Below are positions 1 through 64,000 of a stretch of DNA of 64,000 nucleotides, piece after piece. The DNA is from an uncultured Fusobacterium sp. (GTDB taxonomy: Bacteria; Fusobacteriota; Fusobacteriia; Fusobacteriales; Fusobacteriaceae). The DNA is taken from the NCBI GenBank assembly GCA_900541465.1, contig UQJY01000005.1, forward strand, positions 1 through 64,000, in the 5' to 3' direction. The translations under genes and the position numbers were made by a program. How positions within the stretch are numbered: position 1 is the first letter of the stretch; every line of letters starts with the position of its first letter. The notes beneath the pieces were generated by a model that was not told the DNA's origin, searched no databases, and saw nothing but the letters and a program-made list of their open reading frames with translations.

Positions 1-60
<60 letters not shown>

Positions 61-197
61 AAGATTTATTTGATTTGACTAGGTCAATCATGTTTACTTA
101 CTTATTTAACACCAATTAAGGTTTGCTTGTTTTGTCATATTATTCTCTATTCTGTTGTTAATGTCCTTTGTTTATCCGTTTCTCACGGACAAGATTT
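61..197 (-). other. rRNA operon leader
   Basis: Transcribed spacer between the rrn promoter and the 16S 5' end on the minus strand. It has no ORF with a ribosome binding site. It would be removed during pre-rRNA processing. I could not identify a clear boxA. Confidence 0.6.
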
Positions 198-226
198 ATA
201 ATATCATAGAATTAAAAAATCGTCAA
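198..226 (-). promoter_or_regulatory. rRNA operon promoter
   Basis: Minus-strand -35 TTGACG (221-226) and -10 TATTAT (198-203) are separated by exactly 17 bp, about 140 bp upstream of 16S. It is a near-consensus sigma-70 promoter and the only good one found upstream of the 16S gene. 227-396 is AT-rich and shows nothing recognisable. Confidence 0.75.
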
Positions 227-396
227 CAACTTTTTTAAAAAAATTTAAAATATTTTTGTTTTAAAGAGAGTATAAATATACTAAGTATTGGAAAACAACG
301 TCTAATTTAATTAGATAAAGTTTAAAAATTTTTATTTTCTATTTTAAGAAGTTTAATAATTTTTTGATTTATATTTTTCCCTCTATATATTTCTTT

Positions 397-426
397 TTGA
401 TATTTATATTATTGATATAGTATAAT
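397..426 (+). promoter_or_regulatory. Putative promoter reading into palindrome array 1
   Basis: TTGATA (397-402), an 18-bp spacer, then TATAAT (421-426) on the plus strand. A start near 433 would place the first palindrome of the array at about +5. The transcript would end at the hairpin at 514-559, giving a short RNA of about 120 nt. No annotated gene is served by this promoter. Confidence 0.4.
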
Positions 427-437
427 TGATCTTTAAT

Positions 438-497
438 ATGAAAATTTTTCATCTGACTTGATGAAATTTTTTCACTACCCTAATGAAAATTTTTCTT
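438..497 (+). repeat. Palindrome array 1 (three units, 22-23 bp period)
   Basis: Three imperfect 15-bp palindromes of the form ATGAAAANTTTTCAT are centred at 445, 468 and 490, spaced 23 and 22 bp. The inter-unit TACCCT and the upstream GATCTTT-ATATGAAAA match the reverse complement of a second array at 13188-13270. The two loci are therefore copies of one element. Regular two-helical-turn spacing suggests binding of a dimeric protein. The array can also be read as one open frame with a 15-residue period, so a decayed coding repeat is an alternative. Confidence 0.6.
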
Positions 498-513
498 CAT
501 CATAAAAATTAAT

Positions 514-559
514 AAAAAAATCTCAGCACTAAAATAAAAAATTATCTGCCGAGTTTTTT
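514..559. terminator. Bidirectional intrinsic terminator
   Basis: CTCAGCA (522-528) pairs with TGCCGAG (547-553), with one mismatch. It is followed by T6 on the plus strand and ATTTTTTT on the minus strand. It can end the leftward gene at 590-1237 and any rightward transcript from the palindrome array. Confidence 0.6.
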
Positions 560-589
560 ATTTAAATAATAAATTAATCAATATTCAAG

Positions 590-1237
590 TTATATTTCTT
601 TTTTTATTTCATATACATACCCAAGAACTGTATCATTTTTTTCAAACATATATTTACAAGTTTTTTGGAATGCTTTTATTCCATATTTCCATTCCATTCC
701 ATTTATAATAGTTTCTTTTGCTTTTACAGGGAAAACTATATATCCGTTAATTACTGCATAAATAAATCTCTGATGATTTATTTTTGATTTTGGAAGCTCT
801 TTATAACCTTCAAGATCTTTAATCATTTCCTCTGTTAAAACATATTTTTTAATATCCATCTTCTGATATTTTTCAAGTTCTTCTAAATATCCAGGAAGGT
901 CTAATTTTTCTGCAGAAATTTCCACTGAAAAAACACTTGTAATAATCTCCAACCACAGCTCTGCCTTAGAAAGAGAAGCCTTATTCACACCTTTATAAAC
1001 TCTTTGTTTAGTGTTTGGATATCCCCCTGTAACATCGAAAATAACTTCTGAATTATTTGTTCCTTTTGTTGAAAACGGCTCACTGGAATCTATTATCGCC
1101 ACATTAATTCTTTCACTTTCTGAATCCTCTTCTGTTTCTTTTTTATAAAAAAATTTTTCAAGACTTTTTTTTACACTTTCTATATTTGTATAAATTGAAA
1201 TTTTTCTTAATTCTTTTTCATCGCTTACGTATCTCAT
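590..1237 (-). CDS. Hypothetical protein, 215 aa
   Basis: I do not recognise this family. The product is soluble, with no signal peptide or membrane segment. It is rich in Lys and Glu, with an acidic stretch near residues 33-42 and a central region around FDVTGGYPNTKQR (about 67-79). There is no cysteine cluster or nucleotide-binding motif. The ATG at 1237 has a clear AGGAGG-type ribosome binding site. It is monocistronic: a divergent promoter region (minus -10 TATAAT at 1271-1276, TG-extended) separates it from tRNA-Sec, and a bidirectional terminator lies downstream at 514-559. Codon use is like its neighbours, so it is probably a lineage-specific resident gene. Confidence 0.75.
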   Translation of the reverse strand: MRYVSDEKELRKISIYTNIESVKKSLEKFFYKKETEEDSESERINVAIIDSSEPFSTKGTNNSEVIFDVTGGYPNTKQRVYKGVNKASLSKAELWLEIITSVFSVEISAEKLDLPGYLEELEKYQKMDIKKYVLTEEMIKDLEGYKELPKSKINHQRFIYAVINGYIVFPVKAKETIINGMEWKYGIKAFQKTCKYMFEKNDTVLGYVYEIKKEI

Positions 1238-1357
1238 AAATCCTCCTGCAGATTTTCTTTCTTATTTAATATTATAACATCTTTCTTTCAAATTTCCATA
1301 TCCTTATTTTATTATTTCTATAACAAATATTTTATATATCAACTTCTTTCAAAAGTA

Positions 1358-1366
1358 TGTTATAAT
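1358..1366 (+). promoter_or_regulatory. Extended -10 promoter of tRNA-Sec
   Basis: TGTTATAAT (TG at 1358-1359, TATAAT at 1361-1366) is an extended -10 element. It would start transcription about 10 nt before the tRNA. No good -35 is visible, which is usual for extended -10 promoters. Confidence 0.5.
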
Positions 1367-1382
1367 TTATAAGAGAATCTTT

Positions 1383-1475
1383 GGAAATGTGAGAGAGCTG
1401 GTGCTTTCAACGGTCTTCAAAACCGTCTTAGCGGTTCATTCCGCCGATAGGTTCGATTCCTATACATTTCCGCCA
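1383..1475 (+). tRNA. selC: tRNA-Sec (anticodon UCA)
   Basis: A 93-nt gene with all hallmarks of bacterial selenocysteine tRNA. The acceptor stem is 8 bp (GGAAATGT with ACATTTCC) and stacks directly on a 5-bp T stem (ATAGG/CCTAT, loop TTCGATT). The D stem is 6 bp with a 4-nt TGGT loop. The anticodon loop CTTCAAA carries anticodon TCA. A long variable arm has a GCGG/CCGC stem. The discriminator G and CCA end are encoded. It implies UGA recoding somewhere in the genome; no selA/B/D or selenoprotein gene lies in this window. No terminator separates it from pepV, 40 nt downstream, so the two may be co-transcribed. Confidence 0.95.
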
Positions 1476-1514
1476 TTTTATATTTAAATTATTTTTTAAG
1501 GAGGAAAATACAAA

Positions 1515-2900
1515 ATGGATTTACACAAAGAAGTTTTAAAATATAAAGACGAGCTTATAAAAGATCTTCAAGATTCAATAAGAATAAAAAGTGTTGAAGA
1601 AGAAGCTAAACCGGGTATGCCTTTTGGAGAAGGACCTGCTAAAGCTCTTGAACATTTCCTTTCTGTTGGAGAAAAATTAGGATTTAAAGCTGAAAATTTT
1701 GATAACTATGCAGGACACATTGATTTTGGAACTGATGACCAAGAAGAGATGGTTGGAATTTTAGGACACGTTGATGTTGTTCCTGAAGGGACTGGATGGG
1801 ATCATAATCCTTACGGAGCTGAAATCGTTGATAATAAAATGTTTGGAAGAGGAACTCTTGATGATAAAGGGCCTATGATGATATGCCTTTATGCAATGAA
1901 AGCATTAAAAGATGCTGGTGTTCCTTTAAAAAGAAAAGTAAGAATGATTTTAGGAGCCAACGAAGAAACTGGATGGGGATGTATGAAACATTATTTTGAA
2001 AAATTACAAATGCCTCACCCTGCTGTATCATTTACTCCTGACAGCGAATTTCCTGTTACTTTTGCTGAAAAAGGAATTTTAAGAGCTTTATTCAAAGTAA
2101 AAACTGATGCTGATATAACTGTAAAAGCAGGAAATGTATTTAATGCTGTTCCTGAATCAACAACTATCACGCTTCCTTTATCATACAAAGAAGCTGTTGA
2201 AAGAGAACTTCCTCTTTACAACGAAGGTAAAGAAAATAAAGTTTCTTTTGAAATTGCAGAAAATAAAATTATTATTACTTCTAAAGGAGTTGCTGCCCAT
2301 GCTGCACATCCATCACTTGGATATAACTCTCTTTCTGCTCTTATGATTTTCTTAGGAAGACTAGATATAAAAGAAAACGGATTTAAAGAAATGATTAAAT
2401 TCTTTAATGATAAAATTCAAATGGAATTTAACGGAAAACTTCTTGGATTAAATCTTGTTGACGAACCGTCTGGAGAAATTACAATAAACTTTGGAAAATG
2501 CTATGTAGAAAATGGAGAACTTATCGTTTCTATGGATATGAGATTCCCTGTTACTTTTGAAGCAGAAAGCATAAAAGAAAAATTATTTACTGTTCTTAGT
2601 GAATACGGTTTAACTTTTGAGCCTTTAAAAGAAGAAAAACCTCTTTATGTTCCTAAAGATAATTTCCTTGTAAAAACTCTTATGGAAGTTTACCAAGATA
2701 TGACAGGAGATATGGAAAGCCAGCCTATTTCAACAGGCGGGGGAACTTATGCAAAAGCTGTAAGTAACTGTGTGGCATTTGGGGCATTACTTAAAGGAAC
2801 TCCAGATTCAATGCACCAGAAAAATGAATGTATAGACCTTGCTTCTCTTGATACACTTCTTCCATTATTCGTGGAAACTATTTATAGACTGGCAAAATAA
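1515..2900 (+). CDS. pepV: M20 family dipeptidase PepV
   Basis: A zinc-dependent dipeptidase that cleaves short peptides in the cytoplasm, releasing amino acids for fermentation. At 461 aa it has the usual PepV length. Visible M20 metal-site motifs are GHVDVVPEG (His and Asp, about residues 84-92), GRGTLDDKGP (bridging Asp) and GANEETGWG (catalytic and metal Glu), plus a C-terminal STGGGTYAK-H region. A lid or dimerisation domain fills the middle (about 185-350). The start is supported by AAGGAGGAAA 8 nt upstream. It follows tRNA-Sec closely with no terminator. The next promoter, for fabG, begins right after its stop. Confidence 0.9.
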   Translation: MDLHKEVLKYKDELIKDLQDSIRIKSVEEEAKPGMPFGEGPAKALEHFLSVGEKLGFKAENFDNYAGHIDFGTDDQEEMVGILGHVDVVPEGTGWDHNPYGAEIVDNKMFGRGTLDDKGPMMICLYAMKALKDAGVPLKRKVRMILGANEETGWGCMKHYFEKLQMPHPAVSFTPDSEFPVTFAEKGILRALFKVKTDADITVKAGNVFNAVPESTTITLPLSYKEAVERELPLYNEGKENKVSFEIAENKIIITSKGVAAHAAHPSLGYNSLSALMIFLGRLDIKENGFKEMIKFFNDKIQMEFNGKLLGLNLVDEPSGEITINFGKCYVENGELIVSMDMRFPVTFEAESIKEKLFTVLSEYGLTFEPLKEEKPLYVPKDNFLVKTLMEVYQDMTGDMESQPISTGGGTYAKAVSNCVAFGALLKGTPDSMHQKNECIDLASLDTLLPLFVETIYRLAK

Positions 2901-2923
2901 AATTACAGAAACTAAGATTTATA

Positions 2924-2952
2924 TTGACTTCATTCAATAAATTTTCTATAAT
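2924..2952 (+). promoter_or_regulatory. fabG promoter
   Basis: TTGACT (2924-2929), a 17-bp spacer, then TATAAT (2947-2952). The expected start, near 2959, falls at the edge of the palindromic operator that follows. Confidence 0.75.
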
Positions 2953-2960
2953 TATTTTAT

Positions 2961-2976
2961 GATTACATATGTAATC
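2961..2976. promoter_or_regulatory. Putative TetR-type operator of fabG
   Basis: GATTACATATGTAATC is a perfect 16-bp palindrome starting 8 nt after the -10, so a bound repressor would cover the start site. Near-identical 14-mers (ATTACATATGTAAT and variants) occur at the promoters of three other lipid genes in the window. Confidence 0.65.
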
Positions 2977-3010
2977 TATAAAATTTTTGATTTTTATTTA
3001 GGAGGTCCTA

Positions 3011-3736
3011 ATGAATAGATTAGAAGGAAAAGTTGCTCTTGTTACTGGAGGTTCTATGGGAATCGGAAGAGCAATTGTTGAAAAATTTGCTGCCGAAGGA
3101 GCAAAAATGGTAATATCTTGTGATATTAACCCTTGTGAATTTGAACAAGAAAATGTCAGAGGAGAAATTTTAAATGTAACTGACAGAGAAGGAATAAAAG
3201 CACTTGTTAAAAAAATTGTTGAGGAATTTGGAACTATTGATATTCTTGTAAATAATGCTGGAATAACTCAAGATGCTCCTTTCGTAAGAATGAGTGAAGC
3301 ACAATGGGATGCAGTTATAAACATTAACCTAAAAGGTGTGTTCAATGTTACTCAAGCTGTTGCACCTGTTATGACAAAACATAAAAAAGGTTCAATAATA
3401 ACTCTTTCGTCAGTAGTTGGATTATATGGAAACATCGGACAGACTAACTATGCTGCAACTAAAGCAGGAGTTATTGCAATGAGCAACACATGGAAAAAAG
3501 AACTTGCCAGAAAAGGAGCACAAATAAGAGTAAACTGTATCGCTCCTGGATTTATCCAAAGTCCAATGACTGATAAATTATCTGAAAAAGCTGTTGAAGG
3601 AATTTTAAGCGGAGTTCCTTTACAAAGAATGGGAACAAAAGAAGACGTGGCAAACACAGCTTTATTCCTTGCAAGTGACGAATCATCTTATATCACTGGA
3701 GCAGTAATACCTGTTTCTGGTGGACTTTCTTTTTAG
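3011..3736 (+). CDS. fabG: 3-oxoacyl-[acyl-carrier-protein] reductase
   Basis: A short-chain dehydrogenase, 241 aa, the usual FabG length. It reduces 3-oxoacyl-ACP with NADPH in the elongation cycle of fatty-acid synthesis. Seen: the N-terminal cofactor motif TGGSMGIGRA (about residues 13-22), NNAG at about 86-89, catalytic Ser (TLSSVVG), the YAATK Tyr-Lys pair, and a C-terminal VSGG. AGGAGG lies upstream of the ATG. The gene stands alone, away from a fab cluster, with its own promoter and operator and a terminator at 3767-3791. This suits a separately regulated copy. It could act on another 3-oxoacyl or alcohol substrate, but FabG is the best fit. Confidence 0.85.
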   Translation: MNRLEGKVALVTGGSMGIGRAIVEKFAAEGAKMVISCDINPCEFEQENVRGEILNVTDREGIKALVKKIVEEFGTIDILVNNAGITQDAPFVRMSEAQWDAVININLKGVFNVTQAVAPVMTKHKKGSIITLSSVVGLYGNIGQTNYAATKAGVIAMSNTWKKELARKGAQIRVNCIAPGFIQSPMTDKLSEKAVEGILSGVPLQRMGTKEDVANTALFLASDESSYITGAVIPVSGGLSF

Positions 3737-3766
3737 AAAATTTACTACATAAAACAAAAACAGCCG

Positions 3767-3791
3767 GACAAAAATATTCGGCTGTTTTTTA
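3767..3791 (+). terminator. fabG terminator
   Basis: AACAGCCG and CGGCTGTT form the stem around an AT-rich loop, followed by a T6 run. Confidence 0.8.
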
Positions 3792-3809
3792 GTTTTAATA
3801 TTTTTATCC

Positions 3810-4074
3810 CTGCATTGAAAAATAATTTGTAATTAACGTAGTGAACAAAACGTAAAAATTCACATCTCTGAACGAAGTGAGTTTATGAATTTTAGTTTTG
3901 AGAACAAAATTAATAAAATTATTTTTCACCAGCAGGACAGTTTTCTTTTCGTCGATGCAGAAGATGAACGATTGATAAAGAGTTCAACGACTAGCAGAGC
4001 CGACGAATTAAAAATTTTATTTATTAAATTTTTAATTTGCTCATTAATTTATTTACACAAAGAAAATGAACAAA
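3810..4074 (+). repeat. Dispersed non-coding repeat, copy A (with ~100-bp insertion)
   Basis: 3810-3950 matches 32931-33074 closely (TGCATTGAAAAATA..., GAACGAAGTGAGTTT, TTTTGAGAACAAAATTAATA, TTTTTCACCAGCAGG). In the other copy the match continues directly to CACAAAGAAAATG. Here a segment of about 100 bp, with TCGTCG/CGACGA ends and an internal AT hairpin, interrupts it before that tail at about 4054. The core GAACGAAGTGAGTTT also appears in inverse orientation in the copies at 23392 and 56951. ORFs through it are artefacts of the repeat. Confidence 0.7.
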
Positions 4075-4083
4075 GATACTTTA

Positions 4084-4716
4084 TTATTCTCTTCCCCAAG
4101 TGTTAGGAGATTTATTCCATTTTAAAGCAATTTCTTTTTCTTCTTCAGTTAAATAATTTTGTTCAGTAGCTACACCAATTAATGTAGTGAAGTCTGAAAG
4201 GTTTGTCCAAGGGATTCCTGCTGCTGCAAAGTTTGTGATAGCTTTTTCAAATTCATAAGAGAATATAGCTACAACTTCAACTTCTTTTGCTCCAGCTGCT
4301 CTTGCTGCTTCAACAGCTTTTATAGAACTTCCTCCTGTAGAGATAAGATCTTCTATAACTATTACTTTTTTACCTTCAAAATCTGCACCTTCAATTTGTC
4401 TTCCAGCACCGTGATCTTTTTTCTCTCCACGGATATAAGCCATAGGAACATTTAATCTTTCAGCTATAAATGCTGCCCACGGGATTCCTGCAGTTGCTGT
4501 TCCTGCAACAATATCAAATTCTTTGTCTTTTAAAACTTCTACATACCCGTCAATAACAGCTTTTCTTTCTTCAGGGTATCCTATCATTTTTCTGTTGTCA
4601 CAGTATATTGGACTTTTTATTCCTGAAACAAATGTAAAAGGTTCAGCTACGTTAAGTCTTACTGCTCCTACACCTAATAATGATTTTGCTACATCTTTAG
4701 CTCTGTTTGTACTCAT
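4084..4716 (-). CDS. pyrE: Orotate phosphoribosyltransferase
   Basis: Adds phosphoribosyl from PRPP to orotate to give OMP, the fifth step of UMP synthesis. 210 aa. The PRPP-binding loop is visible as VIVIEDLISTGGSS (about residues 118-131). The YCDNRK and RGEKKDHGAGRQIEG segments are typical of PyrE. Last gene of the leftward operon pyrB-K-D-F-C-E; its ATG is 3 nt after the pyrC stop, so translation is coupled. I found no convincing intrinsic terminator after it; repeat copy A fills the space. Confidence 0.95.
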   Translation of the reverse strand: MSTNRAKDVAKSLLGVGAVRLNVAEPFTFVSGIKSPIYCDNRKMIGYPEERKAVIDGYVEVLKDKEFDIVAGTATAGIPWAAFIAERLNVPMAYIRGEKKDHGAGRQIEGADFEGKKVIVIEDLISTGGSSIKAVEAARAAGAKEVEVVAIFSYEFEKAITNFAAAGIPWTNLSDFTTLIGVATEQNYLTEEEKEIALKWNKSPNTWGRE

Positions 4717-4719
4717 CTT

Positions 4720-5916
4720 TTATATCACTTCCTTACCAATTTTATTAATAAATTTACCATCATTAAATACTACATTTCCTCTAACTATTGTAGTAAGAAT
4801 TTTTCCGCCTTTTTCAAATCCTTCATATGGTGTCCATCCGCATTTTGAAATTACATTTTCTTGTGAAATAATTTCTTCCGTTGTCATATCCACAATAACA
4901 AGGTCTGCATCATAACCGGCAGCTATTTTTCCTTTATTTTTTAATCCAAAAATTTCTGCTGTATTTTCACTCATTATTTTCATAAGTTTTTCAAGAGATA
5001 TTTTATCACATCTCACAGCTTTAAGCATCATTTCAAGTGAATTTTCTGCTCCGGGAATTCCGAAAGTAAGTTTTGCTTTTTTTTCTTCTATTCTGTGAGG
5101 AGCATGGTCTGTTCCTATTGTATCAATAGTTCCGTCTAAAATTCCTTCCCACAATGCTTCATTATCTTCTTTTGTTTTTAGTTCCGGCTTCATTCTTAAA
5201 AGAGGATTTTTTTCCACATCAGAAACATTTAAAAATAAATGATGAGGAGTTACCTCTCCGTAAACTTTAAGCCCTTTTTTCTTAGCCTCTCTTACATACT
5301 GCACATCTTCTTTTGTTGAAAGATGACATAAATATACAGGAACATCTAATTTTTCAGAAAGAGAAATTGCTTTTGGTATCATTTCTCCCTCTGCATGGAC
5401 TCCAACAAGTTTAGAATTTTTAAAAATATCTTCTAAAACTTTTTCATCTTCCACAAGCATATTTCCTGTTGACACATTCATAAAAACTTTTGTGGCAATA
5501 ACTTTATCCTGAACTTTTTTTACTTCGTCATGGTTGTCTGCCTTGCTTCCTCCAAACCAGAACCCGTAATCTACATAAGATTTTCCTTTATGAAGTTTCT
5601 TTTTTTCTAAAAGAGCTTCTTCTGTTATTGTGTTTGGAACTGTATTAGGCATATCAAAGAAAGTTGTAATTCCCCCTTTTGCACATGCCATACTTCCAGT
5701 CGTAAAATCTTCTTTATGAGTCATTCCCGGATCTCTCATATGAACGTGAGGGTCTATAACTCCAGAAATAACATAATTTCCTGCTGCATCAATTATTTCA
5801 TCAGAAGATACTCCAGATAAATCATCTTCTATTAAAACTATTTTTTCATTTTCAACAAGAATATCTTTAAATTGTTCTTCTCCATCAATAATCATTCTGC
5901 AGTTTTTTATTAACAT
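4720..5916 (-). CDS. pyrC: Dihydroorotase (class I)
   Basis: Cyclises carbamoyl aspartate to dihydroorotate. Amidohydrolase fold with zinc ligands in DPHVHMRDPG (about residues 55-64) and HKED just after. Further motifs are VHAEGE, CHLSTKE, VTPHH and the catalytic Asp in GTDHAPH. 398 aa is slightly shorter than the usual 425-430 of bacterial class I enzymes. Its start overlaps the pyrF end by 7 nt. Fourth enzyme gene of the operon after pyrB, K, D and F. Confidence 0.93.
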   Translation of the reverse strand: MLIKNCRMIIDGEEQFKDILVENEKIVLIEDDLSGVSSDEIIDAAGNYVISGVIDPHVHMRDPGMTHKEDFTTGSMACAKGGITTFFDMPNTVPNTITEEALLEKKKLHKGKSYVDYGFWFGGSKADNHDEVKKVQDKVIATKVFMNVSTGNMLVEDEKVLEDIFKNSKLVGVHAEGEMIPKAISLSEKLDVPVYLCHLSTKEDVQYVREAKKKGLKVYGEVTPHHLFLNVSDVEKNPLLRMKPELKTKEDNEALWEGILDGTIDTIGTDHAPHRIEEKKAKLTFGIPGAENSLEMMLKAVRCDKISLEKLMKIMSENTAEIFGLKNKGKIAAGYDADLVIVDMTTEEIISQENVISKCGWTPYEGFEKGGKILTTIVRGNVVFNDGKFINKIGKEVI

Positions 5917-6638
5917 TTTCCTGCCTCTTTTAACCCTTCTTCAATTTCTTCAACAACAAGTCTTGCTGCAAGAGCCGGGTCTTCATGTTTAGTTATTGGT
6001 CTTCCAACTACTAAGAAATCACAACCGTTCATCATTGCATTTTTTGGAGTCATTATTCTTGTCTGGTCGTTTGTTGCTGACCAAGCAGGTCTTACACCTG
6101 GACATACAGTTTTAAATTCTTCTCCAAGAGCTTCTTTTATATATTTAGCTTCCCAAGGCGAGCATACTACTCCGTTCATTCCAGATTCTTTTGCAAGTCT
6201 TGCAAGATTCATAGCAAGATCTTTTATAGAAGTTTCAGTCATAAATGTTTCTTTAACTTCTTCCTGTGATAAGCTTGTAAGAATTGTAACAGCTATAAGA
6301 AGAGATTTTTCATCTATTTTTCTTACTTCTTCAACTACTTTAGACATCATTTTCTTTCCGCCAGTAGCATGAACATTATACATAAATACATTTTCTTTTG
6401 ATGCAAATACAGATGCCATAGCTGTTGTATTTGGAATATCATGGAATTTTAAATCTAAGAATATTTTTTTATGTTTTCCTGCAAGATATTCTATCATTTT
6501 TCCGCTTGAGTTTAAGAAAAGTTCAAGACCTACTTTATAAAAAGTTGCTCCGTCACCAATTTTTTCAACCAATTCAATAGCTTCTGTCATTGTTGGAAAA
6601 TCAAGAGCTATTATCATTCTATCTTTTGCCTGTATCAT
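5910..6638 (-). CDS. pyrF: Orotidine 5'-phosphate decarboxylase
   Basis: Decarboxylates OMP to UMP, the last step of the pathway. 242 aa TIM barrel. The catalytic Lys-Asp network is visible in FLDLKFHDIPNT (about residues 60-71), with IIALDFP at the N terminus and phosphate-binding VVGRPIT near residue 212. GGGAGG precedes the ATG. Located 50 nt after pyrD. Confidence 0.95.
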   Translation of the reverse strand: MIQAKDRMIIALDFPTMTEAIELVEKIGDGATFYKVGLELFLNSSGKMIEYLAGKHKKIFLDLKFHDIPNTTAMASVFASKENVFMYNVHATGGKKMMSKVVEEVRKIDEKSLLIAVTILTSLSQEEVKETFMTETSIKDLAMNLARLAKESGMNGVVCSPWEAKYIKEALGEEFKTVCPGVRPAWSATNDQTRIMTPKNAMMNGCDFLVVGRPITKHEDPALAARLVVEEIEEGLKEAGKC

Positions 6639-6688
6639 TTTTATTTTCCTCCCAAAATTATTCTATAATTAATTTTTTATTTTCAAAT

Positions 6689-7624
6689 TTATTTTTTTAG
6701 ATTTTTAAAAGTTATTCCTCTGATATCTTGAATATTTTCAAGATTATTTTCTTCAGCATATTTTTGAAGTCCGTCTCTTACCTCAACAGGTAAAACTGGA
6801 TTTGGGAATAAAGCTGTTCCAAGAGAAACAAGAGTTGCTCCTGCCATTATAAATTCTACAGCATCTTCATAAGAAGAAATTCCTCCCATTCCAATTATAG
6901 GAATATTTACATTTTGTGCCACTTGGTAAACCATTCTCACTGCCACAGGTTTTACAGCAGGTCCTGAAAGTCCTCCCATAACATTTCCTAAAATAGGTTT
7001 TCCTGTTTTTATATCTATTCTCATTCCAAGAAGAGTGTTTATCATTGATATTGCATCTGCTCCGTTTGCTTCAACGATTTTTGCAATCTCAACTATATTT
7101 GTTACATTTGGAGAAAGTTTTACTATAAGAGGTTTTTTAGTTAAAACTTTTTTTACTTCTCTTGTTGTTCTTCCTGCAACTTCAGGATTAGCACCAAAAG
7201 CCATTCCGCCGTCTTTTACATTTGGACAAGAAATATTAAGTTCAACTAAATCTATTTCTTCTATTTCATTTACTCTTTTTGCAAGTTCAACATATTGTTC
7301 AACACTGCTTCCATTTATATTTACAATTATATTTGTTTTATCTACACCTTGTTTTTTTAGATTTGGAATAATCTCTTTTTCAAAATAATCAATTCCCGGA
7401 TTTTCAAGTCCTACACAATTTAATATTCCGCTAGGTGTTTCTGCTATTCTTGTTCCAAGATTTCCTGTTCTTGGTTCTAAAGTAAGACCTTTTAAAGTTA
7501 TTCCTCCTAAAACATTCGGATCACAGTAATCTTTAAATTCTGTTCCAAAACCAAAACATCCAGATGAAGTTACTATAGGATTATCAAATTCTACTCCTAA
7601 AAAATTTACTTTTAATCTATTCAA
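6689..7624 (-). CDS. pyrD: Dihydroorotate dehydrogenase B, catalytic subunit
   Basis: Class 1B dihydroorotate dehydrogenase, an FMN protein that hands electrons to NAD+ through PyrK. Motifs: TSSGCFGFG, ELNISCPNVKDGG with the active-site Cys, IVKLSPNV, MINTLLGMRID and GMGGISSYEDA. A GTG at 7633 opens the frame. However, AAGGGGTG sits 6 nt before a TTG at 7624, making TTG (MNRLKVNF) the likelier start. About 311 aa. Paired with pyrK just upstream, as expected for the heterotetrameric 1B enzyme. Confidence 0.92.
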   Translation of the reverse strand: MNRLKVNFLGVEFDNPIVTSSGCFGFGTEFKDYCDPNVLGGITLKGLTLEPRTGNLGTRIAETPSGILNCVGLENPGIDYFEKEIIPNLKKQGVDKTNIIVNINGSSVEQYVELAKRVNEIEEIDLVELNISCPNVKDGGMAFGANPEVAGRTTREVKKVLTKKPLIVKLSPNVTNIVEIAKIVEANGADAISMINTLLGMRIDIKTGKPILGNVMGGLSGPAVKPVAVRMVYQVAQNVNIPIIGMGGISSYEDAVEFIMAGATLVSLGTALFPNPVLPVEVRDGLQKYAEENNLENIQDIRGITFKNLKK

Positions 7625-7652
7625 TTTTTTCACCCCTTAATCATTTTCCCTT

Positions 7653-8456
7653 TTATTTTCCACAGCTGCAAGGAACAGTTTCTTTTGGATTTACATCTAT
7701 CACAATTCTGCTGTCAAAAACTGGTCCGTCATGACAAACTTTTTTCATTCCTTCGTTTGTAAGAATTGAGCATCCTACACATGCTTTTACTCCACATGCC
7801 ATTCTCTCTTCAAGTGAAACTTCACAGTATACACCAAATTCTTCAGCTGTTTTTGCTACAAATTCCATCATTATATGAGGACCGCAAGTATAAACTCCGT
7901 CAACTTTTCTTTCTGATAAAATTTCTCTTAAAGGAAGAGTTACATTTCCTTTTCTTCCTTTTGAACCGTCATCAGTTGTTATTATTGTCTCTATATTTTC
8001 AAGATTCATATTTTCAAGTATTTTTATGCTTTCAGCATTTCTTCCGCCACATATAAATATTACATTGTTCTTTTCAGAAAGACTTTCTATTAATAGTTTC
8101 ATTGGAGCAATTCCCATTCCTCCGCCAACAACAACTATTGTTTTTTTCTCGATATCTGTTGTGAATCCGTGTCCTAAAGGACCTTGAATATTAATAAAGT
8201 CTCCCTCAGAAAGACAGCTGAATTCCTTAGTTCCTTTCCCTTTTACTTCATAATAAAATTCTACAACGTTTTCCTTCCTATTAATATAATGTAAACTTAT
8301 TGGTCTTCTAAGTAAAGTTGCCTCATTTTTACATTGAAGCATAAAGAATTGTCCTGCACATGAAGACTCAATTACTTTGTCTCCCTGTAATTTCATAAGA
8401 TAATAATTCCCGCCGATATGGCTGTTTTCTAAAACCCTGCAATCTTCTAAAAACAT
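7653..8456 (-). CDS. pyrK: Dihydroorotate dehydrogenase B, electron-transfer subunit
   Basis: Carries FAD and a [2Fe-2S] cluster and passes electrons from PyrD to NAD+. The N-terminal FAD-binding barrel has the LLRRPISLH motif. The NAD domain has VVVGGGMGIAPM. Four cluster cysteines lie in ACGVKACVGC and a later KVCHDG. The frame could open at 8468 (TTG), but that codon lies inside the GGGAGG site. The ATG at 8456 is the proper start (267 aa). It sits 14 nt after pyrB and 28 nt before the chosen pyrD start. Confidence 0.93.
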   Translation of the reverse strand: MFLEDCRVLENSHIGGNYYLMKLQGDKVIESSCAGQFFMLQCKNEATLLRRPISLHYINRKENVVEFYYEVKGKGTKEFSCLSEGDFINIQGPLGHGFTTDIEKKTIVVVGGGMGIAPMKLLIESLSEKNNVIFICGGRNAESIKILENMNLENIETIITTDDGSKGRKGNVTLPLREILSERKVDGVYTCGPHIMMEFVAKTAEEFGVYCEVSLEERMACGVKACVGCSILTNEGMKKVCHDGPVFDSRIVIDVNPKETVPCSCGK

Positions 8457-8470
8457 TTTTCCTCCCAAAC

Positions 8471-9535
8471 CTATATTTCTTTTCCACAGTAATAGCAGTA
8501 TTTTCTTCCGTTAATTACTTCTACTTTGTTGTCTGTTCTCTCAAAAGCTGTTATACAGTTATGATTTGTGCAGACTCTTTCTTTATTTTTTATAATTTCA
8601 TTCTGTTCTTTTTCCTTATAATTAATGCTAAGTTTTCCAAGGGCTGTTCCAATCATTGCTTCTCTTACAGGAACTCCATTTTTTGCCTGTTTAAAATACA
8701 AAGCATGTTTTGTGTCATCAAGATCTATATCTATCTCGTCAACTCTTGGAAGCGGATGAAGAATTATCATATTTTCTTTACATTTTCCAACTATTGTATC
8801 TTTTGAAATTATATAAACACCTTTCATTCTTTCATAAAGTGCTTCATCTTCAAATCTTTCTTTTTGTATTCTTGTCATGTAAAGAACATCTACTTCTTTT
8901 AAAATTTCTTTATAATCTGAAACTAATTTATATTCTATTCCTTTAGCATCTAATTCGTGAGTTATCTCTTCTGGAATTTGTATCTCTTCTGGAGCGACAA
9001 AATAGAATTTTTGTCCTTCAAATTTGGACAATGCTCTTGCAAGTGAGTGGACAGTTCTTCCATATTTTAAATCTCCTACAAAAGCTGTTGTGATATTATC
9101 TATTCTTCCCTGCTCTTCTTGAATTGTAAAAAGATCTAAAAGTGTCTGACTTGGATGTTCGTTTGCTCCATCTCCAGCATTTATTACAGGAACGCATGCA
9201 ACATCATCTGCAAATTTTGCAGCTCCGTCTCTTAAGTGTCTCATTATGATTACGTCTGCATATCCCTCTGTCATTTTTATTGTATCTCTTAGGCTTTCAC
9301 CTTTTTTAAGAGATGTTGCACTTGGGCTGTCAAATCCCAAAACTTTTGCTCCAATTCTAAAACTTGCAGATGTAAAAGAAAGTCTCGTTCTTGTTGACGG
9401 CTCAAAGAATAAAGTAGCTGCTATTTTATCCTTAATTAATTCAGGATTTGGATTTTCCTTTAATTCTTTGGCTCTTTTCAAAATTTCCAAAATCTCGTCT
9501 TTTGTAAATTCTTTGATAGATATGAAACTTTTCAT
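8471..9535 (-). CDS. pyrB: Aspartate carbamoyltransferase fused to a PyrI-type zinc domain
   Basis: Residues 1 to about 305 are a complete catalytic chain: FEPSTRTR carbamoyl-phosphate motif (44-51), HPSQTLLD (127-134), HPLPR (260-264). The last ~35 residues hold Cys322, Cys327, Cys347 and Cys350 in a C-x4-C...C-x2-C arrangement, which matches the C-terminal zinc domain of the E. coli regulatory chain PyrI. The nucleotide-binding N-terminal part of PyrI is absent. The zinc domain could therefore stabilise subunit contacts without CTP/ATP control. Length is 354 aa against about 305 for plain PyrB. First enzyme gene of the operon, preceded by the attenuator at 9557-9602. Confidence 0.93.
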   Translation of the reverse strand: MKSFISIKEFTKDEILEILKRAKELKENPNPELIKDKIAATLFFEPSTRTRLSFTSASFRIGAKVLGFDSPSATSLKKGESLRDTIKMTEGYADVIIMRHLRDGAAKFADDVACVPVINAGDGANEHPSQTLLDLFTIQEEQGRIDNITTAFVGDLKYGRTVHSLARALSKFEGQKFYFVAPEEIQIPEEITHELDAKGIEYKLVSDYKEILKEVDVLYMTRIQKERFEDEALYERMKGVYIISKDTIVGKCKENMIILHPLPRVDEIDIDLDDTKHALYFKQAKNGVPVREAMIGTALGKLSINYKEKEQNEIIKNKERVCTNHNCITAFERTDNKVEVINGRKYCYYCGKEI

Positions 9536-9556
9536 TTTTCCTCCCTTACTATGTAT

Positions 9557-9602
9557 AAAAAAAAGGAATAAAAACTATAATTCTATTATAGTCTCTATTC
9601 CT
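9557..9602 (-). terminator. pyr operon attenuator hairpin
   Basis: AGGAATA pairs with TATTCCT, and an inner ACTATAAT/ATTATAGT stem has an AGA loop. A T7 run follows on the minus strand. It lies before pyrB, not after a gene, so it works as an attenuator. It starts 6 nt after the stop codon of the leader ORF, so a ribosome finishing the leader would overlap and open the hairpin. Confidence 0.85.
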
Positions 9603-9608
9603 AAAATA

Positions 9609-9722
9609 TTAAAAACTGTTATAAATCTTTGGCATATTTAGTGAAAATATAAAAACAGAAAAACCGGAAAATATATCTTTAAAATAATTTTTATTTCTTC
9701 TAAAGAACTGTTTTGCTTTCAC
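9609..9722 (-). CDS. pyr operon leader peptide (37 aa), PyrL-like
   Basis: Short ORF in the pyr 5' leader. GTG start at 9722-9720 with GGGAGGA 7 nt upstream, TAA stop at 9611-9609. The peptide is basic at the front, then hydrophobic (contains FFRRNKNYFKDIFSGFSVF). The codons are nearly all U-rich in the second half (TTT, ATA, TCC, GGT). The stop lies just before the attenuator. This matches the logic of E. coli pyrL: RNA polymerase pauses at U runs when UTP is low, and the ribosome catches up. The sequence is not similar to E. coli PyrL but is similar to the leader of the car operon in this window. Confidence 0.75.
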   Translation of the reverse strand: MKAKQFFRRNKNYFKDIFSGFSVFIFSLNMPKIYNSF

Positions 9723-9755
9723 TTAATATCCTCCCTATTTTTTTACATTGTTAAG

Positions 9756-9784
9756 AGTATATCACATTTTTAACTTTTGTTCAA
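9756..9784 (-). promoter_or_regulatory. pyr operon promoter
   Basis: Minus-strand TTGAAC (9779-9784), a 17-bp spacer, then TATACT (9756-9761). The start, near 9749, gives a leader of about 214 nt before pyrB. Confidence 0.75.
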
Positions 9785-9800
9785 TATTTTTTTAATTTTT

Positions 9801-11591
9801 CTATTCAGAAATCATATACTTCCTGCATTTATTATAAACCTTTTCATCTACAACAGCAACTATTTTTATTCCCTCGCCTAAAAATTCTTCATTTTCTACA
9901 ACTGCATTGCTGTGAATATAAGCTGACACAGCTGTGTCGCTGTAAGGAATAATATATTCTGCTTTTTTCATTGTCTGTGGAAGTTTTGATACAGCTTTTT
10001 CAAGAAGCACATCTACATTTTTATTTTGTTTTGCACTTATCTCAACAACTTCATAGCCTGCTAATTTTTCTTTTATCTCAGATAATTTTTCTTCAGAAAC
10101 AAGTTCTGATTTATTAAGTGCAAGAATTACAGGTTTATCCTGACAGCCAAGCTCTTTTAAAACATTTTCTACAACCTCAATTTCTTGGAAAAGATTTTCG
10201 CTGTGAGCATCTGTCACATGAATTAAAATATCTGAAAAAATTACTTCTTCAAGAGTAGATTTGAATGCTTCAACCAAGTCATGAGGAAGTTTTCTTATAA
10301 ATCCAACAGTATCAGCTATTGCTACCTCTTTTTTGTCTGAAAGTTCTACAACTCTAACTGTAGTGTCAAGAGTGGCAAAAAGCATATCTTTTGCAAATAC
10401 ATCTTCAGTTTTGCTGCTGTTCTCTTTGCAGTATGTACTTACAATAAGATTTCTTAATGTTGACTTTCCTACGTTCGTATATCCTACAAGAGAAATCTTT
10501 CCCATTCCAGATTTTTCTCTCTTTTCTCTCTGAGTTCCTCTTGTTTTTTTGATTTTTTCAAGTTCTTCTTTCAGATTATGGATATTCTCTTTTATTTTTC
10601 TTCTGTCAAGTTCAAGCTTTGTCTCTCCAAGCCCTCTGTTTCCAAGACCTCCTACCCTTGAAAGAGATGTTCCAAATCCGATAAGTCTTGTACTTCTATA
10701 TCTAAGTGCTGCAAGTTCAACTTGAATTTTAGCTTCTCTTGTTCTTGCACGTCTTGCAAAAATTTCTAAAATCAGAGATGTTCTGTCCATAACTTTACAG
10801 CCGATTGCATCTTCAAGATTTCTTATCTGTATTCCAGAAAGTTCTTCATCAAAAATTATAAGATTTGCACCTTTTATCTGTTTTACTCTGGCAAGTTCTA
10901 TAACTTTTCCTTTCCCAATATAGAAACTTTTATCAATATTATTTCCCTTTTGAAGAAGAATATCAACTGTTTCTATTTCACAGGCATCAGCAAGTTCTTT
11001 TAATTCTTCAAGACTTGCCATACTCTCTCTTCCTACAAGAACTGCAAAATCTTTATTCTCATCTTGAATTTCTCTCATTCTCAAATCTTTTTCTATTTCT
11101 GCCACTTTATCAAGATAGCTGTAATCCTCAATACTCTCAAGATTATTTGCTCTATACTCTTCATATCCGATAACATTATTTTCAACTTTACAGAAAGCTA
11201 TCCCTACTCCTGTAATTTTTCCTTCTGTATTTACACCAACAGCAATCATAGCATCAAGCTGAAGTTCTATAAGAGCTGATATATCCACATCTGAAAGTTT
11301 TGAATTTCCATTTGGATGAGTATGAATAATTCTTAGCCCGCTCAGTCTTTTCTCTTTAATTTCAACCTTTGGCAGAGTTGCACTGGCATTATCACCTATG
11401 TTTATATCCACTGTTTTTCCATTTCTGTCGATTGCTATGCTGATTTCCTTATTAATTTTTATACTGATCTCAGAAATTTTTTCTACAATCTCTTTTTTTA
11501 AAAATTTTCCTCTCTCAATTTTTTCTTCACAAGTTGTTTCTAACTCTTTTAAAATATAATCTTTAATTCCATTTGTGTTGCCGTTTATCAT
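9801..11591 (-). CDS. hflX: GTPase HflX with N-terminal JAMM-like domain
   Basis: HflX splits stalled or stressed 70S ribosomes using GTP. The C-terminal part has the HflX domain (LSRVGGLGNRGLGE before the G domain), G1 GYTNVGKST, G3 DTVGF and G4 ALNKSE. Residues 1 to about 150 are extra compared with E. coli HflX. They contain His90-Thr-His92, Ser100 and Asp103 (HTHPNGNSKLSDVD), the H-x-H-x7-S-x2-D metal signature of JAMM/MPN metallopeptidases. 596 aa against about 430 for E. coli. GGAGGG precedes the ATG. It lies just upstream of the pyr promoter, co-oriented. Confidence 0.9.
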   Translation of the reverse strand: MINGNTNGIKDYILKELETTCEEKIERGKFLKKEIVEKISEISIKINKEISIAIDRNGKTVDINIGDNASATLPKVEIKEKRLSGLRIIHTHPNGNSKLSDVDISALIELQLDAMIAVGVNTEGKITGVGIAFCKVENNVIGYEEYRANNLESIEDYSYLDKVAEIEKDLRMREIQDENKDFAVLVGRESMASLEELKELADACEIETVDILLQKGNNIDKSFYIGKGKVIELARVKQIKGANLIIFDEELSGIQIRNLEDAIGCKVMDRTSLILEIFARRARTREAKIQVELAALRYRSTRLIGFGTSLSRVGGLGNRGLGETKLELDRRKIKENIHNLKEELEKIKKTRGTQREKREKSGMGKISLVGYTNVGKSTLRNLIVSTYCKENSSKTEDVFAKDMLFATLDTTVRVVELSDKKEVAIADTVGFIRKLPHDLVEAFKSTLEEVIFSDILIHVTDAHSENLFQEIEVVENVLKELGCQDKPVILALNKSELVSEEKLSEIKEKLAGYEVVEISAKQNKNVDVLLEKAVSKLPQTMKKAEYIIPYSDTAVSAYIHSNAVVENEEFLGEGIKIVAVVDEKVYNKCRKYMISE

Positions 11592-11751
11592 ATGCCCTCC
11601 TAAAAAAATTTATTAAATCTCCTTGCATTTTTTTTTAATATATTGTATATATATCGGTATAGATAGTTTTTATTCAAAACAGACATTCACTCAAAAAGTG
11701 TGTCCTGTATAATAAAACTAACCTACATATAAGATTTGGGAGGAGATTTTT

Positions 11752-12924
11752 ATGAAAAAACTTGGTTTACTACCTAAACTTATCCTTGGTATCATAGTTG
11801 GTATCATACTTGGTAAGTTAAAGGTATTGGTTATTGTTCAATTACTTGCTACATTTAACGGATTATTCGGTAACTTCTTAGGATTCGTTATTCCATTAAT
11901 CATCATTGGATTCGTTGCTCCTGGTATCGGAGATCTTGGTGGAAATGCAGGAAAACTTCTTGGTGCTGCAGTTGTTGTTGCTTATGGTTCTACTATTGTA
12001 TCTGGATCTTTTGCTTACATAGTAGATAGTACTCTATTCCCTTCTTTCTTAAAAGTTGGATCTCTTGCAATAGATGCTTCTAACCCAGAACATGCTCTTG
12101 TTGCTCCACTTATGAAAGTTGCAATGCCACCTATCATGGACGTTATGTCAGCTTTACTTATAGCTTTCGTAATCGGATTAGGAATTGCTGCTTCTAAAGG
12201 ACATACTATTAAAGACGTTATGAACGAATTTCAAGGAATCGTTGAAGGAATAATTAAAGTTGTTATCATTCCTTTATTACCTTTCCATATCGCTGGTATA
12301 TTTGCTAACATGACTTATGCTGGTCAAGTTGAAACTATCCTAAGCGTATTCGCTAAAGTTTTCGCAATTATCATAGTAATGCACATTGTTATCTTATTAT
12401 TCCAATTCACTGTTGGTGGAGTATTAAACGGTGCAAACCCAATCGCATTATTAAGAAACATGGTTCCTGCATACATGACTGCAGTAGGAACTCAATCTTC
12501 AGCTGCTACAATTCCAGTTACTTTAGCTCAAACTAAGAAAAACGGAGTTAACGATGGTATCGCTGAATTTACAATTCCATTATTTGCAACTATCCACTTA
12601 TCTGGATCAACTATCACATTAACAAGCTGTGCTTTAGCAGTTATGATGTTAAATGATATGCCTTATACATTTGGATCTTTCTTCGGATTTATCTTAATGC
12701 TTGGTGTAACAATGGTTGCTGCTCCTGGAGTTCCTGGTGGTGCTGTAATGGCTGCTTTAGGATTACTTGAAAGCATGTTACACTTCGACCAAAACTTATT
12801 ATCATTAATGATTGCTCTTTACTTAGCTCAAGACAGTTTCGGTACTGCTTGTAACGTAACTGGTGACGGTGCTCTAGCTTTAATCGTAAACAAAATTGCT
12901 GGATTTAAACTAGAAAAAAAATAA
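11752..12924 (+). CDS. Dicarboxylate/amino acid:cation symporter (DAACS family)
   Basis: Inner-membrane symporter that takes up a dicarboxylic or neutral amino acid with Na+ or H+. 390 aa, hydrophobic throughout, about eight membrane spans. The serine-rich re-entrant hairpin GTQSSAATIPVT (about residues 243-254) and the later hairpin PGVPGGAVMAALG with CNVTGDGA are typical of the GltP/GltT fold. AT-rich but with many preferred codons, suggesting strong expression. GGGAGGAG precedes the ATG. Single-gene unit ending at a strong terminator. Glutamate, aspartate or serine are all possible substrates. Confidence 0.88.
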   Translation: MKKLGLLPKLILGIIVGIILGKLKVLVIVQLLATFNGLFGNFLGFVIPLIIIGFVAPGIGDLGGNAGKLLGAAVVVAYGSTIVSGSFAYIVDSTLFPSFLKVGSLAIDASNPEHALVAPLMKVAMPPIMDVMSALLIAFVIGLGIAASKGHTIKDVMNEFQGIVEGIIKVVIIPLLPFHIAGIFANMTYAGQVETILSVFAKVFAIIIVMHIVILLFQFTVGGVLNGANPIALLRNMVPAYMTAVGTQSSAATIPVTLAQTKKNGVNDGIAEFTIPLFATIHLSGSTITLTSCALAVMMLNDMPYTFGSFFGFILMLGVTMVAAPGVPGGAVMAALGLLESMLHFDQNLLSLMIALYLAQDSFGTACNVTGDGALALIVNKIAGFKLEKK

Positions 12925-12947
12925 TAAGCAGATAATATAAATTTTAT

Positions 12948-12978
12948 AGAACGGCTGATATCAGCCGTTCTTTTTTTA
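12948..12978 (+). terminator. Symporter gene terminator
   Basis: A 24-bp perfect palindrome (AGAACGGCTGAT and its complement, 12948-12971) followed by a T7 run. 12979-13187 beyond it holds no supported gene. Confidence 0.9.
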
Positions 12979-13100
12979 TTAAAATATTGTAATACAATCT
13001 TATCATCTCTTCCATTTCAGTTCAAGATAATTTTATTTTTCTTTTCTGAGGCTTTTATTCCCCCTTTTCTCATCCCATTTTAATTTTCTCGATATTTTAA

Positions 13101-13247
13101 TCATCTAAAAATTTTTCCGCCTGAAAAATAAATTTTATAAGCTCTCAGAGTGAAATTGATTTTTCTGTTTTTTCTTTTTAAAGGCATATGAAATTTTTTC
13201 ATATAATCTGGTGATAAATTGTCATGAGGGTAATGAAAAAATATCAC
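13101..13247 (-). other. Possible 48-residue ORF through palindrome array 2
   Basis: GTG at 13247-13245 to TGA at 13101-13103. GAGGGG lies very close upstream, which is a poor spacing. The first residues (FFHYPHDNLS) match an open frame through array 1 (FFHYPNENFS). The rest is very basic. No homolog is recognised. It may be a real small peptide, a decayed repeat gene, or chance. Confidence 0.2.
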
Positions 13248-13270
13248 CACCCCTCGTGAAAAGTTTTCAT
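13188..13270 (-). repeat. Palindrome array 2 (four units, 22-23 bp period)
   Basis: Four 13- to 15-bp palindromes of the TGAWAANTTWTCA type are centred at 13195, 13218, 13240 and 13263, spaced 23, 22 and 23 bp. Read on the minus strand, the locus aligns with array 1 (438-497), including the flanking GATCTTTGATATGAAAA and the internal TACCCT. It lies between two convergent genes and between their terminators, so it controls no annotated gene. A TATAGA in the place of the array-1 TATAAT suggests the promoter was duplicated with it. Confidence 0.6.
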
Positions 13271-13351
13271 ATCAAAGATCCTTCTATAACTATCATTCTA
13301 TAATAATCATAAACATACATAAAGAAAGAAATTTATATTATACAAAAAAAC

Positions 13352-13386
13352 AAAAAGAGCTGCTGTAAATTTCTTTACAACAACTC
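13352..13386 (-). terminator. Na/Pi cotransporter gene terminator
   Basis: GAGTTGTTGTAAA pairs with TTTACAGCAGCTC on the minus strand, followed by T5. Nearly the same hairpin ends rsmD at 60553-60595. Confidence 0.8.
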
Positions 13387-13395
13387 CTTGCTTTT

Positions 13396-15021
13396 TTATA
13401 ATCTTGTAAATACTTCTATGATATTGAATATATGATCTCTTATTCTTCTGTAATGGTTTAATATATCCATATAACTTGTACTGAATACCGCTGATGAACC
13501 TGCTTTTACATTTTCTAAGTGGAAACTTCTTGCCTGTCTGAATTTCTCTGTAATTTCATTTGCTTTTTTAATAGATTTAATAAATCTCTCTTTATCTTTT
13601 GTTTCAAAAGCCATATTAATTTCTCTGAATAAAATTTCAATATTTTCATTTAAATCAAATAAAGTTTTTCTTGCTTTATCATTTATCTGAATATCATGAT
13701 CCTGTATCTTTCTTATAGATTTTCCTATTCTCATTAAGTAATCACTTATTGTTTCATACTCATCACAGACTTCCAAGTTCTTTCTTGTTTCTTCTCTCAT
13801 GGAATCTGTTAAGTCTTTATTAAGAATTAAGAAGTTTACGTCTGTTATCTCTTTTTGGTAAAGGTCCAGATTATCTTCCATCTTTTGAAGTCTTGAAAGT
13901 TTTGCATCTGAAATCATTTCATTCTTTGCATAAGTTTCTTCTAAAGCAAACATCATTTCTTTTATGTTCTGTGCCATTGCAAGAACTTCAACTTTCGTCT
14001 GACCAACTATCAAACTTGGTGTTCCCACCATAAGTTTATCAAGTTTTGTAACTTTCTCATCAGATTTTCCGCTGTCTTTTACTATCTTAGTAAGGAAAGC
14101 TGAAAGCGGTCCTGTAAACGGAATAAATAAAAATACATTCAATACGTTAAACATTGTATGTGCAGTAGCTATTCCAAAAGTTATATTATTTTCCACATCA
14201 ACTATATGACCTAAAAATTTAATATAAAACGGGAATATTGAAGTTACCCATATAACTCCCAGCATATTTATAATTGTATGAGCATAGGCAGCTCTTTTTG
14301 CATTTGTTGTTGCCCCAAGAGAAGCAAGAAATGCTGTTATTGTTGTTCCTACATTTTCTCCTAAAACCAAAGCAACTGCTGTGGGATAATCAATAAGCCC
14401 CTGAACTGCAAGAGTAATTGTTATACCAAGTGTTGCTGCTGACGACTGAACTATTCCTGTTATTAAAGCTCCGATACATGCAACCTTTACTGCTCCAAAA
14501 TATGTATCAGCATTAAAAAGTTTAAATAGTTCAATAAATTCAGGCATACTTCTTATTGGTTTAAGACCGTTGCTCATCAAATCAAGCCCTAAAAATATAA
14601 GTCCTAATCCCATCACTGTAAGCGACCTTGTTCTTGCTTTGTCACTTCTAAAAAATACATAAGCAATAGCCGCAGCTCCTGTTATAGGAAGCCCATACTT
14701 TCCTATATTAAGAACAAGCAGCCAGCCTGTTACAGTTGTACCTATGTTTGCTCCAAGAATTACACCAAGAGCCTGTTTTAAAGTAAGCAGAGAAGCGTTA
14801 ACAAATCCTATTGTCATTACTGTACTTACAGACGACGACTGTACAAGCATCGTTACAAATATTCCAATAAGAACTGCCATTATTCTGTTTGTTGTAAGTG
14901 CCGCCAGTATTTTTTTTAGTCTTTTTCCTGCAAGTTTCTGCATACCACCTGACATATTTTCCATTCCATAAAGGAAAATACCCAGTCCGCCAATCACGTT
15001 GAAGATAATGTTTAAATACAT
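13396..15021 (-). CDS. Na/Pi-cotransporter family protein with PhoU-like domain
   Basis: Membrane phosphate or anion transporter of the NptA/YjbB type. The N-terminal half has two homologous QSS repeats, MLVQSSSVSTVM (about residues 57-68) and GIVQSSAATLGI (about 190-201), each with a following GxNIGTT/GENVGTT, characteristic of PF02690. The C-terminal part, from about 330, is a helical PhoU-like domain. The frame opens at 15036, but GGGAGGAAAG lies between that codon and the ATG at 15021 (541 aa), the better start. Monocistronic. It may set phosphate efflux or uptake. Confidence 0.88.
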   Translation of the reverse strand: MYLNIIFNVIGGLGIFLYGMENMSGGMQKLAGKRLKKILAALTTNRIMAVLIGIFVTMLVQSSSVSTVMTIGFVNASLLTLKQALGVILGANIGTTVTGWLLVLNIGKYGLPITGAAAIAYVFFRSDKARTRSLTVMGLGLIFLGLDLMSNGLKPIRSMPEFIELFKLFNADTYFGAVKVACIGALITGIVQSSAATLGITITLAVQGLIDYPTAVALVLGENVGTTITAFLASLGATTNAKRAAYAHTIINMLGVIWVTSIFPFYIKFLGHIVDVENNITFGIATAHTMFNVLNVFLFIPFTGPLSAFLTKIVKDSGKSDEKVTKLDKLMVGTPSLIVGQTKVEVLAMAQNIKEMMFALEETYAKNEMISDAKLSRLQKMEDNLDLYQKEITDVNFLILNKDLTDSMREETRKNLEVCDEYETISDYLMRIGKSIRKIQDHDIQINDKARKTLFDLNENIEILFREINMAFETKDKERFIKSIKKANEITEKFRQARSFHLENVKAGSSAVFSTSYMDILNHYRRIRDHIFNIIEVFTRL

Positions 15022-15124
15022 CTTTCCTCCCATCAAAATTCAAATTTACACCTTTTAAAAGATTAACATATTATTCAAAAAAAGTAAATAATCAATATTC
15101 CATTTTGAAAAAGTTTGTAAACAA

Positions 15125-15148
15125 AAAAGGCAGCTTCAAGCCGCCCTT
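15125..15148 (-). terminator. BI-1 gene terminator
   Basis: GGCGGCTT pairs with AAGCTGCC on the minus strand, followed by T6. Confidence 0.8.
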
Positions 15149-15163
15149 TTAATAACTGAAGTA

Positions 15164-15862
15164 TTATTTTCTTTTTGAAAAAATTCTAATAATATAAAGG
15201 AACAGATTGATAAAATCCAAATAAAGATTTAATGCACCAACTATTCCAAGTTTTCCGATAATCTCATCATCTCCCTCTGCCACTTCATATGCCATATTTT
15301 TTATTCTGTTGACATCATAAGCAATAAGTGCAGAGAAAATTACAACTCCTAAAATTGTAACAGTCCAGTAAAGCATTGGAGCATGTAAGAACATATTTAT
15401 AAGGCTCATTATTATAAGAGAAATAAGTCCTGTTTTTAAATATCCTCCGTAATTGCTCAAATCTTCATTTGTAGTATAACCATATACTGCAATTACAATA
15501 AACATTACAATTGTTGTAAGAAGAGAATAAGCTATAATCATAAGATTTCCAATAAACATCATTCCTATAAGAGAAAATACAAGCCCGTTAAGGAATGAAT
15601 AAAAGAAAAACATAAGTTTTGCCGACATAAGTGAAACTTTATAAATTCTGAAAGAAAATAAAAGCACTGTGGCAAATTCTAAAATTATAATTGGTGTATA
15701 AAACTTTGCTATATAACCTGCAAGCACAAAACCATTTTCTGAAAACATAATATATGCAGGAACTAAAAAAGTAACTAAAAGTCCTAATATCATATAAGTA
15801 AATGATGTTCTCAAAAGTTTATTGCTGGCTGTAATATCTACATAACCTCTTTCGTTGTACAT
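15164..15862 (-). CDS. Bax inhibitor-1/YccA family membrane protein
   Basis: 232 aa with seven hydrophobic segments, an inner-membrane protein. The C-terminal region GALNLYLDFINLF..IIRIFSKRK and the internal AYDVNRIKN match the UPF0005/BI-1 family, whose best-studied bacterial members act as pH-sensitive Ca2+ leak channels or membrane-protease regulators. AGGAGG precedes the ATG. Single-gene unit. The physiological role here is not evident. Confidence 0.88.
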   Translation of the reverse strand: MYNERGYVDITASNKLLRTSFTYMILGLLVTFLVPAYIMFSENGFVLAGYIAKFYTPIIILEFATVLLFSFRIYKVSLMSAKLMFFFYSFLNGLVFSLIGMMFIGNLMIIAYSLLTTIVMFIVIAVYGYTTNEDLSNYGGYLKTGLISLIIMSLINMFLHAPMLYWTVTILGVVIFSALIAYDVNRIKNMAYEVAEGDDEIIGKLGIVGALNLYLDFINLFLYIIRIFSKRK

Positions 15863-15941
15863 TTTAATACCTCCTTAAGTATTACAAATAATATTCCAGT
15901 GTATTAATTATACAACATTTTTTCTGTTTTTTCTATATTTA

Positions 15942-16523
15942 CTAAAAGATAACAACTCCTAAAACAGCTCCTGCAACAACAAGAATTATAGGATGAATTT
16001 TAGTTTTTAAAAGAATTAAGAAAGATACAGCTATTATTACAACACTTGGAAGATTAAAAACCATATCCATAAATGTTGCATTCATTGTACTTTCAACAGC
16101 ATTTTCTATTTTTGAAAAAATTATTCCATTTTTTATTCCAAATTTTATAGCTGCATAAAAAGTTATTCCTACAACAGCAGGTTTAAGCCCTGAAAGAGCC
16201 GCTTTGAAATTTTTTGAATGATAAACTTTTTCAAACACAGCACAAACTGCCACAACAACTATTATACTTGGAAGAGTTACACCAAGAGCTGCAGCCGCAA
16301 CTCCAAGAGGTCCGCCTAAAGAATATCCAAAACCAATGGCAAGGTTTATTCCAACCGGCCCGGGACAAACACCGGCTATTGCAACAACACTCGATAAAAT
16401 TTCAGGAGTAAGCATTATACCGTAATTATTAAGCTGCTGTTCAATAAGAGGTATCATTGTATAACCTCCACCAAAAGAGAAAAATCCAAGTTTAAAGAAA
16501 ATTATAAAAAGACTGTATAACAT
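15942..16523 (-). CDS. chrA: Chromate transporter family protein, second half-size subunit
   Basis: 193 aa with about six membrane spans. FFKLGFFSFGGGYTMIPLIE at the N terminus and VAGVCPGPVGINLA are the CHR family signatures (PF02417). The family exports or exchanges chromate or a related oxyanion. This is a short-chain member, paired with a homologous half-size gene directly upstream (1-nt overlap). The two probably form a heterodimer equal to one long-chain ChrA. The natural substrate in an anaerobe is uncertain. Confidence 0.88.
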   Translation of the reverse strand: MLYSLFIIFFKLGFFSFGGGYTMIPLIEQQLNNYGIMLTPEILSSVVAIAGVCPGPVGINLAIGFGYSLGGPLGVAAAALGVTLPSIIVVVAVCAVFEKVYHSKNFKAALSGLKPAVVGITFYAAIKFGIKNGIIFSKIENAVESTMNATFMDMVFNLPSVVIIAVSFLILLKTKIHPIILVVAGAVLGVVIF

Positions 16524-17080
16524 TATTTATCACCTCTTATCTTTTTATAAAGTTCCACTGCCCAGTTTATTCCAATTCCTGCAAACATAGAGATAATTAT
16601 TATAAGAGGCAGAGGAATATTGCTGTAGAAAAGTGAGACGAAGAAAGTTATCACTGTTATTATTCCATACCAATAATTTTTAAATGCTGTAAGAGCTATT
16701 TTATATGTTGCATACAAAATAAAGGCAACAACAACTCCGCTTACGCCTGTAAGTCCTTTTATAACATATGGATTGTCACTGATATTTGAAAATAAAACCA
16801 TTATGCTTGAAATTATTATAAGACAAGGAATAACACTTGCAGCAGCTCCAACGACTGCTCCCTTTAATCCGCAGGTAGTTTTTCCAATAAATATTGCAAT
16901 GTTAAGACCTATTGCTCCAGGAAGCCCCCCTGCAATAGAAACTATGTCTGCAAATTTATTTTTGTCCATAATTTTGTATTTTTCAACTATCTCTCTTTCA
17001 ATAAGAGGTATCATTGAATATCCTCCTCCAAAAGAGAAAAATCCTAAAGTGAAAAATGTTTTAAAGATTTTTCCTAACAT
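16523..17080 (-). CDS. chrA: Chromate transporter family protein, first half-size subunit
   Basis: 185 aa, the same family as the next gene: FFTLGFFSFGGGYSMIPLIE (about residues 9-28) and SIAGGLPGAIGLNIA. The two genes overlap by one base and are surely co-translated. GGGAGG precedes the ATG. Located 18 nt after the VOC gene, so a three-gene operon is likely. Confidence 0.88.
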   Translation of the reverse strand: MLGKIFKTFFTLGFFSFGGGYSMIPLIEREIVEKYKIMDKNKFADIVSIAGGLPGAIGLNIAIFIGKTTCGLKGAVVGAAASVIPCLIIISSIMVLFSNISDNPYVIKGLTGVSGVVVAFILYATYKIALTAFKNYWYGIITVITFFVSLFYSNIPLPLIIIISMFAGIGINWAVELYKKIRGDK

Positions 17081-17098
17081 TTTTTATTCCCTCCCAAA

Positions 17099-17485
17099 TT
17101 ATTTTCCATATACTTCCAGAGGGAGATTGTCCGGATCTTTAAAAAATGTAAATTTCTTTCCTGTAATTTCATCAATTCTTACAGGTTCTGTTTCAATACC
17201 TTTTTCATTAAGCTCCGCTGCTGTTTTTTCCACATCATCAACTTCAAAAGCTAAATGTCTAAGCCCTCTCGCTTCTGGAGAATTTACTCTTTCCGGCGGA
17301 TTTGGAAAAGAAAAAAGTTCTATCTGGTAAACTCCAGCAACTTTTAAATCAAGTTTATAAGAATTTCTCTCTTCTCTAAAAACTTCATTTTCAATTTCAA
17401 ATCCAAGTTTTTCTACATAAAATTCTTTTGATTTTTGATAATCTGAACAAATAACAGCAACATGATGTATTCTGTTGAATTTCAT
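17099..17485 (-). CDS. VOC/glyoxalase family protein
   Basis: 128-aa single-domain vicinal-oxygen-chelate protein (SMU1112c/YwbC type). Start MKFNRIHHVAVICSDY with metal His8/His9. Further candidate ligands are Glu in QIELFSF, His in RHLAFEVDD and Glu in PLEVYGK at the C terminus. Such proteins include lactoylglutathione lyase relatives and dioxygenases. The substrate here is unknown. First gene of the VOC-chrA-chrA group. Confidence 0.85.
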   Translation of the reverse strand: MKFNRIHHVAVICSDYQKSKEFYVEKLGFEIENEVFREERNSYKLDLKVAGVYQIELFSFPNPPERVNSPEARGLRHLAFEVDDVEKTAAELNEKGIETEPVRIDEITGKKFTFFKDPDNLPLEVYGK

Positions 17486-17617
17486 AGTCTCCCTCCTCTA
17501 AATAATATTTTTAATTTCAGTAAAAATTATATCACAGAACCATTGAAATATAAATCTCTATTTATCTATATTCCATTTTCTTTTGCCTTCTTTCTTAACC
17601 TGTTTCATAGATAAATT

Positions 17618-17651
17618 GAGACAGGCTCTCTTTTTAAAGATTACCTGTCTC
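17618..17651. terminator. Hairpin after carB
   Basis: GAGACAGG (17618-17625) pairs with CCTGTCTC (17644-17651). An upstream CCTGTTTC can pair with the same arm. The T run is good on the plus strand (ATTTCTTTTT) and weak on the minus strand, so termination of carB here is likely but not certain. Confidence 0.5.
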
Positions 17652-17680
17652 ATTTCTTTTTATATGTTTAATTTTTTATT

Positions 17681-20600
17681 TTATAATTTTGAAATATCGA
17701 ATATTTCAAGTTCTCCTGCTTTAAGATGTTTTTTCTCCATTCTTATTATTGCATTAAGAGTATCTATTGAAGTTAGAACTTCAACTCCATATTCTATAGC
17801 AGTTCTTCTCATTTTAAATCCATCTCTTTGAGCGTCATTTGCTTTTGTAGGTGTGTTGATTAAAAGATCAACTTTTCTGTTCATAAGCATTGTAAGAATA
17901 TTTGGCTCTTCCTCTCCAACTCTTCTTACAACTTCTGCTTTCACTCCATGTTCTTCAAGATATTTTTGAGTTCCTGCTGTTGCGAAAAGCTCACATCCAA
18001 GTTCGATTAATTCTTTTGCAACTGGTAAAAATTCTTCTTTATCTTTATCTCTTATTGTTAAAAGGACTTTTCTTCCTGAAACTTTATTAACTCTTTTTGC
18101 TGCAAGAAGTCCTTTATAGATTGCTTCGTCAACTGTATTTCCTATTCCTAAAACTTCCCCTGTTGATCTCATTTCAGGCCCAAGTGATACTTCTACATTT
18201 GATAATTTTTCTGTTGAGAACACTGGAACTTTTACTGCAACAACATTTGGTTTTTTATAAATTCCTGTTCCATAGCCAATTTCATGTAAAGTTTCCCCTA
18301 AAATAATTCTTGTAGCAATTTCAATTACAGGAAGACCTGAAATTTTAGAAATATATGGAACTGTTCTTGATGATCTTGGGTTTACTTCGATTACATAAAG
18401 TTCATTTTCATAAGCTATGAATTGAATGTTCATCATTCCTTTTGTTCCTAAAGCTTTTGAAATTTTAGCTGTGATTTCAAGAACTTTTTCTTCTGTTCCT
18501 TCATATAGATTTTGCTGAGGATATACTGTTATTGAGTCTCCAGAGTGAACTCCTGCTCTTTCTAGGTGTTCCATTATTCCAGGAATAAGTACATCTTCAC
18601 CGTCGCAGATTGCGTCAACTTCAAGTTCAATTCCGTTTAAGTATTTATCTATAAGAACTGGGTTTTCTGGGTCTCTGTCAAATGATGATTCAAGATATTT
18701 TACAAGGTTGTATTCATCATGGCAGATTTCCATTCCTTGTCCTCCAAGAACATAAGAAGGTCTTACAAGAACAGGATATTTTATTTCGTTTGCAATTTCA
18801 ATTCCGTGGTTGATATCCCAAACTGCTCTTCCTTTTGGTCTTTTTATATCAAGTTCTTCCATCATTTCTTCAAATTTTTCTCTATCTTCTGCTTCATCTA
18901 TTTTTTCTGCAGAAGTTCCAAGAATTTTTATTCCTCTTTCAGCAAGAGCATTTGCAAGTTTTATTGCTGTCTGTCCTCCAAATTGAAGAATTACTCCTTC
19001 TGGATTTTCTTTTTCAATTATATTTAAAACATCTTCTAAAATTAATGGTTCAAAATATAATCTGTCAGCTGTATTGTAGTCTGTTGAAACTGTTTCTGGG
19101 TTGTTGTTTATGATTATGCTTTCAATTCCCATTTTCTTTAATGTTTTTATTGAGTGAACTGTACAATAGTCAAATTCGATTCCTTGCCCGATTCTTATTG
19201 GCCCTGAACCGATAACTATTATTTTTCTTCTGTTTTCAACTTCTACTTCATCATGCTCATCATATGTTGAATATAAGTAAGATGTTTGTGCTTTAAATTC
19301 TGCAGCACAAGTATCAACTCTCTTATATGCAGGGATTATTCCGTGCTCAAGTCTTTTGCTTCTTATGTCTTCTTCACTTACACCCATAAGCTCTGCAATT
19401 CCTCTGTCAGAGAATCCTTTTTTCTTTAATTTTCTTAAGTATTCAACATCTAAATCTTTAAATTTAGTTTTCTTTAAAATTTCTTCCTGTTTTACAAGCC
19501 ATTCGATTTTTTCCATGAAGAACTTATCTATACCTGTAATTTTTTGTAATTTTTCTTTTATATATCCTCTTCTTAACATTTCAGCAACAACGAATATTCT
19601 TTCGTCGTCAGGTCTTACAACTGCTTTTTTTAGTTCTTCCATTGTAAGTTTTTTTACTGCCGGATGTTCTAAATTAAATCTTCCGATTTCAAGAGATTTT
19701 AATCCTTTTAAGAAAGCTGCTTCAAAGTTGTCTCCTATTGACATAACTTCTCCTGTTGCCATCATTTTTGTTCCAAGAACTTTGTTTGCATTTCTGAATT
19801 TATCAAATGGCCATTTAGGAATTTTTGCAACTATATAGTCGATTGTCGGCTCTGTGCAGGCATAAGATTCTCCTGTAACTTCATTTACAATTTCATCAAG
19901 AGTGTATCCTAAAGCAAGTTTTGTAGAAACTCTAGCTATTGGATATCCTGTTGCTTTTGATGCAAGAGCTGATGAACGAGAAACTCTTGGGTTAATTTCA
20001 ATTATTGCATATTTCATTGATTTTGGGTGAAGAGCAAATTGAACGTTACATCCTCCTATAACTCCAACTTCATCTAATATTTTTAATGCAGATTTTTTAA
20101 GCATAACTGCTTCTTTATGAGTTAAAGTTTGAGTAGGAGCAACAACTATTGAGTCTCCTGTGTGAATTCCAACTGGGTCAACGTTTTCCATATTACAAAT
20201 TGTAATACAGTTTCCGTTTTTGTCTCTCATTACTTCATATTCTATTTCTTTCCATCCAAGGATAGATTTTTCAATAAGAACTTGTCCAACTCTTGAAAGA
20301 GCAAGTCCTTTTAATAATATTTCTTCAAGTTCTTTAGGGTTGTTTGCAATTCCTCCCCCTGTTCCTCCCATTGTGTAAGCTGGTCTTACAACAACCGGGT
20401 ATCCTATTTCTTTTGCAACGTCTCTTCCATGCTCTAAACTTTCAACGATTTCACTTTCAATGCAAGGCTCTCCTATTTTCTCCATAGTTTCTCTGAAGAT
20501 TTCTCTGTCCTCACCTTTTTTTATTGACTCAACAGAAGTTCCTATTACTCTTACACCGTATTTTTCTAAAATTCCTTTTTCTGTAAGTTCAACAGCAAGG

Positions 20601-20887
20601 TTAAGAGCTGTCTGACCTCCCATTCCAGCAAGAAGTGAGTCAGGTCTTTCTTTAGCAATTACTTTCTCAACAAATTCTGCTGTAATCGGTTCAACATAAA
20701 TTCTGTCTGCAACAGTTTTGTCTGTCATTATTGTTGCCGGGTTTGAGTTTATTAATACAACTTCAATTCCTTCGCTTTTTAAAGTTTCACAGGCTTGTGT
20801 TCCTGAATAGTCAAATTCTGCTGCCTGTCCTATGATAATTGGTCCTGAACCTATTACTAATACTTTTTTTATTGATTTATCCAACAT
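17681..20887 (-). CDS. carB: Carbamoyl-phosphate synthase large subunit
   Basis: Makes carbamoyl phosphate from ammonia, bicarbonate and two ATP, for pyrimidine and arginine synthesis. 1068 aa, full length, with two homologous ATP-grasp halves: [17 protein letters not shown] at the N terminus and [16 protein letters not shown] in the second half. The C-terminal allosteric MGS-like domain includes NTPTK. The ATP-grasp motifs [18 protein letters not shown] and [15 protein letters not shown] are both intact, so both phosphorylation steps should work. The gene starts 31 nt after carA. In this organism the small subunit lacks its catalytic residues, so CarB may be fed by free ammonia. Confidence 0.97.
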
Positions 20888-20918
20888 TATTTATTTCCTC
20901 CTAAAATTTCTCAAACGA

Positions 20919-21953
20919 TTAAACAAGTTTTAAAAAGTTTACAAAAACATCTTTTGGACTTTCATATAAGTCTGGCATAAATTGTACACCAACAACTTTT
21001 AAATCATCATTTTTCATTCCTTCTATTGTTTTTACATTTACTCCCTGATGAGTCATTTCCATTCCTTCAGGAAGTTCTTCAACAACATATCCTGCATTTT
21101 GAGAAGTAGTTATTATTTTTCCTGCTGCCATATCTCTTACAGGATATCCTCCTCTGTGTCCGTATTTAAGTTTTGCAACTTTTCCTCCTAGAGCAAGAGC
21201 TATAACCTGATGCCCTAAAACTTCTCCGAATACAGAAATTTTTCCTATAACTTTTTTAAGTTCTTCTATTGTTTCTGTAAGGTCAGCTGGATTTCCAGGT
21301 CCGTTTGAAACCACAAGAGCAGATAAATTTTCATTTAAAATTTCTTCAGCTTTTGTGTTGTATGGGAATACAACAACGTTAAATCCTTGAGATTCAAGAT
21401 AAGCTAATGTGCTTTTCTTAACTCCTAAATCAAGAACTCCTATTCTTTTTCCTTCACCTTTGATTTCATATTTTTCTTTACAGCTTACTTCACTCACTGC
21501 ATTTTTATTTGAAAAACTGTTAAATCTTTCTTGAATTTCTTTTTTTGTTAAATCTTCTGCTGTAATTATAGCTTTCATTGAACCATTATCTCTTATAATC
21601 TGAGTAAGGTATCTTGTATCTATTCCTTTAAATCCTGTAACATTGTATTGTCTTAAGAAACCGTCAAGAGTCATTTCACATCTGAAATTGTTTGGCAGTT
21701 TTGCATCTTCTTTAATAATAAGAGCTTTTAACTGAACTTTGTCTGATTCCATATCTTCAGTGTTGATACCATAGTTTCCTATCATAGGATAAGTCATTAC
21801 CATCATCATTCCATGTCCTGCAGGATCTGTAAGCATTTCCTGATATCCTGTCATTCCTGTGTTGAACGAAATTTCTCCTACTGAATCTGCAAGTTCTCCA
21901 AAGATTTTTCCTTCAAAGACCTTCCCATTTTCAAGAATTAATTTTCCTTTCAT
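20919..21953 (-). CDS. carA: Carbamoyl-phosphate synthase small subunit, glutaminase triad missing
   Basis: The fold is clearly CarA (344 aa): N-terminal GEISFNTGMTGYQEMLTDP, TYPMIGNYG, and the class I amidotransferase part with SNGPGNPAD and GHRGGYPV. The nucleophile motif GICLGHQ is replaced by GEVLGHQ, so Val245 stands where Cys should be. The HPE pair is replaced by MPD (Met326, Asp328), and SQNHG is SQNAG. The nucleotides at these sites are unambiguous. Glutamine hydrolysis should therefore be impossible. The subunit may be kept to hold CarB in an active, ammonia-using form. Its start has GGGAGG upstream and lies downstream of an attenuator. Confidence 0.93.
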   Translation of the reverse strand: MKGKLILENGKVFEGKIFGELADSVGEISFNTGMTGYQEMLTDPAGHGMMMVMTYPMIGNYGINTEDMESDKVQLKALIIKEDAKLPNNFRCEMTLDGFLRQYNVTGFKGIDTRYLTQIIRDNGSMKAIITAEDLTKKEIQERFNSFSNKNAVSEVSCKEKYEIKGEGKRIGVLDLGVKKSTLAYLESQGFNVVVFPYNTKAEEILNENLSALVVSNGPGNPADLTETIEELKKVIGKISVFGEVLGHQVIALALGGKVAKLKYGHRGGYPVRDMAAGKIITTSQNAGYVVEELPEGMEMTHQGVNVKTIEGMKNDDLKVVGVQFMPDLYESPKDVFVNFLKLV

Positions 21954-21977
21954 TAAAAACCTCCCAAAATATTATCT

Positions 21978-22008
21978 AAAAAAAAAGATATAACGTTTGT
22001 TATATCTT
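21978..22008 (-). terminator. car operon attenuator hairpin
   Basis: GATATAAC pairs with GTTATATC around AAAC on the minus strand, followed by T9. The stop codon of the leader ORF (TAA, 22002-22000) is inside the 5' arm, so a ribosome reaching it must melt the terminator. It lies before carA. Confidence 0.85.
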
Positions 22009-22116
22009 AGCTACAAAATTAAATATAAAATTGAAAAATATAAAAAAAGCATTAAAAAATGAGCTAATTCCAGAAAAAATGTTATTCTTAAAATTCTTCC
22101 ATTCTCTCCTTCTCAT
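22000..22116 (-). CDS. car operon leader peptide (38 aa)
   Basis: ATG at 22116-22114, stop at 22002-22000. A GTG at 22125 in the same frame is closer to the GGGAGG site (41 aa). The peptide begins RRREWKNFK, then NNIFSGISSFF, then a long Phe/Ile/Asn run coded almost only by U-rich codons. The RR..K....IFSG[FI]S core is shared with the pyr leader at 9609-9722. Promoter, U-rich leader ORF and overlapping terminator match UTP-sensing, translation-coupled attenuation as in E. coli pyrBI. Confidence 0.72.
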   Translation of the reverse strand: MRRREWKNFKNNIFSGISSFFNAFFIFFNFIFNFVAKI

Positions 22117-22154
22117 CTTTTCCACTTGCCTCCCAGATTTTATTTCTGAAGAAG

Positions 22155-22183
22155 AGTATACTTCAAAAAATAAATTTTGTCAA
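22155..22183 (-). promoter_or_regulatory. car operon promoter
   Basis: Minus-strand TTGACA (22178-22183), a 17-bp spacer, then TATACT (22155-22160). The -10 is identical to that of the pyr promoter. The start near 22148 gives a leader of about 195 nt. Confidence 0.8.
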
Positions 22184-22282
22184 TAAATTTTTTGTTTTAA
22201 CTTTATCAAAATTTATATATTTTTTTAATTTTTCTTTTATGATATAATTTATACATAATGGTTTAATATTGGGAGGATTTTT

Positions 22283-22660
22283 ATGGAATTCATTATTATT
22301 ACAAATAATCCAAAAGTTTATAATTTTTACAAAGAAACTGATGAAATTATTTTTTTAAAAGGAAAAACTCTGCTTCAGCTTTTAGAAGAAATTAACAACT
22401 ATGTCATAAAAGGGCATAAAATTTTAAGCGACCCAATAGTATCACACATTGAAAACAGCAGCAATCCTTTTAAAACGATTTTAATTTCAAAATATCCTGC
22501 TGAAAATAATATGAGTTCTCTTGATATTATCGGAGGTGTATTGCAGATTGCAGAAAAACTTCCTGCTCCTCTTCCTCTTACAACAGATGAAAATATTCTT
22601 GAGGAGTTCAGATTTATAGATCTTAACCTTATTATAAACAGCATAAAAGAATTAAATTAA
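22283..22660 (+). CDS. GrdX-like protein
   Basis: 125 aa, soluble. It starts with IIITNNPKVYNF, followed by a short predicted alpha/beta domain with GHKILSDPIVSHI. These resemble GrdX, a small protein of unknown function often coded with selenoprotein glycine/sarcosine reductases. That link would fit the tRNA-Sec of this genome, but no grd gene is nearby. Assignment is from memory of the family and is tentative. GGGAGG precedes the ATG. The gene is 16 nt upstream of an EAL-like gene, so they form an operon. Confidence 0.5.
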   Translation: MEFIIITNNPKVYNFYKETDEIIFLKGKTLLQLLEEINNYVIKGHKILSDPIVSHIENSSNPFKTILISKYPAENNMSSLDIIGGVLQIAEKLPAPLPLTTDENILEEFRFIDLNLIINSIKELN

Positions 22661-22676
22661 TAAAAGGGGGATATCT

Positions 22677-23333
22677 ATGACAGCAAATAATCTTTTTAAA
22701 CAGCTTATTGAAAAAGCAGAATTCAGATTTATCCCTGTATATGATTTAAGAGATAATTCTGTTTATGGATATAAAATTATAAAAGACTTTGATGCAGTGG
22801 GCTTTCCAAATAAAGAGGAAGTTTATGATTTTGCCTTTGATGAGGGGATATTAGAATTTTTTCTTGTAAAACTTCAAGAAAGAGTTTATCAGGCAGCTGA
22901 GGAGCTTGGATATTTAAACTGTAAACTTTTTCACACAATAAGAGTAAATTATATAGGAGATGCCTACTATTTTTCATCTGCAATGGACAGATTAAGTTCA
23001 AAATTTCATTTAAAAAAAGAAAATATTATCTTTGAACTTAAAGGGGCAAGCGACTGGAAAAATCTCGATCAATTTTTGGAAGCCATTGAAGATGAAGATG
23101 ACGAAGAAGAGTGTGCCATCATGTTTAAAGAAACTCCTGAGTTTCCTTTAAATATAAATATGATACGCTATCTTGACCCCAGCTTTGTAGAAGCTATGTC
23201 TCTTGAATCTGTAAAAAATTTGAAAGAAGATAAAGAAGTAGAAAGTAAAATTATCTTTAAGATTCCTAAAGATAAAAATTATTCTAATGAAGAACTTTTA
23301 AAAGCCGGAGTGGACTTAGCCTATACTTTATAA
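22677..23333 (+). CDS. Degenerate EAL-like domain protein
   Basis: 218 aa, soluble. FRFIPVYDLRDNSVYGYKII (about residues 17-36), then F..A...G.LEFFLVKLQERVYQAA, follows the start of an EAL (c-di-GMP phosphodiesterase) domain. The catalytic E-x-L position is occupied by Tyr-Lys-Ile. No convincing metal-binding Asn, Asp-Asp or Glu motifs are visible, and an acidic insertion (EDEDDEEE) lies near residue 140. It is probably not an enzyme; it may be a binding or scaffold protein. The family match is by pattern only. GGGGG precedes the ATG. Confidence 0.45.
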   Translation: MTANNLFKQLIEKAEFRFIPVYDLRDNSVYGYKIIKDFDAVGFPNKEEVYDFAFDEGILEFFLVKLQERVYQAAEELGYLNCKLFHTIRVNYIGDAYYFSSAMDRLSSKFHLKKENIIFELKGASDWKNLDQFLEAIEDEDDEEECAIMFKETPEFPLNINMIRYLDPSFVEAMSLESVKNLKEDKEVESKIIFKIPKDKNYSNEELLKAGVDLAYTL

Positions 23334-23341
23334 AAATATAC

Positions 23342-23384
23342 TGTTACTTTTCTTTTTTCAAAAAAAGAAAAGTAACCAAAAGAA
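23342..23384. repeat. Hairpin repeat GTTACTTTTC...GAAAAGTAAC
   Basis: A long A/T stem (GTTACTTTTCTTTTTT with its complement) followed by CAAAAGAA. The same element occurs at about 40491-40530. It may end transcription of the preceding gene. Confidence 0.6.
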
Positions 23385-23391
23385 TATTGGA

Positions 23392-23584
23392 GCTGTTGCA
23401 AATCTGTAAAAATAAAATTTTATACCGTGAAAATATTTTTTATTTATATTGTTCGTTTCACTAAAAATGACAAACTCACTTCGTTCAAACATGTCATTTT
23501 TTAACGTTCAACTCACTTCATAAATCACAAAAATATTTTCAATCTCCTAAAATTTTATTTTTACAATTTAGAAAATGCAACAGC
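23392..23584 (-). repeat. Dispersed non-coding repeat, copy C (MITE-like)
   Basis: Ends are inverted: GCTGTTGCA...TAAAAATAAAATTTTA at the left and TAAAATTTTATTTTTA...TGCAACAGC at the right. The centre carries AAAAATGACA...TGTCATTTTT around AAACTCACTTCGTTC. It matches copy D at 56951-57107 almost base for base. On the other strand its core matches copies A and B. It has no coding capacity. It lies between two convergent genes. Confidence 0.7.
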
Positions 23585-23592
23585 CCTATTTT

Positions 23593-26058
23593 TTATTTTA
23601 ATTCTTTTTTAATTGTATTATAAACTTTTTCTGTAATTTCTTCATAACTCATATCTGAAGGATATATTTTTTCCAGGAATTTAACTTTTACATCTCCCCC
23701 TTTTGGATATTTTGAGCTTGGAGGATATGCTTCATAAGCTCCGTCTAAAACAAAAGGAACTATCGGAATATTTAATTCTTTTGAAAGAATTGCAAAGAAT
23801 TTTTTGAAATTATTAATTTTTCCGTCTCTTGTTCTTGTCCCCTCTGGGAAAATTACAATATTTTTTCCATTTCTAAGAGCTTTTGAAAGCATCTGTAAAG
23901 AGTTTACAAGATTTTTATTGATATCCACGAAAATTATATTTGAGTTTTCACCCATAAATTTCATATAACCTTTTTTGAAGTGTTTTATATCTGCGAAATA
24001 ATATGTTTTATCCAATACTGAATTCGGTACAGCCTGATTTACTATAAATCCATCAAGGAAACTTTGATGGTTTCCAGCAAAAATAACAGGTTCATTCTTT
24101 TCTATATTTTCAAGTCCCTCTTTTTTTACTTTAACAAAGAAAAGAAAAGCAGGTTTTAATATGAATTTTATTATTTTTCCAATTCCATTTGACTTTGGAA
24201 GTTCTCCTTCTGTATCCTTTGAAAGAATTTCTTTCCAATCCATTTTTGTGTCATTCATCATTTCTTTAGAATGTTTTTCCACATATTCAGCTAATTTTTC
24301 AACTGTACAGTGCTCAACAAAAGTCTGTTCATCTATTTTTACACCAAAAGTTCCCTCAATATGTGATAAAAGTTCTACTGTATCAAGAGAATCAAGACCT
24401 AAATCAAGTTCTAAATGTGCATTTGGAATTATCGGCTTATTCTTTATTGATTTTAAGAAAGCTGAAATATTTTTGTATTCTTCTGTTGACGGCTCAACAA
24501 TATTCTGAACTTTTTCTTCTTTTTTATTTATAACATCTTTAAGCATAAATCTTCTGATTTTTCCAATTTTAGTTTTTGGAAGCTCTTCCTGAACAATTTT
24601 TACATCAAGAACTTTTTTATAACTTGCTGCCTGTTTGTTATATTTATCTATAACACCTTTTTTGAAAGTTTCTGTAATATTTGTAATTCCCTCTTCGTGA
24701 AGTTTATAAAAATCTGGATAGATAACCGCTGTAAGCTTGTCCTCATAATCCATTATCGCCATCTCTTTTATAAGGTCAGTATTTGCCATTATCCACTGCT
24801 CTATTTCAATAGGATTTATATTTTTACCATTTGAAAGAACTATCATCTCTTTTTTTCTTCCTGTTACATATAAAAGACCGTTTTTAATTTCTCCCAAGTC
24901 TCCTGTATGGAACCAGCCGTCTTTATCTATAACTTCCGCTGTTGCATCAGGTCTTCCATAATATCCTTTCATTACGTTTCTTCCCTTTGCAAGAATTTCC
25001 CCTTCATCAGCAATTTTTACAGTTACTCCTGTAAGAATTTTTCCTGCACTTCCAGGAACAACTTCATCTGTAGGAGTAAAGCTTATCATTGGAGATGTTT
25101 CTGTAAGACCGTACCCCTCACACACATCTATTCCAAGAGTAAGAAAATCTCTTGAAACCTGAGGGTCAAGTTTTGAACCTCCAGAAACAAAAAATCTTAT
25201 ATTTCCTCCGAAGCCGTCATGAACTTTTTTAAATATTTTTCTGCTGAAATTTTTACTGTTTATTTTTTCTGCAAGTTTAAAAATAAACTTTGTAATTTTT
25301 CCACCGTTTATTTTTTCCATTATTTTTTTGTGAAGCATTTCCCAAAGTTTTGGAACACCAATAATAAATGTAATTTTATATTTTTGAAGAGCTTCAACCA
25401 TTGCCTGTGAAGAAACTTCTTTTAGAAATACTATTGTAGCCCCTTTTCCAAGAGGAACAACCCCTGCTCCAAGAAGAGGGAAAATATGGTGCATTGGAAG
25501 AAGAGCAAGAACTCTGTCTGTTGTTCTGAACATTTTATATTCATCAAGCCCTTCCATGTTTATTAAAATATTATCAAACATAAGCATTACACCTTTTGGA
25601 TTTCCTGTTGTCCCTGAAGTGTAAAGAATAAGAGATACAAAATATTTATCCTCTATCTCTATTGTTAAATCGTCTCCTGTATAATCAACAGGAATATCAT
25701 CAACCACAAGAATTTCTACAGAATTTTCCATTCCTGCAAGCTCTAAACCTTTTGCTGCTGCTTTATAATTTACTCTTGATGTAAAAATATATTTCGGCTT
25801 ACAGTCTTTTATATAATATGTAAGCTCTTCTCCTGAAAATCCGCCGTCAAGGCAGACACAAGTTCCCTGTTTATTCCATATCCCTAAAAAGCTGAATAAA
25901 AGTTCAGGTCTGTTTTCCATAAAAATTATTACTCTGTCTTCTTTTTTTATATTTATTCTTTCGCTGAAACTTTTAGCACTTAAAATAACTTCTTTGTATG
26001 AATATTCCCTGTCATCATAAATTATAGCTGTTTTATTATAATCTTTTACAAATATCAA
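23593..26058 (-). CDS. Acyl-CoA/ACP synthetase - ACP - acyltransferase fusion protein
   Basis: 821 aa with three domains. Residues 1 to about 505 are an AMP-forming acyl ligase (YTSGTTGNPKG, GYGLTETSP, TGDLG). About 530-600 is an acyl-carrier domain with the phosphopantetheine site DLGLDSLDTVEL. About 630-810 is a PlsC-type acyltransferase (NHQSFLDG and FPEGTRTRDG). It would activate a fatty acid, load it on its own carrier domain and transfer it to a lysophospholipid or glycerol phosphate. This is a one-protein salvage route comparable in purpose to E. coli Aas, whose domain order is reversed. The start is TTG at 26058 with AGGAGAG upstream. The promoter carries the putative TetR operator. 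Confidence 0.88.
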   Translation of the reverse strand: MIFVKDYNKTAIIYDDREYSYKEVILSAKSFSERINIKKEDRVIIFMENRPELLFSFLGIWNKQGTCVCLDGGFSGEELTYYIKDCKPKYIFTSRVNYKAAAKGLELAGMENSVEILVVDDIPVDYTGDDLTIEIEDKYFVSLILYTSGTTGNPKGVMLMFDNILINMEGLDEYKMFRTTDRVLALLPMHHIFPLLGAGVVPLGKGATIVFLKEVSSQAMVEALQKYKITFIIGVPKLWEMLHKKIMEKINGGKITKFIFKLAEKINSKNFSRKIFKKVHDGFGGNIRFFVSGGSKLDPQVSRDFLTLGIDVCEGYGLTETSPMISFTPTDEVVPGSAGKILTGVTVKIADEGEILAKGRNVMKGYYGRPDATAEVIDKDGWFHTGDLGEIKNGLLYVTGRKKEMIVLSNGKNINPIEIEQWIMANTDLIKEMAIMDYEDKLTAVIYPDFYKLHEEGITNITETFKKGVIDKYNKQAASYKKVLDVKIVQEELPKTKIGKIRRFMLKDVINKKEEKVQNIVEPSTEEYKNISAFLKSIKNKPIIPNAHLELDLGLDSLDTVELLSHIEGTFGVKIDEQTFVEHCTVEKLAEYVEKHSKEMMNDTKMDWKEILSKDTEGELPKSNGIGKIIKFILKPAFLFFVKVKKEGLENIEKNEPVIFAGNHQSFLDGFIVNQAVPNSVLDKTYYFADIKHFKKGYMKFMGENSNIIFVDINKNLVNSLQMLSKALRNGKNIVIFPEGTRTRDGKINNFKKFFAILSKELNIPIVPFVLDGAYEAYPPSSKYPKGGDVKVKFLEKIYPSDMSYEEITEKVYNTIKKELK

Positions 26059-26085
26059 CCTTTATCTCTCTCCTTTTATAAAAAT

Positions 26086-26099
26086 ATAACATATGTAAT
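26086..26099. promoter_or_regulatory. Putative TetR-type operator of the ligase/acyltransferase gene
   Basis: ATAACATATGTAAT, 13 of 14 matching the fabG operator core. It lies 9 nt downstream of the -10, exactly as at fabG. Confidence 0.6.
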
Positions 26100-26108
26100 T
26101 TTAAAAGA

Positions 26109-26137
26109 ATTATAACACATTTATGAAATACTAACAA
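26109..26137 (-). promoter_or_regulatory. Promoter of the ligase/acyltransferase gene
   Basis: Minus-strand TTGTTA, a 17-bp spacer, then TATAAT (26109-26114). Confidence 0.65.
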
Positions 26138-26229
26138 TGAGTTTATAAAAGATTTTATTGACAAAGTTAACTTTATAATATATCCTTAAATTTAATATTT
26201 ATTTTTTATGGTTTAGGGGGTTTTTATAT

Positions 26230-26535
26230 ATGGGACAAATTTTTTTGTATGTTGCCATCATGTCTTTTGGAGCAATTCTTGCAAAGAAAAAAATGATACC
26301 TCAATCTATTAAAAAAAGATTGGGAACTTTTCAATCTATATCACTTTTTATTCTTTTAGGAACTATGGGATATAAAATAGGTATTGATGACAGCCTTCTT
26401 GCAAATTTTAAAATTATAGGAAAGCAGTCTGTAATATTTGCCCTTTGTACAGCTGGAGGAAGTGTTCTATTTACATATCTTTGTTTTATGGGAATAAAAA
26501 CTCTTTCATCTAAAAATAAAGAGGGGGTAAAATAA
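26230..26535 (+). CDS. lysO: Lysine exporter LysO, N-terminal part (split gene)
   Basis: 101 aa with three hydrophobic segments, matching the N-terminal DUF340 half of LysO, the lysine exporter (YbjE in E. coli). Its TAA is followed at once by the ATG of the second half. The two halves are in different frames, with their own starts and a GAGGGGG site at the junction. This looks like a stable two-subunit arrangement, not a fresh frameshift. Exports excess lysine from peptide use. Confidence 0.75.
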   Translation: MGQIFLYVAIMSFGAILAKKKMIPQSIKKRLGTFQSISLFILLGTMGYKIGIDDSLLANFKIIGKQSVIFALCTAGGSVLFTYLCFMGIKTLSSKNKEGVK

Positions 26536-27138
26536 ATGTTTGGAATTACTGTGGCAATAATAGCTGGAGTTATTTCTGGCTTCTTTTTCAGAAATGATTT
26601 TTTAATTTTAAATTCAGATAAAATTGTTAGTCTTGGTTTATGTCTGCTTTTATTTTTTGTGGGAATGGATATTGGAGACAGCGGAGATATTTTTCCTAAA
26701 CTTAAAAAATTTGGAAAAAAAATTTGGTTTCTTCCAATGAGCACAATTGCAGGTTCTCTTCTTGGAGGATATATTGGTTCTATGTTTACTACTCTTACAA
26801 TGGGGCAGGGAATAGCTGTAAGTGCCGGGCTTGGCTGGTATTCACTTTCTGCTATTGAACTTTCAAAAATAAGTGCAGAGCTTGGAAGCCTTGCTTTTCT
26901 TACAAATGTATTAAGAGAACTCATTGCTATTTTTTCAGTTCCTTTTATTGCAAAATATATAGGTTCTTTGGAATCTGTTTCTGTTGCAGGGGCAACTGCT
27001 ATGGATACACTTCTTCCAATAATTAACAAAAATAATTCTGCTGATATTTCAATTGTGGCATTTTTTTCCGGAATAGTTCTTACAACTGCTGTTCCATTTT
27101 TAGTGACAATGTGTATTTCTATTTTTAACTTAATGTAA
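26536..27138 (+). CDS. lysO: Lysine exporter LysO, C-terminal part (split gene)
   Basis: 200 aa, mostly membrane. The family core is visible: FFVGMDIGDSGD, GLGWYSLSAIELSK, LAFLTNVLRELIA and ATAMDTLLPII. These carry the conserved polar residues of LysO. It must act together with the 101-aa protein just upstream. A bidirectional terminator follows. Confidence 0.85.
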   Translation: MFGITVAIIAGVISGFFFRNDFLILNSDKIVSLGLCLLLFFVGMDIGDSGDIFPKLKKFGKKIWFLPMSTIAGSLLGGYIGSMFTTLTMGQGIAVSAGLGWYSLSAIELSKISAELGSLAFLTNVLRELIAIFSVPFIAKYIGSLESVSVAGATAMDTLLPIINKNNSADISIVAFFSGIVLTTAVPFLVTMCISIFNLM

Positions 27139-27146
27139 AATTATAA

Positions 27147-27183
27147 AAACCGAGAATTTTTTATCAAGTTTCTCGGTTTTTTT
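27147..27183. terminator. Bidirectional terminator
   Basis: AAAACCGAGAA pairs with TTCTCGGTTTT, with T runs on both strands. It serves lysO and the convergent reductase gene. Confidence 0.85.
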
Positions 27184-27215
27184 ATATTTATATTACTTAT
27201 ATACAGATTTATAAA

Positions 27216-28139
27216 TTATTTTTTATTATTCATTAAAATATATTTTATAACTTCCATTCCAGCTATTGTCCCGTCGCTTACAGCTGTTGTAACCTGTCTT
27301 ATTTTTCTGCTTCTTACATCTCCGGCAGCAAAAATTCCCTCAGTTCTTGTTGCCATATTTTCATCTGTAATTATATATCCCTCTTCATCAAGATCAGCAG
27401 CTTCTCCATAAAGTTCTGAAAGATTTTTTGTTCCAAGATACATAAAAGCATATTGCACAGGATATTCTTTTATCTTTTCTCCAACTTTTACAACTGCAAA
27501 ATCAAGATATTCACTTCCTTTTAATTCTTGAAGCTCTGCATTTGTTATTATTTTTACTTTTTCATTTTCTGAAAGAACGTTAAATAAATCCTCTCTGCAT
27601 TGAAGCTTTTCATCTTTTGTAAATATTAAAATTTCTTTTGAATATTTTGTAAGGAAAAGAGCTTCCTCTGCAACTTCATCTCCCTGACCAAAAAGAGAAA
27701 CAGTCATATTTCTTGTAAATGCTCCGTCACAAGTTGCACAATATGAAACACCTCTTCCAAGAAATTCTTTTTCACCGGCTATTTTTTTACCGCCAAATTT
27801 TCCTGTTCCCGTTGCAATTATAACAGCTTTTCCTTTTACATTTATTTTGTCAGTTTTAACTATTTTAGGATTTGAATAAATATCTATTCCTAAAAATGTG
27901 GCATTTAAAAATTCTGTTTTAAATTTCAATGCCTGTTTTTTCATTTCAAGCTGAAGACCTTTTCCGCTTATTCCCACAGGAAATCCAGGATAATTTTCTA
28001 TAAGGTGGGCCATATAAAGACTTCCCACATTTTCTTTTTCAATTACAAGAACTGAAAGATTTGATCTTCCAGCATAAATTGCAGAAGTAAGACCTGCAGG
28101 TCCTCCTCCGATTATCACTAAATCATATATTTTTTCCAT
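27216..28139 (-). CDS. Thioredoxin-reductase-like FAD oxidoreductase
   Basis: 307 aa with the TrxB fold: FAD motif GGGPAGLTSAIYAGR (about residues 12-26), redox pair CATC in SYCATCDGAF, NAD(P) motif FGQGDEVAEEA, and C-terminal FAAGDVRS. A CxxC disulfide flavoprotein that would reduce thioredoxin or a related small thiol protein. The NAD(P) loop has GQGDEVAEE in place of the usual GGGDSAVEE, so cofactor choice may differ. No selenocysteine codon is present. AAGGAGG precedes the ATG. It follows the MBL gene, 28 nt away. Confidence 0.85.
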   Translation of the reverse strand: MEKIYDLVIIGGGPAGLTSAIYAGRSNLSVLVIEKENVGSLYMAHLIENYPGFPVGISGKGLQLEMKKQALKFKTEFLNATFLGIDIYSNPKIVKTDKINVKGKAVIIATGTGKFGGKKIAGEKEFLGRGVSYCATCDGAFTRNMTVSLFGQGDEVAEEALFLTKYSKEILIFTKDEKLQCREDLFNVLSENEKVKIITNAELQELKGSEYLDFAVVKVGEKIKEYPVQYAFMYLGTKNLSELYGEAADLDEEGYIITDENMATRTEGIFAAGDVRSRKIRQVTTAVSDGTIAGMEVIKYILMNNKK

Positions 28140-28167
28140 TTAAAAATCCTCCTTAATTGTCAAAAAA

Positions 28168-28794
28168 TTAGATAAGACCTTGAGAACTTAAAAATCTTTT
28201 TTCATCTCCTATTGTTGTAACTTCCATATGTCCGTTATATACTTTTACATCTTCCGGAAGTCTTGCACAAAGTTTTGCAAGACTCTTAAAAAGTTCTCTT
28301 CCATTTCCTGTAGGAAGGTCAGATCTTCCAAAACTATTTTTAAACATCGTATCCCCTGAAATTAAAATTTTATTTTCTTTATTATAGAAACATTTTGAAC
28401 CTATTGTATGACCAGGAGTATCAATAACTGTAAATTCTCCAACTCTGTCTCCCTCTCTTACAGTTTTAAATCCTCCCTCATATTTAAATTCTCTTCCTAT
28501 TATATATGGAGCTAAATTTAAATTATTGTTGTAAAGAAAATCTCTGTCTTCTTCACCAATATAAACTTTAGCTTCCGGAAAATTTGCTTTCATTTTGTTA
28601 AGACCGCAGATATGATCTCCATGCCCATGAGTTAAAACTATATATTTTAAATCTAATCCATTTTCTTTTATAAAATCAAAAACTTTTTCAAGACTTTCTC
28701 CCTCACAGTCAAAGAAATATGCTTCCTTATTATCATTCCATACAAGAAAACCATTTGTCTGAAAAGGGCCTGTATAAAATCTTTTTATTTCCAT
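28168..28794 (-). CDS. MBL-fold metallohydrolase (glyoxalase II-like)
   Basis: 208 aa. Metal motif THGHGDH (about residues 55-61), then DTPGHTIGS, SGDTMF and a C-terminal NGHMEVT. Same family as hydroxyacylglutathione hydrolase and persulfide dioxygenase relatives; in anaerobes usually a small thioester or phosphodiester hydrolase. AGGAGG precedes the ATG. Probably in one transcript with the downstream reductase gene. Confidence 0.85.
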   Translation of the reverse strand: MEIKRFYTGPFQTNGFLVWNDNKEAYFFDCEGESLEKVFDFIKENGLDLKYIVLTHGHGDHICGLNKMKANFPEAKVYIGEEDRDFLYNNNLNLAPYIIGREFKYEGGFKTVREGDRVGEFTVIDTPGHTIGSKCFYNKENKILISGDTMFKNSFGRSDLPTGNGRELFKSLAKLCARLPEDVKVYNGHMEVTTIGDEKRFLSSQGLI

Positions 28795-28940
28795 TTTTTA
28801 AAAACCTCCTATTTTAGTCTCTTATTTATAAATTAACATTTTTTATCAAAAAAATAAAGTATTATTATTGTGATTTCTTTAAAAAATGTGATAAAATTAT
28901 TTTTGACAGATAATTTATATTAATTTTGAGGAGGAGAACT

Positions 28941-29405
28941 GTGAATATAGTTTTATTTGAACCTGAAATTCCTTACAACACAGGAAACATTGGACGTTCT
29001 TGTGTTCTTACAAATACAAAGCTTCATCTTATAAAACCTCTTGGTTTTTCAATAGACGAAAAAGAAGTGAGAAGAGCAGGGCTTGATTACTGGCATCTTG
29101 TTGACCTTACTGTGTGGGAAAGTTTTGAGGATTTTGTAAAAGGAAATCCAAATGGAAACTTTTATTTTGCCACAACAAAATGTAAAAACAGATATTCTGA
29201 TGTAAAATATGAGGAGAATGATTTTATTATTTTCGGACCTGAATCAAGAGGGCTTCCAAAAGAAATTCTTGAAAAATATGCTGACAGATGTATAACTATT
29301 CCAATGATTCCAATGGGACGTTCACTTAATCTTTCAAACTCTGCTGCAATAATTTTATATGAAGCTCTCAGACAGACAGGTTTTCATTTTGCAGATGAAA
29401 AATAA
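28941..29405 (+). CDS. trmL: tRNA (cytidine(34)-2'-O)-methyltransferase
   Basis: SPOUT methyltransferase that 2'-O-methylates the wobble base of Leu tRNAs. 154 aa. Motifs: FEPEIPYNTGNIGRSC (about residues 6-21), FGPESRGLP and IPMIPMGRSLNLSNSAA, forming the SAM-binding knot. An upstream TTG opens the frame at 28926, but GAGGAGG lies there as the ribosome site, so GTG at 28941 is the real start. Confidence 0.92.
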   Translation: MNIVLFEPEIPYNTGNIGRSCVLTNTKLHLIKPLGFSIDEKEVRRAGLDYWHLVDLTVWESFEDFVKGNPNGNFYFATTKCKNRYSDVKYEENDFIIFGPESRGLPKEILEKYADRCITIPMIPMGRSLNLSNSAAIILYEALRQTGFHFADEK

Positions 29406-29428
29406 AAAAATGATATAGAAATTTTTAA

Positions 29429-29465
29429 CAGGAAATAAAAAATTTTATTTCCTGTTTTTTATTTT
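29429..29465 (+). terminator. trmL terminator
   Basis: CAGGAAATAAA pairs with TTTATTTCCTG, followed by T6ATTTT. Confidence 0.8.
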
Positions 29466-29536
29466 GTAAAATACTTTTTTAATTCATATTTTATTAATTT
29501 TTTTTATAAAGTTTTGTATTCTTAAAAAAATTTTTC

Positions 29537-29565
29537 TTGCAAAATTAAAAAACAAGTGTTATATT
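29537..29565 (+). promoter_or_regulatory. fadL-like gene promoter
   Basis: TTGCAA (29537-29542), a 17-bp spacer, then TATATT (29560-29565). Confidence 0.55.
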
Positions 29566-29577
29566 ACTACTGTTATA

Positions 29578-29591
29578 AATACGTGTGTAAT
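29578..29591. promoter_or_regulatory. Putative weak TetR-type operator of fadL
   Basis: AATACGTGTGTAAT, 11 of 14 matching the fabG operator core, 12 nt after the -10. It is the weakest of the set. Confidence 0.4.
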
Positions 29592-29623
29592 TTTATTTTT
29601 TATTTGGGAGGAATTTTAATAAG

Positions 29624-31018
29624 ATGAATTTAAAAAAATTTGGATTAACTGCACTTTTTGCTGTTCTTGGAACTTCAGCATTTGGAGCATCAATAGACCA
29701 TATTCAAAACTATACAGCTGAATACAATGCAAACATGGCTCAACAGGCTGCTATAAGCCCTACTACTTCTGCATATTATAACCCTGCAGGAATTATGAGA
29801 CTTGAAAACGGAACTTATTTTACAGGGGGAGTTCAAGTTGCATTTGGTAAAGAAACAATGAAATATCGTACAAAAGCTGGAGACGGAGGGGATTATTCTG
29901 CTGATTTATTAGCTCCTATTCCAAACTTTGCTATGATTAAAAAACAAGATGACAGAGCTTTCTTCTGGACATTCGGCGGAATTGCCGGTGGAGGAGACCT
30001 TAAATATGAAGATGGATTTGCAGGATTAAAAGTATTGGAAGATGCTTTATCTGTTGCTGGAGCAAAAGATAAAGGTTCTTGGGCAGAGGGAGAAAATATG
30101 TATGCTCAGACTACAATAGGTACAGCTTGGAATATTAATGATAAATTATCTATGTCAGTTGCAGGTAGAGTGGTTTACGGATGGAGAAATCTTAAAGCTG
30201 AATTAAATGCTGACTTAGAAACTGTTTCAAAATTAGTTGAGGGAAAGACACAAGGACAAGTAAAAAATGCTGGCAAACTTTATGCTGATATTGATTCAGA
30301 AAGAACTGCATGGGGATTTGGAGGACAGATTGGTTTAAACTATGCAGCAAATGATACATGGAATTTTGCAATGAGATATGATACAAAAGTAAAATTAGAA
30401 TTTGAAGCTGATTCAAAAGAAACTTATATCAATAACCCATATTTAACACAAATTGGTAATCCTTTATTGGGTAGCCTTAATGGACTTGGTTTTAATGCTT
30501 TCTTTCCTCAATATAAAGATGGAGCTAAACATAGAAGAGATTTACCAGCTGTATTAGCACTTGGAGCTTCTCAAAAAATTACAGACAGATGGACAATGTT
30601 CTATGGAGCAAACTATTACTTTAATGAATCAGCAAAAATTGATAAAGATGTTGTTTATAAAAATGTTGTTACCAAAGAAATAGAAACAGGACTTGAATAT
30701 GATAACGGATGGGAAATTTCTGTTGGTACAGAATATTGGTTAAACAACAAATGGGCAGTTCTTGGTGGAGTTAACTATGCTGATACAGGAGCACCAAAAG
30801 ATTCTTATTCAGATGTTGAATTTGCTCTTAACTCTTTCTTAGTTGGAATGGGAGTTAAATACAGACCAGATGAAGATACTGAATGGGTTGTATCAACAAG
30901 CCACTATTTCTATGAATCAACAGATGGAAACTTTGCTGAAAAATATCCTGGAGCAAATTCTCAAAGATATGATAAAAATATTTCTTCAATCGGGTTCAGC
31001 TATACTAAAAAATTCTAG
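29624..31018 (+). CDS. OmpP1/FadL family outer-membrane protein
   Basis: 464 aa. A signal peptide with cleavage near SAFG-ASID (about residue 22) is followed by the FadL hatch region with TSAYYNPAGIMRLENGTYFTGG. A series of amphipathic beta strands ends in FSYTKKF with a terminal Phe, the outer-membrane sorting signal. The family takes up long-chain fatty acids and other hydrophobic compounds. It shows the host has an outer membrane. GGGAGG precedes the ATG. No terminator before the TetR gene 56 nt downstream, so the two are likely co-transcribed. Confidence 0.9.
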   Translation: MNLKKFGLTALFAVLGTSAFGASIDHIQNYTAEYNANMAQQAAISPTTSAYYNPAGIMRLENGTYFTGGVQVAFGKETMKYRTKAGDGGDYSADLLAPIPNFAMIKKQDDRAFFWTFGGIAGGGDLKYEDGFAGLKVLEDALSVAGAKDKGSWAEGENMYAQTTIGTAWNINDKLSMSVAGRVVYGWRNLKAELNADLETVSKLVEGKTQGQVKNAGKLYADIDSERTAWGFGGQIGLNYAANDTWNFAMRYDTKVKLEFEADSKETYINNPYLTQIGNPLLGSLNGLGFNAFFPQYKDGAKHRRDLPAVLALGASQKITDRWTMFYGANYYFNESAKIDKDVVYKNVVTKEIETGLEYDNGWEISVGTEYWLNNKWAVLGGVNYADTGAPKDSYSDVEFALNSFLVGMGVKYRPDEDTEWVVSTSHYFYESTDGNFAEKYPGANSQRYDKNISSIGFSYTKKF

Positions 31019-31074
31019 AAATTTGTGCTATAATAAGTTGATTATTTTTTAACATAGATATGGAGGTAAACTTT

Positions 31075-31659
31075 ATGCCTAAAAAAGCAGTTTTTTCAAA
31101 AAAGCAGATTTTTGACACTGCATTTGCTCTTTTTGAATCCAAAGGTTTGGAAGCTATTACTGCAAGAAACTTGGGAAAAGCACTTTCTTCTTCCCCAGCA
31201 CCTATATATGCTCATTATAGCTCTATAACAGAATTAAAAAACGAACTTATATCTGTTGCAAAAGACAGATTTCTTGAATATTTAAAAAATCCTGTAACAG
31301 ATAAAATTTATCTTAATATAGGAATTGGTATCTGTACTTTTGCAAAAGAAAACAAACAGCTTTTCGTTTCTATCTTTTTAAGAGAACAATCTTTCTCTGA
31401 TCTTATAAGAGAATTTAGAGATGTTATAAAAATAGAAATGGATAAAGATGACAGATTCAGCAATCTTTCAGTTGAATTTAAAGATATGCTGTTCTTTGAC
31501 TGCTGGACTTATGCACATGGTTTATCAACTCTTATTGCCACAGGATTTTTCCCTGCTGATAAAGAGCCTGACAATGAATATATAAAAGAAAGACTTATGC
31601 AGGGAGCTGCAACAATGCTTTATAAAAGACTTGAAGATTATAACAGAAACCAAAAATAA
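31075..31659 (+). CDS. TetR/AcrR family regulator, probable lipid-regulon repressor
   Basis: 194 aa. The N-terminal helix-turn-helix is visible in IFDTAFALFESKGLEAITARN with LSSSPAPIYAHYSS (up to about residue 50). The C-terminal ligand domain has no recognised specificity. An upstream in-frame ATG at 31060 lies before the GGAGG site, so 31075 is the start. It sits between fadL and a FabK-like gene. Near-identical palindromes occur at the promoters of both, and also at fabG and the acyl-ligase gene. I infer it represses these and responds to an acyl compound. Confidence 0.85.
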   Translation: MPKKAVFSKKQIFDTAFALFESKGLEAITARNLGKALSSSPAPIYAHYSSITELKNELISVAKDRFLEYLKNPVTDKIYLNIGIGICTFAKENKQLFVSIFLREQSFSDLIREFRDVIKIEMDKDDRFSNLSVEFKDMLFFDCWTYAHGLSTLIATGFFPADKEPDNEYIKERLMQGAATMLYKRLEDYNRNQK

Positions 31660-31667
31660 TAAATCAA

Positions 31668-31706
31668 ACTGTGTTTGTAAAATATTTATAGGCACAGTTT
31701 TTTATT
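31668..31706 (+). terminator. TetR gene terminator
   Basis: AACTGTG pairs with CACAGTT, followed by T6ATTTT. 31707-31876 is AT-rich and shows nothing else. Confidence 0.65.
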
Positions 31707-31876
31707 TTAAAAATAACATTTTTTTCATAACAAATTTTTATTTTTTCTTCTTTCTTTTCTATTTATTTTCTAAAATTTTCAAAAAAATTTCTGTTTTTTT
31801 ATTTTTATTTTCCAGCTTTAACTTTTATACTTTAAATCTGTCAAAATAAAAATTTTTAAACTTCTCCGTAATTTAA

Positions 31877-31890
31877 AAAACATATGTGAT
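31877..31890. promoter_or_regulatory. Putative distal TetR-type operator
   Basis: AAAACATATGTGAT, 11 of 14 matching the operator core, centred 47 bp upstream of the main site of the FabK-like gene. Confidence 0.4.
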
Positions 31891-31920
31891 TTTATTCTTT
31901 TTTTTATTTTATAACAATGT

Positions 31921-31937
31921 TATAATACATATGTAAT
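31921..31937 (+). promoter_or_regulatory. -10 and overlapping TetR-type operator of the FabK-like gene
   Basis: TATAAT (31921-31926) overlaps AATACATATGTAAT (31924-31937), 13 of 14 matching the fabG operator core. No good -35 is visible. Confidence 0.55.
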
Positions 31938-31958
31938 TTAAATTTGGGAGGTTTTTTA

Positions 31959-32924
31959 ATGTTAAATATAAATGGTTTACAAATAAATGTACCTATTATT
32001 CAAGGCGGTATGGCAATAAGATGTTCTATGGCAAAACTTGCTGCTGCTGTTGCCAATGAGGGAGGAATTGGAGTTATAGCAGGAACTGCTCTTCCTTTGG
32101 AAGAACTTAGAGAAGAAATAAGAAAAGCAAGAAAACTTATTACAAAAAAAGGTGGAGCTTTAGGAGTAAATATAATGTTTGCTGCTTCTGATTTTGTTAA
32201 TCTTGTAAATGTATGTATAGAAGAAAAAGTTGATGTTATTATCTGCGGAGCTGGTTTCTCAAGAGATATTTTTTCAATGGTAAAAGGGACAGGAATAAAA
32301 CTTTTCCCTATTGTTTCATCTCTAAAACTTGCAAAAATTTCTGAGAAACTTGGAGCTGATGCAATAGTTGTTGAAGGTGGAAATGCAGGAGGACATCTTG
32401 GAACTGACTTAGATTCTTGGGATATTATGGAAGAGATTACAAAAAATATAAAAATTCCTGTATTTGGTGCTGGTGGAGTTATAACTCCAGCTGATGCAGA
32501 AAGAATGCTTTCACTTGGAACAACAGGAGTTCAAATGGGAAGCCGTTTTGTAGCTACTCATGAATGTGCTGTGAGTGATGAATTTAAAAATATGTATATA
32601 AACTGCAAAAAAGGAGATATAGTAAAAATTATGAGTTCTGTAGGACTTCCTGCCAATGCAATCATAAGCCCGTTTGCAGAAAAACTTTTATCTGAAGAAA
32701 AACTTACACCAAAAAGCTGTACTAACTGCTTAAAACACTGCAAAAGAAATTTCTGTGTAAGTAAAAGCCTTGTAGCAGGACATGAGGGAGACCTTGAAAA
32801 TGGTTTATTCTTTGCTGGAAAAGATGCTTGGAAAATAAACGACATTGTAAGTGTCCATGAAATTTTTGAAAGATTTGCACCTGTATTTAAAAAATTTTTT
32901 GAAAATAAAAAATTAACTGCTTAA
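31959..32924 (+). CDS. FabK/nitronate monooxygenase-like FMN enzyme
   Basis: 321 aa TIM-barrel flavoprotein: PIIQGGMAIRCSMAKLAAA at the start, GGNAGGHLG (about residues 147-155), FGAGGV and GVQMGSRFVAT. The family contains trans-2-enoyl-ACP reductase FabK and nitronate monooxygenase. The promoter operator and lipid neighbours favour a fatty-acid role. Near residue 260 it has CTNCLKHCKRNFC, four cysteines in a tight cluster that could bind iron-sulfur or zinc and are not part of classic FabK. The frame opens at 31944 (TTG), but GGGAGG lies there; the ATG at 31959 is correct. Confidence 0.8.
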   Translation: MLNINGLQINVPIIQGGMAIRCSMAKLAAAVANEGGIGVIAGTALPLEELREEIRKARKLITKKGGALGVNIMFAASDFVNLVNVCIEEKVDVIICGAGFSRDIFSMVKGTGIKLFPIVSSLKLAKISEKLGADAIVVEGGNAGGHLGTDLDSWDIMEEITKNIKIPVFGAGGVITPADAERMLSLGTTGVQMGSRFVATHECAVSDEFKNMYINCKKGDIVKIMSSVGLPANAIISPFAEKLLSEEKLTPKSCTNCLKHCKRNFCVSKSLVAGHEGDLENGLFFAGKDAWKINDIVSVHEIFERFAPVFKKFFENKKLTA

Positions 32925-32930
32925 AATAAA

Positions 32931-33108
32931 TCCTTGCATTGAAAAATAGTTCGCAATTAATGCAGTGAACAAAACGCAAAAATTCATATGTTTGAACGAA
33001 GTGAGTTTATGATTTTTAGTTTTGAGAACAAAATTAATAGAACTATTTTTCACCAGCAGGGCAGTTTTCTTTTGGTTCGTTTTCTTTGTCTGCACAAAGA
33101 AAATGGAC
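32931..33108 (+). repeat. Dispersed non-coding repeat, copy B
   Basis: The uninterrupted counterpart of copy A (3810-4074), from TTGCATTGAAAAATAG through GAACGAAGTGAGTTT and CACCAGCAGG to CACAAAGAAAATG. Inverted A/T-rich parts can fold. It fills the space between two convergent genes. Confidence 0.7.
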
Positions 33109-33109
33109 A

Positions 33110-33745
33110 CTATTTATTCTTTATAATTTCTTTTATTTTTCCTTTCTCAAATACCGCTATTCTGTCTGAAATCTGATTTACAAAATCTATTTCGTGGCTT
33201 ACAATAACCATTGTGATATTGCTGTTGTCTCTTAAAAAAGAAATAACATTCTGCACTTCTTTTACCATTTCTGGATCAAGGGCTGATGTAGGTTCATCAA
33301 ATAAAAGCACCTCAGGATTTTTTGCTAACGCCCTTGCTATCGCAACCCTCTGCTTCTGACCACCAGAAAGAGTTTTCGGATAAAAATCAGCCTTATCTTT
33401 AAGGCCAACTTTTTCAAGAAGATTTAATGCAATCTCTCTGGCTTTTTTCCTGTCTATTTTATCTACAACTATTAAAGATTCCATAATATTTTGTGCAGCA
33501 GTTTTATGAGGGAAAAGGTTGAAAGACTGAAAAACCATTCCCATTTTACTTTTATCAGGAGTATTTATTGTACCTGAATTTATATTTTCAAGCCCAATAA
33601 GACATCTTAAAAAAGTTGATTTTCCTCCTCCAGAAGCTCCAATTATAGAAACAACTTCCCCTTTTTCAATATCTAAATCTATCCCTTTTAAAATTTCATC
33701 ATTTTTAAATTTTTTATGAAGATTTCTGACACTTATGCAAGACAT
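33110..33745 (-). CDS. Amino-acid ABC transporter, ATP-binding protein
   Basis: 211 aa. Walker A GASGGGKST (about residues 36-44), Q-loop VFQSFNLFPH, signature LSGGQKQR, Walker B LLFDEPTSALD, and H-loop VSHE. GlnQ/HisP class, but about 30 residues shorter than usual at the C terminus. Third gene of the operon with a permease and binding protein (1-nt spacing). The histidine leader upstream suggests histidine transport. Confidence 0.92.
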   Translation of the reverse strand: MSCISVRNLHKKFKNDEILKGIDLDIEKGEVVSIIGASGGGKSTFLRCLIGLENINSGTINTPDKSKMGMVFQSFNLFPHKTAAQNIMESLIVVDKIDRKKAREIALNLLEKVGLKDKADFYPKTLSGGQKQRVAIARALAKNPEVLLFDEPTSALDPEMVKEVQNVISFLRDNSNITMVIVSHEIDFVNQISDRIAVFEKGKIKEIIKNK

Positions 33746-33746
33746 T

Positions 33747-34376
33747 TTAAATCATCACCTTTTCTTCCAGTTTTTTAAAGAATGCAATTACAACCACAGA
33801 CATTAAAAGATAAAGCACTGCACAGATTATAAAAGGCACAACTGAAAAATCACGAGTAACAAGTTCTCTTGAATTTCTCAAAATCTCCGCCATTCCTATT
33901 GCTGATACCAAAGATGTATCTTTTATAAGTGAGATTGCCTCATTTGATAAAGGCGGAAGTGCTGTAATAAGTGACTGCGGAATAATTATTCTTCTCATTG
34001 TCTGCCAGTATGACATTCCTAAAACTTTTGCTGCCTCATACTGCCCCTGTTCTATTCCTAAAATACTTCCTCTAAATATTTCACAGAAATATGCTGCATA
34101 GTTTATTACAAATGTTACAACAGCTGCAGTAAATGGTGTAAATCTAAGCCCCAATAACATTGGAAGCCCGTAATATACAAAGAACAGCTGAAGAAGAAGG
34201 GGAGTTCCCCTAAAAAGCGATGTATAAAATAAAATTACATTATTTAAAATTCCTTTATTTTTTAATCTTCCCAGTGAAAGAAGAACTCCTAAAGGAAGAG
34301 AGAATACCATCGTTAAAATATATAAATTTATAGTAAGCCCTAATCCTTTAAGTATGAATAAAATGTCATTCTGCAT
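33747..34376 (-). CDS. Amino-acid ABC transporter, permease
   Basis: 209 aa with about five membrane spans and the EAA loop (EAAKVLGMSYWQTMRRIIIPQ) that contacts the ATPase. HisM/GlnP family. The frame opens further upstream inside the previous gene, but GAGGAGA precedes the ATG at 34376. It overlaps the end of the binding-protein frame by a few bases at the ribosome site, typical of coupled translation. Confidence 0.92.
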   Translation of the reverse strand: MQNDILFILKGLGLTINLYILTMVFSLPLGVLLSLGRLKNKGILNNVILFYTSLFRGTPLLLQLFFVYYGLPMLLGLRFTPFTAAVVTFVINYAAYFCEIFRGSILGIEQGQYEAAKVLGMSYWQTMRRIIIPQSLITALPPLSNEAISLIKDTSLVSAIGMAEILRNSRELVTRDFSVVPFIICAVLYLLMSVVVIAFFKKLEEKVMI

Positions 34377-34378
34377 AA

Positions 34379-35149
34379 TTAATTCTCCTCTTTTCCAAAC
34401 CATTTTTCAGAAATTCTTCCAAAAGTTCCGTCAGCTTTCATTTCATTTAAAGTTTCATTTAATTTTTCAACTAATGCTTTATCATTTTTTCTCATTGCAA
34501 CACCGTAGTATTCTTTTGTAAGAGATTCTTCAGAATAAGTAAGTGTTGCTCTTTTAGAGTTGTAATATTTTCCTGCAACAGTATCAACTACAACTGCATC
34601 TGTTCTTCCTGCTTCAAGGTCCATAAGAGCTTCAACGTTTGTTGCATATTTTTTAACTTCTTTTATTTTAGAAAATACATCACTTTTTTGAACTGCATAG
34701 TCTGCTGAACTTCCAAGCTGAAGTCCCACAACTTTTCCTTCAAGTTCAGAAACTTTATTTACTTTTGCTTCTCTTCTTGAGAAAATAAGCTGTCCATCTG
34801 TAAAATATGGTTCAGAGAAAGCTGCCTGTTTTTGTCTTTCTTCTGTCATTGTCATTCCGTTCCATACCATATCAATATTTCCGCTGTTTAAGTCAAACAT
34901 AATTCCGTCCCATTCACAAGGTTTAAATTCAACTTCAACGCCCCATCTTTTTGCAACTTCTTTTGCAAGGTCTATGTCAAAACCAACAATTTCTCCGTCA
35001 TCTCCTCTAAATCCCATTGGAGCAAATGTTGCATCAAGACCGACAACAAATTTTCCGTTCTTCTGAACTTTTTCAAAAGATTTGTCTGCACCAAACACAC
35101 CTGTAACTAAAACCATAAACATCATAACAACTGCAAATAATTTTTTCAT
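34379..35149 (-). CDS. Amino-acid ABC transporter, substrate-binding protein
   Basis: 256 aa. Signal peptide MKKLFAVVMMFMVLVTGVFG, then a periplasmic type II binding fold (SBP_bac_3): VGLDATFAPMGFRGDDGEIVG matches the substrate-site start, and FDIDLAKEVAKRWG follows. The ATG at 35149 has AGGGGGG upstream. Family members bind Gln, His, Arg or cystine. A leader with four His codons in front of this gene favours histidine. First structural gene of the three-gene operon. Confidence 0.9.
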   Translation of the reverse strand: MKKLFAVVMMFMVLVTGVFGADKSFEKVQKNGKFVVGLDATFAPMGFRGDDGEIVGFDIDLAKEVAKRWGVEVEFKPCEWDGIMFDLNSGNIDMVWNGMTMTEERQKQAAFSEPYFTDGQLIFSRREAKVNKVSELEGKVVGLQLGSSADYAVQKSDVFSKIKEVKKYATNVEALMDLEAGRTDAVVVDTVAGKYYNSKRATLTYSEESLTKEYYGVAMRKNDKALVEKLNETLNEMKADGTFGRISEKWFGKEEN

Positions 35150-35182
35150 ATAAATCCCCCCTTTTAATTTAAAAAAATTTAA

Positions 35183-35214
35183 TAAAAAAGCCACCTGAAT
35201 GTATCAGATGGCTT
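35183..35214 (-). terminator. Attenuator terminator before the ABC operon
   Basis: GCCATCTGA pairs with TCAGGTGGC (one G-U) on the minus strand, followed by TTTTTTATT. It lies upstream of the first gene, between it and the leader peptide. Confidence 0.85.
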
Positions 35215-35251
35215 ATATAACAGAAAAAACTTTTTAATTTCAACTTCTCCG

Positions 35252-35302
35252 CCATAGATACAGACTCAAATTTTTGTATTTCAACATGAGTCTGCATCTA
35301 TG
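35252..35302 (-). promoter_or_regulatory. Leader hairpin of the His attenuator
   Basis: A 16-bp stem: CATAGATGCAGACTCA with TGAGTCTGTATCTATG. Its 3' arm can instead pair with CCATAGATA, which overlaps the last His codons, and imperfectly with the 5' arm of the terminator. Mutually exclusive folds are therefore possible. Confidence 0.65.
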
Positions 35303-35326
35303 AACTGCGTCATAAAAACAAACTCT

Positions 35327-35383
35327 CTATCTATGGTGATGATGTATTATGTTTTTCATAACTATTGAAATTCTGCCTAACAT
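35327..35383 (-). CDS. Histidine leader peptide (18 aa)
   Basis: ATG at 35383-35381, TAG at 35329-35327, with AAAGGAGAAAACA upstream. The peptide MLGRISIVMKNIIHHHHR has four consecutive His codons just before the end, as in the his operon leader of enteric bacteria (seven His). It is followed by the hairpin at 35252-35302 and the terminator at 35183-35214. The design predicts read-through when charged His-tRNA is scarce. Confidence 0.82.
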   Translation of the reverse strand: MLGRISIVMKNIIHHHHR

Positions 35384-35425
35384 TGTTTTCTCCTTTTGTT
35401 CTTTGATTTTTGTTTTCTTGTGTTA

Positions 35426-35454
35426 AGGATACTCCTATAAATCTTATTTGTCAA
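35426..35454 (-). promoter_or_regulatory. ABC operon promoter
   Basis: Minus-strand TTGACA (35449-35454), a 17-bp spacer, then TATCCT (35426-35431). 35455-35547 further upstream is AT-rich and shows nothing else. Confidence 0.75.
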
Positions 35455-35547
35455 CTAAAAAATTTTTTTATCTTTTAAAAAAATAAATTTTTTTTTCTTT
35501 TCAGCTGATTTTTTTTACTTTTAATTTGTAAAAAAATTTTTTATATA

Positions 35548-36162
35548 TTACACAATTTTTTTACCATGATATTCAAAAGCCGGAATTTTTTTAGAAACTT
35601 CTTGAAAATTTTCTGCTGTAATTCTTCCTGCTGCAACTATAATTATTCTGCCGTCAGCTTTTTCTATCATTTTATTTAAAATCTCTGCTCCTTCAAGAGC
35701 TGTTTCTTTTGTTCCAGAAGATAAAATTCTTTTCACTCTTGCATTTATAAGCCCCTCTACAGCTTCCACAGGATTTTCAAGCTCATCTATTGCTTTATGA
35801 AATGTAACTTCCATAGGATATGCAAGAGAAACAAACTCTTTCACAAGAGAAAAATCTATTTTTTTATCTTTAGTAAGCATTCCAAGAACAACTCCCTCTG
35901 CACCAAGAGATTTACACATTTTTACATCTTCTTTCATTATCTCAATTTCATCTTCAGTGTAAAAAAAGTCTCCTCCTCTTGGTCTTATTATCGGGAATAC
36001 AGGAATTTTTAATTTTTCCAATGCTTTTTTGATTGTCCCGTAAGACTGTGTTGTTCCTCCAAAACTTAAATTATCACAAAGTTCTATTCTGTCAGCTCCT
36101 CTTTTTTCAGCTTCCAGAGCTTCAGCAAGATTTTCTACACAGACTTCTTTTAAAATTTTCAT
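35548..36162 (-). CDS. cutC: CutC family protein
   Basis: 204 aa TIM-barrel protein. KEVCVENLAEALEAEKRGADRIELCDNL at the start is typical of the family, as are IRPRGGDF, VLGML, TFHKAID and RILSSGT. Named for copper homeostasis in E. coli, though its biochemical activity is not settled. The start has GGGAGAATT upstream. Located 14 nt after the ClC gene, co-oriented. Confidence 0.9.
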   Translation of the reverse strand: MKILKEVCVENLAEALEAEKRGADRIELCDNLSFGGTTQSYGTIKKALEKLKIPVFPIIRPRGGDFFYTEDEIEIMKEDVKMCKSLGAEGVVLGMLTKDKKIDFSLVKEFVSLAYPMEVTFHKAIDELENPVEAVEGLINARVKRILSSGTKETALEGAEILNKMIEKADGRIIIVAAGRITAENFQEVSKKIPAFEYHGKKIV

Positions 36163-36176
36163 AATAATTCTCCCTT

Positions 36177-37772
36177 TTATGCTTCACCCATTTCTATAAG
36201 CAGAGGTTTTACAAGTGAAGCTGTTCTTTCGTCCATTAAAAATACCAGTAAATCTCCCGCAAGCATTTTTGTTTCTCCGTGCGGAATTATTTCTCTGTCC
36301 CCTCTGTCTATTCCAACGATAAGACATTTTTCAGGCCATACAATCTCTTTAACTTTTTTACCGTCAAGTAAGCTGTCTAACCCTACAGGAATTTTTATTG
36401 TAATTTTTTTCTCTTCGTCTCCATTTTCATCCAGTCCTTTTGGAAGCATATTCTCAAGAAGAATATCATTTATAGATCTCATCTTTATAACTTCTGTCAT
36501 AAGGAAAGTAATCATGCACACTGTTACAAGTGGGAAGAAATGAGAGAATGAACCTGTAACTTCAAGCATAAGTATCGTACTTGTAATTGGTGCTTTCATA
36601 ACTGCAGTAAGAAGAGCAGCCATTCCAAGTACTATAAAATAAACTTCATATCCGGGAGTTACTTCCGGAATAAGATTTATCACAAACATTCCATAAATTT
36701 TTCCTGCAAGTGCTCCAAGAACAATCATAGGAAGAAATAATCCGCCCGGAATTCCTGATGAAAAACAAGCTGCAGTAAACAAAAACTTAAGCACAAAAAG
36801 AATTATAAGAGTTTTGTAGGTGTAGCTTCCATGCATTACTTTTTCTGCAAGCGTATGTTCTCCGCCTGTTACTTCGCCAAAAAATATTCCCATAAAAACT
36901 GTTATTGTAATAATGACAACAGGTTTAAATATTGGATTTATCTTTATCTTTCCATAAATTTTCTGTCCTTTTAAAAGTGCTCCTTCAAAAAGTTTTGCTA
37001 TTATTGTCATTACAAGAGCAAAAATAATTATTAAAAAATAATATTTTAACTGATAAGTTGTATCAACATGAATATTAAGACTCGGGCTGAATCCAAAGAA
37101 ATATTTGGAAACAAATTCAGCACACACAGAAGATATCAGCACACAAGTTACAAGAAGAGGGGACATAAATTTATGAAGTTCCTCTATTGCAAAAACAACC
37201 CCGGCAAGAGGTGCTCCAAATGCCGCTCCAAGCCCTGCACTTGCTCCGCAGGAAATTAAATATTTTTTATCATATTCATTTCTTTTAAAAATTTTAAAAA
37301 CTCCTGTTCCAACTTCTGCTCCAAGCTGTACAGAAGGACCTTCTCTTCCTAAAGACATTCCACTTCCTACTGCCACAACTCCCCCAACAAATTTTGCAGC
37401 CAGTTCTCTTGCCCATGAAAAATCCATTTGTCTTATAAGAACTCCTTTTACCTGTGGAATTCCGCTTCCTTTTATCATTGGATATTTTACAACAACATAT
37501 CCAAGAAAAACAGAAGTTATAAGAATAAGGACGGCAAGAATAAAAATAGTCTGAGCATCAAAAAGAGTGTGTCTTACATATTCATAAAACATCTCTCTGT
37601 ATTTTTGAGCAAGACTAAGGGAAACTCTGTAACCCACAATCACAACTCCTGTCATTACTCCAACTACTGCCCCATAAAAATAAAGGCTTAAATGTGAGCT
37701 ATGGTGAGTTTTAAGTACTTTATCAGCTGTTTCTTTTCTCAACTTTCTACTCTCCTTTATAAATTTTATCAA
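36177..37772 (-). CDS. ClC family chloride channel/exchanger with TrkA-C domain
   Basis: 531 aa with 10-12 membrane helices. Selectivity motifs: GSGIPQVKG (about residues 100-108) and GREGPSVQLGA, then the gating region. The C-terminal ~70 residues, after VGLDSLLDGKKV, resemble a TrkA-C/RCK domain (LAGDLLVFLMDE) that binds a small ligand. Exchanges Cl- or F- for H+, aiding acid resistance or ion balance. The end of the gene lies 14 nt before cutC. Confidence 0.9.
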   Translation of the reverse strand: MIKFIKESRKLRKETADKVLKTHHSSHLSLYFYGAVVGVMTGVVIVGYRVSLSLAQKYREMFYEYVRHTLFDAQTIFILAVLILITSVFLGYVVVKYPMIKGSGIPQVKGVLIRQMDFSWARELAAKFVGGVVAVGSGMSLGREGPSVQLGAEVGTGVFKIFKRNEYDKKYLISCGASAGLGAAFGAPLAGVVFAIEELHKFMSPLLVTCVLISSVCAEFVSKYFFGFSPSLNIHVDTTYQLKYYFLIIIFALVMTIIAKLFEGALLKGQKIYGKIKINPIFKPVVIITITVFMGIFFGEVTGGEHTLAEKVMHGSYTYKTLIILFVLKFLFTAACFSSGIPGGLFLPMIVLGALAGKIYGMFVINLIPEVTPGYEVYFIVLGMAALLTAVMKAPITSTILMLEVTGSFSHFFPLVTVCMITFLMTEVIKMRSINDILLENMLPKGLDENGDEEKKITIKIPVGLDSLLDGKKVKEIVWPEKCLIVGIDRGDREIIPHGETKMLAGDLLVFLMDERTASLVKPLLIEMGEA

Positions 37773-37851
37773 TTAAAAAAATTAAATTTTATTTTTATAA
37801 ATCTGTATTAATTTTAAAATATCATTTTTTCTTTTTTTTATCAATAAGTTT

Positions 37852-40410
37852 TTATAAAATCTCCTTTATATCATCTGCTGCATAAATTTTTTCAAAAGAT
37901 TTTATATTTTTTAAAATTTCATATCTTTTTCTAAGAGGAAGTTTTTTTGACCATATATATTCCTTGTCAGAAAGTTCTTCTTCATTTGTGATAATTATAT
38001 TTTCTGGAATTATATAATTATCCCTTACAATTTTTCTTTCAGTGTTTTTCGGCTCATCTTTTATAAACACCAGAGAATTTTTTGGATAATTTGAAAGATT
38101 TTCATTATAGAAAATATAAAAATCATAATTTTCAATATATTTTTCTGAAATATCCCCGTAATATTTTATTTCATCTGGAATGTTTTTTCCAATAAATAAA
38201 ACTTTTTTACCCATATTTTTGAAATAAAGTGACACCGTTTTTGAAATAATTCCAACTCCTCTATTTTCGTTATATACTGCTGTTACAGAATTTTTATTTC
38301 TAAAAATTTCAGCCAGAACTTCTTTTTGGAAAGAATTATAAGGAAGCTTCCCAATAAGATGATTTTTTATTTCACTGAATATTTCATTTGTTTTAATCTT
38401 AAAACACTCAAATGAAAAATCCTGCTCTATTAAAATATGCACGTTATAATTTTCCTCTGTAAGAACAATTTTTGAAATTTTTACAGAGAAGTTTTTATTA
38501 TATTTTTCATGTAGTGCTGTAAGAAGATATGAAACAGAATTATCAAGTTCCCCCACTGTTATTTTTCTGTCTGTTACAAAAACCATTCCCTCTGAATACA
38601 TAAGTTTTAAATTTTCACTTATTTTTCTTCTTGTATAAAAAACAGTTTCAATAGGAAATTTTGTATCATAAATTTCTGCTTCTTCTAAAAATCCATTGTC
38701 AAAACTTTTTGCTTCATCTGGCTTTTTCACATCTTCAATATACATTTTATACTGGTATCTGTTTTTAAAAGTCTCCATTTTAAGTTTAAAAGCTATATCC
38801 AGAACAGGATTTTTTTCTATGTCATTAAACATATCCTCTGCCCCGAACCACACACAATTTTTAATTTCAACACCATTTTTTATAACATTCATCATAAGAT
38901 GGCTCTGGTCTTTTCCTATTTTTCTTAAATTTGAATGTGTACAGTTTTTCATTGCAAAAAGTGGAGTCTGATTTCCAAAACCAAAAGGTTTTAATTTTGA
39001 AATTTCTTCTAAAAAATCATAAGAAATTTTATGAAGCTGTATCTCTTTATCAATTTTCACAGGCTTTAAAAAATATGATTTATCCATATTTTCTTCAATA
39101 AATTTATCCATTCTCTCTGCAAAAATTTCTATATTTTCTATGGGAATTGAAAACCCGGCTGCCCCTGCATGCCCTCCGTATTTTACAAATAACTCTTTCA
39201 TAGAATTTATTGCTTCTATAATATTAAACCCTTCAATGCTTCTGCATGAAGCTGTAGCAATTCCCTCATTTTTTTTAATCTCCATTATAACTGCAGGCTT
39301 ATAATATCTGTCTACAATTTTTGAAGCTACAATTCCTATAACCCCGTGATGAAATTTTTCATGAGCTACAACTATTATATTTTTTTCAGAAAGTTTTTTT
39401 TCTTCAATCTCATCAACAACAATATCATAAATATCGCTCTGAATATTTTTTCTCTCACTGTTTTTTTCTGTCAGTGTATAAGAAAGCTCATCACAAATTT
39501 TATTATCACTGCTTGTAAAAAGTTCTACTCCCATTTTTGCATCTTCAAGACGGCCGGCTGCATTAAAAATTGGAGCAATTATAAATCCAACATCATATGT
39601 GTCATATTCTCTCTCCCTGAAATCCGGGAATATTTTACGAAGAAGAGTGTTTAATCCGTTCCATTTTGTTTTACGAAGCTGTTCCAAACCTCTTTTTACA
39701 ATTATTCTGTTATCTTCCACAAGTGGAACTATATCAGCAACTGTTCCTATTGCAGCAATATCAAGATATTTATAAGCTGACTCCTCTATATTTAATTTTT
39801 TAAAAAGAGCAAGAACAAGCATAAAAGCTGTCCCGACCCCTGCAAGACTTCTGAAATCATAAAGGTTATCTTCTCTCTTGCAGTTTATAACACAGAAAGC
39901 ATTTGGAAGTTCATTGTTTATTTCGTGATGGTCTGTTATTATCATATCCATTCTAAGTTCATTTGCATAATTAACTTCTTCCAGAGATGAAATTCCACAG
40001 TCAACTGTAATTATAAGATTTCCGCCGTTATCTTTTATCTCTTTTATTGCATGTTTATTTAAACCATATCCCTCATCTCTTAACGGAATATAATATTCTG
40101 CATTAATTCCTATTTCTTTAAAAGCAAGATAAAGAAGAGATGTTGAAGTTATTCCGTCTACATCGTAATCTCCATATATCCAAATTGTTTCTTTTTTATC
40201 TCTCTTCTCCAAAATAAAATTTACAGCTTTTTCCATATCTTTTAAAAGAAAAGGATCTCTCAAATCAGAAAGACTGCACTGAATAAATTTTTCAATTTCT
40301 TCTTCTGTCGTAAGCCCTCTGCTTTCAAGAATGGAAAGCATATCTCTGCTGTATTTTTTTGTATTATAATTTTTTTTATTATCTCTGTATATCCATCTTG
40401 TATTTCTCAT
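37852..40410 (-). CDS. recJ: Single-stranded-DNA-specific exonuclease RecJ
   Basis: 5'-3' ssDNA exonuclease of recombination and repair. DHH motifs: IYGDYDVDGITS, DCGISS, DHHEINN, then HHGVIGIVASKI and GGHAGAAGFSI of the DHHA1 domain, and an OB region around 470-560. The C-terminal ~280 residues look like a degenerate P-loop helicase domain: LPYNSFQKEVLAEIFRNK followed by NRGVGII in the Walker A position. This matches the extra C-terminal domain of Firmicutes RecJ. The frame opens at 40446, but AGGA sits 5 nt before the third ATG, 40410 (MRNTRWIYR, 852 aa). Confidence 0.9.
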   Translation of the reverse strand: MRNTRWIYRDNKKNYNTKKYSRDMLSILESRGLTTEEEIEKFIQCSLSDLRDPFLLKDMEKAVNFILEKRDKKETIWIYGDYDVDGITSTSLLYLAFKEIGINAEYYIPLRDEGYGLNKHAIKEIKDNGGNLIITVDCGISSLEEVNYANELRMDMIITDHHEINNELPNAFCVINCKREDNLYDFRSLAGVGTAFMLVLALFKKLNIEESAYKYLDIAAIGTVADIVPLVEDNRIIVKRGLEQLRKTKWNGLNTLLRKIFPDFREREYDTYDVGFIIAPIFNAAGRLEDAKMGVELFTSSDNKICDELSYTLTEKNSERKNIQSDIYDIVVDEIEEKKLSEKNIIVVAHEKFHHGVIGIVASKIVDRYYKPAVIMEIKKNEGIATASCRSIEGFNIIEAINSMKELFVKYGGHAGAAGFSIPIENIEIFAERMDKFIEENMDKSYFLKPVKIDKEIQLHKISYDFLEEISKLKPFGFGNQTPLFAMKNCTHSNLRKIGKDQSHLMMNVIKNGVEIKNCVWFGAEDMFNDIEKNPVLDIAFKLKMETFKNRYQYKMYIEDVKKPDEAKSFDNGFLEEAEIYDTKFPIETVFYTRRKISENLKLMYSEGMVFVTDRKITVGELDNSVSYLLTALHEKYNKNFSVKISKIVLTEENYNVHILIEQDFSFECFKIKTNEIFSEIKNHLIGKLPYNSFQKEVLAEIFRNKNSVTAVYNENRGVGIISKTVSLYFKNMGKKVLFIGKNIPDEIKYYGDISEKYIENYDFYIFYNENLSNYPKNSLVFIKDEPKNTERKIVRDNYIIPENIIITNEEELSDKEYIWSKKLPLRKRYEILKNIKSFEKIYAADDIKEIL

Positions 40411-40490
40411 GTCATTCCTCATCTTTCCAAAAATATTTTCTATCATAAATTATCTCAAATAAATTATAAAATATCAACGATAAAATATAT

Positions 40491-40531
40491 GTTACTTTTC
40501 TTTTTCCCAAAAAAGAAAAGTAACCAAAAGA
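40491..40531. repeat. Hairpin repeat GTTACTTTTC...GAAAAGTAAC
   Basis: Second copy of the element at 23342-23384, including the trailing CAAAAGAAAA. It lies between recJ and the orphan gene pair. Confidence 0.6.
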
Positions 40532-40614
40532 AAATGAACATTTAATATAGAATTTTTTTCTCTTATGAAGTATAATTTATCTGGTAGCTATTATAAAAAT
40601 AGGAGGAGAGCTTC

Positions 40615-41472
40615 ATGAATTTTATAGGTAGAAATAGTTATGAAAGAAAAATTCTAGGTTTAATAATTTCTTCATATACTCTCATTATTTTAGTTGATTT
40701 TTTATATTATTTCACTCATCCAGAATACAAAACTTTATTTTATATTAAATTATTTATTATTTTTATTGTATCAAAAATAATACAAATATTTTTTGTTAAT
40801 TTTTATATAACTTTAAAAGAAAGCAAGATATTTGCTATACTGCAATCTATTTTGATTTTTATATTTTATCAACTTAATATTGAAATAGGTATATATTTAT
40901 TTTTTATTCCAATATTTTATTTATTATTCATATGTAAATTAAATAAAAATTTTTCTGAAGATGAATATAACCAAATAAGAGGAATTGTAGATTTTAAAAA
41001 AATAAAATCAGATTTTGAATTAGAAGAATATAAAAATAAATATTGTACATTAACTGAATGGTTGTGTGAAATAGAAGCTAAAAATTCAAAAGGAATTATA
41101 TATTACGGACATTTAGTTTATAAAAAAATAGATTATGAAAAATATGGATATTATTTCACTATATCACACTATGATTACATGAGAGATAGAGATATTTGTT
41201 TTTCTTGCGAAATAAATCCTTATGAAATACACTATGCTGAATATATACCTTATGGAATAAAAATTAAATTAAATTTAAAACAATATGAAGATAAAATTAA
41301 TTTTAGATATTTTTTTCCTGAATGTAATTTCCTTGAAGGAACAATAGGTGTTATAAAATGCGAAAAAAATATATTAGATTTAAATCTCAGATTTGTTGGA
41401 GAAAAACAAACTATCCCGAAATTTATAAAAGATTGCTATCCAGAAATTGCTGAAAAACCATTATTTATGTAA
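40615..41472 (+). CDS. Hypothetical membrane protein, 285 aa
   Basis: Not recognised. Residues 1-125 hold about four hydrophobic helices (around 12-32, 42-62, 70-90, 92-108). Residues 125-285 are a soluble domain rich in Tyr, Lys and Asp with Cys at CFSCEI. The gene is more AT-rich than its neighbours, with strong use of ATA and AAA codons. GGAGGAG precedes the ATG. It is 17 nt upstream of a second orphan gene with one membrane anchor. The pair may be a recent acquisition or a fast-evolving lineage gene pair. No function is proposed. Confidence 0.75.
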   Translation: MNFIGRNSYERKILGLIISSYTLIILVDFLYYFTHPEYKTLFYIKLFIIFIVSKIIQIFFVNFYITLKESKIFAILQSILIFIFYQLNIEIGIYLFFIPIFYLLFICKLNKNFSEDEYNQIRGIVDFKKIKSDFELEEYKNKYCTLTEWLCEIEAKNSKGIIYYGHLVYKKIDYEKYGYYFTISHYDYMRDRDICFSCEINPYEIHYAEYIPYGIKIKLNLKQYEDKINFRYFFPECNFLEGTIGVIKCEKNILDLNLRFVGEKQTIPKFIKDCYPEIAEKPLFM

Positions 41473-41489
41473 TACAAAAGGAGAACTTT

Positions 41490-42200
41490 ATGTTTAAATT
41501 AATATTTATATTTTTAATTTTAGGATTTACTGTATATAAATTTATTATTTATAGAAAACGTGAAATAGAATTTATTACAGCTGAAAAATTAAAAGCAGAA
41601 ACAAAAGTATCATCTGATGAAAATTCTTTAATCTCTTTCAGAAATTCAAATTTTTGTGCTACTGTCGATAAAAATTATTTTATAGAATTTGAAGAAAATT
41701 ATGATTATATACTTAACAAAAAATTAAAATTAAGTGTTGAAGAATATGTTGAAAAATATAACTGCTATTTAAACGGAACAAGCAATTATATAATAAATTA
41801 CCATTTAAAATATAATGAAAATAAATATAACGGATGGGACATAGCAAAAAATATAAAATTTGTTAAAAGTAAAAATATGTCAACTGTTAAAGATAAACAT
41901 ATAGCATTTGGAAAAACTTTACTTATCAATAACAATCCAGAAGAAAATATAGACTTAATTATAGTAGTAGATTGTTATGAAGATAAATTAGATGGTTATG
42001 CTATTTTTATGGTAAGACTTAAGACAAATGAATATCTTGTTATTAAAATAGATGCTTATAAAAATGGCGAGATATTTAAAGAAATTATAAAAAATGAAAA
42101 TCTTTATGAAAATTTCTCCACAGCTGAATATAAATTTATTGAAAGAGAAATAAGACGTTTTAAATTTGAAGACTTACATTGGATAGCAGATTTAAAATAA
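41490..42200 (+). CDS. Hypothetical membrane-anchored protein, 236 aa
   Basis: Not recognised. One N-terminal membrane helix (about residues 2-19) is followed by a basic patch and a soluble domain with many Lys, Asn and Tyr residues, ending in FEDLHWIADLK. Probably held at the membrane with its main domain in the cytoplasm. AAGGAGAA precedes the ATG. Base use is as extreme as in the preceding orphan, so the two were likely acquired together. Confidence 0.75.
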   Translation: MFKLIFIFLILGFTVYKFIIYRKREIEFITAEKLKAETKVSSDENSLISFRNSNFCATVDKNYFIEFEENYDYILNKKLKLSVEEYVEKYNCYLNGTSNYIINYHLKYNENKYNGWDIAKNIKFVKSKNMSTVKDKHIAFGKTLLINNNPEENIDLIIVVDCYEDKLDGYAIFMVRLKTNEYLVIKIDAYKNGEIFKEIIKNENLYENFSTAEYKFIEREIRRFKFEDLHWIADLK

Positions 42201-42235
42201 TTAAAATATTATAGAAATAATCTTTTACTATTGAT

Positions 42236-42256
42236 ATAATAATAATAATAATAATA
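42236..42256. repeat. (ATA)7 microsatellite before mutL
   Basis: Seven perfect ATA triplets start within the TATAAT at 42235-42240 and end 26 nt before the mutL ATG. Slippage could change promoter-to-RBS spacing. Confidence 0.9.
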
Positions 42257-42281
42257 AAATTAAATAATTTTTGGAGTAAAC

Positions 42282-44249
42282 ATGGGAATTATTAAAATTT
42301 TAGATGAAAAAGTATCAAATATGATTGCAGCCGGTGAAGTTGTTGAAAATCCTGCAAGCATGATAAAAGAACTTTTGGAAAATTCCATCGATGCCGAAAG
42401 TACGTATATAAAAATAAATGTAAAAAATGAAAATAGATATGTAAAAATTTCTGATAACGGAAAAGGAATGACAAGAGACGATGTTCTGCTTTCTGTAGAA
42501 AGACACGCCACAAGTAAAATTTCAACAAAGGAAGATTTATCAAATATTTTAACTTACGGTTTCAGAGGAGAAGCTCTTTCTTCTATCTCAGCTGTTTCAA
42601 AAATGAGTCTCTCATCAAAAACAGAAAATGACGACAAGGGAACTTTCATTTCTCTTTCTGGGGGAAAAGTTACAAATCTTAAAGATGTTCAGAGAGAAAA
42701 AGGAACTGAAATAGAAATTAAAGAACTTTTTTTCAATACTCCTGCAAGACTTAAATTTCTAAGAAAAGAAACAACAGAATTTAGATATATAAAAGATATT
42801 GTTACACAGGAAGCACTTACAAATCCCAATATCTCAATAATTTTATCTTTAAATGACAGAGAAGTTTTAAGAACCAGCGGCCGTGGAATGAAAAACACTA
42901 TCCTTGAAATTTTTGGAAAAAATACTCTGCAGAATCTTGTTTCTTTTCCTCTTGGATTTTTAGGAAACACATCTTTAAACCGTTCAAATAAAGACGGGAT
43001 TTTTATTTTTATAAATAACAGACCTGTTAAATCAAAAATAATTGAAGAAGCTCTTATTGACGGATATTATACAAAGCTTATGAAAGGAAAATATCCTTTT
43101 GCAATTCTTTTTATAGAAATTGACCCAAGTGAAGTTGATGTAAATGTCCACCCGTCTAAAAAAATAGTAAAGTTTTCAGATGAAAAATATATTTATAATT
43201 ATGTCTATGATGCTGTAAGGGAAAAACTTTCTGGTGATGAAGATTTTGTAAGTCCTAGTGTTCCTCTTGAAAAAAAAGCAGAAAATAATTTTTTAGATAT
43301 AAATGATTTCAAAGATTTTACTCCAAAGACTTTTAAAAATGAAACTATAAAGTCAGAGCCGATATCTTTTGATATTCCTGAGCCTGAAATTTCTTTTGAA
43401 GTAAAAGAGCCAGATATTTTTAATATTTTCGAAAAAGATACAGATAAAAATATTAAAGAAGAAAATAAAAATACTTTTGAAGATATTTCTCAAAAAAATT
43501 TTAATGAAGATTTAAAAAAAGATGCCGTATCTTTAAATAACAAAGAAGAGGGAGAAGAAAAATCTTATACTTTTGAAAAAAAAGAAAGTAAAAACGAAAG
43601 TTTTTTAAAAAAAGTATTTTCAAATGATGAAAAAACTGATAAACTAAAATCTATGGTAACAGAAACTCCAAAAATTTCTGCAAAAAAAGATTACAGAGTT
43701 ATCGGGCAGTTTGCCGATTCTTATCTTTTGGTAGAGAGAAACGGAGTTCTTGAAATTTATGATCAGCACGTTGTTCATGAAAGAATTTTATATGAAAAAT
43801 TCAAAAAGGAATATCAGGATAAAAAAATTTCTACACAAAATCTCTTAGTGCCGATAAAAATAAATATCTCAAACAAGGATAGGGAAGTTGTTGAAGAACA
43901 TCTTGAAACTTTAAGAAATTTTGGATTTGAAATTGATTTTTTTGGAAAAAATGATATTCTTGTAAGAGCTGTGCCAAATTTAAAATTTTCTTCAAGCATA
44001 GAATCTCTTGTGAGAGAAATTATTGAAGATTTAAAAAATATAAAAATAAAAAGCACTCTTATTGAAGAGACAATAATAACTGCTTCGTGCAAAAATGCCA
44101 TAAAAGCAAACCAGCCTCTTTCAAAAGAGGAGATAGAAATACTTCTTGATAAATTTTATTCTGTGGGAGAATATACCTGCCCTCATGGAAGACCTATTAT
44201 TTTAAAACTTACAACTTCCGATATTGAAAAGAATTTTAAAAGAAAATAA
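42282..44249 (+). CDS. mutL: DNA mismatch repair protein MutL
   Basis: 655 aa. The N-terminal GHKL ATPase has ENSIDAEST, DNGKGM and TYGFRGEALSSIS motifs, and the transducer domain has NNRPVKS and DVNVHPSKK. A long acidic, low-complexity linker (about 330-470) precedes the C-terminal dimerisation domain with QHVVHERILYEKF and CPHGRPI. The usual endonuclease motif DQHAAxERIxxE of MutL homologs appears here as DQHVVHERILYE, and the CPHGRP metal site is present, so nicking activity is likely. First gene of a six-gene operon. GGAG precedes the ATG. Confidence 0.95.
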   Translation: MGIIKILDEKVSNMIAAGEVVENPASMIKELLENSIDAESTYIKINVKNENRYVKISDNGKGMTRDDVLLSVERHATSKISTKEDLSNILTYGFRGEALSSISAVSKMSLSSKTENDDKGTFISLSGGKVTNLKDVQREKGTEIEIKELFFNTPARLKFLRKETTEFRYIKDIVTQEALTNPNISIILSLNDREVLRTSGRGMKNTILEIFGKNTLQNLVSFPLGFLGNTSLNRSNKDGIFIFINNRPVKSKIIEEALIDGYYTKLMKGKYPFAILFIEIDPSEVDVNVHPSKKIVKFSDEKYIYNYVYDAVREKLSGDEDFVSPSVPLEKKAENNFLDINDFKDFTPKTFKNETIKSEPISFDIPEPEISFEVKEPDIFNIFEKDTDKNIKEENKNTFEDISQKNFNEDLKKDAVSLNNKEEGEEKSYTFEKKESKNESFLKKVFSNDEKTDKLKSMVTETPKISAKKDYRVIGQFADSYLLVERNGVLEIYDQHVVHERILYEKFKKEYQDKKISTQNLLVPIKINISNKDREVVEEHLETLRNFGFEIDFFGKNDILVRAVPNLKFSSSIESLVREIIEDLKNIKIKSTLIEETIITASCKNAIKANQPLSKEEIEILLDKFYSVGEYTCPHGRPIILKLTTSDIEKNFKRK

Positions 44250-44265
44250 GGAGTTTTCAAATATA

Positions 44266-44733
44266 ATGAATGTTAATATAATTTGTGTGGGCAAAATTAA
44301 AGAAAAATATATAAACGACGGTATAGCTGAATTTTCAAAAAGAATGCAGGCTTTTGGAAAACTTTCTGTGACAGAATTAAAAGAATTTGGAAATGATTTT
44401 GAAAGAGAGATTTCTATAAAAAAAGAAGCTGAAAGTATTTTAGCCGCCCTTGAAAAGAAAAAAGGATTTAATATTCTTCTTGATATCGGCGGAAAAAATT
44501 TTTCTTCTGAAGAAATGGCACAAAAAATTGAAGATATAGGAATAAAAGGATTCAGCACAATAAACTTTATCATCGGAGGTTCATATGGAGTTTCTGATGA
44601 CATAAGAAAAGTTTCTAACCTGTCTTTAAGTTTTTCTAAGATGACTTTTCCTCATCAGCTGATGAGGTTAATTCTTATGGAGCAAATTTACAGATGGTTT
44701 AGTATTATAAATAATATAAAATATCATAAATAA
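44266..44733 (+). CDS. rlmH: 23S rRNA (pseudouridine1915-N3)-methyltransferase
   Basis: 155-aa SPOUT enzyme that methylates the helix-69 pseudouridine. Motifs: NIICVGKIKEKY at the start, LLDIGGKNFSSEEMAQ, FIIGGSYGVSD and the C-terminal SKMTFPHQLMRLILMEQIYR. The frame is open into mutL, but GGAG precedes the ATG at 44266, 16 nt after the mutL stop. Confidence 0.95.
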   Translation: MNVNIICVGKIKEKYINDGIAEFSKRMQAFGKLSVTELKEFGNDFEREISIKKEAESILAALEKKKGFNILLDIGGKNFSSEEMAQKIEDIGIKGFSTINFIIGGSYGVSDDIRKVSNLSLSFSKMTFPHQLMRLILMEQIYRWFSIINNIKYHK

Positions 44734-44750
44734 TAATTTAGGAGGGAATT

Positions 44751-45071
44751 ATGTATTCACCAGGAGAATTTTTTTATTATGACGATCTTGGAACTGAATT
44801 TGAAGTTTTAGCAAACTTAACTTATGACCATGAGGAGTATATCATTGCTGAAAATGAAGACGGGGACAGACATGTTTTCTTTTCAAATGATGATGAAGAA
44901 ATGGTTGAACTTGTGGAAGACGATGATCTTTCTGATGAAATCTTAGAATATTGGGAAGAGGAATATCTTGATAAATCTGATATAGGAGACTGGGACGACG
45001 ACGAATACTACGATCGTGAAGATCATGTTAATATAGATGATAAATTTGAAGATTACGACGAGGAATATTAA
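44751..45071 (+). CDS. DUF1292-like acidic protein
   Basis: 106 aa, extremely acidic. The N-terminal part, EVLANLTYDHEEYIIAENEDG, resembles DUF1292 (YrzB-type) proteins. The last 45 residues are almost only Asp, Glu and Tyr. Function unknown; a nucleic-acid mimic or metal or ribosome-associated role can only be guessed. AGGAGGG precedes the ATG. Its stop overlaps the start of the next gene. Confidence 0.65.
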   Translation: MYSPGEFFYYDDLGTEFEVLANLTYDHEEYIIAENEDGDRHVFFSNDDEEMVELVEDDDLSDEILEYWEEEYLDKSDIGDWDDDEYYDREDHVNIDDKFEDYDEEY

Positions 45072-45439
45072 TGAGAATAAATTTAATATTGGAAAGTCGT
45101 GAACTTGGTGGAGAACCTGATATAAAAGCTGTTCCTGCCATAAAAAAAATCGGCGAAAATTCTATTTCTTATAAATTTATTGACGATTTTGGAAAAACTT
45201 CCATAGAAATATTTAAAAATTCTGCTATAATATCAAGAGAAGGAACTGCAAAATGTTCTATGATTTTAAAAAAGGGAATCAACACTCCTTTTGATTACGT
45301 CACAGAATATATAAATACATCTTTTGATCTTTTTACAAAAGAATTTGATATTTCAGAGGGTGGCTTCAAAGCTGTTTATGTTATGTATCAAAACGGCGAA
45401 TTGATTAATGAGATAAACCTCTCTGTATATGAAAAATAA
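45071..45439 (+). CDS. DUF1934-like beta-barrel protein
   Basis: 122 aa, predicted beta-rich: two sheets with alternating hydrophobic residues, and the central SREGTAKCSMILKKG. Resembles the YwiB/DUF1934 lipocalin-like family of Firmicutes. Overlaps the preceding acidic gene by one base (TAATG), so the two are translated together. Function unknown. Confidence 0.55.
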   Translation: MRINLILESRELGGEPDIKAVPAIKKIGENSISYKFIDDFGKTSIEIFKNSAIISREGTAKCSMILKKGINTPFDYVTEYINTSFDLFTKEFDISEGGFKAVYVMYQNGELINEINLSVYEK

Positions 45440-45448
45440 GGGGGCATA

Positions 45449-46849
45449 ATGAAAAAATTTTTACTTTTGGCAGCTCTTATATCTGTGCTTTATGGTTGTG
45501 AAAATTTATCCACACAAAATAAAGTTACACTTCCTGTTCATCAGGAAAATGTTCTTGCACAAGAGAGCTTCTATTTAAATAATTCAGGAATTGCATATCT
45601 TTTAGATATTTTATCTCAAAATATAAAATCCAATGCAGTAAGATCATATGAAAATGGAAATTATTTTGACATATATATGGGAGAATATCTTTCTGTACCT
45701 TGTACAGATGCTTATGAGCCTGCTCTTATTCTTTCACCAAATATACAGTCATATGATGCTTTTATAAAAAATGGACGTTTTTATTTCAGAAGTCTTTATC
45801 AAGGTGTTTATACTTTCAATCTTGTGAATAACGGAGTTTCTGTAAGAACGGTTACAGTAAACAACAAAGCAAAATACAAGATTTCTGCTGGAGATTTAAA
45901 AAATATAATTTATGCTGACTACAATGCAAAAAATTTAAATAATTTAAAAAACAGTGCAACATTATTTAAACTTGTTTTCCCTGACAGCACAGAAAATTAT
46001 GAAATATCTTCTCTGCTTTTTAATCTGGCTGTTGTAGAAGGAAATGGAGATATTGTAAAAACAGAAAGTGCTTTCCTTGAAGAAAATTATCCTCTTGGCT
46101 CTCAGGATAAAATGAGACTTATAGCTGGAAAAGAAAAAGTTTTAGGAAATGATTATAACCTTTCTGATAAATATCTTAACTTTGCTGAAAATTCTCCAGA
46201 GCTTAATGATTATGTTATGAGAAATATTATAAAAAGAAGCAATCCAACAGCAAATGAACTTCTTTTCCTTGAAAATGTTTATGCTGAAAATCAAACAAAA
46301 GATCTGGCTGATATAATAAGTGTTTTATATTTTAGAAACGGAAATGTTGTTAAGGGAACTCACTATGCTGGTTCTCAAAACGGAATGCTTCCTGCACCTT
46401 TAAAAAATTCTCTTTTCAGCGGAGAGGGAAATATCTCTTCAGGGGAAAGTTCTGAAAATATAGGACAGGAAACACAGGAACAGTCTGATTTCTTCAATAA
46501 CTATCAAAATGGAATTTCTTACTATAAGAATGGAAGTTATGCTGAAGCTATTGTTCTTCTTGAAAAAAGTATGACAGCTGAAGAAAATTTTGCAGAGAAA
46601 GAAAATATTCCTTTCTATCTTGGAGATTCATATATGATGTCTGGAAATTATAATAAAGCAAAAGAGAATTTCCTGCTTCTTAAAAATACAAATGAATTTT
46701 ATCCGGAAGCTATGTATAAACTTGGAGAACTTTATTATAAAAACGGAGAAAAAGATTTAGCAGTTAAAACTTTTGAACAGAACAGAGATAACTTCCCAGG
46801 AACTGTGTGGGGAAGAAAAAGCAGTATTTATCTTTTAAAATTAAAATAA
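45449..46849 (+). CDS. TPR-repeat lipoprotein
   Basis: 466 aa. Lipoprotein signal MKKFLLLAALISVLYGC with Cys17 as the lipid site. The middle region is unassigned and beta/alpha mixed. The C terminus (about 350-460) has tetratricopeptide repeats, such as NGISYYKNGSYAEAIVLLEK and LGELYYKNGEKDLAVKTFE. Anchored to the outer or inner membrane facing the periplasm; it may be an assembly factor or scaffold. GGGGG precedes the ATG. Located 9 nt after the DUF1934-like gene. Confidence 0.85.
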   Translation: MKKFLLLAALISVLYGCENLSTQNKVTLPVHQENVLAQESFYLNNSGIAYLLDILSQNIKSNAVRSYENGNYFDIYMGEYLSVPCTDAYEPALILSPNIQSYDAFIKNGRFYFRSLYQGVYTFNLVNNGVSVRTVTVNNKAKYKISAGDLKNIIYADYNAKNLNNLKNSATLFKLVFPDSTENYEISSLLFNLAVVEGNGDIVKTESAFLEENYPLGSQDKMRLIAGKEKVLGNDYNLSDKYLNFAENSPELNDYVMRNIIKRSNPTANELLFLENVYAENQTKDLADIISVLYFRNGNVVKGTHYAGSQNGMLPAPLKNSLFSGEGNISSGESSENIGQETQEQSDFFNNYQNGISYYKNGSYAEAIVLLEKSMTAEENFAEKENIPFYLGDSYMMSGNYNKAKENFLLLKNTNEFYPEAMYKLGELYYKNGEKDLAVKTFEQNRDNFPGTVWGRKSSIYLLKLK

Positions 46850-46867
46850 TAATTATTTAAAATATAA

Positions 46868-48373
<1,506 letters not shown>

Positions 48374-48382
48374 TATAATACA

Positions 48383-48417
48383 AAAGAGGCTCTGCAAACT
48401 GCAGAACCTCTTTTTTT
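48383..48417. terminator. Bidirectional terminator between lysS and the sulfatase gene
   Basis: AGAGG-TCTGCA stem with TGCAGA-CCTCT and T runs on both strands. Confidence 0.8.
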
Positions 48418-50374
48418 ATTTTCCAAAAGTTCCATATCTTTCCTGCTGAATTGAAAGTTCAAGATAAGTTCTTGCAGCTTTCTTATATTTTTCAACAAGT
48501 TCTTTATCTTCGATTATGCTGTCATCACTTTTTCTTCTTAAAACTTCTGGAACTGTTATTCCATCGATATAAATATTTTCCTTATCAATTATCCCTACAA
48601 AATTATTTTCTACAACATAAGCAGTGCTGTCTTTATTATTTTTGTCCAGTAAATCTTTTCCCCAAGAAGAATGAATATAATCTCCTCCAAGAATTCCCAT
48701 AATTGTTGGAAGAAGATCCAGCTGAGAACCTGCTTTTTCTATTACTTCATGTTTAAGCTGTCCTCCCGGTGTCCAAATCACAAGAGGATTTGAAAACTTT
48801 TTCCAGTCAATTTCAATAGGCTTTCTTCTGTTTTCTCCGTGGTCCGCCACAAAAATAAAGATTGTATTTTTTGCCCATTCTTTATCTTTTACTGCATTCA
48901 CAAATCTTCCTATTGAATAATCTGCAAATTTAAAAGCATTATATCTTTCATAATCAGGATAATCTTCCTCTGTAAATTCCTTAAAGTTTTCATCTATATC
49001 AAAAGGGGCATGGTTGCTCAGTGTAAAAATTTCAAAAAAGAACGGCTCTTTTAAAGTTCCTAAATATTCTGCTGCTCTGTCAAAAAGTTTATCATCTGGA
49101 ACTCCCCATTTTATAGTCCTGTCTTTTTTTGAAAAATCATCTCTCGATATAAAATTATCTACTCCGTTTGTTTCAAAAAAGCCTTTCATATTATCAAATT
49201 CAATATCTCCCCCATACATAAAATGAGTTGAATATCCTCTGTCTTTTAAAATCCCTGAAAGTGAAACAAAAGGTTTCTGACCTACAGGTTTTTTCAAAAT
49301 TGATTTTCCATACTGTGACGGAAATCCTGTAAGAACAGATAAAATTCCTCTGTTAGACCTGTTGCCGTTTGAAAAGAAATTTGTAAATAAAATTCCCTCT
49401 TCTGCAAGTTTATTATAATTTGGAGTAAGATCAGGCTCTCCTCCTAAAATACCCACAGTATCTCCCATAAAACTTTCCATAAGAACTATTACCACATTAT
49501 AATTTTTTATTTCTTTTCCTGTCTCTGTTTTTCTTAAAAGCACATTTTTCTCTGAAAGAAATTTATCTTTCTCAGTTCCCACATAATTTCTTATATTTTC
49601 TTTCAGCTCTTCTTCAGTAAAAATTCTGCTCACTTGAGATTTTCCTTTTTTATTGTCTTTTCTTGCAAGGTCTAAAGATTTTCCAAGAGCAAAAACACCG
49701 TTTATAGCTGTCTGATTTGCAAAAGTATATTTACTGAAATAAGCTCTTCCCCAGTTGAGAGTGCTTTGTGAAAATCCTCCTCTTGCTCCAAAAACAGATA
49801 AAATTCCTACAAGAAATATTGTTCCAATATCACTTAAAAAAGTTATCCCTTTTTCCCTGTCTCTATACACATCTTCATTGAAAGAATTAAAAGATATGAA
49901 AAGATACAGCCCCTCAATTATAACAAACAGAAAAAACACAGCCAGATAATTATAATCGCCGTATAAAATTGTCATTCCTATTTCGTCCATGTGGTCTGTA
50001 TAATCAAATATTGTGGCATTAAGATGAAAATTAAATTCTCTGTAATACTCTATATCTCCAAGCAGAGTTAAAAATACTACTGATGAAATAAAAATCTTAT
50101 AAATATTTATTATAAATTTTCCGGCTGCTCCCAGCCATATTACTCTAAGCAGACTGTACACCAGCAGGAAAATTAATAAACCTCCTATATAATAGCAGGT
50201 AATTGAATTATCAAAAATCCACCCGTAAAGAAAACTTTTCCCCATTATTTTTAAAGGAATTTCTTCTGCTCCGCCCCTGTTAAAAAATATAAACAGTCCT
50301 CTGCATATTCCCATTAAAAAAATGAGAGTTAAATATTCTTTAAGCAGATATTCACCCATTTTAATATGTTTCAT
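48416..50374 (-). CDS. LTA synthase/phosphoglycerol transferase family membrane protein
   Basis: 652 aa. Five N-terminal membrane helices (to about residue 230), then a periplasmic sulfatase-fold domain with VVIVLMESFMGD (metal Glu), GHN-like SNHAPFDID and VADHGENRR. The family moves glycerol-phosphate or phosphoethanolamine groups onto envelope glycans. The usual nucleophile Thr in the NRT-RG motif is Ser here (GNRSNRGILS), a conservative change. In an organism with an outer membrane the acceptor is more likely periplasmic glucan or LPS than lipoteichoic acid. The start has AGGAGAAG upstream. Confidence 0.85.
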   Translation of the reverse strand: MKHIKMGEYLLKEYLTLIFLMGICRGLFIFFNRGGAEEIPLKIMGKSFLYGWIFDNSITCYYIGGLLIFLLVYSLLRVIWLGAAGKFIINIYKIFISSVVFLTLLGDIEYYREFNFHLNATIFDYTDHMDEIGMTILYGDYNYLAVFFLFVIIEGLYLFISFNSFNEDVYRDREKGITFLSDIGTIFLVGILSVFGARGGFSQSTLNWGRAYFSKYTFANQTAINGVFALGKSLDLARKDNKKGKSQVSRIFTEEELKENIRNYVGTEKDKFLSEKNVLLRKTETGKEIKNYNVVIVLMESFMGDTVGILGGEPDLTPNYNKLAEEGILFTNFFSNGNRSNRGILSVLTGFPSQYGKSILKKPVGQKPFVSLSGILKDRGYSTHFMYGGDIEFDNMKGFFETNGVDNFISRDDFSKKDRTIKWGVPDDKLFDRAAEYLGTLKEPFFFEIFTLSNHAPFDIDENFKEFTEEDYPDYERYNAFKFADYSIGRFVNAVKDKEWAKNTIFIFVADHGENRRKPIEIDWKKFSNPLVIWTPGGQLKHEVIEKAGSQLDLLPTIMGILGGDYIHSSWGKDLLDKNNKDSTAYVVENNFVGIIDKENIYIDGITVPEVLRRKSDDSIIEDKELVEKYKKAARTYLELSIQQERYGTFGK

Positions 50375-50454
50375 TAAACTTCTCCTTTTTACAAAATTTT
50401 AACAGTTCATTATATCACATTTGGCACACTTTAGTAATTTTTATTGTAAAATTA

Positions 50455-50484
50455 TTGACACCTGACCGATAAAGAGAATATAAT
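50455..50484 (+). promoter_or_regulatory. lrgAB promoter
   Basis: TTGACA (50455-50460), an 18-bp spacer, then TATAAT (50479-50484). The 5' leader is about 100 nt. Confidence 0.7.
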
Positions 50485-50499
50485 AACAGGGTATTTTGT

Positions 50500-50535
50500 A
50501 AAAAATAAAATTTTATACTGTGAAAAAATTTTTTC
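50500..50535 (+). repeat. Fragment of the MITE-like repeat in the lrgAB leader
   Basis: AAAAAATAAAATTTTATACTGTGAAAAAATTTTTT matches one terminal part of copies C and D. Only the end is present. Written in two blocks: AAAAAATAAAATTTTATACT and GTGAAAAAATTTTTT. Confidence 0.5.
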
Positions 50536-50592
50536 AATTTATAAAAATTTATTTTTTTGTTGTTTATTTTTTAGAAAAAGAAAGGATTTTTT

Positions 50593-50940
50593 ATGTTTAA
50601 ACAATTTTTAATTATTTTGGTTATAAACTTTGCAGGAGTTATTATCCAAAACATTTTTAATCTTCCGCTTCCCGGAACTATTTTAGGAATGTTAATTTTA
50701 TTTGTTCTTCTTTGGACAAAAGTTCTTAAAGTTGAAAGTATAGAAAAAGTATGTGATTTTCTTATTTTGAATATGATTATATTTTTCCTTCCTCCAGCTG
50801 TAGAACTTTTAGAATATATGACACTTCTTAAAACAGGATTTTTTAAAATCATTATTCTGCTGATTGTAACCACTGTTATCACTATGATAGTCACAGGAAA
50901 AACTGTTGACTTCTGTATTAAAAGAATGGAGAAAAAATAA
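50593..50940 (+). CDS. lrgA: CidA/LrgA family holin-like protein
   Basis: 115 aa, four membrane segments. IILVINFAGVIIQ at the start, LPLPGTILGMLILFVLL (about 25-41), then FFLPPAVELLEY. Holin-like partner of LrgB; in staphylococci the pair affects murein hydrolase activity, and in other bacteria export of pyruvate or related overflow acids. AAGGA precedes the ATG. Its stop overlaps the lrgB start. Confidence 0.88.
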   Translation: MFKQFLIILVINFAGVIIQNIFNLPLPGTILGMLILFVLLWTKVLKVESIEKVCDFLILNMIIFFLPPAVELLEYMTLLKTGFFKIIILLIVTTVITMIVTGKTVDFCIKRMEKK

Positions 50941-51635
50941 TGAATATGGAAATACTTAACACACCGCTTTTTGGATTAATACTTACTATTGCTGCATTTC
51001 ATATAGGACTTTTCATTTTTAAAAAGACAAAATTTCCTGTTCTTAATCCTCTGCTTATAGGAATTATTATTGTTATGATAATTATGTCAGTTTTTAATAT
51101 TCCACTTGATTATTTTAGAAAGGGAGGAGATTATATTACATTTCTTTTAGCTCCGGCAACTATCTCTCTGGCTCTTCCCCTTTACAGACAGCTGGATAAA
51201 TTAAAAAAGAATTTTGTTCCTATCATAATTGGTTCTCTTGTGGGAGCAGCCACTGCTATTATTTCAACTGTCCTTCTTGGAAAACTTTTAGGAATAGATA
51301 AACTTCTTCTTTTATCATTTATGCCTAAATCAATTACAACACCTATAGGAATTGAACTGAGCAAACTTTTAGGAGGAGTACCTGCAATTACAATTTTTGC
51401 CATTTTAGTTACAGGTATAGCAGGAAATGTTTTAGCACCAATGGTGTGCAGATACTTTAAAATAAAACACCCTGTAGCAAAAGGAATTGGAATTGGAATA
51501 TCAAGCCATGCTGTAGGAACTTCAAAGGCTTTAGAAATGGGAGAAATTGAGGGAGCAATGAGTGCTTTATCAATAGTTATTTCCGGAATTATAACTTTTA
51601 TTATTGCACCTCTGTTTATTTTCCTTTTAGGATAA
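50940..51635 (+). CDS. lrgB: LrgB family protein
   Basis: 231 aa, membrane protein. Family motifs: LLAPATISLALPLYRQ (about 60-75), FMPKSITTPIGIELS, GISSHAVGTSKALEMGE and the C-terminal membrane hairpin. Partner of LrgA in one two-gene operon. Ends before a bidirectional terminator. Confidence 0.9.
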   Translation: MNMEILNTPLFGLILTIAAFHIGLFIFKKTKFPVLNPLLIGIIIVMIIMSVFNIPLDYFRKGGDYITFLLAPATISLALPLYRQLDKLKKNFVPIIIGSLVGAATAIISTVLLGKLLGIDKLLLLSFMPKSITTPIGIELSKLLGGVPAITIFAILVTGIAGNVLAPMVCRYFKIKHPVAKGIGIGISSHAVGTSKALEMGEIEGAMSALSIVISGIITFIIAPLFIFLLG

Positions 51636-51644
51636 TATTTACAA

Positions 51645-51678
51645 AAAAAGAAACCGAGATTTTCGGTTTCTTTTTTTA
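51645..51678. terminator. Bidirectional terminator after lrgAB
   Basis: AAAGAAACCGA pairs with TCGGTTTCTTT, with T runs on both strands. Confidence 0.85.
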
Positions 51679-51693
51679 TCTGTATTTTTTTAA

Positions 51694-51951
51694 TTACTCA
51701 ACTTCAACAACTAGTGTTCCGTTTTTTACTTTTGAAATAACAAATTGATGTGCATCAACTATTGCATTTGTGTATGCAAATTTAGTTTCTCCTTCAAACA
51801 TTCCGTTAAGAAGAACTTGTGACTGCTCATCAGCATTTGCTTCTAAAGTTTCTAAATCTATTTCACCTCTTTTGTATTCTTCTACCAATGCATCAAACAT
51901 TTTATCAAAAGTTTCTTGGTAAACTTGTTCAGCTATATTTTCAAAATTCAT
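51694..51951 (-). CDS. Hypothetical protein, 85 aa
   Basis: Not recognised. Small, acidic, mostly helical in the first 60 residues (ENIAEQVYQETFDKMFDALV) with a short beta end. No cysteines, no signal peptide. A good AGGTGAAAT ribosome site precedes the ATG at 51951. Monocistronic, with the hairpin at 51645 as its terminator. Likely an expressed small cytoplasmic protein. Confidence 0.65.
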   Translation of the reverse strand: MNFENIAEQVYQETFDKMFDALVEEYKRGEIDLETLEANADEQSQVLLNGMFEGETKFAYTNAIVDAHQFVISKVKNGTLVVEVE

Positions 51952-52042
51952 ATTTCACCTCTCAATTTTTATTTGTTCTTTACTAAAAAATAATAACATT
52001 TTTTACTTATTTTGTCAATTATTATTATCTGCAGCTGTTTAC

Positions 52043-52072
52043 AAAAAAAGCCGGCATAAGAGCCGGCTTAAA
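52043..52072 (-). terminator. Rubrerythrin gene terminator
   Basis: AAGCCGGC pairs with GCCGGCTT, followed by T6 on the minus strand. Confidence 0.85.
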
Positions 52073-52084
52073 ATTTATTTTCTA

Positions 52085-52633
52085 TTATTTTCCAAAGTAT
52101 CTGTTTAATAATCCAGTGAATGCTTTTCCGTGTCTAGCTTCGTCTTTAGCCATTTCATGAACTGTGTCGTGGATAGCGTCAAATCCTAATTGTTTTGCTC
52201 TCTTAGCAATGTCGAATTTTCCTGCAGTTGCTCCATATTCAGCTTCAACTCTAGCTTTTAAGTTTTCTTCAGTAGAAGCACTTACACATTCTCCTAATAA
52301 TTCAGCAAATTTTGCAGCATGTTCAGCTTCTTCAAAAGCTATTCTTTTGTAAGCTTCTGCAACTTCTGGATATCCTTCTCTGTCAGCAACTCTTGACATA
52401 GCTAAGTACATTCCAACTTCTGTACATTCTCCTTCAAAGTTTGCTCTTAAACCAGCGATGATTTCTTCATCTCCGCATTCCATTCCTTCACCGATTTTGT
52501 GTTCAGTTGCCCAAATTTTTTCAGTTCCTTCTACTATTTCTTCCCATTTATCTGGACCTACTCCACATACAGGACATTTAGTAGCTCCTTCATTAATTAT
52601 TTCTCCACATACTTTACATCTAAATTTTTTCAT
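52085..52633 (-). CDS. Reverse rubrerythrin (rubredoxin domain first)
   Basis: 182 aa. The N-terminal rubredoxin domain has CKVC (residues 6-9) and CPVC (20-23). The diiron four-helix domain follows, with [33 protein letters not shown] and [13 protein letters not shown] carrying the Glu and His iron ligands. This domain order is that of reverse rubrerythrin, which in clostridia serves as a major NADH-linked peroxide and oxygen reductase. The promoter is strong. An Rrf2 regulator lies just upstream, co-oriented. Confidence 0.92.
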
Positions 52634-52694
52634 ATTTCATTCCTCCATACTTTAAAAGATATTTTGAATTTGTAATCATTTCATTTATGTATTA

Positions 52695-52723
52695 ATTATA
52701 GCACTATTTTTATATCTTGTCAA
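52695..52723 (-). promoter_or_regulatory. Rubrerythrin gene promoter
   Basis: Minus-strand TTGACA (52718-52723), a 17-bp spacer, then TATAAT (52695-52700); consensus in both boxes. It begins just after the Rrf2 gene, so the two can be expressed separately. Confidence 0.85.
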
Positions 52724-52752
52724 TAAAAAAATATATTTTTTGTATATTTTAC

Positions 52753-53190
52753 TTATTTTTTACAAATCTTCTTACAACCATTATTTTCAAGGACTGCAAG
52801 GTCTTCAAATGTCACTGCTTTAAATTCTGAAAACAAAACTTCTCTTATTCTTTCCATTGTCACATGAATTGCACAAGACCCAGATTTAAATCCGCAGATT
52901 TCATTGCTTGCAACACAGTCTTTGAAATCCATAATTTCAATAATATTCATCACATCAAAAAGAGTTATATCTTTTCTGTCACGTTCAAGACAGAAACCTC
53001 CCCCGATACCTTTTTTAGAATTAATAATTTTTCCCTCAACAAGTCTTGTTAAAATTCTTTTTCCAAGATTTTTAGGAATTTCATTTATTGCCACTAATTC
53101 ATCTCCGCTGAATCTCTTTTTATCATCTTGATGTTTGCTAAGGAACAAAACTATTCTAAAAGCATAATCTGTTTCTTTAGTTATTTTCAT
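52753..53190 (-). CDS. Rrf2 family transcriptional regulator
   Basis: 145 aa. Winged helix from the start (MKITKETDYAFRIVLFLSKH, LVEGKIINSKKGIGGGFCLER). Three cysteines at DCVASNEICGFKSGSC (about residues 90-105) match the [Fe-S] ligands of IscR/NsrR-type sensors. A lysine-rich tail with two further Cys. It could sense iron-sulfur status, oxygen or NO. Its position before reverse rubrerythrin suggests that gene as target. AGGAG precedes the ATG. Confidence 0.88.
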   Translation of the reverse strand: MKITKETDYAFRIVLFLSKHQDDKKRFSGDELVAINEIPKNLGKRILTRLVEGKIINSKKGIGGGFCLERDRKDITLFDVMNIIEIMDFKDCVASNEICGFKSGSCAIHVTMERIREVLFSEFKAVTFEDLAVLENNGCKKICKK

Positions 53191-53285
53191 AAATCTCTCC
53201 TTCTCAATAAAATCTCAAAAATTCTTTACACTATAATATAATTTTAGTATACTATGTTCTTCTTAAAAAGTAAATGATAAAATAA

Positions 53286-53340
53286 AAACCGAAAAATAAA
53301 ATTTTCATTTGAAATCTTATTTTTCGGATATTAATGTTTT
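53286..53340 (-). terminator. Terminator after the 145-aa hypothetical gene
   Basis: CCGAAAAATAA pairs with TTATTTTTCGG on the minus strand, followed by TTTTTATTTT. Confidence 0.8.
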
Positions 53341-53359
53341 TATTTTATTTTATTATTTT

Positions 53360-53797
53360 TTATTTCATTTGTTTTAAAACTTCTTTATATTGAGTTTTCA
53401 TCATTTTTAAAGTTGCTTTTTTAATTAAATTATACCATTTCAGCTGCATTGATTCTATACCTTTTAATGAATCTGTTAAAAGTCTTTTTAAGAAATCAAA
53501 TTCTTCATAGCTAAGTTTAAGCTCGGCAGCTGTTTTATTTTCACAAGCTGATTTTACATAATCAAAGAATGTAAGCACACCTTTCATTTGTGTATCTGCA
53601 TAAGTTTCAGTGAATTGTTTTTTTATGTCTGTCATAAATCTTGCTAAAAATTTCTTGTGATTTTTTTCAAGTTTTACAGAATATTTTCTTTTTCCCTTCC
53701 CTATTTTTTGTAAAAGACTCATCATTCCCATCATAGATGACATGCTGTTCATTTCCATAGGATTTAATTTTTCTGGATTTACTCTTTGCCCTTTCAT
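53360..53797 (-). CDS. Hypothetical basic protein, 145 aa
   Basis: Not recognised. Methionine-rich near the N terminus (MEMNSMSSMMGMMSLLQK), very lysine-rich afterwards, and predicted to be all helix. No signal peptide. CGGAGG precedes the ATG at 53797, 13 nt after tsaC, so it is in the tsaC transcript. It could bind nucleic acid; this is a guess from charge only. Confidence 0.7.
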   Translation of the reverse strand: MKGQRVNPEKLNPMEMNSMSSMMGMMSLLQKIGKGKRKYSVKLEKNHKKFLARFMTDIKKQFTETYADTQMKGVLTFFDYVKSACENKTAAELKLSYEEFDFLKRLLTDSLKGIESMQLKWYNLIKKATLKMMKTQYKEVLKQMK

Positions 53798-53810
53798 TAT
53801 AACCTCCGAT

Positions 53811-54425
53811 TTATATTTTACCTATTATCTTTTCTATCTGTTCCTGAGAGATAGCCCCTTCTCTCAATATTTTTATATTTTCACTGCTCATATCTATAAT
53901 TGTGGAAGCTGTTCCTATTGGACATTTTCCTCCGTCTACAATTATATCTACTCTCTTTTTAAATTCTTCATCAAGTTCATCATAAGAACGAGGCGTTGCT
54001 TCTCCTGAAATATTCGCACTTGTAGTTGGAAGAATTCCACCTGCACTTTCTATTATTTTAAGTGCTGTCTCATGGTCAGGCATTCTCACTCCTACTGTTT
54101 TTCCGTTTGAAATCATTATAGGAGGAACAATATCTTTACTTTCAAGTATTATTGTAAGCCCTCCGGGCCAGAAAGTTTTCATTAATTTTTCTATTTTTTC
54201 CCTGTTTTTCTCATTTATAAAAGCTATATCTTCTATTTTTTCAGCACTGCTTACAAGTGCTATAAGCGGAGAAGAAAAACTCCTGTCTTTTGCTTTATAA
54301 ATATTTTTTATCGTTTCTTCATTGGTAATTATTCCTCCGACACCATAAACTGTGTCTGTAGGATAAATTATAAGTTTTCCTTTTTTTAAATCTTCTCCGA
54401 TTTTTTTATAATCAATTTTTTCCAT
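53811..54425 (-). CDS. tsaC: L-threonylcarbamoyladenylate synthase
   Basis: YrdC/Sua5 domain enzyme that makes threonylcarbamoyl-AMP for the t6A37 base of tRNA. 204 aa. IIYPTDTVYGVGG (about residues 17-29), KxR active-site stretch KAKDRSFSSPL, FWPGGLTIIL, and TSANISGEATPRS. The frame runs open to 54530, but that part covers the prs terminator. AAGGTGAT precedes the ATG at 54425. Followed by a hypothetical gene. Confidence 0.92.
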   Translation of the reverse strand: MEKIDYKKIGEDLKKGKLIIYPTDTVYGVGGIITNEETIKNIYKAKDRSFSSPLIALVSSAEKIEDIAFINEKNREKIEKLMKTFWPGGLTIILESKDIVPPIMISNGKTVGVRMPDHETALKIIESAGGILPTTSANISGEATPRSYDELDEEFKKRVDIIVDGGKCPIGTASTIIDMSSENIKILREGAISQEQIEKIIGKI

Positions 54426-54496
54426 TTTATTTATCACCTTCATTTCTGAAAAGCCTTTTATAAATGTCACTTCAAAATATTTTAACATAAAATAAA

Positions 54497-54529
54497 ATAA
54501 AAAGCTAGTCCTAAGGACTAGCTTTTTCA
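54497..54529. terminator. prs terminator (bidirectional)
   Basis: AAAAAGCTAGTCC pairs with GGACTAGCTTTTT around a TAA loop. Confidence 0.85.
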
Positions 54530-54553
54530 TGTATTTTCATATATTTTTAACTC

Positions 54554-55525
54554 TTAAATATTTTCGTAGCTTTCAAATAATTCAGATACAGATTCGTGGT
54601 TTACGATTCTTTTTATTGCTTCAGCAAATAATCCGTCAACTGATAAAACTTTAATTTTATCAATTTTCTTTTCGTCAGCAAGTTTTATAGAGTCTGTTAT
54701 AACTACTTCTTTTACAGAACAGTCTTGTAATCTTCCGACAGCAGGTCCTGAAAGGATAGCATGTGAACAGCAGATATAAGATTCTTGTGCTCCTCTTTTC
54801 ATAATAGCTTCTACACCGTTTACTATTGTTCCTGCAGTATCTATCATGTCATCTATAAATATAGCTTTTTTACCTTCAACATCTCCTATTAAGTTCATAA
54901 CTTCAGACATATTTGGTTTTGGTCTTCTTTTATCGATTATTGCAATTTTACAATCAAGCCATTCAGCTAATTTTCTTGCTCTTTTTACTCCACCGATATC
55001 TGGAGAAACAACAACAACGTCATCTCCAGTAAGACCTTTATTGATAAAGTATTTTGCTAGTAATGGTAATGCTTGTAAGTGATCAACAGGAATGTCAAAG
55101 AATCCTTGAATTTGATCAGCATGTAAGTCCATTGTAACAACTCTGTTTGCTCCAGCTGTTGTTAAAAGATTAGCAACTAATTTTGCTGTAATTGGTTCTC
55201 TTGGGCTTGATTTTCTTTCTTGTCTTGCATATCCGTAGTATGGTAATAATACGTTTATAGTTTTTGCTGATGCTCTTTTTAATGCGTCAATAAAGATTAA
55301 AAGTTCCATTAAGTTTTCATTAACAGGTCCTGATGTAGGTTGAATAACAAATACATCTCTTCCTCTTACTGTTTCGTCTACTCTTACATAAACTTCTCCA
55401 TCTTTAAATCTTACGATTTGCACATCTCCTAAAGCTAGGTCAAGTTTTCTAGCTATTTTTTCAGCTAGTTCTACATTTGATGTTCCTGAAAAAATTTTAA
55501 CTTCTTTCATTTCCATTTTTTGCAT
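54554..55525 (-). CDS. prs: Ribose-phosphate pyrophosphokinase
   Basis: Makes PRPP from ribose 5-phosphate and ATP, the substrate for PyrE and purine, His and NAD synthesis. 323 aa, class [15 protein letters not shown], catalytic [31 protein letters not shown] and the PRPP loop [11 protein letters not shown]. The frame opens at 55543, but GGAGG, which lies inside the last codons of glmU, positions the ATG at 55525 as start. glmU and prs are thus tightly linked, sharing the uridylate/PRPP side of sugar-nucleotide supply. Confidence 0.95.
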
Positions 55526-55530
55526 TTTTT

Positions 55531-56877
55531 TTATTTCCTCCATTCAAATTTTATTATTTGTTTATTTCTTTCAACAGCAAGAGCTTTTGGAGCAACGTCT
55601 TTTGTTATTACAGAACCTGCTCCTGTTATAGCTTTGTCACCGATAGTTACAGGGGCAACAAGCATTGTATCGCTTCCTATAAATACATTTTCACCAATTA
55701 CAGTGTCAAATTTATTTACTCCGTCATAGTTGCATGTAATTGTTCCAGCTCCTATATTTGTATCCTTACCAACTGTTGCATTTCCTAAATATGTAAGATG
55801 TCCTGCTTTTACTCCGTATTCAAGAGTTGATTTTTTAACTTCAACAAAATTTCCAATATGAACTTTTTCTTTTAAGTGAGATTTTGGTCTTAAATGAGCA
55901 AAAGGTCCCATTGTTACTTTGTCGTCAACTATACTTTCTTCTATTACAGATGATTCTATTCTTATATCATTTCCCAATGTGCTGTCAATTATTCTTGTGC
56001 AGCCTATAATTTCACAATTTTCACCGATTACTGTATTTCCTTGTAAAGTTACAGTTGGATATATAACCGTATCTTTTCCTATTTTTACAGTTTCTTCTAT
56101 ATATGTTGCAGCTGGGTCAATTAAAATTACTCCCTCTTCCATAAGAGAAATATTTTTTCTTTCTCTTAATACTTTTGATGCCTGTGCAAGTTCAACTTTA
56201 GAATTTACTCCTAAAATTTCTTCATTGTCAGCAAGAACAAAACTTGCCACTGTTTTTCCTTCACCAACTTGTATTCCAACTATATCTGTAAGGTAAAATT
56301 CACCTTTTTCATTATTGTTTGTAACTTTTTTAAGAGCTTCAAAAAGTTCTTTTGCATTACAGCAGTAAACTCCAGCATTAACTTCTTTTATTTTTTTAGT
56401 TTCTTCGTCGGCTTCTTTTTCTTCAACGATTGCTTTTACTTTGTCGCCCTCTTTTACAATTCTTCCATATCCAAATGGATTATCATATATTGATGTTAAA
56501 ATAGTTGTAGCCACACCTGATTTTTTATGTGCTTCATACATTTCTTTTAAAGTTTCGTGTCTTAAAAGAGGAGTATCGCCGCATAAAATCATAACGTCTC
56601 CGTCATAATCTTTTAGAAGTTCATAAGCCTGCATAATTGCATGACCTGTTCCTAATTGTTCTTCTTGAACAACATATTTTACATCTCCAAGTTCTTTTAA
56701 TACTTCTTCTTTTTTATGTCCAAGAATTAAAATATTTTCTTCTGTCTCAAGTTTTTCAAGTTCATTTAAAATCTTTTTTACCATTGGTATTCCATTTACT
56801 TTGTGGATTACTTTTGGAAGGTCAGATTTCATTCTTGTACCTTTTCCTGCTGCTAAAATAAGTGCTTTTAATTTCAT
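55531..56877 (-). CDS. glmU: Bifunctional UDP-N-acetylglucosamine pyrophosphorylase/GlcN-1-P acetyltransferase
   Basis: Makes UDP-GlcNAc for peptidoglycan and LPS. The N-terminal uridyltransferase has [11 protein letters not shown] (about residues 5-15), QLGTGHA and GDTPLL. The C-terminal left-handed beta-helix acetyltransferase has hexapeptide repeats, [11 protein letters not shown] and [11 protein letters not shown]. 448 aa. The frame opens further upstream, but GAGG lies before the ATG at 56877. Followed directly by prs. Confidence 0.95.
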
Positions 56878-56950
56878 AATCGTCCTCATTTCACCTAAAT
56901 TTTTCATTTTATTATATCATAATTTTTATGTATATCCAACGTATAATATA

Positions 56951-57107
56951 TAAAAATAAAATTTTACACCGTAAAAATATTTTTCTATTTATTTTGCTCG
57001 TTTCACTAAAAATGACAAACTCACTTCGTTCAGACATGTCATTTTTTAGTGTTCAACTCACTGCATAAATTACGAAAAAATTTTTAATCTCCTAAAATTT
57101 TATTTTA
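56951..57107 (-). repeat. Dispersed non-coding repeat, copy D (MITE-like)
   Basis: Same element as copy C (23392-23584): TAAAAATAAAATTTTA at one end, CCTAAAATTTTATTTTA at the other, and the central AAAAATGACA-AAACTCACTTCGTTC-TGTCATTTTT hairpin. It lacks the outer GCTGTTGCA arms. Located between glmU and the J-domain gene. Confidence 0.7.
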
Positions 57108-57114
57108 TATTTCT

Positions 57115-57663
57115 CTAACCGTGAAGTTTTTCATAGGCTTCGTTTATTTCTTTAAATTTTTTCTCATGATAATCTTTTATATCCTGAGTTTCATTTGCAA
57201 ATCTGTCTGGGTGATGTTTTTTAGCCTGTTCTCTGTAAGCTTTTTTTATCTCTTCCTGAGTTGCTCCAGGCTGAACACCTAAAATTGTGTAGTATTTGCT
57301 TTTGTCCTCAAAAGGATTTTGATATCCTGCACTGTTTCCGTTATAATAACCGCTGTTTTGATAATATCCTCCGCTCTGGCTTCCTGAAGTATATTCCCTG
57401 AAAAATTCCTCAAAATCTTGAGCATTCCCTGTTTTATAATAGTAAGTTCTAGTTCTTGCATGCGGATTTTTTTTATTTCTCAACATTACATAAACAATAT
57501 ATATCAATATAAACGGAAAGAAAGTTACAACCACATATCCAAAGAACATAAAAAGTACAGCTAAAATAATTAAAGCAGGAATAAAAGTTACAGCTCTCTG
57601 TATTCCAACAGAACCTGCTAATGCAACAAAAATTACTGCTGCTATTATTAATGCTATTTCCAT
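57115..57663 (-). CDS. Membrane-anchored J-domain protein
   Basis: 182 aa. Two N-terminal hydrophobic segments (about 1-22 and 28-60), a Gly/Tyr/Ser-rich linker (about 95-120), then a C-terminal J domain ([21 protein letters not shown]) with the HPD motif (HHPDRF). It would recruit DnaK to the membrane. DnaJ zinc and substrate domains are absent. AGGAG precedes the ATG. Confidence 0.88.
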
Positions 57664-57689
57664 TCATTCTCCTTTTTAATTTTTAAAAT

Positions 57690-57745
57690 AATTTAATAAA
57701 AAAAATAATAGAAAAGGGCAGACCCTCTCCTATTATTTTAATGTA
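57690..57745 (-). terminator. TPR gene terminator
   Basis: AATAATAG...CTATTATT stem with an AGGG/CCCT-type inner part, followed by a T run on the minus strand. Confidence 0.65.
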
Positions 57746-57750
57746 TATTA

Positions 57751-58320
57751 CTATAAAATACAATCATTATTTATTTTTTCTCTCATCTCATTTATTTTCT
57801 GCTCTATTTTTTTATCTCTTGGATCTATTTCATAAGCAGCAGTATATTCTTTATATGCTTTTTCAAATCTTCCCATATCCTCATATTTTTTTGCAAAATC
57901 AACATGGACATTATAAATATCCAGATTTTTAAATATAGCAAGATCATAACATTTTATTGCATTCATAATTTTTCCTGTTCTTGAATAGGCATTTCCAAGA
58001 AGAAAATTTACAAATGACGGATCTTCTACAAGAGAAACTGCCTTGTTAAAATTTTTTATTGCTTCTTCATATTCTTCAAGCTCATATTGAATATATCCAA
58101 GAAAAGCAAAATTATCTCCATTTTCCGGCTCAAGCTCAGTAAGTTTTTTATAAATTACCTTAGCACTTTTACAATTTTTTTTGTAATAAACCAAAGCTCC
58201 AAGCTCTTTTAAATATGATAAATTTTCCGGCTCCATAAGAAGAGCAACTCTTATTTCCGCTTCTTTTCTATTTAAATCTTCGTTGTTATTATATTGTTTA
58301 AATATTTCTGTTCTAAGCAT
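57751..58320 (-). CDS. TPR-repeat protein, 189 aa
   Basis: Soluble, with about four tetratricopeptide repeats over residues 20-175 (for example FAFLGYIQYELEEYEEAIKNFNKA and AKKYEDMGRFEKAYKEYTAAYEID). No signal peptide. Adapter or scaffold in the cytoplasm; partner unknown. GAAGGTGAT precedes the ATG. Single-gene unit. 58321-58532 upstream holds its promoter (TATAAT on the minus strand) and a TATACATTTGTATA palindrome near 58466. Confidence 0.8.
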   Translation of the reverse strand: MLRTEIFKQYNNNEDLNRKEAEIRVALLMEPENLSYLKELGALVYYKKNCKSAKVIYKKLTELEPENGDNFAFLGYIQYELEEYEEAIKNFNKAVSLVEDPSFVNFLLGNAYSRTGKIMNAIKCYDLAIFKNLDIYNVHVDFAKKYEDMGRFEKAYKEYTAAYEIDPRDKKIEQKINEMREKINNDCIL

Positions 58321-58532
58321 TGTATATCACCTTCTGTTCTCTGTTTCTTTAGAAGAATTATAACATAATACTTACTTTTTTTTAATATTTTATACTATTA
58401 TTTTAATTTTAGAACATTTTTTATATTTTTATATAAAATTTAAGCTGATGAAAAAGAAGATTTTATACATTTGTATACACTTTTATAAAACGGTACACTA
58501 TTTTTATTTTTCTGTTCTGATATTCAAAAAAT

Positions 58533-58573
58533 AAAAAAGCTGAGCAGTTTGATTTTTTCTGCTGCAGCTTTTT
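58533..58573 (-). terminator. Terminator after the 230-aa hypothetical gene
   Basis: AAAAGCTGCAGCAG pairs with CTGCTCAGCTTTT on the minus strand, followed by a T-rich run. Confidence 0.75.
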
Positions 58574-58598
58574 ATTAATTTTTATTTTCTAAATAATT

Positions 58599-59291
58599 TT
58601 ATTGCTTAGGAGTGTTCTCTTCTTCTTTTTTCTCTTCCGGTTTTTTAGGAAGCGGATTTCCAAACATCCATTCTATTTGTCTTCTAAGTCCCATAAGGTC
58701 ATATTCTTTTCCATCAACAACAATTTTATCTCCCTCAGGAATTGTGATGTATCCATCTTCAACAGGAGCATTTTTATCTAAATTGTGCTGAATTTTTATT
58801 CTTCTGTCAAGACCTGCCGGCATAAATTCTGTTTTTACAAGTTTTATAACATCATCTGCAGCAAGAATTTTTTCTACCATTTCTGGAGTAAATTGTCTTT
58901 GAGGCGGATAATCTGCTATAAATAATGTGTGAGATGAAATGAATTTACATTTTCCGTCAGAAAGTTTTTCAAGAACATCTATTGTATATCTTCCTCTGTC
59001 TTTTATTAAAATATTTTCAAGGTCAAGAATTTTTTTACCAACACCAAATGGATCAACCATAGGCATAAATTCTCCCTTAGTGATTAAATCATCATTAACT
59101 CCGTTTATTCTAACTTCAAAAGTTGTTGGTTTTACTATTCCTTCTATTGTAAGAACTATTGACATATGTCTCATTGGAACTGGGAACATTGGCTGTATCA
59201 TATTGTCAAAAGCTCCTAAAATATCAACTGCTCCTCCCATCTGCTGATTCATTTGTGCTTTATATGCAACTACTATACTTTTTACTGTCAT
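58599..59291 (-). CDS. Hypothetical protein, 230 aa
   Basis: Not recognised. Soluble and mainly beta in the first 130 residues (MTVKSIVVAYKAQMNQQMGG, FEVRINGVNDDLI), with an acidic/proline-rich tail (PLPKKPEEKKEEE). GGGGGAAG precedes the ATG at 59291, which is preferred to the upstream start at 59318. Monocistronic after ispA. No domain assigned. Confidence 0.75.
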   Translation of the reverse strand: MTVKSIVVAYKAQMNQQMGGAVDILGAFDNMIQPMFPVPMRHMSIVLTIEGIVKPTTFEVRINGVNDDLITKGEFMPMVDPFGVGKKILDLENILIKDRGRYTIDVLEKLSDGKCKFISSHTLFIADYPPQRQFTPEMVEKILAADDVIKLVKTEFMPAGLDRRIKIQHNLDKNAPVEDGYITIPEGDKIVVDGKEYDLMGLRRQIEWMFGNPLPKKPEEKKEEENTPKQ

Positions 59292-59381
59292 TATGTCTTC
59301 CCCCTGTTTAATTTTCACTAACTTCTTTTATGATATCACGGCAACGTCACAAAATCAATGCCATTCTGTGAAAATAAATTT

Positions 59382-60269
59382 TTAATTATCTCTTTTTCCT
59401 ATAAAATCTGCAAGTTCTATAAGAATTTTTCCTTTTTCTTCTGAAAAATTATCCGCAATTATTTTCTTAGCTTTTTCAAGAGTTTCATCAAGAAGTTTTT
59501 TGCTTTCTTCCATTCCTATAAGTGACGGATAAGTTGACTTTTCAAGTTCAGCATCACTTCCAACAGGCTTTCCAAGTTTTTCAAAATCTCCTTCAACATC
59601 TAAGATATCATCTTTTATCTGAAAAGCAAGACCGATTAAATCTGCATATTCTTCTAATTTTTCTCTTATCTCTTTTGAAGCATCTCCAATTACACAGCCG
59701 ATTTCAATAGGAAGTCTTAAAAGTTTTCCCGTTTTATTTTTATGGATATATTTTAAAGTCTCCATATCGATTTTTTTTCCTTCACTTTCAACATCAACTG
59801 TCTGTCCGCCAATCATTCCGTTTATTCCTGCATAGCTTGAAGTAAGTTTTACAATTTCAACTATTTTTTTATCTGAAATAACTCCCTCATTTTTTTCTGT
59901 GAGAACATTAAAAGCATGAGTAAGAAGAGAATCCCCTATTAAAATCCCTTGAGCTTCCCCAAATTTTTTATGTGTTGTAAGTTTTCCACGTCTGTAATCA
60001 TCATTATCAAGTGCTGGCAGATCATCATGAACAAGAGAATAAGAGTGTATCATCTCAAGAGCTGCTCCAGATGGAAGTCCTAAAGTTTCATCTTTTCCTA
60101 AAATATCAAGAGTCATTAAAATAAGAACAGGTCTTATTCTTTTTCCTCCGTTAAGAACGGCATATCTCATTCCCTCTGCAATCACATAAGGATATGAAAA
60201 TTCTCCCAGATAACTGTCTATTGTTTTTTCTATAAGTTCCTTTTTCTCTTTAAGATATTCTTTCAGCAT
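59382..60269 (-). CDS. ispA: Polyprenyl (geranyl/farnesyl) diphosphate synthase
   Basis: 295 aa all-alpha prenyltransferase. First Asp-rich motif HDDLPALDND (about residues 83-92), second DDILD (about 221-225), and GGKRIRPVL. Condenses IPP with DMAPP/GPP; length and FARM region fit a short-chain FPP synthase. It starts 2 nt after xseB, the common xseB-ispA arrangement. The precise product length is not certain. Confidence 0.92.
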   Translation of the reverse strand: MLKEYLKEKKELIEKTIDSYLGEFSYPYVIAEGMRYAVLNGGKRIRPVLILMTLDILGKDETLGLPSGAALEMIHSYSLVHDDLPALDNDDYRRGKLTTHKKFGEAQGILIGDSLLTHAFNVLTEKNEGVISDKKIVEIVKLTSSYAGINGMIGGQTVDVESEGKKIDMETLKYIHKNKTGKLLRLPIEIGCVIGDASKEIREKLEEYADLIGLAFQIKDDILDVEGDFEKLGKPVGSDAELEKSTYPSLIGMEESKKLLDETLEKAKKIIADNFSEEKGKILIELADFIGKRDN

Positions 60270-60271
60270 TT

Positions 60272-60493
60272 TTAAACCTCTCCCTCTTCAAAAGTAATTT
60301 CTCCATCATTTTCAGAAACTTTTATTATTTTCCCCTCTGCTCTTTCTAAAATATCAGATGAACTTTTAATAAGTTTCATGGCTTTTTCATATTCCTTTAT
60401 TGAATTTTCTAAAGAAAGTTCTCCAGACTCAAGTTTTTCTATAATTTCATCTATATTTTCTAAATTTGCTTCAAAATCTCCTATTTTTTTCAT
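60272..60493 (-). CDS. xseB: Exodeoxyribonuclease VII small subunit
   Basis: 73 aa. FEANLENIDEIIEKLESGELSLENSIKEYE is the diagnostic coiled-coil signature (shown in part: IIEKLESGELSLE). Binds XseA to form the ssDNA exonuclease; xseA is not in the window. GGAGGCGG precedes the ATG. Has its own promoter and runs into ispA. Confidence 0.92.
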   Translation of the reverse strand: MKKIGDFEANLENIDEIIEKLESGELSLENSIKEYEKAMKLIKSSSDILERAEGKIIKVSENDGEITFEEGEV

Positions 60494-60524
60494 ACCGCCT
60501 CCAAAAATTTAAAACTTCCATTAC

Positions 60525-60553
60525 ATTATAATCTTTATTATTTTCTTTTTCAA
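60525..60553 (-). promoter_or_regulatory. xseB-ispA promoter
   Basis: Minus-strand TTGAAA (60548-60553), a 17-bp spacer, then TATAAT (60525-60530). It lies directly after the rsmD terminator. Confidence 0.75.
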
Positions 60554-60595
60554 ATAAAAAAAGAACTGCTGTAATTAATTTTACAACAATTCTTA
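60553..60595 (-). terminator. rsmD terminator
   Basis: AAGAATTGTTGTAA pairs with TTACAGCAGTTCTT on the minus strand, followed by T6. The stem is almost the same as that at 13352-13386. Confidence 0.8.
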
Positions 60596-60600
60596 ATATA

Positions 60601-61152
60601 TTACTCTTTTGTAAAAAATGATATTGCTTTCTTTCCGTAAAGTCTTCTGTCAGAAAATTTATATCCTTCAATATCCTCAATTAAATCTTCAAAAACATGA
60701 TGTTCACAGATGATAAGTCCGCCGTCAGCAAGAATATCTGCTTCTCTTATGGCTTTCATAACGCTTCTGCAAAGTTCCTCTTTATATGGAGGATCCATAA
60801 AAATTATATCAAATTTTTCATTTTTTCTTCCAAGAATCTGCACAGCTCTTGCTGCATCATTTTTATATGCTCTGCATCTGTTTTCAAACCCAAGAGAATT
60901 TATATTTTCTATAATAATTTTAAGTGCTTCAGGATCTTTTTCAATCATTATAGCTCTTTTTGCCCCTCTGCTAAGTGCTTCAAGTGCAATATTTCCTGTT
61001 CCGCTGAAAAGATCTAAAAAATTACAGTCCTCAATATAAGGAGCTATAATTGAAAAAAGAGATTCTTTTATATTTGCAAGGGTAGGTCTTGTATCCATTC
61101 CCTTTCTGCTTTTTAATTTTCTGCTTTTTGCTTCACCAGCTATTATTTTCAT
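60601..61152 (-). CDS. rsmD: 16S rRNA (guanine966-N2)-methyltransferase
   Basis: 183 aa Rossmann methyltransferase. IIAGEAKSRKLKSRKGMDTRPT at the start, SAM motif LDLFSGTGNIALEALSRGA (about residues 46-64), catalytic DPPY, and C-terminal YGKKAISFF. Modifies 16S G966. GGAGG precedes the ATG. Located 8 nt after queA. Confidence 0.94.
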   Translation of the reverse strand: MKIIAGEAKSRKLKSRKGMDTRPTLANIKESLFSIIAPYIEDCNFLDLFSGTGNIALEALSRGAKRAIMIEKDPEALKIIIENINSLGFENRCRAYKNDAARAVQILGRKNEKFDIIFMDPPYKEELCRSVMKAIREADILADGGLIICEHHVFEDLIEDIEGYKFSDRRLYGKKAISFFTKE

Positions 61153-61160
61153 TCTGCCTC

Positions 61161-62192
61161 CTAATAAATAAACATTGCATCTCCAAAACTGAAGAAATGA
61201 TATTTCTTTTCAACAGCTTCCTTATAAACTTTCAGCATAAATTCTCTGTTTGAAAATGCTGACACAAGCATAAGAAGTGTTGATTTTGGAAGATGGAAGT
61301 TTGTTATAAGTGCATCTATTATTTTAAATCTGTATCCTGGATAAATAAATATATCTGTTGATGAACTTTCAGCTTCTAAAGTTCCGTCATCTTTTGCAGC
61401 AGATTCCAAAGCTCTTACTGTTGTAGTTCCAACTGCAACAATTCTTCTTCCCTCTTTTTTAGCTCTGTTTATAATTTCACAGGCTTCTTTTGGAATTTCA
61501 AATCTTTCTTCGTGCATTTTATGGTCTAAAACATCTTCTGTCTGAACAGGTCTGAATGTTCCAAGCCCGACTTCAAGGAAAATATCAACAATAGTTATTC
61601 CTTTATCCTCAATCTTTTTTAATAATTCTTTTGTAAAATGAAGCCCCGCTGTTGGTGCTGCAACTGATTCCCCTTTTATTGCATAAACAGTCTGGTATCT
61701 GCTCTGGTCTTCAAGAGCTTCAACAATATAAGGTGGAAGAGGCATTTTTCCAAGATGGTCAAGAACTTCTTCAAAAATTCCCTCATAAGAAAATTTTATA
61801 ATTCTGTTGCCGTCACCTTTTATTTCTACAAGCTCTCCAATAAGCTCATTATTATTGCCTATATACACTTTCTGTCCAAGTTTTAATTTTTTAGCATGGC
61901 CAACAAGACATTCCCATGTATCAAGATTTATTCTTTTAAGAAGAAGAACTTCAAGAACAGCTCCTGTTTCTTTTCTTCCAAAAAGTCTTGCAGGAATAAC
62001 TTTTGTCGAATTTCTTACAAGAACATCTCCCTCTTTAAGATAATCTATAATATCATAAAAATGTTTATCCTCTGTTGTTTCATTTTTTTTATCAACAGCC
62101 ATAAGTCTTGAATGGTCTCTCGGCTCTGCTGGGTGCTGCCCGATAAGTTCCTCCGGCAGATTATAATCATAATCAATAAGTTTTGTAGACAT
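61161..62192 (-). CDS. queA: S-adenosylmethionine:tRNA ribosyltransferase-isomerase
   Basis: 343 aa. Adds the cyclopentene precursor to preQ1 in tRNA on the way to queuosine. LPEELIGQHPAEPRDHSRL, FGRKETGAVLEVLLL, VAAPTAGLHFT and ALITNFHLPKSTLLMLVSAF are family signatures. Located between prmC (3 nt) and rsmD (8 nt), in one operon. preQ1 must be made elsewhere or imported. Confidence 0.95.
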   Translation of the reverse strand: MSTKLIDYDYNLPEELIGQHPAEPRDHSRLMAVDKKNETTEDKHFYDIIDYLKEGDVLVRNSTKVIPARLFGRKETGAVLEVLLLKRINLDTWECLVGHAKKLKLGQKVYIGNNNELIGELVEIKGDGNRIIKFSYEGIFEEVLDHLGKMPLPPYIVEALEDQSRYQTVYAIKGESVAAPTAGLHFTKELLKKIEDKGITIVDIFLEVGLGTFRPVQTEDVLDHKMHEERFEIPKEACEIINRAKKEGRRIVAVGTTTVRALESAAKDDGTLEAESSSTDIFIYPGYRFKIIDALITNFHLPKSTLLMLVSAFSNREFMLKVYKEAVEKKYHFFSFGDAMFIY

Positions 62193-62195
62193 TTT

Positions 62196-63338
62196 TTATT
62201 TTTCCTCTTTTCTTCCAATAATTACTCTCTCAATTCCTCCGTAGTCAGCCACTCTTCCGATAATTTGAAATCCATTTTTTTCCATCAGCTGACTTACAGT
62301 TTCACCTTGATTGTAACCAACTTCAAAAGCTAAATATCCCCCATTTTTTAAATAATTCACACTCTCTTCAGATATTTTTTTATAAAAATAATATCCGTCT
62401 CCACCGTCTGTAAGTGCCATTCTCGGCTCATATTCTTTTACTTCAGGCATAAGCTCATTATATTCTTCAACAGGAATATATGGAGGATTTGAAACTATTA
62501 AATCATAATTTTTTTCTCTCACATGCTGAAAAACATCTGATTTTAAAAATTTTAAATTTGAAACATTATTTAATTCTCTGTTTATAACAGCCATTTTAAG
62601 TGCATCATCACTTACATCAAGCCCTAAAACTTCGCTTTCTGGAAGTTCTTTTGCAAGAGCAATACTTATAGCACCGCTTCCTGTTCCAATATCCAAAATT
62701 TTTGGATTTTCTTTTTCTTTCATTAAAAATATACACTGCTCAACAAGAATTTCTGTATCCTGTCTTGGAATAAGAACTCTGCCGTCAACTTTTATAGGAT
62801 AACCGTAAAATTCCCACTCTTTTACAATATACTGCAATGGCTCTCTGTATTTTCCACGTCTTACAATATACTGTCTTATAAGATTTTTATTTTCTTCACT
62901 TATTTCCTCGTCAAAATTAAGCATAAGTGAAATTCTTTTTACTCCAAGCACATAGGCAAAAATATATTCTGCATCAAGTCTTGCATTTTCTACATTATAT
63001 TTTTTAAGATACTGAATACTTTTTGAAAGAAGATTTATATTTTCATCTTTAAAACTTTTTTTCTCAGAACTTTTTTCCTCTTGTTTTTCTTCAAAAGAAT
63101 TTTCTTTTTCTTTTATAATTTCATCAAAAGTTTTTCTTTTTCTTGCCATCTCTCTCAAAAAGATTTTAATTTTATCTTTTTCCCCGCTTTCAAGCTCCAT
63201 TTCAAAATTTGAATAAAGCTCTATTCTCTTTATTCCTAAAATATGGCTTATCACTTTTTCACTCTCAAGTCTGGGTTTTGAAAAGGAGTATTTTTTCAAA
63301 TACTCCTTTGAAAATTCTAATATTTCTAAAAGCCTCAT
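62196..63338 (-). CDS. prmC: Release-factor glutamine methyltransferase with duplicated N-terminal domain
   Basis: Methylates the Gln of the GGQ loop in RF1 and RF2. The C-terminal half has LDIGTGSGAISIALA and catalytic NPPY. At 380 aa it is about 100 residues longer than usual. Residues 1-70 and 105-175 are copies of the same PrmC helical N domain: LEILEFSKEYLKKYSFSKPR and KSIQYLKKYNVENARLDAEY, and HILGIKRIELY and YVLGVKRISLM. A Lys/Glu-rich linker joins them. This is an internal duplication. Located 4 nt after prfA and 3 nt before queA, as expected for a prfA-prmC pair. Confidence 0.93.
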   Translation of the reverse strand: MRLLEILEFSKEYLKKYSFSKPRLESEKVISHILGIKRIELYSNFEMELESGEKDKIKIFLREMARKRKTFDEIIKEKENSFEEKQEEKSSEKKSFKDENINLLSKSIQYLKKYNVENARLDAEYIFAYVLGVKRISLMLNFDEEISEENKNLIRQYIVRRGKYREPLQYIVKEWEFYGYPIKVDGRVLIPRQDTEILVEQCIFLMKEKENPKILDIGTGSGAISIALAKELPESEVLGLDVSDDALKMAVINRELNNVSNLKFLKSDVFQHVREKNYDLIVSNPPYIPVEEYNELMPEVKEYEPRMALTDGGDGYYFYKKISEESVNYLKNGGYLAFEVGYNQGETVSQLMEKNGFQIIGRVADYGGIERVIIGRKEEK

Positions 63339-63342
63339 TAGA

Positions 63343-64000
63343 TTACTCCGCTATGCTTTTTAATTTTTCTGCTTGGTCAAATGTTGTAAGAGCATCTATC
63401 ATCTCTTCCAAATCTCCGTCCAAGAATGCTTCAAGCTGGTAAACTGTATATTTTATTCTGTGATCTGTAATTCTTCCTTGAGGGAAGTTATATGTTCTTA
63501 TTTTTTCAGATCTAGCTCCGCTTCCTACTTGAAGTTTTCTTTCACTTTCAACTTGTGATCTTTGTTTTTCACATTCTATTTCATATAATTTTGAAAGTAA
63601 GTGTTTCATTGCTTTTTCTCTGTTTTTAAGCTGTGATCTTTCGTCTTGGCATTGTACAACTATTCCTGTTGGCAGGTGAGTAATTCTTACTGCAGAGTCA
63701 GTCATGTTTACGTGCTGACCTCCTGCTCCTCCTGATCTGTATGTATCTATTTTAAGTTCAGAAGGATTTATAGAGTTTATCTGCTCAACTTCATCAACTT
63801 CAGGAAGAACTGCTACTGTTGCAGTTGAAGTGTGAATTCTTCCTGCTGCTTCTGTTGCTGGAACTCTCTGTACTCTGTGAACTCCAGATTCATATTTTAA
63901 TTTTGAATATGCTCCTTGTCCGCCGATAGAGAATACAACTTCCTTTATTCCACCGATTCCAATTTCTTGAAGTTCTATAACTTCAACTTTCCATCTGTGT
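63343..64000 (-). CDS. prfA: Peptide chain release factor 1 (3' part; 5' end outside the window)
   Basis: Minus-strand frame open to the window edge; about 219 C-terminal residues are present. GGQ motif in [19 protein letters not shown], with [20 protein letters not shown] before it, which is the RF1 type (RF2 has a different HTS context). The end, [16 protein letters not shown], is normal. RF1 reads UAA and UAG, so UGA recoding by tRNA-Sec would compete with RF2 and not with this protein. The partner methyltransferase prmC follows after 4 nt. Confidence 0.94.

Follow-up and report, generated by a model that had tools for sequence, protein, structure and literature searches.

The carbamoyl phosphate synthases (CPSs) closest to the locus described here differ in architecture and in the nitrogen donor they use. 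Escherichia coli CarAB (CPS II; structures 1a9x, 1bxr and 1c30) is encoded by two genes, keeps the catalytic residues Cys269, His353 and Glu355 in its small subunit and prefers glutamine. CPS1 of animal mitochondria (human structures 5dot and 6uel), in contrast, is a single fused polypeptide activated by NAG. It has lost the catalytic Cys (Ser294 in human) while retaining the glutaminase-like domain, and the enzyme itself uses free ammonia, according to excerpts of PMC4655335. Alcolapia CPS III represents an independent shift toward ammonia as nitrogen donor, in a fused eukaryotic enzyme that keeps the triad and has a changed glutamine-binding residue, as described in excerpts of PMC7657897. 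Carbamate-kinase-like and other routes, as in Thermococcales, yield carbamoyl phosphate without a glutaminase subunit but through unrelated enzymes (excerpts of PMC6245113 and PMC13260591). For bacteria, a review (PMC6245113) names glutamine as the physiological donor for the E. coli enzyme "and by extension" for all bacterial CPSases.

The window, a 64,000-nucleotide stretch from an uncultured Fusobacterium sp. (contig UQJY01000005.1), contains a carAB pair that, together with other lineages described below, contradicts this generalisation at the level of sequence. It shares the two-gene architecture of E. coli CarAB, yet it lacks the triad, and the neighbours of the ammonia gate in its CarB are altered. 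Like CPS I, it has a glutaminase site that is inactivated by sequence, with Val in place of Ser and further changes to Met and Asp; unlike CPS1, it consists of two ORFs, and its CarB residues 253, 261 and 352 are not those of CPS1. We consider it likely, with good confidence, that this locus encodes a heterodimeric, ammonia-dependent CPS that is CPS I-like in outcome and whose CarA is glutaminase-dead. No report of a glutaminase-dead bacterial CarA was found among the titles and abstract openings listed by searches of the open-access literature.

A CarA subunit without the glutaminase triad

The features of the locus are collected in Table 1. CarA is a whole-length match to CarA family models (TIGR01368, 348.2 bits against a cut-off of 307.35; NF009475, 365.1 bits against 221), and the alignment to E. 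coli CarA covers nearly all of it. This alignment bears out the preliminary description in its ORF, its coordinates and the four replacements it had named, Val245, Met326, Asp328 and the SQNAG motif. As a glutamine-hydrolysing CarA of the CPS II type, the protein shows the family match and the adjacent CarB, and it lacks Cys269, His353 and Glu355.

Table 1. Features of the carAB locus and pyr cluster in the window (codons numbered in the window proteins; E. coli numbering where stated)
Feature	Position	Strand	Description	Basis
carA	20919..21953	-	glutaminase-dead (predicted) carbamoyl-phosphate synthase small subunit, 344 aa	family models, alignment
CarA codon 245	21219..21221	-	Val, replaces catalytic Cys269 (E. 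coli numbering); motif GEVLGHQ	
CarA codon 326	20976..20978	-	Met, replaces catalytic His353; motif FMPD	
CarA codon 328	20970..20972	-	Asp, replaces catalytic Glu355; motif FMPD	
CarA codon 287	21093..21095	-	Ala, replaces His312; SQNAG vs QNHG	
CarA codon 45	21819..21821	-	Ala, replaces Ser47	
carB	17681..20887	-	large subunit, 1068 aa	family models, alignment
CarB codon 252	20132..20134	-	Thr (E. coli 253), two residues past gate residue Ala251	
CarB codon 260	20108..20110	-	Ala (E. coli Tyr261)	
CarB codon 261	20105..20107	-	Val (E. coli Gln262)	
CarB codon 264	20096..20098	-	Lys (E. coli Arg265)	
CarB codon 349	19841..19843	-	Ile (E. coli position 352)	
pyr cluster	4084..9535	-	pyrE, pyrC, pyrF, pyrD, pyrK, pyrB	five of six pass curated cut-off
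TTGACA box	22183-22178	-	upstream of carA	
Possible leader peptide ORF	22000..22125	-	41 aa, Phe-rich, GTG start, Shine-Dalgarno-like GGGAGG	
Intrinsic-terminator-like hairpin	21978..22008	-	10 bp, with T run, between leader ORF and carA	

Since intact is used here for any CarA with the complete triad, the triad cannot serve as a test, and the informative residues are those around it. The 118 distinct triad-keeping CarAs all have Ser47, Gln273, Asn311, His312, Gly359 and Pro360; in a larger set of 218, Ser47 and His312 remain invariant and Pro360 is found in 215. The window CarA has lost both Ser47 and His312 besides the triad, which indicates a glutamine pocket eroded beyond the triad. Its GNHP loop is one residue short, and the Gly359 column holds Ser in one alignment and a gap in the alignment of the larger set. 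From these replacements we infer that the protein is unable to hydrolyse glutamine.

The preliminary description had proposed a survey of the triad. Among the 120 homologues listed of 7679 scored, the triad is absent in 83, which include the window clade, and present in 37. The triad-less proteins span 100% to 63% identity to the window CarA, and among them the Cys site is mostly Val (Thr in P0080, Gly in P0086). A loss common to 83 of the 120 listed homologues rules out sequencing error. CarA matches occur in 59 of 61 genomes sampled from the family of the nearest genome with a named contig (L001, a Fusobacterium sp. MAG). A second, intact carA serving CarB, which the preliminary description had considered, was not found in the four sister genomes (G001, G024, G035 and G036): each has one CarA of the dead window type as its sole match at E <= 0.001. 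The dead CarA is fixed in the window clade.

An altered ammonia gate in CarB

The preliminary description had called CarB intact, which agrees with the synthetase positions checked and not with the gate neighbours. The protein scores 1515.7 bits with TIGR01369 (cut-off 1027), the alignment to E. coli CarB covers nearly all of it, and 17 positions, which we take to represent the ATP and phosphorylation sites, are as in intact relatives (three are unreadable in C. difficile). Five other positions, 253, 261, 262, 265 and 352 in E. coli numbering, are nearly invariant in 95 CarBs beside intact CarAs and altered in the window; at 352, Leu is found in 92 of the 95, and E. coli itself has Ile. Tyr261 and Arg265 are presumably on the tunnel wall. 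Alignment to human CPS1, together with excerpts of PMC4655335, maps Ala251 to the CPS1 gate residue Ala667. The window CarB thus looks catalytically intact, yet changed at the neighbours of the gate. Human CPS1 has Ala253, Phe261, Gln262, Arg265 and Leu352 where the window has Thr, Ala, Val, Lys and Ile. The comparison with CPS I drawn earlier consequently applies to outcome and not to detail.

The combination of Thr253 with Cys or Ala at 261 is a signature. It occurs in 20 of 27 readable CarB partners of Cys-less CarAs and in none of 207 partners of Cys-keeping ones, after 1 of 28 and 12 of 219 partners, respectively, had been dropped as unreadable or gapped at the sites. In Fusobacteriaceae and Peptostreptococcaceae, 20 of 20 readable partners of dead CarAs carry it, among them the CarBs of G103 and G096/G098, which were read later. 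What is new here is this CarB gate signature, which tracks CarAs predicted to be dead in both families. Its reach is bounded by the wider Clostridia. Before 40 further Clostridia CarAs were added, the signature stood at 20 of 20 Cys-less CarAs with a readable CarB (L067 being unreadable); the 40 brought seven Cys-less CarAs whose CarBs lack it and read, at 253, 261, 262, 265 and 352, AFNRI, SYQRL, CAQRI, AYQRV (twice), VYRRL and SYQRI. Because one of the seven (L318) pairs a dead CarA with the fully ordinary SYQRL, a gate change is not required for loss of the glutaminase.

Parts of the signature also occur beside intact CarAs: Cys261 alone in L034 and L327, Thr253 in L230, L231, L311, L315, L326 and L340, and an altered CAQRI gate in L316 (G159). 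L316 and L317 (G246) are related CarBs that both read CAQRI, one beside an intact and one beside a dead CarA. This pair suggests that a gate change may precede glutaminase loss.

The number of CarB changes is not in itself unusual. Rows of dead lineages show 6 to 10 departures at conserved columns and intact rows 0 to 23 (median 1), with 18 of 95 intact CarBs reaching 6 or more; in a smaller control, six intact groups have 0 to 2 fixed changes each. Because intact CarBs also reach such numbers, only the sharing of sites is remarkable. Unrelated dead lineages (<80% identity) share 3 to 5 departures, always including 253, 261 and 352, while among 4071 intact pairs below 80% identity, 3981 have no departure in common, 82 have one, 6 have two, 2 have three and no pair has more. 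Of the four dead lineages first compared, every one departs at 253, 261 and 352, three depart at 262 and two at 265.

The chief alternative for the signature, and for it only, is that it reflects relaxed constraint at sites of tunnelling from CarA and not adaptation to free ammonia. The sites lie near the tunnel gate, so that constraint could drop once CarA is dead, and the residues at 262 do vary (V, A, R). Against this, the substitutions repeat between lineages. Thr253 is common to every lineage with the signature, Ile352 to most of them (G096/G098 have Val) and Lys265 to two, and only the window clade departs from Cys261. Furthermore, C. difficile CarB has six fixed changes, and five of these are at sites that are also changed in the window clade. 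Such an overlap has a chance of about 1e-8 if sites are random (nine changes, 389 conserved columns), a figure that takes account neither of hot spots nor of the limit of 319 readable columns in C. difficile. We regard relaxed constraint as a real but lesser possibility. The Thr253 codons are found beside Ser codons that are of the TCN type in Fusobacteria and AGT among the relatives of C. difficile, and this difference suggests at least two origins. The recurrent changes name residues that may set the uptake of free ammonia by CPS, for which work on the CPS1 structure (PMC4655335) offers a path, an alternative tunnel, only as a proposal.

Recurrent loss of the catalytic cysteine

The preliminary description had implied a unique case, and this does not hold. 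Cys-less proteins make up 28 of the 247 distinct CarAs read, and one more (L265) is without only His353; the counts exclude CarA frames shorter than 300 aa (fragments in G034, G018 and G090) and take identical CarAs once. Cys-less CarAs occur as second copies in other Fusobacterium, in a Fusobacteriaceae MAG, in C. difficile and its relatives, and in other Clostridia. In G026, G027 and G029 a second CarA has Ser for Cys, with an intact copy about 9-14 kb away; in G027, a large-genome member of the Fusobacteriaceae, the two carAB pairs of locus L138 lie at 4989-9269 and 14736-19049, about 5.5 kb apart, one intact and the other of the Ser type. The only CarA of G030 is Ser-type, and that of the MAG G048 is Gly-type. 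At locus L129/L130 (G034), carA is split over two contig ends, with an N-terminal piece 76% identical and a C-terminal piece of the intact type.

Outside this family, the C. difficile loci L061, L067, L068 and L070 have Gly or Ile for Cys. C. difficile genomes G062, G064 and G065 also have an intact CarA, and none was found in G063 of the same set. In G075 (L205, C. difficile group), the region 1314-11061 reads pyrF - carA(dead) - carB - carA(intact) - carB, where the name pyrF comes from a profile match in L061. The two tandem CarBs differ at the gate sites (TCAKI vs SYQRL), yet their genes have a DNA identity of 0.97-0.99 across E. coli positions 781-1020, which suggests gene conversion in their 3' part. 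Further Cys-less CarAs are P0236 (Peptacetobacter sp.), P0237, those of G096/G098 and the Ser-type protein of G103. Cys-less CarAs without the signature, from the class of G062, are those of G140, G149, G153, G222, G246, G259 and G271. The sample of this class comprises 157 genomes, 82 of them with a match; CarA was read from 61 (hand count) and is Cys-less in 9, of which G062 and G246 have an intact CarA besides. Of the listed matches, 24 were left unread, namely the 23 with the lowest scores and a second one in G062 that is known separately, and the cut of E <= 1e-90 can hide distant second CarAs.

How often the loss arose depends on the part of CarB that is read. A 234-row tree of positions 1-470, with the signature segments removed, requires a minimum of 10 losses and four gains of the signature, and joins the window lineage with the Ser-type copies (SMD/SLE; the window clade is VMD). 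A 53-row tree, also without the signature segments, requires five changes and a tree of positions 1-240 only three. VMD and SMD/SLE are joined by positions 1-470 (support 95.8) and 1-240 (91.3). They come apart with whole CarB and with its C-terminal part (AU p 0.035; 0.0038 and 7e-6), the C-terminal part separating them strongly at 7e-6, in tests that use quick trees and groups named after the tree was seen. CarA favours neither grouping (p 0.61 and 0.52). The upstream neighbours of the window carAB match those of the intact carAB of G027. Recombination of a block of carA and the 5' part of carB could account for the conflict, or shared selection could mislead the short trees; sliding nucleotide identity shows nothing clear by way of recent exchange. 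Sign tests on the few independent pairs do not reach 0.05 (median p 0.0625 and 0.125). Because the N- and C-terminal parts of CarB conflict, we claim for the signature only at least three separate origins (Fusobacteriaceae, C. difficile/Peptacetobacter and G103), possibly five.

With modest confidence, leaning slightly in its favour, we propose a broader reading: two phyla of anaerobes would have dropped glutamine for carbamoyl phosphate synthesis some ten or more times, with CarA retained as a scaffold; the CarB gate would have been re-tuned for free NH3 in both by the same substitutions (Thr253, Cys/Ala261 and Ile352); and the C. difficile group would hold an ammonia-type and a glutamine-type CPS in tandem. 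The label 'glutamine-hydrolyzing' is doubtful for such enzymes, for example C. difficile P0121 and P0122.

Metabolic context

The loss is not a general one of glutamine use. In each of the seven dead-CarA genomes searched (G001, G024, G035, G036, G030, G048 and G103), a frame recognised by eye as GuaA-like retains Cys, His and Glu. The first five of these also have a glutamine synthetase match, in a frame of about 700 aa; none was found in G048, and 53 of 61 family genomes have such a match. A general loss of glutamine use is ruled out by these intact frames and the wide occurrence of glutamine synthetase. In the same seven genomes a PF00117 search returns GuaA-like frames and CarA, with no CTP synthase (PyrG)-like frame seen by eye.

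A search of 10 genomes for carbamate kinase gives no match over the curated cut-off, which the same search does pass in 2 of 14 control genomes, and this enzyme is rejected as the source of carbamoyl phosphate; no other source was found in these genomes among the routes searched. The likely consumer is the pyr cluster of the window, in which the name pyrK is the best match, just below its cut-off. The argG gene is found at full strength in G001, G035, G036, G048 and G103, and gives only weak matches in G024 and G030.

A model for ammonia-dependent synthesis

In the model that we propose, CarA would be kept as a structural subunit, perhaps stabilising or regulatory, while CarB would convert bicarbonate, 2 ATP and free NH3 into carbamoyl phosphate. 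NH3 would enter by an alternative path and not through the active site of CarA. Thr253 beside the gate, together with the replaced side chains at 261-265 (and 352), probably makes it easier for external NH3 to enter or be used. The carbamoyl phosphate would supply the pyr pathway and also, where argG is present, arginine synthesis. Amino-acid-fermenting gut anaerobes live with high ammonia, and a glutaminase would be dispensable under such conditions.

Work on other CPSs lends the model both precedent and difficulty. Excerpts of PMC4655335 describe normal activity with external ammonia for E. coli CPS whose tunnel is blocked or perforated, and propose an alternative ammonia entry for CPS1 and, less clearly, for E. 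coli. According to a passage of PMC6245113, E. coli CPS can use ammonia only at very high concentrations that are likely irrelevant physiologically. The CarB described here would then have to be better with ammonia, or the intracellular ammonia would have to be high.

This poor use of free ammonia by E. coli CPS is also an argument for an alternative in which a partner glutaminase or deaminating enzyme docks on CarAB and delivers ammonia, without dependence on bulk free ammonia; the retained GATase fold, which is under purifying selection, could be the docking surface. Among the neighbouring genes, however, carB lies 3' of carA and is followed on the same strand by a glyoxalase/VOC-like ORF of 128 aa in both the window and G035, and no amidase- or glutaminase-like gene adjoining carAB was seen by eye in either. 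The CarB changes near the gate, moreover, fit an altered entry of ammonia. We consider a docked partner unlikely.

Selection on the two subunits bears on a further alternative, that carAB is a decaying, physiologically idle operon in cells that scavenge pyrimidines and arginine. The GATase domain does evolve faster than the rest. Its dN exceeds that of the N domain in 10 of 10 pairs from the window clade (5 sequences), and the ratio of dN between the domains, summed by hand over pairs, is about 2.4 in that clade (10 pairs), about 4.9 in the SMD/SLE copies (6 pairs) and about 1.07 in intact CarAs (21 pairs), where single pairs reach 2.3; the further intact pair L158/L159 also has the faster GATase domain (0.133 vs 0.071, ratio 1.9). 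Some homologues are more eroded, such as P0083, whose C-terminus is altered and shorter. Against decay, dN/dS in the window clade is 0.03-0.08 for CarB and 0.03-0.10 for the CarA N domain, the checked CarB positions are conserved, and no stop codons were seen inside the listed CarA matches. The pyr cluster is present in the window, and a hairpin with a T run is visible upstream of carA in 5 of 5 aligned clade members. We hold decay to be quite unlikely. At 0.12-0.27 in the window clade, the dN/dS of the GATase domain indicates relaxed yet still purifying selection, which fits its retention for structure and not for catalysis. The view that CarA is retained without its glutaminase residues beside a conserved CarB, put forward in the preliminary description, is thus upheld by sequence and by purifying selection.

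That CarA still hydrolyses glutamine or another amide through a different nucleophile is very improbable, although the window CarA retains Gln273, Asn311 and Gly241/243. The known triad cannot be built from Val, Met and Asp, the protein also lacks Ser47, His312 and part of the GNHP loop, and in other lineages the Cys site is occupied by Ser, Gly, Thr or Glu.

The carA leader and neighbouring features

The region upstream of carA holds a TTGACA box, a possible leader ORF and a terminator-like hairpin, and the ORF ends inside the 10-bp hairpin. An exact-match scan of ten upstream regions finds leader and hairpin in seven, those of the window, G035, G036, G031, G032, the second copy of G027 and G048, and in none of G001, G024 and G030; G031 and G032 are relatives with an intact CarA. 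In the aligned clade members, the hairpin is imperfect in G001 and G024. The window leader folds with a z of -2.2 against shuffles, 7 of 200 of which fold as well. The leader region is a possible transcription attenuator. The E. coli pyrBI operon has a UTP-sensing attenuator of the leader-peptide kind, and by analogy the carA leader may act in the same way. A known riboswitch or PyrR element upstream of carA was considered and rejected; at Rfam gathering scores the whole window gives only a selenocysteine tRNA (RF01852, 70.5 bits), at 1383-1471 on the (+) strand. Divergent from carA lies a gene of the GrdX family (NF038093), at 22283-22660 (+), and GrdX-like ORFs, recognised by eye, also flank the intact carAB of G027.
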